This document shows, in pieces, positions 1-64,000 of a DNA stretch of 64,000 nucleotides (position 1 is the first letter of the stretch; every line of letters begins with the position of its first letter). The position numbers and the translations under genes are program-made. Location of the stretch: assembly GCA_025786725.1 (NCBI GenBank), contig JAHLTZ010000009.1, positions 124,001-188,000 on the forward strand, written 5' to 3'. The DNA is from Syncephalis fuscata. Taxonomy: Eukaryota > Zoopagomycota > Zoopagomycetes > Zoopagales > Piptocephalidaceae. The notes below the pieces were generated by a model, which was not told the origin of the DNA, did no database searches, and worked only from the letters and a program-made list of their open reading frames with translations.

Positions 1-194
1 AACTGTGGTAATTAATGATCAATAAGAAATAATTTATTATAAAAGCAATACAACCAAACAACACATTGTATTCTGAGCGTTAAGGTAAACGTTAATAAGC
101 ATCAGAAATTAGCGTTATAGGATAGCGATAGGATAAAGTGTTGCTTGGTCATCTAAGTTGCGATTTCTAAAACTAGAAGCGTGACAATATGATT

Positions 195-600
195 GCGATT
201 CCATATCGTTCCGCAGTTGTTATTGTTGCATCTATGTACAGTATGGATTATTGCATCTAAATTATCTATTCTATTTTCTAATCTTCTAATATTGTATTTT
301 GGACATATTTGTGATGTAAGATAAAGATTAATATAATTATTATAAAGTCGTTTATTAAACAGCCACTTTTCCTATAGCCAATCTGACTAGATAAATGGCA
401 TTTGAAAAATTAATATTATAAATTGCAATAATAAAGACAACTGATTAATCACATTATTGTATTGATAATTACACATGAATTAATTAATGTTGGATTTAAT
501 ATTATACATGTTATAGTGATGAATAGATGTTTAATTGTATTTAAAAATGAAGGTGTGAAATAGATAAATAAAAGATGTGGGAGTCAAGATACAGTAGCTT
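195..600 (-). repeat. Dispersed TIR element, copy A (truncated)
   Basis: This stretch is the reverse-complement relative of the elements at 12385-13033 and 39457-40066 and a same-orientation relative of 37415-38144. Shared landmarks are a block around 355-400 (TTTATTAAACAGCCACTTTT-like) and an end motif at 581-599 (AGTCAAGATACAGTAGCT) matching the AGTCAAAGTACAATAGCT end of the other copies. The left side diverges near 195, so the copy looks truncated. It holds no usable ORF. Confidence 0.7.
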
Positions 601-613
601 TATTTATTAATAT

Positions 614-890
614 ACTTTATATTAATTATAAAATATAGTATGATTATTTATACGTGTATATGCTGAACGAGTGGAATAAATTAAATTCTATAACAAATGC
701 ATTAAAATAAATAAATAGCTTTATTAACAGTTTGTATTTGTATAAAATAGAATGACATACATTATAAGAATAAAGTATATATTTATACAGAATATCAATA
801 ATAACACTAATAAATTGTTTAATGCTAATGGGATAGAAATAAACAATTAAATGAATTGCTAATAATAATAGTACTAAGTTAGATAGCATG
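614..890 (+). repeat. AT-rich repeat R2, inverted partner at 20.6 kb
   Basis: The segment around 690-835 is recognisably the reverse complement of about 20600-20790: both hold a block reading AATAAATAGCTTTATTAA, then TTTGTATTTG, then GAATGACATACATTATAA in the same order. The two copies are about 20 kb apart in inverted orientation. Each lies just beyond the 3' end of a gene (LYS4 here; between two convergent GH16 genes there). No coding capacity is convincing; the apparent 81-residue ORF here is low-complexity AT sequence. Confidence 0.6.
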
Positions 891-1044
891 AATATAATTG
901 TATCATGTGTAATTGATCTTAATATATCAGCATAATAAAAAAGTATCTTTATTTAATAAAGAAATATTAAAAAGGAGACATAAATCATATGCTAAATAAT
1001 TTTATTTCAATTTTACTTAAAAGTTTATTAAGATTCAAATATAA

Positions 1045-3405
1045 CTAGAGCCTTTGGCGTACCCAAGATTCAAGACCGCCGGACGCAATAACATCTTGTG
1101 CTGCACGTCCTACGCCTGAGCAAGGCCAGTGGGCGCTTTGGTCAGACTTAGTAATTTGCCGCTGTGCAAAATTAACAACAGCTTCCTCGCCCGTTCGTAC
1201 TGTCAGTTGATCACGGCCATATTTGGCTAGTAGTGCGCGTACTAGCTCTGGTGCTTCAATGCATACAAGTGCATTATTGACAGCGTTACGTTTATAAGTT
1301 TCGCTAAATGAACCGGCAACAACACAACGAATACCAGCATGGAGCAAAGCAGTAGCGGCTTGTTCGCGGGATGATCCGGTGCCAAAATTGAATCCAGATA
1401 CTAAAATATCTCCCTAATTAACAACAAAATTAGGAAAATTCATTTATAATTAAGCAATTGCTTACTTCTTTAATGATATTAACAAATTTTGGATCGTAAT
1501 TTTCCATAACGGCTCGTGCCATTTCTTCTTTCGTCAAATCGTCTTTATAGGTGTATTTACCGGGATAAATACCGTCGGTATTAAGATTATCGGCGGGACA
1601 GAAGATAATTTCACCCCGTAGTTGTTTGGGAAAGCCAGCAATGATATCCATTGCCGTACTCTTTGTAGCGTCTGGTCCTTGTGTCGCTGCAATAGAATCT
1701 GACACGTTGATTTTAACTGAATTGGTTGTACTTGACGTACCAGAAGTAGCATTGGATTGTAATAAGTTTGGTGAGGTAATATAGCCGTGGATGGCCGATG
1801 CCGCAACAACTGCAGGCGATGCTAAATACGCTTTTGCTTTTAGAGAACCCATACGGCCTTTAAAGTTACGATTTGTAGCGGAAATACCCACTTCTCCATC
1901 TTCAAGTAAGCCGGCACCCAGTCCTATAATATTCAAATATATTAGTAAGGTTTTTGAAGAATAGTTGCATTAGTCATACCAATACATGGTCCACAGCCAG
2001 CAGGTAACACCTTAGCACCAGCATCGAGTAAATTTGCCAATGACCGCTGGATTCCACCTCTCGTTGAACTTCGCTGCTCGCCGCAGCTACATAAAACTCA
2101 ACACCATTGGCAACCTTTTGACCACGCATTACATCGGCTGCTTTACGTATATCTTGTGCGCGAGAATTAACGCAGGATACGAGATAAGCCTTATTGACTG
2201 GGATATCCGTTAGAGCTGTAACCGATTGGAATAGCTTGACTGAATTGGGTCCCGAGACACTTGGTACTAATGAACTTAAGTCAAGCGTAATGTGCTTTGC
2301 GTATTGCGATGCTTGTAGACTATCCAATTTGGCATCGGCTTCTACTTGTTGTGCCAACGTATCAATGCGTGCAGTGTTAAGACGAGGATGCGTCCAGCCA
2401 GTAGCATCAAGTCCTTTGTCCTTTGCCAGTCGAAAATGATTAGAATTACGCCAACGACCTTCATATGCTTTCTTGGCCTGTTCACGTAGCCAGGTTAGTG
2501 TCATTTCATCAACGGGAAACACACCAGCCAATGCGCCCCATTCTGTGGACATATTTGCAATGGCCAATCGATCTTCAACGGATAGTTGGCGCACACCATC
2601 TCCGGTGAACTCGACAGCACAGTTAAGCACTTCATCTTTGTTCAGCTCCCCACATAGTGTGACAATAACATCTTTGCCCGATACACCAGCCGGTAATTTG
2701 CCGGTTAGTTCACAGCGTACAACTGGCGGCACTTGCCACCAAGTTTGTCCCGTCGCCCAAAGAGCAGCAGCATCTGTTCGCACTAACGGCGTTCCTACAC
2801 AACCGACACCACCGTACATATTGGAATGAGAGTCAGACGCAACCGTAAGTGTTCCAGGAAAAGCATATCCTTCTTCAATCATGATTTGATGTCCAATACC
2901 GCGACCAGCTGGATAAAAGTCAACGTTGTGCTTCTTGGCAAATGCTTCAATACGAGCATATTTGTCCAAGTTCTAAATAGTAATTTTAAACATTTTACTC
3001 AAGTAGCAATGTAATTACTTACTGCAGGACTTTTATTCTGCACATCATGGTCAAGTGCAAATACTGGCTGCCGTGGATATTTAAACTTTTCAGCACCAAT
3101 ACTTGTAAATCTAATTATTAAATAGTTGTAAAAACTATAAAATTAATGATATACAACATGACTTACTTGCTCATAACCGCACCGGTGTTATCGTGGGTAA
3201 GCACATGTTCCGGGCGAATAGCTACAACATCGCCACTACGTACAATATGACCATCAGGAAGGTCTACAGCATAGCGTTGCACCACCCGTTCTATGTAGTT
3301 TTGACGCTGGGCAACACTGGCCGAAGTGGTTGCAAGATGGCGTGCTGACAAAGTGCGCGACCAATTGCGCGCTCCTGCTTGTCTAAGTACCGACACAAGA
3401 GTCAT
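1045..3405 (-). CDS. LYS4: Homoaconitase, mitochondrial (alpha-aminoadipate lysine pathway)
   Basis: Converts homocitrate/homoaconitate to homoisocitrate in fungal lysine synthesis, in the mitochondrial matrix, with a 4Fe-4S cluster. Reading exons on the minus strand: 3405-3167, 3110-3023, 2972-1980, 1923-1466, 1413-1045. Exon 1 gives a basic, Ser/Ala-rich mitochondrial presequence, then a [14 protein letters not shown] region. Exon 3 holds [10 protein letters not shown] and SCVNSR, with the cluster motif GCGPCIG at its end; exon 4 holds [10 protein letters not shown] and exon 5 the swivel-domain GSSREQAAT. These point to homoaconitase rather than mitochondrial aconitase. The frame breaks once, near 2034, just after SSGHWQ; one extra A in an AAA run restores [15 protein letters not shown]. 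The gene is otherwise complete, so I read this as an assembly error. It is divergent from the peptidase gene. Confidence 0.9.
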
Positions 3406-4721
3406 AGCAGTAGTGCCAATAGCAATAGTAGACGGATAAATAGCAGACTATGCGTAACAACAATAGAAAATAGCTGTGCTTCGGAATGAAGTAGAAAACA
3501 CTATGAAAATTACGCAAATAGTAATTGAATAGTATTGATGCGTGTGCACATGGACAAACAATCTCCGACATTTGTTTGCTGGCGATGATCTTGATCCGAG
3601 AATAACGATTGGATAATGTGATGTGACTGACAAATTCTATTTGATTCTGATAAGCAAATGGAGTATCAGTTAGCTATTAATTATGTAAATATTATTATAT
3701 ATTCTAATTTAAAGTGTATATATATCAGTAATAAACTGTTTATTAAAATTTGGATATTATATTGTCCAAAATATTAATTTTATGAAGTAATATTAAGCTG
3801 TAGTGTTGGAGTGTATAACGTGCTTTAATTGTGTCATTATTGCTAACCATCATTGCTTTTTTAAAGAATATTGAGCGACGAATGTTCACAAGATTAATGG
3901 AACAATCAAGCAGCAATAAATAAACAAAAGCTTGACTGACTGATATTTGATTAGATAAATAATATTGCTTTTTGGTTGATTGCAAACAAAACAGTAGTTA
4001 GTCAAATAACTGTGAAAGCTGTAGTTTAAAGTTATTTTAAATGTCATGTTCATTTCGTGATTTTAAGTTTTCAAATAAAAAGCAGTATAACTGATAAAAT
4101 AGACTGCAGAAACAACATTACCTGTAAAATAGTTTATACATTAGTAGTTTATTACTGCAAATATTTTAATTTGACACCAAGTGCTAAACGGCCAGGCATA
4201 ATATTATTATTTAATAAATATAAAAATTTGTACTTTCAACAATAAAACAAATAAACCATATAATAATTATATTAATATTTACAATTACATTAAAAAGTTA
4301 TAGCATGCAAATCAAATCTTCTTACGATTTAAAACACGTAATTGGCTAATTAAAACTAATATAAGCTACCGTTGATTGGATCATGATGTTTATAGTATTA
4401 TCAAGCCAAAGACGAGTAAATATAGTGAATAGCAATAATAAATACCATAGTAACTATGAATAGAATACTGCAAAACGGTTGGTTATTGAACTATTTTTAT
4501 TCATGCATATTAATGAGTTCAATGGAAGAGTGAATTACGTATACTGTAACACCGCTCGCCTTTTTGACGACTCCGCACAAATATTCTCCTCCAAAAGACC
4601 ACGGCTTGTCTATACGGATATAGCCTTTTCCCTATTCAGTCCATCTTAGCTTAACCAACCAACTTATCTATCAAATACTATTCTTTGTAAATCGTTTACT
4701 CTTGTTAGTCATCAACGTGTA
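3406..4721. promoter_or_regulatory. Divergent intergenic region, LYS4 / dipeptidyl aminopeptidase
   Basis: About 1.3 kb of AT-rich DNA between two divergent starts. It must hold both promoters. Short ORFs on either strand have no recognisable product. The last 100 bp before 4722 are pyrimidine-rich (several CTT/TCT stretches), as seen ahead of other genes here. I see no clear TATA box or binding-site array. Confidence 0.4.
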
Positions 4722-7700
4722 ATGATGGAGGAATCGCCGCCAGGTCACGTTATTTTAACGGTGCCTGAAGTAGAGGCGCTTGATAGGGCAAACACGCCGA
4801 GTCATGCTCCTTTACTGGGCGGTAACGCCACAGCTACTGGCCACCAAATAGTCAATGCCGCTGAAAGCGACTTGTCCGACGATGACGATAATGATGACGG
4901 CGTTGCCACTGTATATGACACCACAAGCATCCATCACAAGTTTGCACCGGATGGATATTATGCCTCAGGTAAAGGCTACAATGGCAAAATGGTAAGTGCT
5001 AACTGATCTATTGTTATATCTTTCAATAACCGATGTTTATAATCATGTAAATATAGCTATCACGTCAGCCTCCTTCGTGGGCCTGGTGCACCATTGGTGT
5101 ATCGTTGATAGTCAGTTTGGTGCTATTTATCAGTGGTGCCATTATGTTTAGCCGTGGTAAGTAATTTGTTAAATATAATACCATCGACTTACATCTTCTA
5201 GTGAGTGTACCGACCAATACTGTTCAATCGGCCGAAAGCATGATCAAGGATGTAGTGCCTCCTATTACTGCTCCGAATAATAGCACTATTCCCGTTCAGC
5301 CATCCTCCAAGACACCGGTTAAACCTATAGATAACAAGGATAATGACAAATTAGGTGATGTGCTTGATGGCAGACGCTACAGGCTAGATGACTATCTAAG
5401 CGGACAGCTTTCTCCTAGTTTTAAATCATTGACTTGGCTGGAGAGTAAGTTGTATAAACACATCTACAATTTAATACTAATTATTTCTAAATTACTAGCA
5501 CCACAAGACGGTATTATTGTTATGCGCGAAAAGGGACAAATTATTGTAGAAATGCTTCACGATCAAACTCGTCGCGCATTGGCTAATGATACCAATTTGG
5601 TCGATGTAAGATAATACTAATAGATAGCTATTTTATTAACACCATTGAAAATGTAGCCTGATGGTCTTACTATGGCGTATTCCCCATTCACCGTATCGGC
5701 CGATCTGGAATACATTATGTTCAAGACTAATACACGACAGGCAAGTTAAAGCATAGAGTATATCATTGAACCTTTAATAATCATACTAAAATATTACTAG
5801 GAATGGCGCCACTCTTCATTTTCTGAATATATTATCTATGAAGTAGCAACCCGTAAGATTACTCGATTGACCGATACAGGAACTAAATCAACGACATCCT
5901 ATGCCAAATGGAGTCCCGTGGGCCATAGTGTGGTAAGTATCAATATATTAATAGTCCGTATAGAGTGATTAATAGGCATAATAGATGTTTGTACGCGAAA
6001 ACGACATCTATGTCAGTAACGATTTGAAAATGGAAATACGCATTACCTATGATGGCTCTTCACCGTGTTCAATGGTATTCCTGATTGGATTTACGAAGAA
6101 GAAGTGTTTACATCCAACTTTGTCTGTTGGTGGTCACCTAATGCACAGCATATTGCCTATCTTCGATTGGACGAAACCAATGTTCCTGAGTTTAATATGA
6201 CCATGTATGTTGAGAAGCAACCACGTGAAGATTCTTATCCAACTGAAGTGAAGATTCGCTACCCAAAGGTGAGTAGATTGGCAATACTTTGCTATAAGTA
6301 TTATTGCTAATGGCAATATGTATTTAAATAGCCTGGTTATCCAAATCCTATTGCATCACTACATGTTTTTAGTTTAGATGCAGCGGCCCCAACTAAACAT
6401 AATCCAGTAACGGCGCTTGAATTAAAGAGTAAGAATGCCTTTACAGACGAGGACCGTCTTTTGGTAGAAGTGGCCTGGATGGGCAATACAAATCTTATGA
6501 TTCGTGCCATGAACAGAGCACAGGATGTGGCACAGCTTTATTTGGTCGATGCACTCAAACTAAGTGCCACTTATGTGCGAGAAGAACGAGGCGATGTTGA
6601 TGGTGGCTGGTTGGACATTGTAAGTGGACGGTCTACGCTAATCGATTTGGTGGTTAACATGAATAAATGAATAGAAACAAGCACTTCACTACATTCCAGC
6701 GGATGATGGATCGTCTGAAGGTTATATTGACTCTGTAGTTCATGAGGGAAATGACCATTTAGCCTATTTCTCTTCATTGACTGCCGATAAGCCTGCATAT
6801 TGGTTGACACATGGAGACTGGGAGGTTGTTAATGGTGCAGCTAGTGTTGATCTTATTAATCGTCGTGTGTATGTTAAATGAGTATAGTATTATATACTGG
6901 ATTATATTAATAATGGTTATTATTGTAGATTCTACATTAGTACTGAACGAGGATCAACTGAACGTCACTTGTACAGGTAATTATAAAGATGAATAGCACG
7001 TTTAATGACAGTGTACTAATTAATGTGTTGAAAATCTGTCTAGCGTGGCGCTCAGTGGCGAGAATAAACAGGCACTGACGCCTGAAGACGGTGGGTTCTA
7101 CACAGTTGACTTTTCGCCTCATGCCGGTTGGTATACACTCTCGTACAAAGGACCAAAATTACCATCGCAAAAGCTATATAGCACACACGAATCTAGTACG
7201 TTTACAATATGATTTAAATTGCCGAACATTAAAACTAATATAAATGGCAACCATTTAGAGGTTATACGTGTTTTGAACGATTTCGCTGCATTGAAAGAGG
7301 ATATTGCACGATACAAGTTGCCAGAAATTCGTTTACTACTGTAAAGAGTGCCGGCTACGGTAAGTAATAGATCTGACACTTATTGGTATAACTGATTATG
7401 ATCATAGATTTGAATGTTAAGGAGTATTTGCCACCCGATTTTGACCCATCAAAGAAATACGGTGTTTTATTTAGAGTGTAGGCTATTACTGGTTAATATA
7501 ATTTGCAAAATATGGACTAATTTACTAATAGATATGGCGGCCCTGGATCTCAGCTGGTAACTCGTGCTTTTATGCCAGGTTTTGACGATGTATTGTGTCC
7601 GATCCATCCTTGCAAATGATTGTGGTCATTGTAGATGGTCGTGGTACCGGCTTTAAGGGCCGTAAATTCAGAGTGGGCATCCGTAAACAGCTTGGTACCT

Positions 7701-8329
7701 TGGAGACGATAGATCAAGTCAATGCCGGCCGGTGAGTGATTCTGTGCATAATAGAGCAATATAGCTACAAGTATTAATATCATTCGCTAATTGCAGTGCA
7801 TGGAGCAAACTATCCTATGTCGATCCTAATCGTATGGCTATTTGGGGCTGGGTAAGTAACTCATGTTCGCTCAAGCTTTATACACTTGCTAATTTTTAAT
7901 ATCTAGTCATATGGTGGCTATATGGCGGCCAAGGTGATTGAAGCGGATTCCAGGATATTCCAAGCAGGTGTATCTGTTGCACCCGTCACCAACTGGCGCT
8001 ACTACGATTCTGTCTACACGGAACGCTACATGCTTACACCGCAGGATAATCCAGATGGCTATGAAGATACAGCAGTACGCAGTCCTGATGGATTCCGACA
8101 TGCACGCTATTTGGTCATTCACGGCACAGGCGATGATAATGTCCACTTCCAACAGACGGCCCGTCTAGTCAATATGCTTACCGAGGCTAGCATCGATCCG
8201 GCACAGTACGAGGTGCAGTTCTACACCGATAATAATCATAGTATGGGTCAACACGGTGCTTACTTCGTAATCTGGCGCCGTATTCTTAATTTCTTAAAAC
8301 GTTCTTTGCCACTAAAGCTAGATCAGTAG
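4722..8329 (+). CDS. Type II membrane dipeptidyl aminopeptidase (S9B, DPP4/STE13-like)
   Basis: A serine exopeptidase that removes N-terminal X-Ala/X-Pro dipeptides; fungal relatives act in the late Golgi or vacuole and mature secreted peptides. Exon 1 encodes an acidic cytosolic tail; exon 2 (from 5056) has one membrane anchor (about residues 100-120), then a Ser/Thr/Pro stalk. The beta-propeller includes DWIYEEEVF and WWSPNA. The alpha/beta-hydrolase domain has YGGPGSQ, nucleophile GWSYGGY, acid GTGDDNV and histidine NNHSMG, all in the last two exons. At least eleven short introns. Three one-base frame breaks (near 6064, 7330 and 7594) fall inside conserved blocks and are each restored by one added base in a short run (GG, TTTT, GG). 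I infer one intact gene. In yeast the Golgi enzyme works after Kex2, which is relevant to the RR-bearing secreted peptide at 41.7 kb. Confidence 0.9.
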
Positions 8330-8532
8330 TGAATAAATACGCTGCTGATTAGTACGTAGTCCGCCATCTTTATTAGCGCTTGTTCCCCTGTTGCTATTGT
8401 TTTTGCTTTTATTTACAAATAATGGCCGATTAAACTGCGTTTTCAGTATATCAAAGTTGAATGATGAACGTTTTTATTGTGTTTAATGCCATAAGACTGT
8501 ATTAGTTTATTATTAAATTAAATGTCGTCTCT

Positions 8533-9607
8533 TTATTCATAATATCCGTTATTGGTTAGCGGTGAGACTGAAGAGAATCTTCCAGTTGATCTGGTTTGTC
8601 TAGCTTGAGTGTGAGTCAATATGGTGTTTGAGGTGGGAATTTGCGAAAGATGAATAAGGTTTTTCGTCTTTGGTTTATTAGGCATTGCAGATGCTTTGCG
8701 CATATTCTGGCAATGATTAATTAAAATAGTCGAGCCGAGTAACCTGAATGGAATTTATGTTAAAACCAATAAATAAAACATTGCCGTTTTAAGTACTTAC
8801 CAATCGATGACAAAAAACAAAATTGCATAATTTCCACCAATCTGGAATACATAACAAAGCCACAAACAATGTTACATAGTACGGCAAGACACATCGTCTG
8901 AATACCGTCACGCGCCAAGTGCATCCAGGCTTCGACCCAAAAATGCAATACTGTTTATAGGTAACATGGCTAAAAATAGCTGAGAAAAATAAATTAATAG
9001 GTACAGCGGCAAAAAACCAGTACCACGGAAGATAAGTGGGATAATAAAGAACACAGCCGTTTTTGGGTTCTAAAGCAACGGGGCAGGCTATGATTACAAT
9101 AATAAGAAAGCCCAGCTGTGGCAGCGTAAAGATTATGCCAAAGACAGCGATCCAACGTTGGCGACAAAGTACAAGATAGGCTTTCTGGAGGAGAATAATG
9201 CTGTTACACATAATGGCAATGGTGTTAATAAAGCCGCTGAACCACAATATTCTCCGACAGTTTAAGCCGCTGAATAGCCAGGCATAGATGATCATAAGGC
9301 CAAAAATTATGCCCAAGGCGGATGGTAGAAAGCAACACCATGCAGAGATGGTGCGATAGCGAGATATTACCATTCGAACGGAGATATTAAAGTTACGAAC
9401 AAATATAAAGGTTGCAAATAGAACGGCTACCGTCTGAGACTGTAGGCCCATGACTCTATCGCGAGATTCATTTAGATTGTCGACGGGCTCTGTCATGTAG
9501 TCGAATATATCAAGTTCACCCGATTGATAGAGCGGAATGCCCAACATGTACGTGGCATTCTTTAGCCATTCCTGGCCCAAGATAGAGTTATTATCGTTCG
9601 TAGGCAT
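8533..9607 (-). CDS. Seven-transmembrane receptor-like protein, type A, copy 1
   Basis: A member of a four-gene family in this window; I do not recognise a named family. The N-terminus has a WLKNATY motif (N-glycosylation site) and GELDIF. Seven hydrophobic segments follow, at roughly residues 53-72, 87-112, 121-147, 151-173, 188-218, 236-256 and 258-280. A Cys before TM3 (GLNC) and a Cys in the second outer loop (NGC) could form the usual GPCR disulphide, and QKAYLVLC follows TM3. Exon 2 (about 8533-8743) encodes a basic cytosolic tail. The frame breaks twice (near 8935 and 8844); comparison with the copy at 31831 shows each needs one added base (GG, TT). The start is the first ATG, aligned with the paralogues. 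Function is unknown; a GPCR-like sensor is inference from topology. Divergent partner at 11079. Confidence 0.75.
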
Positions 9608-11078
9608 TTACACTAAAATAAATTATACAACAGTGGTGTAACAGAATTGTCGGTAATAAGGTATATAGTGGGAAAAGAGACACTGCAAGAGGCAGCAGAT
9701 ACGACCGACGATTTTATTAACTGTTTAGAGTGGCTTGCTGCTATAGGTTGTATGTCTGTGCCACTCGCATGGCCTAGTATCGTGTGATGTCTACACCAAT
9801 AGGTCCATGGTGGCATGGCTTTTCTGGATGGAGCAACGGATGAGCCTGGCCAATCGGCAGCTTAGTTGGTTAGTTGGGAACATAAACAGGTTTTGTATCT
9901 ATATACGTTCTCATCTTTTACCCTTGACAAGCGTAGGTCTACTATTTATTCCAAAGGACAACCTGTAGCGGCCTGGATCGACAGTGCTACCATGATGTCT
10001 GGATTATATCCGTATGCCTTGTCGGCTAATGCTTGAAACTCCGATGCCACTCCACGCTTCATTATTCTTGCAGCACTTAATAGACACAGGTTTATTATGT
10101 AGCCATCAAGCTATTTTTGGTGCTGTACATATTATGGCTCTTTGCCGAGCACAATCTTGTTTCCTCTTGAAATCATCCATAGTGCACCATGTCGGCCAAA
10201 TTGACAAAATCATATGGAATTAGCTTAGAGCTTTATTAATGTTCAGGTATCGGACTTTTGTTAATTACGCACTACACTGCCTTTTATGGAAATATCCTAT
10301 TTCTAGCGCTTGTCGGCGTTTCAATAAGGCACCATGTGTGCCATTCCAACATGCCATTCAATGTTGTGACTATTGACGCAGAAATTGAAAGTGGCTTAGT
10401 GGTTTCTGTTATGGTTGGTTATACAAAACATGTTGTTTCTAAAAGCAATACTATGGACGCACAAGCAAAATAATCGCTGGACTGCTTATTAATGCAATAA
10501 AAAGCAAGCCGTAATGCCGTCGTTTGAACGGCATGTGCCTATTTTACAATAACCACCATAGCAGTATGGCTGGGCATTTTCTGTTCTTTCATAAAAACAT
10601 TAATTACTATTTTATTGTAAATTAATATGCAAGAAACTTGTTATTGCTATAGGCTGATTTGTTAATGGATACTGCAAGTGCTGCGTCTACTAGTTTAATT
10701 ATTATGATTTTGTAACGCACATTACAACAAAGACGCTTCATCGATATCTTCGTCATCCATTATAGCATGAAAGACTTTATTGTATTTCTTATTTTATTTG
10801 TGATAAGCTAATGCCTCAACAGCTCTGGACAAAGAGCGTGTGGAACGCATATGCAGCGGATACGACGACTACGTTTACAAAGAGAATCTATTAATACAAG
10901 TATGCTGCTGCACCATTGTGCATATTGTACGCGGGAGTGGCCTTACAGTCCATATGCACGGTATTCCCATGGACCACGTTGATTAGTTTAATGCACGTCG
11001 GTGTGCTGTTGTCCGTTTGCAATCTTCTTTCGATTTTCCAACAAACATTGATATACATACTTTAATAGATTAGTAGAA
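9608..11078. promoter_or_regulatory. Divergent intergenic region between 7TM genes (pair 1)
   Basis: About 1.47 kb separating two divergent 7TM genes. It is less AT-rich than most intergenic DNA here. Short ORFs (for example at 10014-10223 and 10258-10473) match no family I know and have no consistent splice pattern. I read it as a shared control region, possibly holding a decayed gene. Confidence 0.35.
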
Positions 11079-12170
11079 ATGTTAAATAATACTGCGTACC
11101 AGAATTTAGGAACAGAATGGCTGAAGAATGCCACGTATCTCTGGAATATTCCTCTTCATCCGCTTGGTGAACTTGATATATTTAATTTTATCACAAAATA
11201 CCCCAACAGTATAGAGCAATCACGCGTTCAATTGCTGGGAACTAGATTCCAATTGCTAATCAACATATGGTTGTCACTTCTGTTTGCGCGCAATTTCCGC
11301 ATTTCACTTAGAATGGTGATATTACGCGTGGGTGCCCTGCCTGGATGGTGTTGCTTAATAACAGCAGCGTATGGCGTTGGGTTTGGAATTCTATCAACCA
11401 TTGCCTTGTGCACGAATGGCGTCACTTGTCGTATGCTTGTCTGGTTTGCTGGATTTGGCGTTAGCGTAGGCATCATTTGCAACACTACAATTGTACTTCA
11501 AAAGGCATACCTGGTGCTTTGTAAAAACCGGCCAATAGCTATCATTGGCTGCCTAATCATGATACCGCAATTTGGCTATTGTGTTATTCTGGTGACGAAA
11601 TGTCCCATCACTATCAATGCAATGGTGGGATGCGTAGTCAACTATCCTACTTTCTTGCCCTGGTTCTGGTTTGGTGTATCAGTACCAATTAACGCATTCT
11701 TCTCGGCTATTTTCGCCCATATTACCTACAAGCAATATCGTGCTTTTGGCTCAGATGCTTGGAAGCATTTAAGCCAACAAGGGATCCAAACAATGTGTCT
11801 GGTGGTTTTATGCAACCTATTATGTAGCTTGATAATTCTTCTTGAAGTAGGAGGTGTGCTTTCATTATCGTTCTATTTAGTTGATTGGTACGTTGCATAG
11901 CTGAAAATTACTGGCTAAATATTTACTGATAAACAGGTTACTTACCTCAAGCATTTTGACTGGACATTGTCGACAGATGCGCAAAACAGCCGCTGTTTTG
12001 AGCAAACCAAAATCGAAAACACCCAAAAAATACATGTTAGCCCTCCAAAAATCATTGTCATTGCTGCATCTCAAACAGGCAATGATAGTGTAGCGCCGAG
12101 CCAGACTAAACCAGTAGCCTCGTCGCTACTGACAAAAGACTGGTTAAGCAGGCGAGCATTTAATGCCTGA
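11079..12170 (+). CDS. Seven-transmembrane receptor-like protein, type B, copy 1
   Basis: Paralogue of the type A gene, recognised by shared blocks: EWLKNATY, PLHPLGELDIF, LVWFAGFG, QKAYLVLCKNR, CVVNYPTFLPWFWF and ITYKQYRAFGSDAW. Type B differs in having GTRFQ in place of GLQ(S/F)Q at TM1 and GVTCR before TM3. Seven hydrophobic segments are clear. Exon 1 ends in the TM7 motif DW, split by an intron of about 50 bp (from 11888); exon 2 encodes LLTSSILTGHCRQMRK and a basic tail ending near 12170. The tail frame breaks once at an A6 run near 12030; A7 restores homology with the tail of the copy at 28892. Likely a surface receptor or sensor; ligand unknown. Confidence 0.75.
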
Positions 12171-12384
12171 ATATTATTGGTCCATCTGTATAAATATATA
12201 TCCTGTTTACTTCCCCATTCTTATCGGTATCTTTTTTTACTATAGTAACTTTACTCTAGCATAGTATTGACATACAATTTTATATAGTGCCTAGATTACA
12301 GCCATAAATCATCGCACTTTATTAGTTAAATATTTATTGAGTAATAGCGATAATTTACCAAAGCAACACCAAATGAATTAATGT

Positions 12385-13033
12385 GTGGGAGCTATTGTAC
12401 TTTGACTCTCACATTTTTTATTTAATCATTTCACCACCTTTTCTTAATACTTTTGAATACAATTAAACATCTATTCATCACTATAACATGTATAATATTG
12501 ATCAACATTAATTAATTATATGTAATTACCAATACAATAATGTAATTAATCAGTTGTCTTTATTATTGTAATTTATAAATTAATTGTTCAAATGCCATTT
12601 ATTTAGTCAGATTGGCTATAGGAAAAGTGGTTGTTTAATAAACAACTTTATAATAATTATATTAATATTGATTTTACATCACAAATATGTCCAAAATACA
12701 ATATTAGAATATTAAAAAATAAAAGACGCCATTCAAACGCAATAACCTATGCTGTACATAGCTGCAACAACGACTGCAAAAATGACATGGAATCGCGATC
12801 AATGGCCTCTATTAATATTCGATCAGTCTTTCTACACATGGCTAACAACAACAATGATCAGCCTCAAATGTTCCAAAGAAATCAAATAGTATGTTGCATT
12901 GTTTATTTAAATCAATTTATTAACAATATTCTAATAAAAATTAATATAACTATGTTGCGTATAGCAATGGCATGCTCTGATTGGAGTGAATTTTGCTATG
13001 GGGACTCAAAGTGTAAGTGTCAAAGTACAATTT
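12385..13033 (+). mobile_element. Dispersed TIR element, copy B (possible Merlin/ISXO2-like relic)
   Basis: One of at least five related segments. The left end (12385) reads GTGGGAGCTATTGTACTTTG and the right end has GTGTCAAAGTACAATTTAA, which as reverse complement repeats TTGTACTTTGACAC, so imperfect terminal inverted repeats are present. A degenerate reading frame (12631-13035) has a CPKYN segment (CPKCN in copy C), INIRSVFL, and DWSEFC near the end. This weakly resembles the N-terminal zinc ribbon and DW-x-x-F-C block of Merlin/ISXO2 transposases. No catalytic domain is seen, so it is a deletion derivative at best. The element ends about 100 bp before the TGS1 start codon. Confidence 0.55.
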
Positions 13034-13131
13034 AACTAAACGGATGTATTAAAAAAATAAAAAATGATTGTACCAAAAATATTTAGTAACTTTTCTATCT
13101 TTTGCTAGTATATTTTTTATTATTTTCAACT

Positions 13132-14451
<1,320 letters not shown>

Positions 14452-14694
14452 ACACATTGTAATGGAAAATAAAGTCTTTATTATATTTTTATACTATATA
14501 AATCGAAGATCATGAAATAACTTTTGTATGATGATAATGTGTCCATTGCCATAAAAATGCCTGTACGTTTGTAGAATTCACTTTTTTATTCTATATATAT
14601 ATTGACAAACAACACCGACGGTTATACCATAGTATTGAGACCTGTATATGACTGTTGTACCAATCACTTGCTTGTTTATTCTGTTGCCATCAAC

Positions 14695-17600
14695 ATGAAG
14701 TAGGTATTTAGCTTCTATATATACTTCTATAGGCTTTAATCTACTATTGAATAACACTCATTCAACTTGTAGGTTTGAACTGGACGGACTACCCGTTCTC
14801 TTTCCTTATGATTACATTTATCCCGAGCAGTTTGCCTATATGAACGATTTAAAACGGGCACTCGATGCAAAGGTAGGTTATAGGCTGTTATGGAAAGCGG
14901 CAGTAATGCTGTAGTGGATTCATAGAAATAATGGCAGTTATGTTTGGCATTGTAATATGAAAGCAATAACATACTTGTGTAGGGCCATTGTGTATTAGAA
15001 ATGCCTTCGGGCACTGGTAAAACTGTATCGCTACTATCGTTGATTGTTTCTTATCTGCAAGTAAGTTGATTGTCATAAATATTATTAATAATTATCAAAG
15101 CTTAAGCACTTATTTAGCACAACAAGATACGCGTAAATTGATTTATTGTTCGCGAACTGTTCCAGAAATTGAGAAAGCATTGGCAGAGTTGAATCGTTTA
15201 ATGGACTATCGACGTAAATATGTAGCGGATGAAGAGGAAGAGCAGTTTATTGGTATTGGATTAACTTCTCGTCGAAATCTATGTATTCATCCAACGGTAA
15301 TTGAACAAATGTATATCTAATACGCTATTGTCGCTTATTAGTCGATAATATATAGGTGAGCAAAGAAAAGAAGGGCAAAATTGTTGATGCGCGATGCCGT
15401 GATCTCACTGTACCATGGGTAAGAGAAGGAGCAAAGAAATTGGCACAGAATGGTGGACAAGTTGAATTATGTAATTTTTACGAGGTATTGTCAAATATTG
15501 TAATTATTAGATATTGTAATAAATGACAAGTAATTAGAATTTGGACCAAGCCAATAAAACCTCATTAATGCCACCCGGTATTTATACGCTAGAAGAGTTA
15601 AAGACGTATGGAAAACAACAAGGCTACTGCCCTTACTTTATGTCACGTAGAATGGTAATTAGCATCAGTAATCACGATATCATATAGTCTAATTGATTGA
15701 TTAGATATCATTTGCCAATGTAATCATATACAGTTACCATTATTTGTTGGATCCTAAAATTGCAGAGATGGTATCGCGTGAGCTGTCGAAAGACTGTATT
15801 GTTGTGTTTGATGAAGCACATAATATTGGTAGGCGATAGTAATATACTGACATGTAGCAACATATTGATTTGATCAATACCTAGACAACGTATGTATTGA
15901 ATCGATGAGTATTGATCTATTTCGACCGACATTGGAGGCTGCCGCTCGTAGCGTTACCTCATTGACGGAGCGTATTAACGAGTAAGCCAGACGAAATAAG
16001 TAAGAGTATTGCTAAAGCTTGTCAACTACAGAATCAAAAAGACCGATTCAGACAAGCTAAAGAATGAATATAATCGATTGGTAGAAGGTGAGATTGAAAA
16101 GGAATGAAGCATTGTTCAAACTTGCTAATATTGCATAATACATAGGCTTAATTGAAGCTGGACAGGCACGGGATGAAGGATTGATTATGGCAAATCCAGG
16201 CAAGTGTTAACATTACATTTCAACCGTATAGCTAAAGCTGTATTGTTAGTATTGCCGGATGATGTGCTACAAGAGGTGGTACCTGGTAATATTAGACGGG
16301 CAGAGCACTTTGTGGCATTTCTACGACGATTTGTTGAATATCTTAAAGTAAGACCAGATATGTAGTATTAATTCAGTGCTGATGGATAGATTAGACGCGT
16401 ATGCGTGTCATGAATGTTATTTCCGAGACACCCACATCATTTCTGCAACATTTAAAAGAAATCACTTTTATAGAGCGAAAGCCATTAAGGTAGAAACAGT
16501 GGCAGTAGATAAACATGCATTGCTTAGTTGTTTGAATAGATTCTGTGCTGAACGACTTGTCTCACTGGTGCGACATTGGAATTAACTCATATGGACGAGT
16601 TATCGGCTTTAAACCAAGTGGCTCAGTTTGCTACCTTGGTTGCCACCTACGACAAAGGTATATAGTAAGAATAGGTGTAGAAGCTTAATTAATACATTAC
16701 GTAGGATTCCAGCTGATTCTTGACCATTTGAATCGGAAAAAAGTGAAATTCCAAATCCTGTATTTCATTTAGTGTACGTATATCATCGCTATTATAGCGA
16801 ATGTTATGATAACCAATACACTGTAGATGTTTGGATGCTTCAATTGCTATTAAACCAATATTCCAACGATTTCGTTCAGTCGTTATTACCTCTGGAACAT
16901 TATCGCCACTTGATATGTACCCGCGTATGCTGCAATTCCACGCTATTGTACAAGAAAGCTATTCCATGACATTGACGCGTAATTGTTTTCTGCCCATGGT
17001 ATATTATATAACAAGCATGCTATGCTATAGTGCTGATTATAAACAAATAATGTGTATTAGGTGGTTACCCGTGGCAGTGATCAAGTGGCCGTCAGTTCTC
17101 GTTTTGAAGTACGCAATGACCCAGCTGTTGTACGTAATTACGGCAGTCTTTTAATTGAATGTGCCAAAGTTGTACCAGATGGCATTGTGGCCTTTTTCCC
17201 CAGCTATCTCTATATGGAGTCGATTGTAGCGGCTTGGAATGAAATGGTAATGAATAGAAGCAGTACAAAATACATTGTTTTGCTAATTGATATATCGTTG
17301 GCTATACAGGGTCTATTACAGGAAGCATGGAAGTATAAGCTTATATTTGTAGAAACACCAGATGCAGCTGAAACAGCAATTGCATTGCAAAACTATCGTA
17401 TGGTAAGTGTTGCCCATAAGATATATGGCCTATCATAATGCATTTATTGCATAGGCATGTAATAATGGGCGAGGGGCCATTCTTCTGTCTGTAGCTCGTG
17501 GCAAAGTGTCAGAAGGCATTGATTTTGATCATAATTATGGACGAGCAGTCATTATGTTTGGCATTCCGTATCAGTATACAGAAAGCCGTATATTGAAAGT

Positions 17601-18135
17601 GAGTAATCTATAGCATACTATTTACTGCTTTATAAATGTCTTTTACGAATATACCAATCTATTTGAATAGGCCCGCCTAGAATATCTACGAATCAACTAT
17701 CGTATCCGTGAAAATGATTTTCTTACATTTGACGCGATGCGACACGCCGCACAATGTGTTGGACGTGTACTTCGGGGTAAAACTGACTACGGTCTTATGA
17801 TATTTGCTGACAAGGTATAGATATAGATATAGCCTATTAATTGATTTATAGACTTATTTATTGTTACAATAGAGATTCGGGCTAAATGATAAACGATCAA
17901 AACTGCCAAAATGGATTAATCAGTATCTGGCCGATGCCACATCAATTTATCAACCGATATGGCAGTAGGTATCGCTAAGAAGTTTCTACGTACTATGGCG
18001 CAGCCCTTTGAGCAAGGCCAACTGGGTGTTAGTCTTTGGAGTGCCCATGATGTATTGGCTAAAACAACACCCGCAACAACACGAGACATCAATAGCAGCA
18101 CCAATAATACAGATAAAGCGGCTATTGCTCGTTAA
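14695..18135 (+). CDS. RAD3: DNA repair/TFIIH helicase Rad3/XPD
   Basis: 5'-3' Fe-S helicase of TFIIH, acting in nucleotide excision repair and transcription initiation. The start is a 5-nt coding exon (ATGAA at 14695-14699) spliced to 14772, giving [16 protein letters not shown] as in the family. Walker A is [18 protein letters not shown], Cys residues of the Fe-S domain (NLCIHP, DARCRD, GYCPYF), [37 protein letters not shown] and [10 protein letters not shown] follow in order, and the C-terminus matches NLSTDMA / FLRTMAQP. About 15 short introns. Three one-base breaks (near 16572 after VSLVR, 16727, and 17942 before NLSTDMA) are each repaired by lengthening a homopolymer by one. An essential gene is unlikely to be broken, so these are probably assembly errors. 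Confidence 0.93.
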
Positions 18136-18754
18136 ACACAAGTATCACACCAAAATCATTAATAAATAGCAGTATTAAATTTTACAATCATAACATGAAA
18201 CACACTTGGGTATTTGTAAACCTTTTAATGACCATTCTAATAATTAAATCAAACAAGTTATTTTTAGTACGAATACAAGCTATGAAAACTGTTTTGGGTA
18301 TTCCAGACGTGATATCACAGTCCAATATTGGTAATGCGAACAATTGTCTCTGTTGGCGTTGTTTCAAAACTGCACCCTTAGGAGTACGAATAAGTATGGG
18401 GCTGTACTACAATTCTATGCCGCCGAGCGTTAACAGTTCAAATTAGTCCCATTCCCTTGTGCTTGAACACTTGCTTTTCCGTTTAATATTCTTTATTGTT
18501 TTGCGCATTGTCTTTCTTGTCTAACCAAAGTACTAGCCTTATAAACAATTAGTAGCAGTAGTAATAGTAACAGTCATCATCATTTATATTACTGTTGTTA
18601 CTGAACTAGGTACTTTTCTACAACTATTCAAGATAACTTTGCATATTCAACTATATACATATCTTCTTGCTCGTCTCTATACTACACTCTAATTTAATAA
18701 TATTTACACATACATCAATTTTGATATTTAAACTTCACCAAACTACTTAACGTC
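18136..18754. promoter_or_regulatory. Intergenic region upstream of GH16 gene 1
   Basis: About 620 bp. An 83-codon ORF at 18195-18446 has no recognisable domain and no partner in the window. The last 200 bp before 18755 are rich in TTC/TAC-type tracts, typical of the leaders here. I call no gene in it. Confidence 0.35.
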
Positions 18755-20458
18755 ATGAGCGAATCAGTGCGTGCATTGCGCATGCGAACTTTTCAGCCTC
18801 TACCTGGCGAAGATGATTTGGCACATCCATACCCTTCACCAAAAAGACGAATATTTGGTCTGCCTCGCAAAGTAGTTATTACATTGGGCATTATTCTTGG
18901 TATAGTTATAGCAGTTTTGGCTATTGGCTTTCCCGTATTAAAGTCGACAATATGGAAAAATGGAGACTCTGAAAGCAGCGATGCGAATGGTGGTGGAGGC
19001 AGTGGCGGCAGTAGTTCATCCAAGCCTTTAAGTAAATGGATCGATACGGATACGTCAAAAGAGTTGCACACCAAAACGATGGAAGACGGCACTGAATACC
19101 AGTTGGTATTTTCAGATGAATTTAACAAAGACGGCCGTGATTTCCGGCCTGGTAAAGATAAGATTTGGTAGGTCTAGTTATAAGTACCCGATTAGATGAT
19201 TAATATTGTTGATAGGGAAGCGATGGATTTACACTATTGGCAAACAGAGGATTATGAACGTTATACACCCGAACAGGCGTCGACTAAGGATGGTAAATTA
19301 CGCATTAAAGTTGAAAACAAGAAAGTTGGTGACCAGAACTACGCAAGTGCCATGTTACAAACATGGAATAACTTTTGTTTTCGAGGCGGGTACCTTGAAG
19401 GTAAGCTTGAATAATACCTGCTATTACATCACAATGATTAATTAGTGGTTAATGATAGCGAGTGTATCCTTACCGGGCAATCCAATGGTCCCAGCCTTGT
19501 GGCCTGCCATTTGGACCATGGGCAACTTGGGGCGCGCTGGCTATGGTGGATCTACCGATGGTCTCTGGCCTTATAGCTACGATACATGCGATATTGGTGT
19601 AACTAAAACCAGAGCGACTCCAATGGATTGTCGTGGTTGCCTGGCCAACGTTTGAACAAGTGTCTATGCTCAGATCAAGACACACCATCACCTAGTGTTG
19701 GCCGCGGTGCTGCCGAACTTGATCTACTTGAAGGTGCTGCCGGTGACAATGGTGTTAACGGCGATGAAGGCAATAATGGTGGTGGCACCATTTCGCAATC
19801 ACATCAGTTTGCTCCATTTGATGCACCAAATTATATAGTTCAAGAAAATTATGTTGCAATTTATAATACGTCGACAACTTACAAGAACTCTTATAAAGGT
19901 GGTCATCTACAACAAGCCATTTCCATTAAGACTAAGATTGCGCCACAGTACTACGAAGGCAAAGACTATTTAACGTATGCTATGAAGTATGAGCCTGGAC
20001 CTAGTGGTCAGGCCACCTGGTGGGTCGATAATAATAAAAAGTGGTCGTTCAGCGCGCAAGCGGTTGGTCCTAACTCACGTTCACGTATCGGCCAACGCGT
20101 TGTCTCGGAAGAACCAATGGTAGGCGGATAATAGATGGTAGATGTGTGATAGGATAGCTTATTGAGAATGTTGTTTTTATTTTATTATTTAGTATTTACT
20201 CATGAATGTTGCCATGTCGGATACATTTGGTAAGATAGACTTTGGCAAGGCAAAATTCCCTGCAACAATGTACGTTGATTATATTCGTATTTATCAAGAT
20301 CCAAAAAAGGTTGATATTGGCTGCGATCCAAGGACCGACCCACAGCAAAATATATTAAAGATCATCCCAAACTTTATACCAATCTTTCTATACACAACTT
20401 TAAAGATTCAGGCTACACTATGCCAACGTACTCATTGGATGGACAATGCAAAACGTAG
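18755..20458 (+). CDS. GH16 beta-glucanase/transglycosidase, KRE6/SKN1-like, copy 1
   Basis: Fungal KRE6/SKN1 proteins are type II membrane enzymes needed for cell-wall beta-1,6-glucan. The N-terminus is basic, with one membrane anchor (about residues 47-66), a Gly/Ser-rich spacer, then the lectin-like GH16 domain: FSDEFN, DLHYWQTEDYERYTPEQA, PAIWTMGNLGRAGYGGSTDG, and the catalytic ELDLLEGAAG (E-x-D-x-x-E pattern). The last exon has YVDYIRIYQDP. Two one-base breaks, near 19611 (before NQSDSNGLSWLPG in the repaired frame) and 20331 (CDPKDRPTAKYIKDHPK), are each restored by one A in an A run. Paralogues at 20829 and 25181 have the same layout. Three introns. Confidence 0.85.
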
Positions 20459-20589
20459 AGCGCTACTCATTGTTCGTTCAAATCCCTTTATTCTTTCAAA
20501 TAAATTAAATTTACTATTATTTGCCACTTTATAATCTATTTAATTTATTTGAACTAAGTATTTGCTCTATTGAATATGAAATTGGATGA

Positions 20590-20800
20590 CGAGTGATATC
20601 AATAATCAAATAAACAACTATAAATTTATTAGCATTATTATTAGTATTTTGTATAAATATATACTTTGTTCATTTATTTACATCTCATTGTATACCCATT
20701 ATAATGTATGTCATTCTATTATATACCAAATACAAACTATTAATAAAGCTATTTATTTATTGCTAATTGCATTTGTTATAAGCGTGGTTGTTTTGTTATA
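20590..20800 (-). repeat. AT-rich repeat R2, second copy (inverted)
   Basis: Reverse-complement relative of 690-835. It fills most of the gap between the convergent 3' ends of GH16 genes 1 and 2. No ORF of substance. Confidence 0.6.
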
Positions 20801-20828
20801 ATCAATGACGCTGTTTATTATTATAACG

Positions 20829-22499
20829 TTAAGCTTTGCACTGAGGATTAATTGAGAATTGCGGCCAAGGATATTCGGAGTTTTTAAATTCGTGTATCGA
20901 GGCATCATTATAAAGTTTGGGATGATCCTTGATATACTGCGCGGTTGGACGATCTTTGGGGTCACAAGTAACATCGATATTGTCTGGATCTTGGTAAATA
21001 CGAATATAATCAACGTACATTGTCGCGGGGAATACAGCACGCTGAAGATCTACAGGACCAAAGCCGTTCGACATACCAACATTCATAATGATATACTGAT
21101 AGTATCACTTGTTAGTTCGCTATTTCTTATGCAATTAAACGTTTGGCAATACTTACCATTGGTTCCTCGGCAATGACACGCTGGCCAACATTAGCAGCTG
21201 GATTAGGGCCAACAGCACGTGCATCAAGTGACCATTTCTTTTCGCCTCCAACATACCAGCGGGCCAATCCCTCGGGACCAGGCTTATAGTCAAAGGCATA
21301 GGTTAGATAGTCGCGTCCCTCGTAGTAGCGAGGATCGATCTTTGTCTTGACCGAGACGGCCTGTTGTAGATGTGCACCCTTATAGGTATTCTTGTAGGTA
21401 GATGTGCTATTGTATACAACAACATACTCTTCTTTTACGGTGTATTCGGCATCAAATGGTCCAAATTGATGCGATTGCGAAATGGTACCGCCACCATTGT
21501 TGCCGCCATCGCCACCAGCACCCTCAAGCAGATCGAGTTCTGGGGCACTGCGGCCAACACCAGGCGATGGTGTGTCCTGATCTGAGCATAGACACTTGTT
21601 TAAACGCTGGCCAGGCAGCCATGACAATCCATTAGTCAGACTTTGGTTTCGTTGAACACCGGCATCACAGGTATTGTAGCTATAAGGCCAGAGACCGTCG
21701 GTAGATCCACCATAGCCAGCGCGTCCCAAGTTGCCCATGGTCCAGACAGCGGGCCACAATGCTGGTACTGTAGGCGATCCCGGTAGAGAAATACGCGCTA
21801 CAATTACATATTAGTTTGCTTTTATTGCACGTCACCTTTAGTGTAATAAGTACCTTCAAGATAACCGCCACGGAAGCAGAATTTGTTCCACGTTTGTAGC
21901 ATAGCACTGGCATAGTCTTGATTTCCCACTTTCTTTTTTTCAATGGTAATTCGAAGTGAGCCATTTGACGTTGAGGCTTGTTCGGGAATATAATGCTCGT
22001 AGTCACCGGTTTGCCAGTAGTGTAAATCGACACCTTCCCTATAGTAAATATTAATAAATAAGTGCAACTAAGTAGATTCAGTTTAATCTTACCAAATCTT
22101 ATCTTTTCCGGGACGGAAGTCGCGCCCGTCTTTGTTGAATTCATCTGAAAATACCAACTGGTATTTATTGCCATCCTCCATAACTTTTGTATGGAATTCT
22201 TTTGGTGTATCAGAGTCGACCCATTTGCTAGTAGTTGGTTTTTTGGAACCACTATCGTTATTGCTGCTATCATTGTTGCCGTTATCATTTGAGCTATTAT
22301 CGCCACTATTGTTATTGGAACTGTTTTTCCACACAGTTGTCTTAAGAATAGGGAAAGCAATAGCTACAAATGCGATTCCTAGGCCGAGAATGATGCAGCC
22401 GATAATGAATAGCCAGCGCGGGATGCCGCAAATACGTCGCTTTTTCCCGGCATTGGATACACCTGTAGCCAGATGATCGGTATTATTATTCATTGTCAA
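20829..22499 (-). CDS. GH16 beta-glucanase/transglycosidase, KRE6/SKN1-like, copy 2
   Basis: Same architecture as copy 1: short cytosolic tail with KKRRIC, one membrane anchor (about residues 31-53), a long Asn/Ser/Asp-rich spacer, then GH16. Exons on the minus strand: about 22499-22091, 22033-21853, 21795-21162, and a last exon to 20829. Catalytic motif ELDLLEGAGG; PAVWTMGNLGRAGYGGSTDG and YVDYIRIYQDPDNIDVTCDP are conserved. The frame is intact in all exons. It is convergent with copy 1, so the two are an inverted duplicate. Expected role is wall beta-glucan assembly in the secretory pathway or at the plasma membrane. Confidence 0.88.
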
Positions 22500-24140
22500 C
22501 GAGTAATATTAAATAGTATCAATAATGCTATTGGTCTTGGTGTTGCATTGGCTTGTAAACGTGTAAATGGTTGATTTGTAGTAAAATTAACTGAATAATA
22601 AAAAGTAAACGCTGTATTCCTTCTTAATATCTACTTTGCAGAACTATGTACTTGTATAATGTCGCTCAAACAAACGCAAAGCAATATTATTCCACTATAA
22701 TAGGAATAGGAATAGGAATAGGAACAGTTATAACGGTGAGAAGAGTAAGAACAAAGAAAAAGAGAATAGAGAAACGAGGACAAACAAACTTGCACGATGT
22801 ATGGATGTATCTGCACGTTTTGACGAGAAAAACATTTACTTAGTTTGTGGCTTTATGCCGACTGAGGTCAAAATACCTAGAATACATGCCAATGGGTTTT
22901 TCCATTCGCAAAGAAAAGCGGAGTTGGTAACACTGATAAGGGCAATACCAATGATTATCCTTAACGTTTATAGAAGCATTTGGCCTTAATTGGAATACAG
23001 ACCACAAGCTAAAAATAGTCCATTGGTGTAAAAATTCCATGGAATTGTTTAATGCTTATTATTAGATGAATTTATGTCGTGATTTGCTCATCAAAGAAAT
23101 CTGACCTGACGTGGATTGCGCTTTATTTTTCACTATGATGGAAATGTACTTGTAGATTAATGAAATGCTATAAATATATAAGTGGTGAGATTGCGTAAAT
23201 ATCAACAGTAAAGTGCATGTATATGCGTTTATGCTTAAATGGGCCAAATCGGATTTCAAAAAGAATAGTAGTAAATATATAAATTTATTAATAGAATATA
23301 AAAATAGTACCAAGAAGAATGAAATGGGTAAATATATGAGATTTATAAAGAATAAATGTCATTTAATTTCTAAAAACTACTTATTAGTATAAAACATGCT
23401 AAAGTAAAGGATAAGTATATTAAAATAATACATGGCCATGAATAAATAAATACCATACCATAGAACAATGTCATTATAATTGTCAACTAAGCTGTTTAGA
23501 TTCAGTATATAAACAGCATATTCATTGAATGCTAAATAAAATATTTGCAAACATACCTATTCTAAACTACAGCTTTGTATATAAAACTGACTACAATGTC
23601 ATTATATACTAAAGTAATACAAAACAAATCAAATAGATAATAATCTACAGTTACTGTAGCACAGTAGATTATGAGAATGCCTTTGTACAAAATTTACAAC
23701 TCAATAGCTGGGATTTATTAAATTTAAGGATAAAAGACATTTATTTCCCATGCGGCTGGTGTAACTCTCATGCATATCTTCTCTTCAAGAAAACAGGTTA
23801 TTCTTAATTGAGTATTCAAATAAATAACATTCAAGCTACTTGTATTAAGTATTCGCAGCTAACATTTTTTTAAGGCTAGGTTGATAGTACTGTAAGAAAA
23901 TACATTAAAATTCCAGCACAGAATGATTGAGATGATTTAATACAATATAGCCATTAATATTAATCAAACTAAGTCAAATGTGAGTACATTGACTAGTTTT
24001 TGCATTCTATGTGATAGTACACAATAAAATTGACCTAAAAACTGGAAGGAAAGTGTAGTAGAAAATGAATGTAAATCACAAAATATTAATTTTATTAAAT
24101 CAATTTAATTGATTTATTATTTATTTATTTTGATCAATTT
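22500..24140. other. AT-rich intergenic stretch with short repeats
   Basis: No gene recognised. A short array of ATAGGA hexamers lies near 22700-22722. A dispersed segment at 23455-23600 is shared with 45905-46060. ORFs here are short and AT-driven. It runs up to the Fanzor relic at 24.15 kb and may be part of that decayed element. Confidence 0.4.
23455..23600 (+). repeat. Dispersed segment F, copy 1 (Fanzor-associated)
   Basis: Shares order and wording with 45905-46060: ACAA(A)TGTCATTAT, TTGTCAACTA, GATTCAGT(A/G)TATAA, TGAATG(C/T)TAAATAAAATA, CTAAACTAC, TTTGTAT. Each copy lies upstream of a Fanzor relic, about 570 bp here and about 60 bp in copy 2, so it may be an internal or flanking part of the same element. 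Confidence 0.6.
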
Positions 24141-24149
24141 TTGTAAAAA

Positions 24150-24606
24150 GTTGTTTACTGTAGTGTCCGCTTTTGAAAAAGATAAATGGATTATTTTGTC
24201 GCTTGAGTATCTTTCTGTATTTCACGGAAAAGCAATCACTACCTTTGGCGATGTTAACTTTGGTGTGTCTATGAAAGAAAAACTATTTGCTTTTGCACGA
24301 GAAATCACTAAAACTATCAAGCAAATGATTAATAATTCTAATGGTTCTACAGAATTAATCTACGTTGATGAGTATTTAACAAGTCAAGTTTGTAACAGTG
24401 TAAAAAACATTGGAAAAGATAACGAATATTGGATCAAAGCGTAAAATACATGCCGTACTTAAGTGCAATCTTGCAAGACAATACGAAATCGTGATGTGAT
24501 GGCTGCTAAGAACATATACAATATTTTTACACACAAAGCAAGAAGTAGCGATAAAAGTCCGATTGAATTCAGACGTAAAGGCAGCCAATCATCAACTTCA
24601 CTGTAA
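24150..24606 (+). pseudogene. Fanzor (TnpB-like RNA-guided nuclease) relic 1, C-terminal part
   Basis: Fanzor proteins are eukaryotic relatives of transposon TnpB nucleases. Here only the C-terminal third remains. In order: AITTFGDVNFG (24235 on), VDEYLTSQVCN (24364-24396), then in the next frame KRKIHAVLKCN, then back in the first frame NRDVMAAKNIYNIF (24487-24528), ending at a stop at 24604. The order (FGD..., DEY-x-TS-x-x-C, LKC-x-x-C, NRD-x-x-A-x-NI) is the RuvC/zinc-ribbon signature of TnpB/Fanzor, and the Asp of NRD is the RuvC-III position. Two frame changes and loss of one zinc-ligand Cys (VCNSV) show decay. No RuvC-I region is recognisable upstream. Relic 2 at 46.1 kb has the same blocks. 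Confidence 0.8.
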
Positions 24607-25180
24607 TGCAGATAGTTACATTTCTGCACTTTAAGGATGATTAAATACTTTTTATTTTAAACGGAATAGTCGGTCTTTTTAGAATTGGATATTCTTTTCC
24701 TCGTAGAAGGGTGGGCGGGTAAGAGGAGAAATGGAGTATCCAGGTAAGTAGTATTCAAACCATTGTATCAAGTATTATAACTAACGTATCTTATTTATGA
24801 CATATATTATCTTTCAAATACCCCTTTGGAATGAAACAACAACTGCTGCCTTTTGTATTGAGAAAGCCTTGTAATTACTATACGTAGCCTAGACTGTAAT
24901 AAAACTATTTATATTTACGTCTGCCTTGCTTCCTCCCCTTTTGTCACAGTTCTATTAATGTTGCAGAGGGAAGAAGAATACCCTTCATCTATCTCTCTTT
25001 CTCTTTCTCTTTCTTCTTGCCTATCTTCCTTCCCCTTTCTTAAACTATTAACTACGAACCTTAGTTTTACTACTGCCTGTTCCCTTATTACACCGTACAA
25101 GCAGGCTGGCATGATCGTTTTTTGGTCATCCTGCTATAAAACGACTATTATAAAGATATAATTTACAGGTCCATTTCAAT
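24607..25180. promoter_or_regulatory. Upstream region of GH16 gene 3 with a long pyrimidine tract
   Basis: About 570 bp without a gene. A strong CT tract (about 24988-25045, runs of CTCTTT and TTCCTT) lies roughly 140 bp before the start codon at 25181. Such tracts often mark fungal promoters or 5' leaders; function here is inference. Confidence 0.4.
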
Positions 25181-26925
25181 ATGGATTATCGCAGTAGAGA
25201 TGACTTGGCTTTTAACGCCTCTTCGCCAAGAGGCATAGCGCAGGCTAAGAAAAAGTCTAGTAGTTTGCCGAGTTGGCTGGTTATTGTGGCTGGTATATTG
25301 TTGGCGCTGGGCGTGGGCTTTCTTGCTATTGGTTTTCCTGTTCTAAAGGCAACTGTTTGGAAGAGTAAGCTTGCAGCTGATGGCACAGGCACGGGCGATA
25401 CACCAAGCAATCCAGGCAGTAAATGGATTGATCCAGATACTCCAGAAGAATTACATAAAAAGGTTATGGAAGATAATAAGGAATACCAATTGGTATTCTC
25501 TGATGAATTTAATCAAGACGGTCGTAATTTCCGTCCCGGTCAAGATAAGATTTGGTAAGGTTAAACATGTGATAATGGTAGCTGGTTAGTAATCACACAT
25601 TTTATTATTAGGGAGGCCGTTGATCTATGGAATTGGCAAACAGGTGACATGGAATACTATTCACCTGATCAGGCTACGACAAAAGACGGTAAATTACGCA
25701 TTGCTGTTGAAAAGAAGCAGATTGGTCAGCAACAGTTTGCCAGTGCCATGATTCAAACATGGAATAAATTTTGCTTTCGCGGTGGCTATTTAGAAGGTAA
25801 ATATGAACACTCTGGTCTATACTAATAGTATTTATTCTAATATGAATCTATTTTATTTTAGCCAGTGTATCATTGCCAGGAAGTGCTACGGTACCAGCAT
25901 TCTGGCCAGCTATTTGGACTATGGGCAATTTAGCCAGAGCGTAAGTAGCGTGCGCCACAGTATTATAACATCTAACTCAACAACAATATTAGTGCGTATG
26001 GTGGGTCGACAGATGGACTGTATGTATATAGATTAGCATTTATGATAGTATAGTATATTAATGCAATGTGATTATAGCTGGCCGTACAGTTATGATAGCT
26101 GTGATCTGGGTGTTCAAAAAGGACAAGGCATTAATGCCGGCTATTCCAAGCTAGCTGGTCAACGTTTGAATAAATGTCTGTGCTCGGATCAAGATACACC
26201 CTCGCCAGGTATTGGCCGTGGTGCTCCAGAAATAGATTTAATTGAAGGTGCAGCTGGTGATGGTGGCAACAATGGTGGCGGTACTGTGTCGCAATCACAT
26301 CAATTTGCTCCATTTGACGCCGACTATGTCGTTAATCCACAATATTTTACTATTAATAACTCGACATCTACTTATAAAAATACTTATTCTGGTTCTGAAC
26401 TGCAACAGATGGTATCAGCAAAGACCAAGGTTGGTTCGCAATACTTTGAAGGCAAAGCGTATCAAAACTACGCCTTCCAATACGAGCCAGGACCCAAAGG
26501 CTATGTTCGCTGGTATGTTGACAACAATAAAAAGGCAACCATCGATGCACGTGCTGTAGGACCTAATTCAAAGAACGGCGTTTCGCAACGTCTAATATCC
26601 GAGGAACCCATGGTTAGTAAACAAACAACGTATCGTCCAATACTAATAAGCTATTTAGTATATTATTATGAACGTAGCCATGTCAACAGGTTTTGGTGCC
26701 GTAGAAGTTGATAAAGCACAATTCCCTGCCACCATGACCGTCGATTATATTCGTATTTATCAAGATCCAAATAATATCGATGTCACATGCGATCCAAAGG
26801 ACCGTCCAACTGCGAAGTACATTAAAGATCACCCGAAGCTATACAACAATCCGGGACTTCGGTCCTTTAATGAATCTGGCTATCCACTACCGGAATATAC
26901 TTTGAATCCGCAGTGCAAGGCATAA
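25181..26925 (+). CDS. GH16 beta-glucanase/transglycosidase, KRE6/SKN1-like, copy 3
   Basis: Third paralogue. Basic tail, membrane anchor at about residues 33-54, short spacer, then GH16 with FSDEFNQDG, DLWNWQTGDMEYYSPDQA, PAIWTMGNLARA, catalytic EIDLIEGAAGDGG and VDYIRIYQDPNNIDVTCDP. Unlike copies 1 and 2 it has two extra introns in the central block (from 25941 and near 26018, splitting the YGGSTDGLWPYSY region). The frame is intact. It keeps EIDLIEG where the others have ELDLLEG, nearer to yeast KRE6 (EIDIIEG as I recall the family). Confidence 0.88.
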
Positions 26926-27130
26926 GAAGTCTTCGGCCCGAATAATAATGTGTACCCATGCTATGCATACGTAGTACTATATAAAGTTGTGGAATTGATT
27001 AGTTTTATACTTGTTACAATTGATTTTCTGTTTAATTGCTTGCTTGTTTGTTTGATTTTGACTCGTTAGCGCGTGTTGTAGTATTGATTAGCATACTGTT
27101 ACGTTATAACTTTACTAAACAATCCTTACA

Positions 27131-28557
27131 ATGACTTCACTTGCCGATCGACTAGGTATTTCAGCAATTGCTGTTGTAGTCTATCAGCTGCCCTACTGTG
27201 CTTATGCGTTTTGGAGCCAGAAAGATACGTTTACTGACTTTGCCGGCTCTACTGCATTTGCTGTAGGCGCTTGGCTAACTCTCTGGCATGGTGATGTAAG
27301 TAAAGTAGTAAAACGTGTATTATGGCTATTAATAGCTAAATACTGGTACAGGCATTCTATCCACGTCAAATTATACTAGCAACCAGTATTACTTTGTGGA
27401 CTGGGCGACTGGCTGGTAAGTAATCATAAAGTAAATAGTCGTCAAGGTGTTATACTGTGATAGAATCATTATTGATAAGTGAAGTCAATGTGAATATCGA
27501 GTATTTAATCCGCCACTCCTTTTGGTTCTACGATTCTATTAACACTAGAGAGTTGGCTGTATGCCAAGCTATATCTCCAAAGTCTTTATTTTACATCGCG
27601 CCCCTTTGTTAATATAAGAAATGATGTCGGCAATAATGTGTTAAATTAACTGTTTATATAATATAGGCTTTCTGCTTAAACGCGTCATTAAACATGGCAA
27701 AGAAGCGCGTATGGATGGTATTCGAGAAAATCCTGTAAGATTTGCCGTCTTCTGGACCCTACAAGCATTATGGAGCTGGCTAGGCGTGCTTCCACTTGCC
27801 CTATCGTGTTCATCGGCTGCACTTGCTGCGCCAGGTGCCTTTGAGGCTGCCCATTCATGGCAAGGATGGATAGATGCCGTGGCTATTGTATGTTGGGTCG
27901 GTGGCATAGCTATTGAGGCTGGTAAGAAGGCTGCTCGAATAGCTATATGATGTATTCTAATCAATGCCGTGCCAACATTAGTGGCCGATGAACAGCGGCT
28001 TCAATATACGCTAACACGCACGGAGCCAACTAGTCTATGCACACGCGGCATTTGGCGATGGAGCCGTCATCCCAACTACTTTGGCGAAATCATGTTATGG
28101 TAAATCACTATGGCTAATATCTAGCAGCATGTAAATGGCTACTAATAAATGGGTCATTGTTGACAGGCTTGGCTATTCGCTTGGCTGTCTACCTTTGTTA
28201 TGGCCAGTGATGCGACAACAAGCAGCGGTTGGATTGTACATCGGTGCAGCCATGCCGCCCGTCTTCACCGCCCTATTGCTTATTGGGCTGTCAGGCATGC
28301 CACTTGGCGAACGCTATCATGCAAAGCGCATGAATCGTCTAGGAGCATGGCCCCTCTACGCTGACTATCTGGCCCGCACAAGTCCATTGGTACCATTACC
28401 TCCGGCTATTTACCGCCGTCTTCCAACTTTCATTAAGCGATATGTTTTTCTTGCTTTGCCTAAATTTGAGCGTTGTCCCAGTAGCGCTGATGACGCCCGC
28501 GATGACGGCGACAATGCTGTCAAAAACGAGGGTGAGAAAGAGCGAAAGCAAGACTAA
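27131..28557 (+). CDS. DUF1295 / steroid 5-alpha-reductase-like membrane protein
   Basis: Multi-pass membrane protein of the DUF1295 family, related to the C-terminal domain of steroid 5-alpha-reductases and to isoprenylcysteine methyltransferases; the substrate is unknown. Exon 1 starts MTSLADRLG and holds the first membrane segments; later exons give FWTLQALWSWL, then GGIAIEA spliced to VADEQRLQY, then RGIWRWSRHPNYFGEIMLW, the most diagnostic family block, and lastly SGMPLGERYHAKR, LYADYLARTSPLVPLPP. The C-terminal tail is charged and low-complexity. Four introns, one of about 250 bp (from 27417), long for this genome. The frame is intact if spliced so. Confidence 0.8.
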
Positions 28558-28891
28558 CAGCTGCTCGGTTTATTAACTAAAATCTCTATTTTGCCAATGT
28601 TCGAACATGTTATAGAATCATCTCTTGCTGCAGATTTGGTCTAATGCTAAGAGAATTTAAACTAATTAGTGTGCATAATAATTGTTCTAGCGTTGTTGTT
28701 TGCGATAAATTTGTTTTTATATGATTAGTCGAACGTTTAATATACATACATAAATTTATTTGTACTTATTAAATTAAAGCTATTACAAATAAGATGCGCA
28801 CAGTGTACTCTAATGACAAGTATAATCAGTGTACTCTTAGTACAAAATAAGCAGATTTGGTTTTCATATTATGTTCAGTTTGAGTGATGGT

Positions 28892-29989
28892 TTATCGGCT
28901 TTGTGGCGGTCTCAAGATCCAGTTTCTTGTTAACAGCGACGATGCGTATGGTTGAACAGTTATAGACTGTGTTTCGTTTGTCTCGCACTCTGAAGCAGGT
29001 ATGATAGCAATTCTTGGTGGTCCTACGTCTGCTTTACGCCGACGTTTGGACTCTTTTTTGGCATCACTGGATGCGATAGCTATATTACGCATCTGGCGGC
29101 AGTGTCCAATTAATATTGTCGAGGTCATTAACCTACTGTATTTGTAAGATGGTTTGTTATTTTGCATTTATATCAACATACCAGTCAAGTACGTAGAACG
29201 ACGACGAAAAGTCACCTCCTATCTCAAAAAGTACTACAGTAGCGCATGCAATGTTACATAGTACAACTAGACACATGGTTTGAACTCCATTTCTAGATAG
29301 ATTTTTCCAAGCATCCGAGCCGAAGGCACGGTATTGCCTGTAAGCAATGCGACTGAAAATGGCCGAAAATAACGTGTTAATTGGCGCTGATACAACAAAC
29401 CAGAACCAAGGCTGCCAGGCAGGATAGTTGACGACACACCCTTTTAAAGGTTCAATGGTAATGGGACAGTAGCACAATAATATAATGACACATCCGATTT
29501 GCGGCACCATAAACAAAACACCGATAACGGCGATAGCGCGATTTTTACAAAGCACCAAGTAGGCTCTTTGAAGTACAATTATGTGTTGCACATGAGCCCG
29601 CTGTTAACACCGAAACCCATATACCAAACAAGCACACGACAGCTAATACCGTGAGTGCACATGGCAATGGCCGACAGTATACCAAAGCTTACGCCGTACA
29701 CTGAAGGTAGAAAGCAACACCAGCTTGATAGAGCATTGGAGCGCATCATGACCATATTCAGCGAGTTTCGAAGATTACGAGCAAACATTAACGCTAATAG
29801 GATATTAATCAACATTTGGAATCGAGTACCCGACATTTGTATACGCGATAGTTCCAAATCGTCGGGATACATTGTCATGAATCCAAATATGTCAAGTTCA
29901 CCCAGTGGATGGAGAGGAATGTTTCCAAAATGGGTAGCATTTTTGAGCCACGCTATTCCCAAATGCTCGTTGTTGGTGTTTTTGGGCAT
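28892..29989 (-). CDS. Seven-transmembrane receptor-like protein, type B, copy 2
   Basis: Type B by GTRFQMLIN at TM1, GISCRVLVW before TM3 and GCVVNYPAWQPWFWF; clearly a sister of 11079-12170. WLKNATHFGN, PLHPLGELDIF and YRQYRAFGSDAW are conserved. Exon 1 ends in LDW; an intron of about 45-50 bp leads to exon 2 with LMTSTILIGHCRQMRN and a basic tail ending YASSLLTRNW. A single-base break near 29586, right after MCN, is repaired by one A (giving NTIIVLQRAYLVLC, as in the paralogue). Together with 31831 it forms a second divergent pair. Confidence 0.75.
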
Positions 29990-31830
29990 TACAATTGCAA
30001 ACCTGCTGATAATTAATATAATCTATGAAACTTTATAACGGAATTGGAAATACAAAATACTGTGCAAACTAATGCGCAATTTGCGAACTATGCTCGTGTT
30101 GTGATAATGCCTTACAGTGCCTGAAGTCCGTGACCCATGCAATCTGCACAATGTTGCAGCTACATAGCCTAGGCTTCTTTTAATAGGTTCCTCATGCATG
30201 CGTGGACAGAGAATGATGTCGCAAGACTTGTGGTGATGCTTTATTTCTAAATAGCCTGTAGTTATTACTCATGCTTGAATTCGTGATCCAAGGCATAAGT
30301 AAAACTGAGTTGGGCTGGCCATTTGGCACAATCCGTTGTTACGGGCAGTTTTCACGATATTGCTCGGATTTCACTATGCATTACCAACAGCACATGAGCA
30401 TAATTAATGCATAGCATCACCACATGATATGAGTATCCCATTATAGTAGTAATACTCCAATTAAAGGTTGTCATGTGGAATAATTAAGCCACCATATGTG
30501 TTGTATTATTGCTTATATGTTGCTTAATTTAAACATGTATTTTACTAATATTTGATAACATTAACGTATCCATTTGCTTTTACGCCATATAATTGATATA
30601 ATTAATATAGTTGGTATAATTAATGTATCTAATTATAGCATTGCTTACATTTTATATTTAACAAAATTACAATTTCCAATGACTAATAACACATATTATA
30701 TTAATATTTATTTATAGTAAACAGCTGATCATATCCATTAAAGTACTACAATATTAACGGATAGAGAAGAGCGGAGTTTGAGTATTTTATCGCATGGCGC
30801 CACATTGCATGGCACGGTATATTCTTCAATTACTTTCTGATTAACTACTCAACGCTTCTATTATAGGAACGTTCAGTAACCGTAAAAATAAACGGTGGGT
30901 CATGGCTTTCCGGCCTTTTTTGTAAACTGCGCCTTAAATGACTGTATACGTAGTCGATAATAAAGCAACTCAGGACTGTTTTGTACAACTGTTGTTCAAG
31001 TGATTAGATAATAGCACGCTTTCTACGTCTTTACAGTACAAGTTGTCTATGCTAAATAGTCGCTAGGCCGTTTATTTCCGAACATATTGCATGCCGTGGA
31101 ACCACACTTCTATGTTACACTCAGTAATTGACCGCGCCAGCTACCTTTATGTAGATACAGCATGTGGAGTCTTTCATTGTACTATAGAGCCAACTAGGAT
31201 GCGTAGCGAGTATATCTATTATTGCTGCCGCATGCTACCTGTTATTCGCGCTAGTATAGCGTGCTATTAATGGCAGCTAAACTGGTGCTCGGCAGTCGAC
31301 GCATCGCTAGTGCAGCTAGAGCGAAACTGCCGGCAGATAAGCATGTTGTTGGCCTTTCTATAACAGCACATCGAGGCCAAATTCAAGCTCAGACTTCAGG
31401 TGCGTATAGCGCCGGCGGCCCGATAGTTCAAGTTTCTCCATCACGGTGTTACTGTCGATCCCAAGCCGCAATGTATCATTGCTAGTCGATTGCCTATTTC
31501 GTGTAGCCATAATGCGCGTGGAAAGACATAGCAATGGATTAGAGCCAATCTTTTTGGATTAAACTACTTGATTGGGCCTAGATGTCCACCCTCTTCCAAA
31601 GGCCATGCAAATTTGAACCTATGGGAGTACACAAGCTACACGGATAAATCACACATATGGCACAGACCTATGGATCCTGGGTTCCGCAAGTTCTCCCGTG
31701 ATAGTTCCAACGAAGGACCTCTCATCAAACTTATTCTCCGTTAATATTTTATATTTCCGCTTATATATATATACACTACTTATTACTATTAGTATATTAT
31801 TTATCCCTGCTGTATATTTTATTTAGTAAA
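29990..31830. promoter_or_regulatory. Divergent intergenic region between 7TM genes (pair 2)
   Basis: About 1.84 kb. Like the pair 1 gap it includes stretches of near-normal GC without a readable gene (a 74-codon ORF at 31261-31485 is unrecognised). Around 30500-30720 it turns very AT-rich. I found no obvious sequence shared with the pair 1 gap by eye. Confidence 0.35.
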
Positions 31831-32901
31831 ATGCCTATAAACAATCACAACGAAGCGTTAGGAACAGAATGGCTGAAAAACGCCACGTATTTCATCGGTA
31901 TACCGCTCCATCCTCTCGGTGAGGTTGATACCATTGAATTTATGACACAGTTTCCCAACGATATAGAGAAGACTCGTAGCCGAGTCATTGGTCTCCAATT
32001 TCAAACAGTATCTGTTCTAATGGCAACTTTTATATTTATACGTAATTTTAATATCTCTTTAAGAATGGTGGTATCACGAGCCCGCACTCTTTCTGCCTGG
32101 TGTTGCCTTTTACCAGCTTTACTAGGCATCGTATTTGGCTGCATGATCATTTATGCCTGGCTATTTAGCGGCTTGAACTGCCGTAAAATATTCTGGTTCA
32201 GCGGCTTTATCAACACTGTTGCTATTATGTGCAATAGCATTATTCTTCTTCAGAAGGCCTATCTTGTCCTCTGTCGTCAGCGCTGGATCGCCGTTTTTGG
32301 CACGCTCTTTACGCTTCCACAGCTGGGCTTTTTTGTCATCGTACTAGTATCCTGCCCAGTGACCATTGAACCAAATATTGGCTGCGTCCTCTATTACCCC
32401 TTCTTCCTTCCGTGGTACTGGTTCTTTGCCGCCGTACCTATCAGTCTATTCTTCTCGGCCATCTTCAGCTACATTGCTTATAGACAATATAGTACATTTG
32501 GTTCTGACGCATGGAAACGTCTAGCACGCGATGGTATCCAAACCATGTGCCTAGCAGTGCTGTGTAATGTCATCTGCGGTATGATTATTGTCTTCCAAGT
32601 AGGTGGTAATTATGCAATCATGTTTTATGTTGCAGACTGGTAAGTAAAAGTAAATCTAACAGCTGTACGCTTTATTAACAACAACAACTGAACTAGGTTG
32701 CTCACATCAACAATTCTGTTGAATCATTGCCAAAATATGCGCAAAGCATCCCAGCTATCCAACCGCCCCAAGACTCAACATCTTCTTAATCTTTCTCAAA
32801 TTCCGACTTCCAAATCGATACTGACCGACAGTAAAATACGTCATTCCAACACAAAGTTTTCATCAATTGCCCCGCTGACCAACGATGATTACAACGACTA
32901 A
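31831..32901 (+). CDS. Seven-transmembrane receptor-like protein, type A, copy 2
   Basis: The only intact reading frame of the four 7TM genes, so it is the best reference. Exon 1 gives 270 residues: EWLKNATYFIG with an N-glycosylation site (residue 17), PLHPLGEVD, seven hydrophobic segments, GLNCRK before TM3, QKAYLVLCRQRW after TM3, and CPVTIEPNIGC in the second outer loop. It ends at VADW; a GT-AG intron (about 32641-32697) leads to LLTSTILLNHCQNMRKAS and a Ser/Thr/Lys-rich tail. The layout (outside N-terminus, two loop Cys, basic cytosolic tail) fits a GPCR, but no named class is recognised. Confidence 0.78.
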
Positions 32902-33507
32902 ACCAACCAACCAACCAACACATGCATGATTCAAGCAATATCAGCGGCTGGCTGCTTGGATAGTCATCTGAATCATTGCACAGTTTAATGATGCTGCCAA
33001 TTTGCGTTCTTTTACTTTATTAAGAATCAAATTATGTTTATTATTTTATTTTTATTTTTGTTCAAACACTAATGCTTGATCGCCTTCACTTGTACCACGA
33101 CACAACCGATTAAAGGTGATAATGTTGATAATAAATGAAACCATTTAAATACCTTCGCTTTGTCTCCAAGTGGCTATTTGTCACTGGTCATTGGGCCTAT
33201 GTTTCTTTCTCCAAACTGCCCATTAAGATAACACTTTACACTATGATAAACCACATGCTATCTTTTAATTATCACGTGGACACGTAAGGGACTTCTTCGG
33301 ATAACATTAGCGGCCTGCCAAATACAGCCACGTCATAAAACTGGGGCAACTGATTGGCGGCACCCTTTTCCCCTAAATAATTTATCCACTCTATTACAGA
33401 CCAATAGGTATCTAAGCTTTTCTTTCTCTTTCACTCATCTCACCGCCTTTACTTTTTCTTAGTGTGTACGCGTGCTATCGTTTATCCTTGGTTTGCTAAT
33501 CTGAATC
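32902..33507. promoter_or_regulatory. Intergenic region upstream of SAR1
   Basis: About 600 bp with no ORF of note. The final 100 bp carry CT-rich tracts (TTTCTCTTTC, CACCGCC) before the start codon at 33508. Confidence 0.4.
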
Positions 33508-34482
<975 letters not shown>

Positions 34483-34489
34483 CTTAAAT

Positions 34490-35107
34490 GTACCACCATT
34501 ACAACTAAAAGTAAACGGATATGGTCACATTTTATCGCGTAAACATCCATTCGTTGTGCTATTTTCAACACTTTTTAAACGGCTGTGTCAACTGCATGGT
34601 AATAAAGTCGTATCATTCTTATTCGATTGTATAAGGTGTTTGCTGGTGATGATTTGAGTGTAGTAACGGCTGTGAAAATAGTAATATCGATAATGATTAG
34701 ATATAATTTTTGTATTTATTACAAGAGTTATTCAATTGTAAATAATGCTATACAAATAAAGTCATAGCTAATTAGCTTTACAGCTCACCCACAAGAATAG
34801 CAATTTATCGAAAAATGCCATATTTCTAATACAGCCTTAGTATGGCGTGATGATACAGTTAAGCGCCAGAATAAAACATGGCTAACTTTTATTTACTAAA
34901 TGATGGTAAAGATAATAAACACACGCTACATTCATCAAAACTAATAGACAATTTGCCATGCCACACATGTCTAAATAGCATTGGTAACAGCACTATTTTG
35001 ATGGTTGATAGTTTATTTGAAAGAGTAGAAATGATGCCGATTGGAATCTGGCATACTTTAAAACAAGCCGAATAACAAGCAGTTGGTTTTTAGCTTAATT
35101 ATTGTGG
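34490..35107. other. Intergenic DNA between SAR1 and WrbA-like gene 1
   Basis: AT-rich. ORFs at 34463-34657 and 34878-35075 have no recognisable domain; the first is probably read-through from the SAR1 frame. I see no gene. Confidence 0.35.
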
Positions 35108-35742
35108 CTATTTGCGCTTTTCAAAAGCTTCACGTCCAAGCACTCGGATGAGTGTTTCCTGAGCGAAATGCTCTCCTTGTGCCTCGGCAATTTCTAATTC
35201 AATTTTGCTAGGACGTTCACCATCGGCTGCAGCCACTGTGCTTGCACCATAAGGACTGCCGCCCGTAATCACTTTTGGCTCGTTAAGTGCCGGATGCGAA
35301 TATCCAAATGGTACAAACTGCATCCCAAGATGAATAACGTATGGCATCATAGTTAGAGTCGTGGTTTCCTGGCCGCCATGCTGAGAATTGGTCGAGTAGA
35401 ACGTGCCAATAAGTTTGTTTCGAAGTGTATTGTTGGTCCATAGTCTGCCGGTAGCATCCATGAGCGCTTTTGTTTGAGCAGGAACATGCCAAAGCGAGTA
35501 GGATTGCCGAGTAGAATGCCATCAGCATCGGCCAATTCCATAGGATCAATAACCGGAATGGTTTTGTCACGAGGTGGCGCTTTCATAAGTGCAAGTATAT
35601 CGTCTGACAAAGTCTCTTGGATTTGATACATTTTAACATCCACCTTTGGCACCCGCCGCGCGCCCTGTGCTATGGCACGCGCTAACTTGCCAACATGGCC
35701 ATACATTGAATAGTAGACAACGTACACTTTGGCGGCAGACAT
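35108..35742 (-). CDS. NAD(P)H:quinone oxidoreductase, WrbA/PST2-like, copy 1
   Basis: Flavodoxin-fold, FMN-binding two-electron quinone reductase. In fungi such proteins associate with eisosomes or the cytosolic face of the membrane and protect against oxidants. Conserved: VYYSMYGHV (phosphate loop), GNPTRFGMF, TNSQHGGQETT and GGSPYGAST. I chose MSAAKVY (35742) as start because paralogues begin there; an in-frame ATG lies at 35760. One break near 35472 (after RFGMF) is repaired by one C, giving PAQTKALMDATG. It is the most divergent of the three copies and lies opposite to them. Confidence 0.85.
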
Positions 35743-36264
35743 GTTGATAGCAAAAAACAATGGCTAGAATACGATGCGATGTATACTTCGTAGCATTATA
35801 ACACAGTTAGATATGAGTAATGGCCCCTTTAGATTGTTCACACACTGCTAAATTTCAGGAGACTTTGTTTGCTAATAAATTTGTTTATTAGCCATATTAT
35901 TGGTGTGGCTGTGTGCTAATAGTTTTGATGAATAATTGTCAAAATGGTTTGACCTGGCAAATGTATTGGGCTGAACCAGATGACTAACAAGAGCCATACA
36001 CAGAGGCGTAAATGGATGGGTGATTACAGGCACATTAGCGTGCTTACTGATGTGACAGTGAAAACGAAAACTATTGGCCAACAGAGGCAAGCTGAAAGTG
36101 AAATTACTAATCTTTGACAAATCCAGCTCCACTATACTCGTTCTGTGTAACACCCGCAATTAGTAGGATTATTCACGTCATGAACGCCATCCTATTTCGA
36201 CACGTGTATTTATACTAAGCCTAACTTTAGCTTTACACTTATCTTGCCAACACACTTCAACATA

Positions 36265-36288
36265 TCTTCTTCTTCTTCTTCTTCTTCT
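36265..36288. repeat. (TCT)n microsatellite in the leader of WrbA-like gene 2
   Basis: Eight consecutive TCT units, about 60 bp before the start codon at 36349. Pyrimidine tracts at this distance are common before well-expressed fungal genes. Confidence 0.8.
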
Positions 36289-36348
36289 GTCTACTGACAC
36301 AGTTATCAGCTATTTGTAACCACCAACAACAACACTTCGATTTCAACC

Positions 36349-36990
36349 ATGACTGTCACCGCCACCGTCTATATCATCTACTACTCGACCTACACCCACG
36401 TCCACAAATTGGCCAAGGCCATTGAGGCTGGCGCCAACCGTGTGGAGGGTGTAGAAGTTAAGCTGTTCCGTGTGCCAGAAACACTGCCAGAAGAAGTACT
36501 TGGAAAGATTGGTGCACCTGCCAAGCCAGATGATGTGCCCATTATTGAAAAGGCTGACCAGCTAACTGGAGCTGATGGCTTCCTATTTGGTTTCCCAACT
36601 CGTTTTGGTCTTTTGCCAGCTCAGTTCAAGACCTTCTTGGACAGCACTGGTGGCCTCTGGGCCTCGAACGCACTTCGTGGCAAACAAGCCGGTCTTTTCA
36701 CCTCCACCAACACCCAGCACGGTGGACAAGAAACCACCGCCTTCACCACCCTTCCATTCCTTGCTCATCACGGTTTGCAGTATGTTTCATTCGGCTACGG
36801 CCACTCTGGCATCTCCCAGGCAAAGGAAGTTGGTGGTGGCAGCCCATACGGTGCCAGCGTTGTAGCTGGTCTTGAGGGAGATAGCCCAACTAAGCTAGAG
36901 CTTGAGATCGGCGAGGCTCAAGGTGAATACTTTGCCAAACAAGTTCTCATCCGCAAGTTGGGCGAAAAGGCACTTGCTGACAAGCAATAA
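36349..36990 (+). CDS. NAD(P)H:quinone oxidoreductase, WrbA/PST2-like, copy 2
   Basis: Single intact exon of 213 residues, unusual in this intron-rich window. Flavodoxin fold with YIIYYSTYTHVHKLA, GFPTRFGLLPAQFKTFLD, STNTQHGGQETT, FGYGHSGI and GGSPYGAS. Codon use is visibly biased to C- and G-ending codons and the leader is pyrimidine-rich, both consistent with strong expression (inference). Its last 50 coding bases are identical to those of copy 3. Confidence 0.92.
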   Translation: MTVTATVYIIYYSTYTHVHKLAKAIEAGANRVEGVEVKLFRVPETLPEEVLGKIGAPAKPDDVPIIEKADQLTGADGFLFGFPTRFGLLPAQFKTFLDSTGGLWASNALRGKQAGLFTSTNTQHGGQETTAFTTLPFLAHHGLQYVSFGYGHSGISQAKEVGGGSPYGASVVAGLEGDSPTKLELEIGEAQGEYFAKQVLIRKLGEKALADKQ

Positions 36991-37414
36991 TTTCTATAGC
37001 CATGCACATGTCGTGTATATTCCATCACTGACAAATAAAATAAGTTTAGCTCTTTGATCATCACAAATAATATTGTCTAGTTTTATTTAATTACTGTAAA
37101 ATGCATAATAAAACAAACTTGTAAATTTTAATTATAGATTCGACTAATACTATTGCTTTATATTAGTAGTATTAAGCAATGAAAAATACCCATGATAGTA
37201 AAAGCTATTTGCACGCAGTCTGAATGTAGCAAGGTTTATAGGAAATAAGCTATGAGCAGTATACGATATAGGTGGTTAGATGATATATGTATCTAAATAA
37301 TAAGTATACAATATTATTATTTTGATGGCATCAGCCATCTATTACTCAGTTCCATGTTCGATAGAAAAATGGTATTAAATGTAATCATCTAACCACCATA
37401 TCACACGAATGGTT
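36991..37414. other. Intergenic DNA between WrbA-like gene 2 and element D
   Basis: AT-rich; AATAAA-like signals follow the stop of copy 2 (around 37035). A segment near 37340-37390 resembles 45490-45545 (CAGTTCCATGTT followed by AGA and TATTAAAT). No gene seen. Confidence 0.4.
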
Positions 37415-38144
37415 AAACTTCACTTTGACTTCCACATTTGAAGTCCTCAAAGCAAATTCGTTCCAATTCAAGTCGTACTGTTATTTACAACAAACATAGT
37501 TATAATGTTTTCCTTTGACTACTTTGCAATTCACAAGGCGATTATTGTTGTTGTTGGCTATGCGTAGAAAGATTGATCGAATATTAATAAAGCCATTGAT
37601 TGCAATTCCATATCGTTCTGCAGTTGTTGGTATTGTTAGTACGTACAGTGTGGTTTCTTGCGTCTAAATGATTTCCTCTATTTTTCAATCTTCTACTGTT
37701 GCATTTTGTGCATGTTTGTGATGTAAAATATTCATCTATGGTGACAAGAAGGTAAGAAAACTAGCATTTTTGATGTTCGCCATTCTCTTGAGCATTCTTG
37801 GCATCAACTTGGTAGGTGCAGATTATTTGCCAACCATTGATGAAGCAAATTGGCCTCCACCATATGTAATAATGATAGGTTGAGTGTCTTCACCAAAAGA
37901 TCTTGTGCGACAGTTGTAACCAGAATATACGACATACTGTTGAGGTTACTTGAACAGGTGTTGATGTAAATAAGAGAAATAAAGACTAGGAATTGAATAA
38001 TGTTTTTATTGATGTTCAAATACACATGTCATTTGTATTGTTATATTCAACATTATTGTATAATATATTACTGAATAGAATATCCAAAAAGACGATGAAA
38101 TGAGTAAATAAAAAACATAGAAGTCAAAGTACAGTAGCTCCCAC
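37415..38144 (-). mobile_element. Dispersed TIR element, copy D (most complete ends)
   Basis: The left end reads AACTTCACTTTGACTTCCAC and the right end, as reverse complement, GTGGGAGCTACTGTACTTTG then ACTTCTATG; the shared core ACTTTGACTTC in inverted orientation defines terminal inverted repeats about 730 bp apart. Read on the minus strand, the interior matches copies B and C (TTTACATCACAAACATGC, AATATTCGATCAATCTTTCT, TTTGAGGACTTCAAATGTG). All reading frames are broken. Confidence 0.65.
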
Positions 38145-38729
38145 GAAATAATTAATCAATTGTTTAATATTAGTATAATAATAAAAAAATCAAACAAAGT
38201 TGTTAATATAATAGTTGAATTGAGCTTTGCCAGTATTTTTTATTAAAAACTTGCTATAGTTAAGCCGCTATATCAACTAGAAACTATTTTATTATAGTTT
38301 TAACATGTAATTATAAGCAATTAACAGGAAATTCTACTAATTCAACGTCAGCTGTATTCTATAGAAGATTATTACTGATACTACCATTAATAAAACAGAA
38401 GATTAGTAAATTCAGCATTGCAAATTGGGCTAACTAATGACAAATTTCCTTTCACTCACTGATTGAGGTTGAGATTACTAATCATTTTGTCGGAATTTCA
38501 AATCACTTTCTAATTGACCTTTGACCGGCAAATCTATTTGTCATTTTTTTATCAGGGAAGCTGTCCAATCGGAGCTTTATGATTAATTCAGCCTAAATTT
38601 TCGTGTATTTATATCGCGCATTATTTTCGATCTTTTTGTAGCAATATCACAACATCAAGTTAATTGGCTCTTTATTCGATCTTTCTACTTATCAATACGC
38701 ACAAAGCAAAAACAAAACAAAAGTTCAAA

Positions 38730-39370
38730 ATGACTGCTATTGCCACCATCTACGTTCTTTACTACTCCACCTACTATCACATCCATAAGTTGGCCAAGGC
38801 CATCGAGACGGGTGCCGGGCGTGTTGATGGTGTGGAAATCAAATTACTTCGTGTACCAGAAACCTTGCCAGAAGACATTCTTAAGCTTATCCAAGCACCA
38901 GCAAAGCCAGAAGATGTACCAGTTATTGAAAGCGCCGAACAGCTAACTGAAGCCGACGGCTTCCTATTCGGTTTTCCAACTCGTTTCGGTCTCTTGCCAG
39001 CTCAATTCAAGTCGTTCCTCGATGGAACTGGCGGTATTTGGGCCTCGGGTGCTCTTCGCGGCAAGCAAGCTGGCTTTTTCACCTCAACCAACACTCAACA
39101 CGGTGGACACGAAACAACCATTTTCACAGCTTTACCTTATCTTGCCCACCACGGCCTTCAATTCGTTCCATTCGGTTATGGTCACCCCGGCATTTCTGAT
39201 ATCAAACAAGTTATCGGTGGCAGTCCATATGGTGCTGGCACGATTGCTGGCGTCGAAGGAGATAGCCCAAACAAAACTGAAATTGAAATCGCCGAAGCTC
39301 AGGGCGATACTTTGCCAAACAAGTTCTCATCCGCAAGTTGGGCGAAAAGGCACTTGCCGACAAACAATAA
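38730..39370 (+). CDS. NAD(P)H:quinone oxidoreductase, WrbA/PST2-like, copy 3
   Basis: Near-full paralogue of copy 2, single exon, starting MTAIATIYVLYYSTYYHI. It keeps GFPTRFGLLPAQFKSFLD, STNTQHGGHETT (His in place of Gln), FGYGHPGIS and GGSPYGAG. A one-base break near 39308 shifts the last 20 codons; one added T restores YFAKQVLIRKLGEK and the stop at 39368. The gene is flanked by inverted copies of the same dispersed element (D upstream, C downstream). Role as for copy 2. Confidence 0.87.
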
Positions 39371-39456
39371 CTTTTTTATTGTATAATGTTATAACAATGT
39401 TAATAAATAAAATTAGCTATTCTAAAGCAAATAACACTATTTTGATTAAAGTTTGA

Positions 39457-40066
39457 AGCCATTGTACTTTGACTTATATTTTTATTTATTCCTTTCATCC
39501 CCAACATTTAGATATAATTAAATATTCATTTATCACTATTCCATGTATTATATTACATTCAACATTAATTAGCTCATGTGTAATTATCAGTATAATAATG
39601 TAATTAATAGTTATCTTTATTATTGCTTTAATATATACATTGTCATTATAATATTAATTGTTTAAAATGTCATTTATTTAGGCAGATTGACTATAGGAAA
39701 AGTGACTGTTTAATAAACAACTTTTATAATAATTATATTAATCTTGATTTTACATTACAGATATGCCCAAAATGCAATAATAGAATATTAGAAAATAGAA
39801 GAGACCATTCAGATGCAATAACCCATGCTGTATTTAGATATAACAACAACAGCACATGCAGAATGACATGGAATTGTAATCAATGACCTCTATTAATATT
39901 TGATCAATCTTTCTACACATGACCAACAACAACAATGATCAGCCTCAAATGTTTAATGAAATCAAATAGTATGTTACATTGTTTATTTAAATTAATTTAT
40001 TAACAATATTTTTGTTAGGAAGTAACATAACTATGTTGCGTATAACAACAATGTGACTTCAATTAA
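39457..40066 (+). mobile_element. Dispersed TIR element, copy C
   Basis: Close relative of copy B: ATTGTACTTTGACTTA end, GCAGATTGACTATAGGAAAAG, GACTGTTTAATAAACAACTT and TTACAGATATGCCCAAAATG in the same order. Read on this strand it shows ICPKCNNRILENRRDHSDA and CRMTWNC before an in-frame stop, the best view of the possible zinc-ribbon region. The 3' end is weak, near ATAACAACAATGTGACTTCA. Confidence 0.6.
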
Positions 40067-41689
40067 AATAATTTAATCATATAAATATTACGCACTCAAT
40101 CCAATGTTTTGTTTTATTTAGTATATAGCTATACAACTTTTATTGATGGTCAATAAATAAAATTAATATGGCTTTCTATTATTGCAATAATGTATAATAT
40201 TAGTTACTTACTCTAATAAATAATTAAATTAAGCCTTATAATAATTGGCTTAGTTGGTGGCCGTGTACATGTAAGTATATAAGAAGTTACAATATGATTG
40301 TAAATATCTATTCATACAAGCAATCAGAATTATAAATTATAGCGACAATAATAAGCTATTTAATTACTAAACTTATTTATTTAATTTTATTTACATCTCT
40401 CTGTTTCTTGTGCGTTATCTCGGTTTAACGTTACTGTTGTTTTAGCTGCATCAGCAACAGCCAACTTTTTGATAAATCTAGTCCAGCTTAGCATAGCTAT
40501 AATGATTTGCTATAAGCTAAGCCAGTAAGCCTTTAAGATGCCAATTGTTTTTTCATTGGTTCTGCTTTGGCTTGTTCTTCTATAATCCATTTTGCTTGAC
40601 TCGTCAGGATTAATTTCAGAAATGTAAGTAGCAGTTAGACCTTGGATGATTACCCATTGCTATGCGATTTATAGCCATTAAGTACTCGAAATTACTGTTA
40701 TTTGGTTAGAATTTTTATTGTGCCTAACTAGTGTCTGCATATTGTATTGCATGTAATTTATCCAAACAATTTAGTTTACAGCTGAAAACTGATGACGAAG
40801 ATGACATGTTGGAATGTTCCATTGTTCAAAATGCCGTGATGCATCATGCTACAAACAGTACTTACTGTATAGTTGATTTCATGTGATTTGGATTAGCCGC
40901 CATTTGAATGATGCCAGTTGCACAACATGTAGCATGATATGCCTGGATGTGATGCATTTGTGAATTCAAAGCAATGATTACCCATAACAATGGGCATAGT
41001 GTCGAATGAAATGCACGCATGCACCAATCAATACACTTTATAATTTAAGGAATTATAATTGGTTTACGTATGGCAGTAGAGACCTGTATAAAATACCAGT
41101 TTGATACATTAAGCTTGTTTTTGTCTCAGCGTTGTGTGCTATTTTGTATGCAACAGATATTGCGGACCGAATCAGTAGAAATGGCAGCAAAGACATTATT
41201 ATCGTTTTCACAAAACCAAACAATATACTTGTTTTTACCAAATAGTTAAATTGTGTAGCAGAAAATACAGGCTAATGTGCCTATTTTTATCACATATGTA
41301 CTGGATTATTACCATTATTGTGTCATTCCTGTAAATGACTAGCAGATTGAAGTAAAGAACAGGAGGTTAAAATCAAAACTGAGCAGGTTAAACTCAAGGC
41401 TAGAACTATGATGTCACGCCATGAATTTATTGGTACATGTGCACCTCAAACCATTGCTTGGATTGTTTATTGGTTCATATTACACAGCAATTGTATATCT
41501 CGATACTACATCTACAGTATACTGGCATCTTGACATAATCTAAGCTTAAATAGCTCACAAAATATACACAATCAATTGCAATATCATCATCACACTCTAC
41601 TTCTTATTAAACACACACTACTCTCCACTTTATACCAACCACACTCTACTATCTCTTTTATTTGTTTGTCTTAACAAATCAATATCATC
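40067..41689. other. Long AT-rich intergenic stretch before the micro-exon gene
   Basis: About 1.6 kb. No ORF with a recognisable product on either strand. The last 100 bp before 41690 are CT/CA-rich (CTCTACTTCTTATT, CTACTCTCCAC, CTATCTCTTTT), like other leaders in this window, and probably hold the promoter and 5' leader of the following gene. Confidence 0.45.
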
Positions 41690-44600
41690 ATGAAGCTTTC
41701 CATTACCGTCGTTTGCACCGTTTTTGTGGCTTTGATAGCCGCTACGGTCATGGTGGATGCTAATCCAGCATTAATTCGTCGTGGTAGTATGTTGCAATAA
41801 CAATAAATATGCCATAACATTTTGTTTACTAACAGTATTTTTAAATAATAATTACAATAGGCAGTAAGTTGTATTGTATATTAACTATACATTAACTATG
41901 CTATCTACTAATTATACCAATTATTTAATATTAATAGAGGGTAAGTTGTATTATATATTACTTGACTATACATTAACTATGTGTCATATACTGTATCTAT
42001 CAACAACTTGATATTAGAGGAATGTAAGTTGCATTGTATATTAATTGATTACTCACTAATTGCATATTATGCACCATGTGTATCAATGCTTTAATATTAA
42101 TAGGTCGTAAGTAATATTGTACATTAATTAACTATTGACTAATTATATACCATTTATTGCGTGTATCAATAACTTAATGCCATAGAGAGTAAGTTGTGTT
42201 GTGTATTTATTTATTTTATTTTAAAAGTTTGTAGCCCCCCGCTCGCATAATTAAAGAATTTGCGCAGCTTCCTACTATTTTGGACTTTTCCAAAGTATCG
42301 GGTGGACTGTCATGTTTTTGCGCAAAATACGGCCCATATAAATTTCACGCGGGACCAACTTCTTTTTGAATGGTGCTGCACAGCATTATTTTCTTGAAGC
42401 TAATCCTAATTGGTTTTTCCTCGGCTATTCTGGCCAAGGTTTATTCCGACCTACTTGTTGAACTTGTTTACTGGATAAACTGGAAGGTTTCCACTTAAGG
42501 ATTGGTTCAAACTGAGTTTGAACCCACAGCCTTCAGCTCGGAAGACGCCGCCTTAGCTACTGAGCTATCCATGTCCCCATTGTATTGTGTATTAATCAAC
42601 TATGTGCTAATTTTATACCATGTATTGTGTATATCAATAATTCAATACTAATAGAATGTAAGTTATATTGTATATTGATGGCTTATTCGCTAATCACATG
42701 TTATGCATCATGTGTATCAATAACTTAATATTAATAGGCTGCAAGTAGTATTATATGTATTGGCTTATAAATTACTCATATATCATGCACTTTGTGTATC
42801 AATAACTTGATAAAATAGTGGGCAAGTGGCACTGCATATTAGCTGACTACACACTAATTATAGCCATGTACTGCATGTGTATCAATAATTTAATATTAAT
42901 AGCTGGTAAGTTGTATTGTGTATTAGCTGATTATGTGTTAATTATGTGTATCAATAAATATTGATAGAATGTAAATAGAATTGTATATTAATTAAACATT
43001 AGCTAATTACATGTTATGCACCATGTGTATTAATAACTTAATATCAATAGGCGGTAAGTTGCGTTGTATTTAACCGATTATACACCAACTTCATATTATT
43101 TAATATATACATCAACAATTTACCATAATAGATGGTAAGTGATATTGTATATTAACTGACAATATATTAACTATGTTATTTATTGATCGTACCAACTATT
43201 TAATATCAATAGGAGTAAGCGTTATTGGTATTAATTGACTATACATTAACTATGCTATTTATTGATTGCGCCGATTATTTAATCTCAATAGAGAGTAAGT
43301 GTTATTGTATATTAACTGGCTATATATCAACTATGCTATTTATTATTGTACCAATTATTTGCTATTAATAGATTGTAAGTTATTGTATATTAATTGACAA
43401 TATATTAACCTTACTATTTATTAATTGCACCGATTATTTAATATTAATAGATTGTAAGTTGTACTTTATATTAACTGACAATATATTAACTATGCTATTT
43501 ATCATTGCACCAACTATTTAATATCAACAGATAGTAAGTAATATTGTATATTAACGGACTATGCATTACCATACTATTTACTGATTGCACCATTATTTAA
43601 TATCAATAGGGAGTAAGTGTTATTGTATATTAGCTGATAATATATTAACTATGTTATTTATTGATCGTACCAACTATTTAATATCAATAGATAGTAAGTA
43701 ATATTGTATATTAATTGACAATATATCAACTATGCTATTTATTGATTGTACCAATTATTTGATATTAATAGATTGTAAGTATATTGTATATTAATTGACA
43801 ATATATTAACCTTACTATTTATTAATTGCACCGATTATTTGATATTAATAGATTGTAAGTTGTATTGTATATTAACCGATTATACACTAACTTCATATTA
43901 TTTGCTATATACATTAACAATTTACTATAATAGATGGTAAGTGATATTGTATATAAATTAACTATACACTAACTATGCTATTTATTGATTGTAACAATTA
44001 TTTGATATTAATAGAGGGTAAGTTGTATCGTGTATTAGTTGACTATACATTAACTATGTTATTGATTGATTGTACTAATAACTTAATATTAACAGAATGT
44101 AAGTAATATTGTATATTAATTAACAATATATTAACTATGCTATTTATTGATTGCACCAATAACTTAATATTTATAGATAGTAAGTGATATTGTATATTAA
44201 CAAACTATACGCTATGCTATTTATTGATTGTACCAATTATTTAATATTAAGTGTGTAAGTATATTGTATATTAAAGCTATGCATTACCATACTATTTACT
44301 GATTGAACCGATCATTTAATATTAATAGCTTGTAAGTGATATTGCATATTAACGGACTATACATTAACCATGCTATTTATTGATTGTATTGATTATTTAA
44401 TATTAATAGGCAGTAAGTGATATTTTATATTAACTGCTTATACATTAACTATGCTATTTACTAATGGTATTAATTATCTAATATTAATAGAAAGTAAGTA
44501 ATATTGTATATTAAATGACTATAAACTAACTATGCTATTTACTGATGTAAATTATTTATACAATAGAGGGTAATTTATAGTGTATATTAATTAACTATAC

Positions 44601-45056
44601 ATTAACTATGCTATTTACTAATTGTACCGATTATTTATACAAATAGATTGTAAGTGGTATTGTTTATTAATTGGTTACTCACTAATCACATGCCATCTAC
44701 CGTGCGTCAATAACTTAATAGGCGGTAAGTAGAGCTATGTATTAAGTGTCTAATAACTAATTATATACTATTTATTGTGCATCAACAACGTAATACTAAT
44801 AGAATGTAAGCTATATTATATATTAGTTGACTAGACCTAAGCACATGTTATGCACCACGTATTAATAACTTAAAATTAATAGGCTGTAAGTAGTATTGTA
44901 TATTGATGGCTTATTCACTAATTATATGGCATATAATATCTTTATTTGTAAATACAGCATAATCGATGGTTTCAAGACATTAGCATTGGTAGTGCAATCG
45001 AACCACTATTCCAATACAATTTAGGTATATATTCGGTGAAATGCAAGACCATTTGA
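41690..45056 (+). CDS. Predicted secreted peptide encoded by a 36-exon micro-exon gene
   Basis: I do not recognise this protein. Exon 1 (41690-41783) encodes a signal peptide, MKLSITVV..., hydrophobic core to about residue 22, cleavage likely after VDA, then NPALIRR, a possible Kex2 site. It ends in phase 1 before GTAGTA. Thirty-four micro-exons follow (listed under the array feature), then a terminal exon 44958-45056 starting HNRWFQDISIG and ending at TGA. Total coding length 297 nt, 98 residues. Joined in the exon 1 frame the micro-exons read without a stop, giving a short Cys-rich part (C-x2-C-x3-C) and an Ile-rich part; the other two frames stop. Five Cys follow RR. Joining exon 1 straight to the terminal exon gives an immediate stop. 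The gene model is inference from splice motifs; transcript evidence would decide it. Confidence 0.65.
41861..44957 (+). repeat. Tandem array of ~34 intron units separated by 3-nt micro-exons
   Basis: Each unit is (A/T)AATAG, a short variable block, GTAAGT, then about 70 nt of AT-rich DNA. Blocks (start, sequence): 41861 GCA; 41938 AGG; 42018 AGGAAT; 42104 GTC; 42186 AGA; 42655 AAT; 42738 GCT; 42819 TGG; 42903 CTG; 42968 AAT; 43051 GCG; 43132 ATG; 43213 GA; 43292 AGA; 43372 ATT; 43451 ATT; 43531 ATA; 43610 GGA; 43691 ATA; 43772 ATT; 43852 ATT; 43934 ATG; 44015 AGG; 44096 AAT; 44177 ATA; 44252 TGT; 44329 CTT; 44410 GCA; 44491 AAA; 44567 AGG; 44647 ATT; 44722 GCG; 44803 AAT; 44883 GCT. Thirty-two of 34 are 3 nt. 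Spacing is mostly 72-81 nt. Two donors are GCAAGT (after blocks 7 and 8). The triplet is the least conserved part of the unit. Confidence 0.9.
42208..42579 (-). mobile_element. tRNA-derived SINE inserted in intron 5 of the micro-exon gene
   Basis: Read on the minus strand from 42578 the head begins GGGGACATGG, with a pol III A box at 42553-42567 (TAGCTCAGTAGCTAA) and a B box at 42514-42524 (GGTTCAAACTC), the spacing of a tRNA. An unrelated body follows and an A-rich tail (AAAATAAAATAAATAAATA) ends at 42208. Flanks carry a 14-bp target-site duplication, 42194-42207 and 42580-42593, with one mismatch. The SINE plus one duplication is 386 bp; removing it turns the 466-nt intron into 80 nt, the array norm. 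I saw no second copy in the window. Confidence 0.85.
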
Positions 45057-45224
45057 CAACTACGCCGTCCAGTCTATTTATATATCAAGTTTTGGCCAAT
45101 GCTCCAGTTTATCCAGTCTCTAACCAATGGAATCATTATTTTACCAACTAGATGCAATCTTGTTGTCCTTATGCAACTTTACAAGCTTATAGTAATAAAA
45201 TTATGGTTGCATCTTAACAAAATA

Positions 45225-45420
45225 ATAATAATAAGCCGTCAATCAGTTTTTAATACTGAGAACCGATTCGTTGAAGCGTGCTATATCAATTCCAGTTAAT
45301 TCAAGTAAAGATGAGCCAGTCGACTATTTTAATATCAATATTAGTGTTAATAAATGTTAAATAGTATTTCATGTTACTTACAATAAAATATAATAAATAG
45401 ATGAATGATAGTAATAAATA
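45225..45420 (+). repeat. Relative of the 58.5-59.7 kb inverted-repeat arm
   Basis: Shares with 58560-58740 the order GT/CATCAATCA-TTTTTAATAC, GAAGC, ATCAA, TTTAATATCAATATTA, AATA(A/G)TGTTTCATG-type block and TTACTTACAATAAAATA. It starts about 170 bp after the stop codon of the micro-exon gene. An ORF at 45099-45299 overlaps it and is not considered a gene. Confidence 0.55.
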
Positions 45421-45904
45421 AATGATAATGCATATTATTGTTACTTTAAAGTATTTAAAGCATTATAATTTGATATTTAATGTCGCTCACTATCCAGTTC
45501 CATGTTTAGTAGATTGGATATTATTAAATATGGCCATTTGACCATCAGCAAACAAACAATGTGATGATGTGATGCTTAAATAAAACTCACCACTTGTCCC
45601 CATCTTCAATAGAGTGAATGTGCAGTTCAGTTGTGTGAATATTAACAAAAAATTATTTATCCCAAATCACATTAAGTGATTAATAAACTGTAATGCAAAA
45701 ATAGCTATCTTTATTTAACTAATAAATAATGTAATATCACATACATAAATCGAATGGCATTGTACATAAAAGACTATGAACAAATTGAAATACAATGAGG
45801 GAATTGTTAATGGTAGAATAAAAGAAAGAATAAAAATTAACTGCATAAAAGCAAATATATTCATAAATATGTTATCAGTAAAGTATGGAAATGAATATCA
45901 ATGC

Positions 45905-46060
45905 ATAAACAAATGTCATTATCATAAAACATGATATTATAGTTGACAACTAGACTTTTAAGCATCAGATTCAGTGTATAAGCAACAGTTTATTGAATGT
46001 TAAATAAAATACTTGTAAACGTATCTACTCTAAACTACGCCTTTGTATGTATAATTAAAT
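45905..46060 (+). repeat. Dispersed segment F, copy 2 (Fanzor-associated)
   Basis: Matches 23455-23600 over about 140 bp in the same orientation and lies immediately upstream of Fanzor relic 2. Confidence 0.6.
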
Positions 46061-46111
46061 AGTGATCTATCAAAAGAGAAAGAAGGACGGTGTCCAGCAA
46101 GGTTACAAACA

Positions 46112-46588
46112 ACTGACAAAATGCCACTTGTTGTATTCGGCGATGCAATGTTTGGCAAGCAGAACAATGTATACAAGGGCCATCGATCTGCTGTTGTCAA
46201 CAGGTGCTGGCAAATGTTGAAACGACGAGAGCGTTGTGGAGATCTTGTTGCTATTAAAATTAATGAATATCTTTCTTCTTAGGTAAGTATTTAATGTGAT
46301 CATTATTTTATTTAACAATTTAACAATTTAATAGATTTGTCATGTCTGTAAGAAAAAAAGTCTAATAAAAAAGATTGCTGTAAATGTCATACCCACCACA
46401 CCATCTTAGTCTGCCAAAACTGCCAGGTGGTGTGGAATCGGGATGTCATGGCAAGCAAGAATATTTTTATATCATCGAATCAATCTGGGATGGAAATGGC
46501 AGACCAGCTGAGTTTGCTGGACCATCTCAAACCAACACAATTACCGCAGAGAACGCGGGTTCGTCTCAATGAGCTTTTCAGATTTTAA
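46112..46588 (+). pseudogene. Fanzor (TnpB-like RNA-guided nuclease) relic 2, C-terminal part
   Basis: Read on the plus strand from 46121: MPLVVFGDAMFG, a basic helix-like stretch (KGHRSAVVNRCWQML), then INEYLSS and a TAG (46280-46282) where relic 1 has Gln (EYLTSQ). GTAAGT follows at once and an AG at 46333-46334 gives an intron of about 52 bp, after which ICHVCK (46335) supplies the first zinc pair. After a frame change in an A-rich run come VCQNC (second pair) and VVWNRDVMASKNIF (46427 on), the RuvC-III block, then about 45 residues to a stop at 46586. The block order matches relic 1. All four zinc Cys are kept here, so this copy decayed later or less. No RuvC-I region is seen upstream. 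Confidence 0.82.
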
Positions 46589-46873
46589 ACATAAGTTTTA
46601 TTTAAATATTTAACATTATTATTAATACAATGCCCTATTACATTTAATTATATTTTATGAAAATGATAATGTTATTACACTACATTAATGTTTATTATGA
46701 ATTATCATTTAAACGCAATTTAATTAAATCAAATCGTTACAATTGATTGCGTAAAATGATTTGCTGCCCTGGGGGATTAAGTAAATATTGATGAACAATC
46801 AACAATGTTTTCTAACAAAGCGCTCTTCTAATCATATTTGTACTTTTCGTTCTTCATACTTGTGGCCATCGAG

Positions 46874-47558
46874 ATGTGTGCCGCACCAATGTCCAGGGAA
46901 TCCTCGGGTGCTCGTTCTCGGGCACCTCAGCTTATGGAACGTATTCGCTCGACACGTCCCATTTCCCCTACACTATCCTCGTCGAGCGGGCAATCGCCGC
47001 CGCTAAGAGCACGCCCTGGCGGTGTTCATCGTCGATTGTCTTCACAATCGACGCAGCCGCTCTCCGTTGTACCGCCGACCACCAAATCGCCAGCACTATG
47101 GAGTCGGTCAGGCGAACCGGGCAGTCCCACCTCTATTGCTACCGCACCTTGGGCCGACAATATCGACGAGGTGACGGCAGCTGGTCTTACTGCACACGCC
47201 GCTACTCGACAGGCTATTTTTGAGGGACTAGTTAAAGTGATGCAAACACTAGAGGATAGAGCGGCTGCCGTACGTGAAACTCAAGATGAATTACAACAAG
47301 AAGTGGTGCGTATTCAAGCGGGTAAGTAGCGCACTATATTCTAAGCAAGTAGTGGTCATGTTAACGAGTATAATAGAACTACGGCGCTTTTCCGAATCAG
47401 CAAAGGCACCTAATCTAACGGATGCAGCCCAGCGGCTTGTACATGCACGTAATAAACTAGAGAATGTAAACAATTTACTACTGCGTGTACAGGAGCGACT
47501 AGACCGTCTTTGTGCCCAAGTGACACAGCATATTGAAGCGACACCGTCGTCGTCATAG
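46874..47558 (+). CDS. SNAPIN-like BLOC-1 subunit
   Basis: Small coiled-coil subunit of BLOC-1, which acts in endosomal sorting. The first part is low-complexity (Ser/Pro/Arg). The SNAPIN domain follows: IFEGLVKVMQTLEDRAAAVRE, TQDELQQEVVRIQAELRRF (split by an intron of about 54 bp, 47323-47376), LTDAAQRLVHARNKLENVNN and LLRVQERLDRL. Heptad spacing is clear. I chose the ATG at 46874 as start; the frame is open further upstream but has no ATG there. Convergent with MCM4, 173 bp between stops. Confidence 0.78.
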
Positions 47559-47731
47559 TTGTTTGTATAGTTGTAATTTCAAACTTATTATAAAATTTTA
47601 TTAGATCAATTTTTAGTATTTCCTAGTACTATTTACACTACTAACTAACTAATAATGTTAGCAAACATTATTTAATTGTCGTGGTTTTGTTAATCAATAG
47701 TATTGATAAGCAATGATTTTATTAAACACTT

Positions 47732-51410
<3,679 letters not shown>

Positions 51411-51560
51411 ATTGAGAATAGTAAGTGAGTGAGTGAGTGAGATAACCGTAAGCAGTTAAAAGAAAAAACGAACGAACTAGACGCGTAAAATAATTGGTCA
51501 ATTGAACAAAAGCGAGAAATCATTTTTATTATCAAATTTCTACTTTTTCCCTCTCATAAA

Positions 51561-53512
51561 TGGCGTCGAAAACAGAAGCCGTCGAGCAGCCCGTGTCGGT
51601 GGATAGTGCACCAACTAATCTACCAAGTCATGACGACCAAGTAGACGAGTCAGTACAGTGCACCACTAGGAAACATCCACTAGATATGGATAGCCCACAG
51701 GTTAGTGTCTATATACTAGACCATATAATATAATAGTGTCATAATACTATGAATGACCAATATCTATTGGCTATAGACGAATAATAGCCATAACAACAAG
51801 AACAGCAATAAATATAATAATACGGTAAACGATAAAAAGAAAGCACGCCGTAGTGCAGCACCTACATCGCAAGATATACGTGCCATGTCGGCCATTAAGC
51901 CTGAATTCTATTTTGAGCATGGTATGCAAGTACATAGTATTAACAGTACAGGCACTAATAGAAAGTATATAGGTCTACGTAAAATACGGCCCTATCATTA
52001 TGTCTATCGATCATTTGCTAAAGGTCGTTGGTTGGGATATACGGTGTTGGAGTTGTTTAAACGTGAATTTCGTGGTTTATCCGTAGAGTATTATGTAATA
52101 TATACGATATAACATGTAGTATATAATAGTTGTTAATTTAAATGAAATAGGAACGGGCTATTAAAGAAGGCACGATTACATTAAATGAACAAATAGTGAC
52201 CTGTGACACAGTAATCAAGAATTCTGATATCATTGGACATCGTATGCATCGACATGAACCACCTGTAACTGATGAACCAGTAACTATTATTGAACAAACT
52301 GAAGATCTATGGGTTATCAATAAACCGGCGAGTATTCCTGTAAGTTATAAATGATCTATTTAATGCAATAATTGTGATATATTGATTTTAATAGGTGCAT
52401 CCCACTGGACGGTAAGTTAAATAATTGTATTGAGTAAAACATTAAATATTGATCATGTTAATTAGATATCAACATAATACGGTATTAGGCATTTTAGAAT
52501 CAACTTATCCCGATATTCAATTATCACGTAAGTATAAAGAGTATAAGATCAAATGAATACTTTTAATAATAATAATGGTAATTAGCTACTAATCGATTGG
52601 ATCGTTTAACTTCGGGTCTTATGTTTATTGCATTGACTAAACAACGGGCAAAGCAAATGGAACAAGCATTTAGAGCACGTAAAGTTCAAAAAGAATATGT
52701 TTGTCGTGTATTGGGGAATTTCCAGTGTAGGTTATTTAGTAATTGAATAGTTATATGCTAATATATATTATTGTATATAGTGAACGTGTTATATGTCATG
52801 AACCTATCTTGACTGTATCGCATAAATTAGGATTGAATGCTGTACGGCCCATTGAAGAAGGTGGTCGTCCATGTGAGACAGAATTTGAACGATTAAGCTA
52901 TAATGGATGTACTAGTGTAGTAAAATGTAAGCTGATTTATTAATATGCATATATAGGATACGTATACTATTAATAATAATATCAATATTATTAGGCTATC
53001 CACGTACGGGCAGAACCCATCAAATACGTGTTCATTTACAACATTTAGGCCATCCTATTGCTAATGATCCATTATATGCCAATCCAACAATACGTAAAGC
53101 ATTAGCAGCACGCAGTGAATTGAATCCAACAACAGCAACAACAACAGCTACTACTACTACAACTACAGATCATGATAATATTAATGACCTAGTCAATAAT
53201 GATAAACTAAAAACAGATTCAGAAACAGTAGCTCAATTACTACAAGAAGCCGATCAACGTGATGGCATTGCAGATGCTAATGCTAAAGATCATTGTACTA
53301 TTTGTCAACTACCGCTATTACCTGACCCTACACCAGAACAGATGTGTATTTGGTTACATGCTGCTGTCTATGCAGGTGAAATAGATAACAAGCCATGGCG
53401 TTATGAAACACCATTACCTAGTTGGGCTACACCTGAATTTGATGGAGATAAAGAAATTGTAGCATCTATTATGGCTAATCCTCAATTAGATAATTCTATT
53501 AATACAGAATAA
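51561..53512 (+). CDS. RluA-family RNA pseudouridine synthase (RIB2/PUS8/PUS9-like)
   Basis: Isomerises uridine to pseudouridine in tRNA; the fungal Pus8/Pus9 group modifies position 32. After an acidic, Asn-rich start come EFYFEHGLRKIRPYHYVY (spliced across 51922-51969), KGRWLGYTVLELFKREF, an S4-like part, INKPASIPVHPTGRYQHNT, catalytic NRLDRLTSGLMF (the second Asp of RLD is the catalytic residue in this family), and PRTGRTHQIRVHLQHLGHPIAND. VHPTGR is carried by a 17-nt exon near 52395-52411. The C-terminus has a Thr run and CTICQLPLLPDP. No deaminase domain is seen, so it is nearer PUS9 than full RIB2. The frame is intact. Convergent with the next gene (187 bp). Confidence 0.85.
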
Positions 53513-53698
53513 ATGGATTACTAATAAAAGAATGCGTAATTAACATTACAATTATTATATATTCATGTAATATCATATAAATGTAATGTTTATTATTATT
53601 ATTATTATTGATATTATTATTATAGATGGTATATTATAAAAGGTAGATAACAGAGAAAATAATGAAAACATAAAAATATAGTATACACGCAGTTAGAA

Positions 53699-56600
53699 TT
53701 AGACAGGCCAACTAGCAACGATAGCTGTTCCTTGTAGGCGTACTTGAATACGATGACTGCCACCCGATACTCTTACTAGTGCTTGACCTCGATGTCGACC
53801 AATGACCGTGGGTCGGAATAATATTGGCACCATAACATAGGCCCGTGGTTGAATGCATACTTTGCTTACGGGACAAGCAAAGGATACGGGTAGACTGCCA
53901 CCCATAGGATCAGCTTCACAGCGTACGCGAATCTTCATTGGGGCGTGTGTTGGATTACAAAGACGTAACCGCAATTGGCACTCATCACCCAATGCCGTGT
54001 CAGGAAAGCGTAACTTGACCGGTCCTTGCATAATAATGGCGGCATCAGCTCGTCGTGCCGCATCATTATTACCACTAGGTGACCAATGTTGATACTGTTG
54101 TTGTTGGGCTGTAATGGTTGCTGTTGCTGTTGCTGTTGTTGTTGTGTACTTGTATGGGTCATTTGAGTAGCTGTAGTATTTGTAGTCATACCAGTAGTTG
54201 CTCGGTCTAGTATAGTTTGTGTATCCATAGCCAGTGGATTGGCATCCATATCCGGTGATGATTGCTGTATTGGCCATAGTATTTGCCTTGTTATGCCATA
54301 ATGTTGTTGGTGTGGTGGTGGTTGATTAAATACATTTGGACTATTCTCACTTATCTGTTCATACCAAGCATTGGCGTCATTATGTCGGTAAGATGGCTGT
54401 GGTGTATTGATCATGGTGTTAGATCGATATCGTGGTAATTCAGATTTGTCATTCTTTAATGGTAATTCATGGGCTAAATCTTTTACTTCTGGTAAACGAA
54501 CACGTTGTCCACCACGCGGTGATCCATGACTGCTAGTAGTTGCACGTTCTGGTCGTTTACCTGTAGTGTTAGTCGTTGATTTCGATGATTCAAGGGCCAA
54601 TACACGTATACGTATTTCTTGCACGTAAATACCCTCACAAACTACCATTAAATTGGCACTGCTAAGTATATGTGGCACATCATTCGGATCAATGTGTGGT
54701 AAATGACGACGACGTAGTATGGCAGTTACTGTAATTTGTCCATGGGCCGGCACTAAACCATAAGCCGGTGACACTTCAAATCGGAATCCAGGCCAGGCCA
54801 ATTCAAATGGTAATCCTCGATTGCTAATGTTACGTAGTTGAATTCTTCTTGTGCCAAAATAGCATCGTCATCTATATTGAGTTGACGTGCTTTATCTAAT
54901 GAGAATTGCAATTGAACTCGCTCTTTCGACACCACAAGCTCCTTTTTAGTAGCTGGTAGCTCGGGTATTTCCATAGGCTCGGTTGAAGTATTAGCGGTGT
55001 TTTTATTTGCTGCATCAGGTGCAAGGTAAGCAGTAGTTGGTTTAGATGGCCGCACAGGTGGTGGTTTCATCGTTGTAGCGTATAGCCAGTCTAAAGGTGC
55101 ATTATCTTTAGATGATGGATGATCCGCTGCCTTTACTGGTGTTTGATGTGATTCCGGCAATGTATTTAATCGTACTTGACGCGTGTGGATGGCATAACAG
55201 TATCTGTCTGTGCAGTAGGCATTGTAGTCTTAGTAGTTAGTGTAGTAGGTGGCATTGGTGGCGATGAAGGTACACTCCACATAGGATTTGCTTTTACCGA
55301 TGATGCTGGTCGTTGTGGTGGCAGTTTTTGTTTTATGGTGGCAGTTCCAAATAAAGCATCAAGTGGATTAGCTGTCACAGTTGGACGTTCTTTTTGATGT
55401 CTATCTTTAACAAAGAAATTTGGCTATTTCATTGATGGTTAGTTAATACAGAATGATTAATGCGTATTTAACTTACACGTAGCCATTCATCAACATTGCC
55501 TGTTAACGCACCCATGGGACCTGAATGACGTGCAAAATACTGACCAGGTGATAGTAAAGGACTTGGTAAACGTATTATAGGTGGGCCAGTTGGTTCTTTA
55601 ACTTCTTGCTTTTTAACTGGAATAGGCGGCGATGGTAATACACACTCGGTACGTAAATCTCCAAGAATAGACTGATCATCTGACGTTGCGATAAAGGTAG
55701 ACTAAGAATGTCTTCATCTTTTTGAAATAAGCTTGTTAGTATATCGGACATATCATCTATTAATATTAGCATTAGCATTAGTGTTAGTTTAAATTGTTAT
55801 AGTTAATGTTAATATTACCATTGGAATGTAAGCCTGTACTATCCGGTCGATGATGTTTAGTTGTTTTAATAGTTAATGGTTTTTTATGTTGTCGTGTTGT
55901 TGCTGTTGTTGCCACTTCTGTCGTCTATCCGGTGACAGGGATGGTGTACCTCGAGGTGTGTCAATCATATTACCTAGTAATAAACGAACTTGATTCTTTA
56001 ATAACGAATCATCTTGACTAAGCAGATCTTGCTCTGGATATCGTGATGGTTCATTTTGTCCGGTTCTGACATGCCTAATGAACCCAGTGAATTTCTACGT
56101 TCTATAGTAGGTGTACCGGTGAGTTGATATGGATACGGTTATTTATATGTAATTGAGGCTGTTTATGCTTCTCTTCTATTATTGTTAACAGTTAATTAAC
56201 TTATATATATATATATTGCAGCTTACCTCCATAAGGTGCTGTCCAACGAGGCACTGTACTGGCCGGTCGTCTACCAGATGTGGTAGAATGAATCGTTGAA
56301 GCCACGTTGCCTGGTGCCACTATTTGAGCAAATATATCACTTAGACTCTTTTTACGTGAAAGTCCAGTAGTGGCCGATGGTGGAGCCGGATAGGAACGTG
56401 GTTTGGTAGCTGTATGTGTCTTTAATCTACTCATTGAACGAAGTGCATTGGTGGCAATTGAAGCGGGTTTACTGGCTTGATATGGCTCGTCATCACCCTT
56501 AAATAGCTGCTGCTGCTGCTTGTTCTCACCATTCCTTGCTACTGCTGCTGCCACTATCTCGTCCTCATCATCAATGCCCGCGCCATCAGCATACCAGGCA

Positions 56601-57313
56601 TTGATAGAATGGTCGATATCAATAGGCATGGCATCATCATCGTTGTCATTGTGGTATCGGCCATCATAATGTGATATTTTACTTTGTCGACCATTTCCTT
56701 GATATAAAGAATTATGACGATGGTCATTATGATGGTTGTTATTGTTACTGGCCAATAGAGCAACCAGGGAGGCACCCCAGTCGGCATTGGAGCGTGGAGG
56801 CAGTGATGGTGGCGGCGAATGTGGATATCGGTACTCTTTCTCTTCTTGTTCACGATCTGCCGCCAATAGAACACTGGCTGTTAAATGGACATCCTCCTCC
56901 ATTTCATAGTCATCGTCGTCGCCATTATCATTATTACGATGATTAGTATGATTCATAGTATGGCCTCTATCAATAGCTGCTGTGGTGGCAGGAAAACGAT
57001 AGGGTCGATTTGATGTCCATGCCCGATGCCATGCCTTATTATCATCGCGATGATTGCTTATGATACGGCCTAGATAATCTCGTGGATAGTCTGTATTAAG
57101 ATCAAGTTGTTCGCTTTCTGTTGGCATTGTAGCGAGCCAATTGTCTACCGTTTGAGTTGAATTGGTTTCTGCCTCGTTTATTAAACTAGTAACTCGATTG
57201 TGTGGTTGTGGTTGGCCTGGATAATCAATAGTGCCAGTAGGACCATATGATATGCCAGGTGTTGTTTGTGGTAACCGACGGTAATCACCGCTATTACCGC
57301 CGCCCATAGGCAT
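53699..57313 (-). CDS. Large ASH/MSP-like domain protein, possibly SPD-2/Cep192-like
   Basis: Long, mostly disordered N-terminal part (Gly, Asn, Asp, His and Ser-rich; acidic stretch near 56900), a conserved-looking DIFAQIVAP, then LLGNMIDTPRGTPSLSP and SILGDLRTECVLPSPP (after repair). The C-terminal half has two immunoglobulin-like ASH/MSP-type modules: one around FNYVTL...RGLPFELAWPGFRFEVSPAYGLVPAHGQI, the other LRFPDTALGDECQLRLRLCNPTHAPMKI to the end (FRPTVIGRHRGQALV). Poly-Gln (about 54125) separates them. At least four one-base breaks (near 56065, 55905, 55690, 55170, 54835 and 54105 are candidates) interrupt the frame; most lie in low-complexity or homopolymer runs. Centrosomal SPD-2/Cep192 proteins have such modules, but the match is by architecture only. 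Confidence 0.55.
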
Positions 57314-58500
57314 GGTAACAAAAACTTACTTTAGAATAGAAAGGAACAACAATAATAAACCGATGAAACAAAAAAAGGACTAGATTCTGCACTAACCAAC
57401 CAACCAGCGAATCTATGCCAGAATAAAAAAGCAATTCAAATCAAAACAAGTCGAAACTAATAAATAGTCTACCGCGAACGTATAATAACCGACGTCAAGT
57501 GCTGTAACAGGTGTTTGACAGTATTATGGCGGTTACTACGGCTATTGTCTTTACTATTGTTTCTTAGACTGAGTAGAATCAAGTCAGCACAACAACTACT
57601 AGTGTTTCTTCTTCTTTTCGTAGTCTATCGTTTTTGTGTGCGCTTAGATAGCGTCAATGAGATGCATAAACAACAAAATATTAAACACAGAATAAACGCA
57701 CTAAACAACTTAAACAAAGACAATAACGATGACAGCACGCTAGTAGTTGACGCCAAAGTAAGAATATAATAAAATGAATAAATGCCGTTTGTGTGCTATC
57801 AAAAGTACGAACGTACCAATAGCACGCCAATCAATCCACATATGCACAAAAAATTGCTTATGCACACACAAACACACACACACAATACAATATATGCATA
57901 TACACACTATACGCATGTACGCATAAACACATACCTGCACTTAAGTTATGCCAAGAGACCTATGCTATGAAAAATGTAAAGAATAATGCGTGCAAGGAGA
58001 AAAAAGGGGTTGCTTACAAAGGGGCGACAGTGAATGGCGGTAAGTAGTACTAGTGCTACAGGACTATTACTGTCAAATGTTTATTGAAAAAGTGATAACG
58101 ATAGTGACAAGAGCTCTAGAGATATAGATAAGCATAGGTGTATAATTAACTATAGAATAGCATTAAACTTGACGATTACACAAACATTAGGTATGGTCTT
58201 TATTATAACATCGACTGCAGCTAGCTGCTACAACTTTTACTATTACGATCGCGGTGCTATTAGATGCATTAAATGCTGCATGAAAGTCCTAAGTTGTACA
58301 TCAAGGAGCAAAAAGGAATGTGGAGTTGCGCATTAGCGTGTAATGTATATGTAATCTAACAGCAACACAGATATATTTTTTATTATTTACTAATTAATTA
58401 ATTTATAGATTCTACATAATTAATGATTTAATTGTAAAATCTTAACTGTTCAGGTTATGAATCTTTTGTTTCAGTTTAAGCTAAAATAAATGCTAGTTTA
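57314..58500. other. Intergenic stretch with a CA-rich microsatellite
   Basis: No convincing gene. The ORF at 57515-57769 is Leu/Arg-rich then Asn/Lys-rich and looks accidental. A CACACA run lies at about 57863-57885 with ATACAT/ACGCAT repeats around it. The promoter of the ASH gene should lie in the first few hundred bases. Confidence 0.4.
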
Positions 58501-58533
58501 TAGTTGTGGAGCTATTTTACTTTGACTCACTAT

Positions 58534-58762
58534 CCTTAAAATGAAGACAAAAGATCCACAATTCAAATAATAAACCATCAATCATTTTTTAATACAGAGA
58601 ATTGTTAATTATTGAAGCAGTGTCACATCAACTCCGATTAAATCAATTAGTGTCAATTAATCTGTACAATTCCAATATTTGATATCAATATTAATAAATA
58701 TTAAATAGTGTTTCATGCTACTTACAATAAAATACTAGATTAATTATGATGTTGATGCAACA
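58534..58762 (+). repeat. Long inverted repeat, left arm
   Basis: The reverse complement of 59556-59747 matches this arm nearly base for base in long blocks (ACAAAAGATCCACAATTC, AATAATAAACCATC, TTTTTTAATACAGAGAATTG, TTAATTATTGAAGCAGTGT, CAACTCCGATT, TACTTACAATAAAATACTAG, ATTAATTATGATGTTGATG). It is about 37 bp longer than the right arm by one indel. Just outside it (58506-58530) is GTGGAGCTATTTTACTTTG, the end motif of the dispersed TIR elements. Confidence 0.8.
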
Positions 58763-59267
58763 GTGTCAGTTTGATTTCTTGTAGTAATAGGCGGTAAGAA
58801 ATCAGAAGGCCTTGGTTCACCACTGGCCATTGTACTGAATATACTTGCATGTTTCTGCTAGCATTAACATCGCACTATTTATTCATTTATATAAACTATT
58901 AATATATTGCTTCATCGTCTAGAATATAACTATATCTCATTATTTTAATAATGACACTTTCTATGGCTACACTTGTTTTTAAGAAACATCGACTTTGATT
59001 GTATTTCCTATCACCATCAGTAATTTATTGGCAGTATGTTCTATAATAATGACATCTGATGTTAAATAACCTTAATATTTTTACTGTACATTAGTTTATT
59101 GATAAACATGTTCTATACTAATAATTCAAATAGCAAACCATCGATCAGTTTTCACTACTGAAAAGTGTTGATTTATCGATGCAATGTTATGCCAGCTTTA
59201 TTTGAATAATTCAATAGCAAGTAGCAGATGATTCAAGTATTGTAGGCTGGCGTAATTGCAATTGATT

Positions 59268-59555
59268 GAACTTTACTTTGGCTCTCCTATTTGGAATCTT
59301 CAAAGCAAAATTCGTTTTAATTGAAGGCGTACTGTTATGTACAACAAACATAGTTATAATGTTTTTATTTAACTGATTTAAAACATTTAAGGCCAATCAT
59401 TGTTGTTGTTGGCCATGTGTAGAAAGATTGATTGAATATTAATAAAGCCATATGATTGTGATTTCATGTCATTCCGCATTGGCTGTCGTTGTTAGTACAT
59501 ACAGTGTGGTTTTTTTTGCGTCTAAATGGTCTCTTCTATTTTTTAATATTCTACT
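59268..59555 (-). mobile_element. Dispersed TIR element, copy E (partial)
   Basis: Begins GAACTTTACTTTGGCTCTCC, like the left end of copy D, and follows it through CAAAGCAAAATTCGTTTTAA, CGTACTGTTATGTACAACAA, GTTATAATGTTT and GTAGAAAGATTGATTGAATA. It stops where the right inverted-repeat arm begins, so it is either truncated by that repeat or part of a composite. Confidence 0.65.
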
Positions 59556-59747
59556 GTTACATCAACATCATAATTAATCTAGTATTTTATTGTAAGTAGC
59601 ATGAAATACTATTCAATATTTATTAACACTGATTAGTTCAATCGGAGTTGATGCAACACTGCTTCAATAATTAACAATTCTCTGTATTAAAAAATGATCG
59701 ATGGTTTATTATTCGAATTGTGGATCTTTTGTCCCCATTTTAAGGAC
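59556..59747 (-). repeat. Long inverted repeat, right arm
   Basis: Partner of 58534-58762, in inverted orientation with about 790 bp between. It ends about 190 bp before the eIF3d start codon. Confidence 0.8.
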
Positions 59748-59938
59748 AGAATAAAAATTGGCAGTTTATAGTTTTAATCTCTCTTTTTTTATTTCTAAAT
59801 AATTAACACAGTTGGTTATATGCTAGCACATCGAGTATAGCCGTGTGCGATAGTCATCATACAGCTCAGATCAGCCTGTTTGATTGTGATTTCTTTTTGT
59901 TTGTCTACTTGTTGACGTGTACGATTGCGAGTAAACAC

Positions 59939-61899
59939 TATGCCACATACTGAAGACGGTACCGATAAAACGACCAGTTTTACACTTCCTACTTTGCAGG
60001 ATAATCCAGAAGGCTGGGGACCGATCGGAGGCACTTGGGCACCTGAACAATTCAAGGACATTCCCTATGCGCCATTCGGTAAAAATGATAAGCTAGGTCG
60101 GGCAGCCGATTGGTATCAAACCGAACAGGCGACCGGCAGAGACGATCGTCGTCGCCGTGACCGCAATCGCGGTAAGTAATTTAAAATCAAATAGATATTT
60201 AATATTTAATATTTAATATTCAATATTCAATAATATTTAATAATATAAATAGATCAATATCAAGCATATGGTAGCGGTACTGGTGCATTTGTCTACCAAC
60301 ATGAGGATGACGAAGGCTCTTTCTTGGTGGTTGATCGATCAGCACCTGCTAAACGCACAGTGTCTCGTCCAACTACCGGTGCTCAAGGTGGTGGTCGCGG
60401 TGGACGTGGCGGTCGTGGCGGTCTACGCACTGGTCTACGTGGCGGTCGTGGCGGTGCTGGCGGTCGTGGTGGTCGTGGTGGTGGTGGTGGCTGGCGCGGT
60501 ACAGGTCGTGCCGGTGGCTGGCGCGATAACAACAACCAACGCGTACGCGATGCTTCAATCAAGGTTGGAGACTCGTGGAAAATACTTGAGGAAATTGAAT
60601 TCCATCGTCTATCGAAACTTGCATTCGAGGTCGATGATGGTGAGGATCTATCGACTTATGGTGAAGTTGGCTACTACGACAAGTCATACGATCGTATTAC
60701 AACTAAACTTGAACGTCCACTACAACACGTGGAACGTACCCACTATAACATAACAACCAGTGAAGATCCAGTTATTCAAGAATTGGCTACTGCTAACAAA
60801 GGCACCGTATTTGCCACTGACAGCATTCTTAGTATGCTTATGTGTGCTACTCGTTCCGTTAATCCATGGGATATTATTGTTACACGTGAAGATAACAAGA
60901 TTTATCTAGATAAGCGCGATGGCAGTGTATTTGGTAAGTATTATACTTTAGTGTTAATTTGATCAAATACTTACAACGTGTGTAGATGTATTCAGTGTCA
61001 ATGAAAATGCTGCTGATCCACCATCTGAGACGGATAAGGAAGTACAGAATCAACCAGATAACCTAGCATTTGAAGCAACACGTGTCAATGAATACTTTGC
61101 CAATCAAGTGGTTGAAGGTGTAAGTTTAATGAATAACCACTTATTAGTGCAATATAATATGAATAATCCTAATACTAATAATCTATTTAGTCCAAGAAGC
61201 GCACTTTGGGCAGTGCACATCCATTCCAGCAAGCAGATAGTGAAGCTAATGAACAACCAGCGTCCTGTGCCTATAAATATCGTGTATTTGATTTGAGCCA
61301 TGGTGACGATGAAGACTGCCAACTTGTTGTTCGTACCGAACTTAACGGTGTCATGAACACACCTTCAGGCGATGCATATATCACCATTAATGCATTGAAT
61401 GAATATGAGAACCGTGCTGGTGGATGGCGCTATAAGCTTGATAGCCAACGCGGTGCTGTTGTTACCACGGAAATGAAAAACAACAGTCTTAAGTTGGCAC
61501 GATGGGCCGCACAAAGCATACTGGCCAATGCCGATCAAATGAGAATTGGGTACGTATTTACGATAGATACTTTAGGTAATTAGCTTATTTATTAACTTAT
61601 TTCATAGCTATGTTACACGTGTCAATGCCAAGGATACATCGCAACACACTATTCTAGGTACTCAAATCTTTAAACCATCCGATTTGGCCAGTCAAATGAA
61701 CTTGTCAATGTCCAATGCTTGGGGTATTGTAAAGACCATTGTTGACATTTCACGTAAACTACCTGATGGTCGCTATGTTCTTGCAAAGGATCCTAACAAG
61801 ACAATGATCCGCATGTACTCTGTACCAGATGATGCCTTTGACGCAGAGGAAGCTGAAGATGAAGACGCAGAGGAAGTGACACCTACCGCTGGACAATAG
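59939..61899 (+). CDS. Translation initiation factor eIF3 subunit d
   Basis: Cap-binding-fold subunit of eIF3 in the cytosol. The start MPHTEDGTDK is followed by FTLPTLQDNPEGWGP and PYAPFGKNDKLGRAADW, the family start. Exon 2 carries a long RGG tract (about residues 125-175), then WKILEEIEFHRLSKL, YYDKSYDRITTKLERPL, TTSEDPVIQEL, FATDSILSMLMCATRSV and WDII. Later exons give YKYRVFDL, AYITINALNEYENRAGGWRYKLDSQRGAV, ELK/EMKNNSLKLARWAAQ and ILGTQIFKPSDLASQMNLS; the C-terminus is acidic. Four introns, one with AATATTTAAT-type repeats. The frame is intact throughout. The conventional symbol would be eIF3d/MOE1. Confidence 0.92.
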
Positions 61900-62099
61900 T
61901 GGTAGAAATAGTAACAGTAGTAGTAAGGATAGCACTGCTTATGTGTCGTTGAATAAAATATGATTTTCAGCATAAATAACACACTAGTAATTATAGTAAT
62001 TGTAAAATGTAAAATATAAATTGTAAAATGTAATGGATTTGGAAATATCTTTTATCATAGAGTTATTAAGCATAGGAAACAAAAGAAATATTGGCTCGT

Positions 62100-62803
62100 C
62101 TACTGATCCATATCCATTGAGGTGACCGTCTTTTTCTCCTCTTTCTGGGCCAGAATCTTTGCCTTGAGCGATGCCGATGGGATAAGTTCGACGCCACGTT
62201 GCAATATCTTGATATCCTCTGCGCGTTCCTGGTCCCGTTTGCCCGACATACTGTAGAAAGTAGTAAAATATAGATTAGTTGGTCAATCCATTTTAATAGT
62301 CTATTGCAAATGATCAATACATACCGGTTCTTGAAGTGAGCACGTTCACGTCGCTTGCGAATCTCGTGGACACGTTGCATTGCCTTGACAGTTGTTTGCA
62401 TTAAGTTGCGGTCATAACGTACTGGAATATTGCGACGTTTCTCAAATTCAAATGTAGCATCCTAAATAAATAGTAATAATTAGATATTAGATATTAGATA
62501 TTAAATATTAGATATTAAATGTTAGTAACTTACGATAGTCATTTCCTTGCCAGCTGCTCTACGGAATGCCTTGGTCCAGCGGATCTTACGTGGATTACGC
62601 TTCATCTTAAAGTTCTTATGGCATTTTGAACGACAGAAGCGAAAGATCTACTTTTCCAGTATAAATAGCGTGTTTAATAACCTATATAGCTATAGAATTC
62701 AACAATCTAGTCTAATACTGACCTTGCTATCATTGCGTACAAAAGTAATGCCATGGCCTGGATAGACCGTTGACGAACAGAAATAGCACTTTTCAAGCCG
62801 CAT
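62100..62803 (-). CDS. RLP24: Ribosome biogenesis protein Rlp24
   Basis: Paralogue of ribosomal protein eL24 that binds pre-60S particles in the nucleolus and is replaced by eL24 in the cytoplasm. Starts [19 protein letters not shown] (zinc ribbon, C-x2-C), then [24 protein letters not shown] (second pair; a C-x3-C). The continuation beyond about residue 60, with [33 protein letters not shown] and a C-terminal KILAQ tail, marks Rlp24 rather than eL24. Four exons with three short introns. Divergent from PAM18 with about 380 bp between. Confidence 0.9.
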
Positions 62804-63185
62804 AGTGACAATCCGTCCTTGTTATTGCTATTTTGCGTAATCAAACGTTCAGCAATAATAATAATAGTAGCAGCAATAATAATAATAGTACTAGTAGCAA
62901 TACTAGTTGTAGCAGCAACAACAACGGAAAAGAACACGGCTCGTTACAGCGTAAATGTAGGAAAAAAATTGAGCTTTTTTTCTTTTTTATGGCTAACATT
63001 TTTGTCCTCACTAAAGCGTCACCACCAATATTGTTTATTGTGTCTATCGATTAACGACAACACACCCATCTTTATTCATACAATACTATTACACTTGATC
63101 AAGTAGTAAACACTTGACGACTGTGCCTGTACTTGTTTAGTATTGTTAGCGATCACTTGATTGGCCAGCTATTGCCGTGTAAACT
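62804..63185. promoter_or_regulatory. Divergent promoter region, RLP24 / PAM18
   Basis: About 380 bp with AATAATAATAATAGTAGCAG trinucleotide-type repeats (62855-62935). ORFs here are products of those repeats. It should hold both promoters. Confidence 0.45.
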
Positions 63186-63642
63186 ATGGTAACTATTAAG
63201 TTATGACTATTATTCATATACCATCGCTCTTAACAACAGCTTTTACCTTTGGTATTAGACGACTCCTATTGCGATTGGTGTTGGTGTTACGGCTGCTGCA
63301 CTAGGTATACGCTATGCGATGCGTAACTTTCAGCAGCTTCCCAAAGTTGCTGGCAGTCAAAACATGAAAAAGTTTTATAAAGGCGGCTTTGACGACAAGA
63401 TGAATCGCCGTGAAGCATTATTAATACTTGGTCTAAGGTAAGGGGCATTAATCTAGTTTATTAACTATTTAATAACATGTATATATTATTATAGAGAAAC
63501 GGGTCTTTCAAAAGATAAAATAAAGGTCGCGCATCGTCGTATTATGCTGCTTAATCATCCGGATCGTGGTGGTTCCCCCTTCTTGGCCACAAAAATTAAT
63601 GAAGCGAAAGAGTTTCTCGATGCAAAGGGTCGTATTCGTTAA
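63186..63642 (+). CDS. PAM18: Mitochondrial import motor J-protein Pam18/Tim14
   Basis: Membrane-anchored J-protein that stimulates mitochondrial Hsp70 at the TIM23 channel. The first coding exon is the ATG alone (63186-63188), followed by GTAACT; the next exon (from 63270) gives [21 protein letters not shown] (membrane segment), [22 protein letters not shown], and the last exon [41 protein letters not shown], with the J-domain HPD motif. Length and layout fit Tim14. An ATG-only exon makes the exact start an inference, but no other in-frame ATG lies before the conserved segment. Confidence 0.88.
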
Positions 63643-64000
63643 AAGAACGCATTGAATTATATATATATATATATATATACACTTCTTATGCTTTCTTTCT
63701 ATGCAAAGTATTCATTTGTGCTCTGTGTTTAACAGTCTATACAATAAATCATCTACAAACCAGATATTGCCAAGTATTAATAGCATTTATTTACTATCTA
63801 TTACAGTAACTAATGGAACAAATGATATATTTAAATAAAACAAATACAGTTAAATTTATTCATATTGACTAATATTTATTAATTTATTACTTGTAATTAC
63901 TATGGAGTGTCTGATACTGAACGTGATCCGCGTTATTGATCCGAACTGATTAGTAAAATGCCGTCATTTTGATTTGTCATTTTGCCCATAATCAATAACT
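63643..64000. other. AT-rich 3' region after PAM18
   Basis: A (TA)n run lies just after the stop (63660-63679) and AATAAA-like signals follow near 63740. No gene seen to the window end. Confidence 0.5.

Follow-up and report, generated by a model that had tools for sequence, protein, structure and literature searches.

The locus studied here, in a 64,000-nt window of Syncephalis fuscata (the window being the whole stretch of DNA that was analyzed), very probably (roughly 93%) belongs to a large family of this species that would encode secreted, mostly six-cysteine peptides from joined one-codon exons. An earlier note on this DNA had proposed a gene that, downstream of a signal-peptide exon, is divided into exons of a single codon each, and at the sequence level stop depletion, cysteine enrichment, spacing counts, and similarity to intronless genes all support it. 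The window copy consists of a putative signal-peptide exon, 34 micro-exons, and a last exon; 32 of the 34 micro-exons are 3 nt long, one is 6 nt, and one is 2 nt. Sixteen different triplets occur among the 3-nt micro-exons (counted by hand from the unit list), and the donor is GTAAGT in most units, with GCAAGT and GTAAGC found twice each and GTAAAT and GTAATT once each. The tandem organization into acceptor, block, and donor was thus recovered as described before, down to the 34 units, the 32 blocks of 3 nt, the 16 triplets, and the two GCAAGT donors. The automatic chain returned 33 of the 34 units, the exception being the manually placed TGT unit at 44252; the chaining script penalizes lengths other than 3, so that its length counts favor 3 nt, and the genome-wide pattern counts are unaffected by this. 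The features are as follows (micro-exons from the automatic chain unless stated).

40250..41689, +, upstream region and 5' UTR common to family members, possibly extending further upstream
41690..41786, +, exon 1, putative signal peptide and start of the pro-region, MKLSITVVCTVFVALIAATVMVDANPALIRRG plus one base (phase 1)
41861..41863, +, micro-exon 1, GCA
41938..41940, +, micro-exon 2, AGG
42018..42023, +, micro-exon 3, AGGAAT (6 nt)
42104..42106, +, micro-exon 4, GTC
42186..42188, +, micro-exon 5, AGA (acceptor CATAG)
42206..42590, -, SINE-like insertion of about 390 bp within the intron that follows micro-exon 5 (orientation judged by eye)
42655..42657, +, micro-exon 6, AAT
42738..42740, +, micro-exon 7, GCT (donor GCAAGT)
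42819..42821, +, micro-exon 8, TGG (donor GCAAGT)
42903..42905, +, micro-exon 9, CTG
42968..42970, +, micro-exon 10, AAT (donor GTAAAT)
43051..43053, +, micro-exon 11, GCG
43132..43134, +, micro-exon 12, ATG
43213..43214, +, micro-exon 13, GA, 2 nt only (donor GTAAGC), frame shift if included
43292..43294, +, micro-exon 14, AGA
43372..43374, +, micro-exon 15, ATT
43451..43453, +, micro-exon 16, ATT
43531..43533, +, micro-exon 17, ATA
43610..43612, +, micro-exon 18, GGA
43691..43693, +, micro-exon 19, ATA
43772..43774, +, micro-exon 20, ATT
43852..43854, +, micro-exon 21, ATT
43934..43936, +, micro-exon 22, ATG
44015..44017, +, micro-exon 23, AGG
44096..44098, +, micro-exon 24, AAT
44177..44179, +, micro-exon 25, ATA
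44252..44254, +, micro-exon 26, TGT (weak acceptor TTAAG; added by hand)
44329..44331, +, micro-exon 27, CTT
44410..44412, +, micro-exon 28, GCA
44491..44493, +, micro-exon 29, AAA
44567..44569, +, micro-exon 30, AGG (donor GTAATT)
44647..44649, +, micro-exon 31, ATT
44722..44724, +, micro-exon 32, GCG
44803..44805, +, micro-exon 33, AAT (donor GTAAGC)
44883..44885, +, micro-exon 34, GCT
44958..44962, +, beginning of last exon, CA-TAA, with the family-frame stop (relatives mostly xA-TAA)
44963..45240, +, 3' UTR common to array and intronless paralogues

Exon 1 had been placed at 41690 to 41783. Its start stands; its end most likely lies at 41786, since the exon runs right up to GTATGT in other copies, and phase 1 is left either way. 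By eye it resembles a signal peptide, a candidate secretion signal, and it was matched in 40 of 40 scored copies at the DNA level and at least 146 times at the protein level. The proposal of a terminal coding exon at 44958 to 45056 had to be given up, since in the family frame only CA-TAA codes and most relatives stop two bases in; the remainder is 3' UTR, which intronless paralogues carry too and which matched in 40 of 40 scored copies at 88 to 100% identity (239 candidates at first look). Upstream of the window copy, blastn coverage came from 22 to 26 fetched loci in 40250 to 41500 and from 5 to 8 in 39750 to 40249.

When the micro-exons of 49 arrays were joined in order, the exon 1 frame held 4 stops in 1388 codons, compared with a mean of 82.9 and a minimum of 62 in 1000 within-array micro-exon shuffles, and 222 cysteines, compared with a shuffle mean of 107.1 and a maximum of 127. 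The other two frames were not depleted (18 stops versus 18.6, and 145 versus 128.7), so that the exon 1 frame, earlier taken to be the open one, is the only one depleted of stops. Removal of near-duplicates (38 of 49 arrays kept) left 4 stops against 70.1 (minimum, 48), a shuffle keeping blocks of 6 units together gave 13.7 (minimum, 5), and reversal of the unit order gave 82. The four remaining stops lie in L039 (two, after its 2-nt unit), L059, and L068. Among clean non-redundant arrays, 32 of 34 are stop-free, and a stop follows within three codons of the final acceptor in 26 of the 40 array rows in which that acceptor is recognizable. One carried base was assumed for all 49 rows, including L033, which is truly phase 2 and absent from the 38 non-redundant rows; L052 (end of exon 1 unrecognized), L060 and L084 (fewer than 6 units), and L075 (leader not found) were left out of the frame statistics. 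We read the triplets as putative single-codon exons that would be joined in order.

Genome-wide, AATAG-N3-GTAAGT has 3183 exact matches in 28.95 Mb, compared with 28 for the reversed pattern used as control, whereas spacings of N2 and N4 are no commoner than in their controls (59 versus 58 and 54 versus 50). ATTAG-N6-GTAAGT occurs 145 times versus 42 in its control. The same motif search also gave isolated matches and two five-unit clusters. The 49 fetched arrays contain 1323 micro-exons, of which the script, with its preference for 3 nt, assigned 1253 to 3 nt, 65 to 6 nt, 4 to 2 nt, and 1 to 4 nt; most of the coding sequence of these arrays lies in tiny exons with lengths divisible by 3. The introns have a median length of 78 nt and are tandem repeats of one another, and 1016 introns of 60 to 90 nt from the 38 non-redundant arrays share a strongly conserved GTAAGT start and TTAATAG-like end. 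Exon 1 leaves phase 1 in 48 of 49 arrays; in L032 and L033 it is 2 nt shorter and out of frame. A 2-nt unit is also present in three other rows and a 4-nt unit in one, an interruption follows the first micro-exon of L060, and the peptides of L061, L067, L081, and L085 are short and lack the cysteine pattern.

At least 146 leader-exon matches are present in the genome. Arrays are over-represented in the fetched set because a group of loci was chosen among these matches mainly for short open frames. In the splice-path set, L044_1 and L061 are chance leader matches, and only 14 loci from L009 to L038 re-entered it, in part because longer fetched stretches already covered others. The earlier note had named occurrence of the motif at unrelated loci as evidence against a gene; the 49 analyzed arrays all lie behind the same leader exon, although they were fetched through it.

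The joined micro-exon peptides are similar to the mature portions of nine intronless paralogues. The L047 peptide (35 micro-exons) aligns with intronless L076/P0004 at 51% over 35 columns (E value of 7e-11 at an assumed database size of 100,000), with one 1-residue gap on the array side; L077 versus L028 (1e-5), L056 versus L020 (5e-4), and L080 versus L012 (8e-4) are further matches between array and intronless copies. Exactly six cysteines are found in 20 of 32 arrays and, in the part compared, in 8 of 9 intronless genes, and CxxCxxxC in 14 of 32 arrays (2.4 expected) and 7 of 9 intronless genes. Against the intronless set, only 12 of 32 array peptides score higher than each of the 20 shuffles of their residues and only 4 of 32 higher than the top-scoring single shuffle, a partial match that is expected for short, fast-evolving peptides, though it is not uniform. 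The 3' UTR sequence also follows the stop of intronless copies (motif recognized in 8 of 9), and similarity between array and intronless copies extends upstream for up to 1.45 kb (the maximum available), reaching about 80% for the best pairs and with a median extent of 328 to 530 bp in mixed pairs. This shared upstream DNA speaks against simple retroposed intronless copies with new promoters. A tree of leader and 3' UTR from 34 rows (27 array, 7 intronless) gave three state changes with weak support.

Among deposited S. fuscata proteins, P0003 can be rebuilt without mismatch from exons of 94, 3, and 3 nt, joined where the junctions were predicted, if translation then runs on into the following intron; this structure is a path-search result and not taken from the exon coordinates of the record. 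With the coding signal and the intronless paralogues, it would lend indirect support to removal of the introns from RNA. P0006 nearly fits locus L010/L077, with one residue (N for D) differing by eye, and none of the splice paths tried there was exact. Two protein searches, which needed shared 5-residue words and were limited in sensitivity accordingly, returned matches that were all S. fuscata proteins (11 of 11 and 4 of 4), with no full-length array product and no homology to schistosome micro-exon gene (MEG) proteins. Pfam gave no significant family (one insignificant match for 1 of 5 proteins), and the best hit of a PDB sequence search was insignificant, with an E value of 0.35. The predicted structure of P0004 (mean pLDDT, 60.8) has helices at 34 to 48, 52 to 62, and 64 to 67 in the mature part and was too weak for a fold search.

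Close paralogues differ by whole codon units: a 641-bp gap deprives L019 of eight codons that stand in a row in L045, and outside it the introns of the two diverge by 0.5%. When units from different arrays were compared at 2 to 5% intron-core divergence, the triplet had changed in 9 of 85 cases, and 7 of the 9 changes are at the third codon position. In 16 chosen array pairs, 82 of 891 micro-exon sites changed versus 725 of 23,450 intron sites, at first sight a strong sign of positive selection on the triplets. The third codon position, however, changed about as fast, and only 9 of 67 triplets differ where both 60-nt flanks are at least 88% identical; the excess comes largely from replaced or misregistered units, and selection is not claimed. 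Within arrays, 31 to 59% of triplet sites differ between units whose intron cores diverge by about 4% (16 pairs) and 7% (63 pairs). The pairs are not independent, and the differences may stem from intron homogenization or from selection for divergence once a unit had been duplicated.

In the proposed mechanism, exon 1 would encode a signal peptide and a pro-region ending in Arg-Arg plus about one residue, and the mature peptide would be encoded nearly codon by codon in 3-nt exons, often 25 to 40 per gene, separated by the repeated introns of about 78 nt with their spliceosomal motifs. As the introns are nearly all phase 1, a residue would span two adjacent micro-exons (the last base of one and the first two of the next), and the last exon would provide just the stop and the 3' UTR. 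The coding signal and the homology to intronless paralogues indirectly suggest that the micro-exons are joined in order; given the shortness of the introns and the mere 3 nt between an acceptor and the donor that follows, splicing would go by intron definition, one intron per step. Recombination among near-identical introns would add, remove, or replace whole codons in frame and diversify the peptide, with which the differences between paralogues are partly consistent. S. fuscata is a parasite of other fungi, and the peptides would act extracellularly, perhaps in its dealings with its hosts. We give even odds to a broader reading, spanning 146 or more leader exons, many of them heading arrays, and up to about 40 3-nt exons per message, in which a codon and its intron form the unit of both splicing and evolution, yielding by in-frame recombination a hypervariable six-cysteine secretome and possibly a mixture of products by skipping. 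If RNA confirms the proposed splicing, this would be the most extreme split of coding sequence known to us, with an intron after nearly every mature-peptide codon across a family; serial splicing of 3-nt exons could then be routine and exon definition unnecessary, and intron repeats could act as recombination platforms for codon-by-codon protein evolution. A secretome of more than 100 genes may have been missed by annotation in this fungus, which would be a natural system for studying spliceosome action on an acceptor and a donor three bases apart.

A tandem satellite with chance splice-like motifs, the triplets being merely its variable spot, would account for units repeated in tandem at many loci with a median intron of 78 nt. 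Such a satellite would leave the triplet and its length unconstrained, which is not what the stop and spacing tests found; the confinement of stop depletion to the exon 1 frame, the background counts of N2 and N4 spacings, and the resemblance of the joined triplets to intronless genes contradict it and leave it next to no probability. Equally hard to credit is translational bypassing, in which the ribosome rather than the spliceosome would skip the 78-nt spacers: the units would look alike in DNA, but the spacers carry the conserved GTAAGT...TTAATAG signature of spliceosomal introns, and we know of no such bypassing in fungal nuclear genes. It is also improbable, though less extremely so, that the arrays are decayed relics superseded by intronless copies and mostly pseudogenes, the window copy included. 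The 2-nt unit of that copy, the 2- and 4-nt units or shifted exon 1 elsewhere, the break in L060, and the lack of a full-length array product in the two protein searches would fit decay, whereas the 32 stop-free arrays, the 26 rows that terminate near the final acceptor, and the few triplet changes between close paralogues argue for maintained genes. Gene finders do not model 3-nt exons, and missing annotation of arrays is therefore expected.

The ordered joining of all micro-exons may be qualified by skipping. Loss of any 3-nt exon would preserve the frame, and the units have near-uniform splice sites, so that some skipping seems likely; the window copy, moreover, retains the family frame and six cysteines only without its 2-nt unit and may be either broken or skipping that unit. 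A combinatorial scheme in which each gene yields a peptide mixture, as the earlier note had suggested, is nonetheless rather unlikely, as the lone 1-residue gap, on the array side, of the L047/P0004 alignment implies that all micro-exons there are needed, and the few, mostly third-position triplet changes in close paralogues suggest that one full-length product matters.

Conotoxin-type precursors have a conserved signal and pro-region and a hypervariable, cysteine-rich mature part; the layout is alike, but their exons are ordinary, and no relation is claimed. Schistosome MEG exons are about 6 nt upward, and aphid bicycle proteins carry cysteine pairs and have exons well above one codon. As excerpted from PMC4350168, MEGs have secreted products, a coding region mostly of tiny symmetrical exons, and accelerated evolution. 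The S. fuscata family would share these features, but its internal exons are nearly all one codon and its introns are repeats of one another, and homology is not claimed. Bicycle and megacycle genes, in the excerpted text of PMC9168663, are fast-evolving putative effectors with many small exons (about 17 on average, and more than 100 microexons in one gene), the internal exons of bicycle genes being almost all phase 2; S. fuscata arrays, in contrast, are phase 1 with 3-nt exons. Plants splice isolated microexons of 1 to 15 nt, with GTRAGT donors at 1-nt microexons, and annotation often misses them; in the portion of PMC8831610 that describes them, one or two are adjacent per gene, whereas S. 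fuscata arrays would form the whole mature protein. In the excerpt of PMC11121469, a microexon of a fungus, in Xlr2 of Trichoderma, is shown to matter; it is single and regulatory, compared with the long arrays here.

RNA folding of two units indicated no unusual structure (z = -0.79), Rfam at gathering scores gave no match in the whole window, and ARAGORN found no tRNA in 42150 to 42650. Sequence similar to the SINE-like insertion is present in 16 fetched loci, some of them overlapping, with 74 to 84% identity in the 12 rows shown.

The micro-exon gene of the window (hereafter the window copy) has 34 units between its terminal exons, each formed by a short block that follows an acceptor and precedes a donor.

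41690-41786: exon 1
from 44958: last exon

Of the blocks, 32 are 3 nt long, in agreement with the count in the earlier note, one is 6 nt, and one is 2 nt; the period-81 array reported by Tandem Repeats Finder at 43126-44670 is part of this gene. Read in its frame, the product runs through micro-exon 12 as SKEECQKCLAECD, after which the 2-nt unit at 43213-43214 shifts the frame. If this unit is included, the product enters the 3'UTR region and meets no stop for ~33 codons, a reading that is probably the source of the coding terminal exon proposed in the earlier note; skipping it gives a product that terminates in ENYYRNNYYEEYMSCKKDCECS and carries six cysteines downstream of the leader. The window copy may be inactive.

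Exon 1 encodes the family leader (putative signal peptide and pro-region), which was matched at DNA level in 40/40 scored places, a lower bound (247 candidates at first look, 40 scored), and at protein level at least 146 times at E 1e-5 or better, likewise a lower bound (150 of 328 candidates scored). In the fetched subset of these matches, a PWM and chaining script called 50 rows in which the leader is followed by an array of at least 6 units, with the end of exon 1 recognized in 49; the longest arrays have 41 micro-exons. Nine distinct intronless genes also carry the leader. Across the 49 arrays, introns have a median length of 78 nt (5-95% range, 74 to 80, with outliers). The splice motifs are nearly uniform (donor GTAAGT, acceptor TTAATAG) in 1016 introns of 60 to 90 nt from 38 nonredundant arrays. 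In the 28.95-Mb assembly, AATAG-N3-GTAAGT has 3183 matches versus 28 for the reversed pattern, and the 6-nt form found near array starts, ATTAG-N6-GTAAGT, has 145 versus 42 for its control; N2 (59 versus 58) and N4 (54 versus 50) stay at control level, so that, genome-wide, the spacing from AG to GT is kept at 3 (or 6) nt. Two five-unit motif clusters (G000:C1:575193-575778 and C1:609974-610559) have no leader among the leader matches listed.

Unless the blocks were joined and translated, their order would be irrelevant to stop codons. In the frame that takes over one base of exon 1, the 1323 blocks of the 49 arrays contain 4 stops in 1388 codons, compared with a mean of 82.9 and a minimum of 62 in 1000 within-array block shuffles, and 222 cysteines, compared with 107.1 expected and a shuffle maximum of 127. 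The other two frames have 18 stops versus 18.6 and 145 versus 128.7, and reversing the unit order gives 82. Removal of near-duplicates (38 arrays) leaves 4 stops versus 70.1 (minimum, 48). When neighboring units were kept in blocks of 2, 3, 4, or 6, the mean fell to 36.1, 25.5, 18.6, and 13.7 stops, respectively, and as few as 4 was never reached in 500 shuffles per block size. Zero stops occur in 32 of 34 clean nonredundant arrays; L059 and L068 have one stop each, and L039 has two, both after its 2-nt unit. A recognizable final acceptor is present in 40 of the 49 rows, 26 of which reach a stop, mostly xA-TAA, within 3 codons of it (including L033, an incomplete locus whose last exon is not real). 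The remaining 14 are listed below.

Rows without a stop within 3 codons of the final acceptor
2-nt unit: L039, L057, L066, window copy
4-nt unit: L073
Stop at the fourth codon: L058, L070, L071, L079
Incomplete locus: L024
Other last exons: L040, L045, L049, L064

The joined products of four loci, without signal peptide, are as follows.

L047: KPALVRRAKDPAKCNQCMSQCYGNYPYPSQAINDCPKRCAKQC
L041: NPALVRRASREECDDCRARCRKAGGLFCSWANCWKEC
L044: NPALVRRAGGSEECRVCLENCKKNGWSAFWCHTWSTCSRAC
L049: NPALVRRGSYEECKACMVVCKDRGELSKEQCQGKCYNQC

The nine intronless genes encode an uninterrupted cysteine-rich mature part followed by a stop, and the common 3'UTR motif is recognized in eight of them (not L037). We compared 32 of the 38 nonredundant arrays (those with at least 20 units, the 2-nt-unit rows entering as read) with the intronless mature parts; the mean score was 16.9 bits for the arrays and 6.6 for residue-shuffled versions, 12/32 arrays scoring above each of the 20 shuffles made from them and 4/32 above the highest single shuffle. 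Exactly six cysteines are found in the compared part of 20/32 arrays and 8/9 intronless genes. In the best match, the L047 product, starting at the third array residue and continuing to its end, aligns with the intronless paralogue P0004 at 51% identity (DPAK-CNQCMSQCYGNYPYPSQAINDCPKRCAKQC with DPAKLCDKCIDKCHKNYPYPSLATRYCLGYCRKEC), and dropping any micro-exon in the aligned stretch would introduce another gap. Among deposited proteins, P0003, from the L047 locus, is recovered without mismatch when a 94-nt exon and two 3-nt exons are joined at the predicted junctions and translation then runs on into the next intron, a path reconstructed from the protein sequence and not from the exon coordinates of the record; the splice paths that fit P0005 and P0007 are evidently different ones. 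The full joined L047 peptide as query returned P0003 and three others, with no full product among them, and all 11 matches of a protein search with the intronless paralogues were hypothetical proteins of Syncephalis fuscata, a zoopagomycete fungus. Four further deposited S. fuscata proteins (P0008 to P0011) combine the family leader with differing mature parts. The leader may thus belong to several classes of peptide, unless the models are in error. Short arrays at L061, L067, L081, and L085 (6 to 15 units) encode Gly/Pro/Ser-rich peptides without the cysteine pattern.

An acceptor and the next donor three bases apart can hardly be bound simultaneously, given the footprints of splice sites; the short introns are therefore probably removed singly. 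Removal would probably proceed by intron definition, one intron at a time, each event probably adding one codon to the growing exon.

Array and intronless genes share their 3'UTR and upstream DNA, the latter up to 1.45 kb (length compared) in the best pairs, with a median of 328 to 530 bp in mixed pairs. L019 and L045 are near-identical except for a 641-bp stretch containing eight codons that is absent from L019. The alignment of L077 with L078 has gaps of 81, 824, and 905 bp; one of these is the end of the alignment, and another spans a long intron. Between different arrays, 3/126 triplets are changed where intron cores are <2% diverged and 9/85 at 2 to 5%, the latter nine falling at codon positions 3 (seven) and 1 (two) and none at position 2; within one array, triplet similarity between unit pairs drops far faster than intron similarity. 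Our reading is that units duplicate and are deleted as codon cassettes, with the codon then settling under selection; gene conversion that keeps the introns alike fits as well. Array introns also carry a SINE-like element (window 42206-42590; L039, L046, L048, L054, L055, L071, L082, and others) with an A/T-rich tail on one side and, by eye, a tRNA-like head on the other. Similar sequence occurs in 16 fetched loci, some overlapping (L025 and L048). L071 has an extra ~416-bp stretch absent from the otherwise near-identical array L070, and in L060 (G000:C256, ~745.8 kb) the leader and a first micro-exon, ATA, are followed by an insert that includes a SINE-like stretch and is read into by P0007.

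The hydrophobic leader and the Arg-Arg site, together with a hypervariable mature part rich in cysteines, point to putative secreted peptides that may be processed by a Kex2-like protease; Pfam gave no significant family for the proteins searched. Syncephalis is described as living on other fungi, and a role of the peptides in such contact is a guess. The family works like known micro-exon genes, taken to the limit; no homology to the schistosome MEG family was found in two protein searches based on shared 5-residue words, and its intron phase is unlike that of the aphid family. The listed matches and excerpts from the open-licence literature report no arrays of single-codon exons; there, the sole match for single-codon or 3-nt exons was a paper on a dog PICALM variant, and no paper on Syncephalis splicing or introns was found. 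If RNA confirms that at least 30 single-codon exons are routinely joined, it would be fair to speak of a new kind of gene architecture.

Elsewhere in the window, several candidate ORFs at 18755-26711 resemble, by eye, repeated KRE6/SKN1-type glucan-synthesis proteins, and three adjacent WrbA/flavodoxin-like genes (by eye) form a local family at 35108-39386. Repeated, mutually similar multi-pass membrane ORFs with WLKNATY near the start (by eye), possibly receptors, lie at 8789-11900 and 29157-32643.
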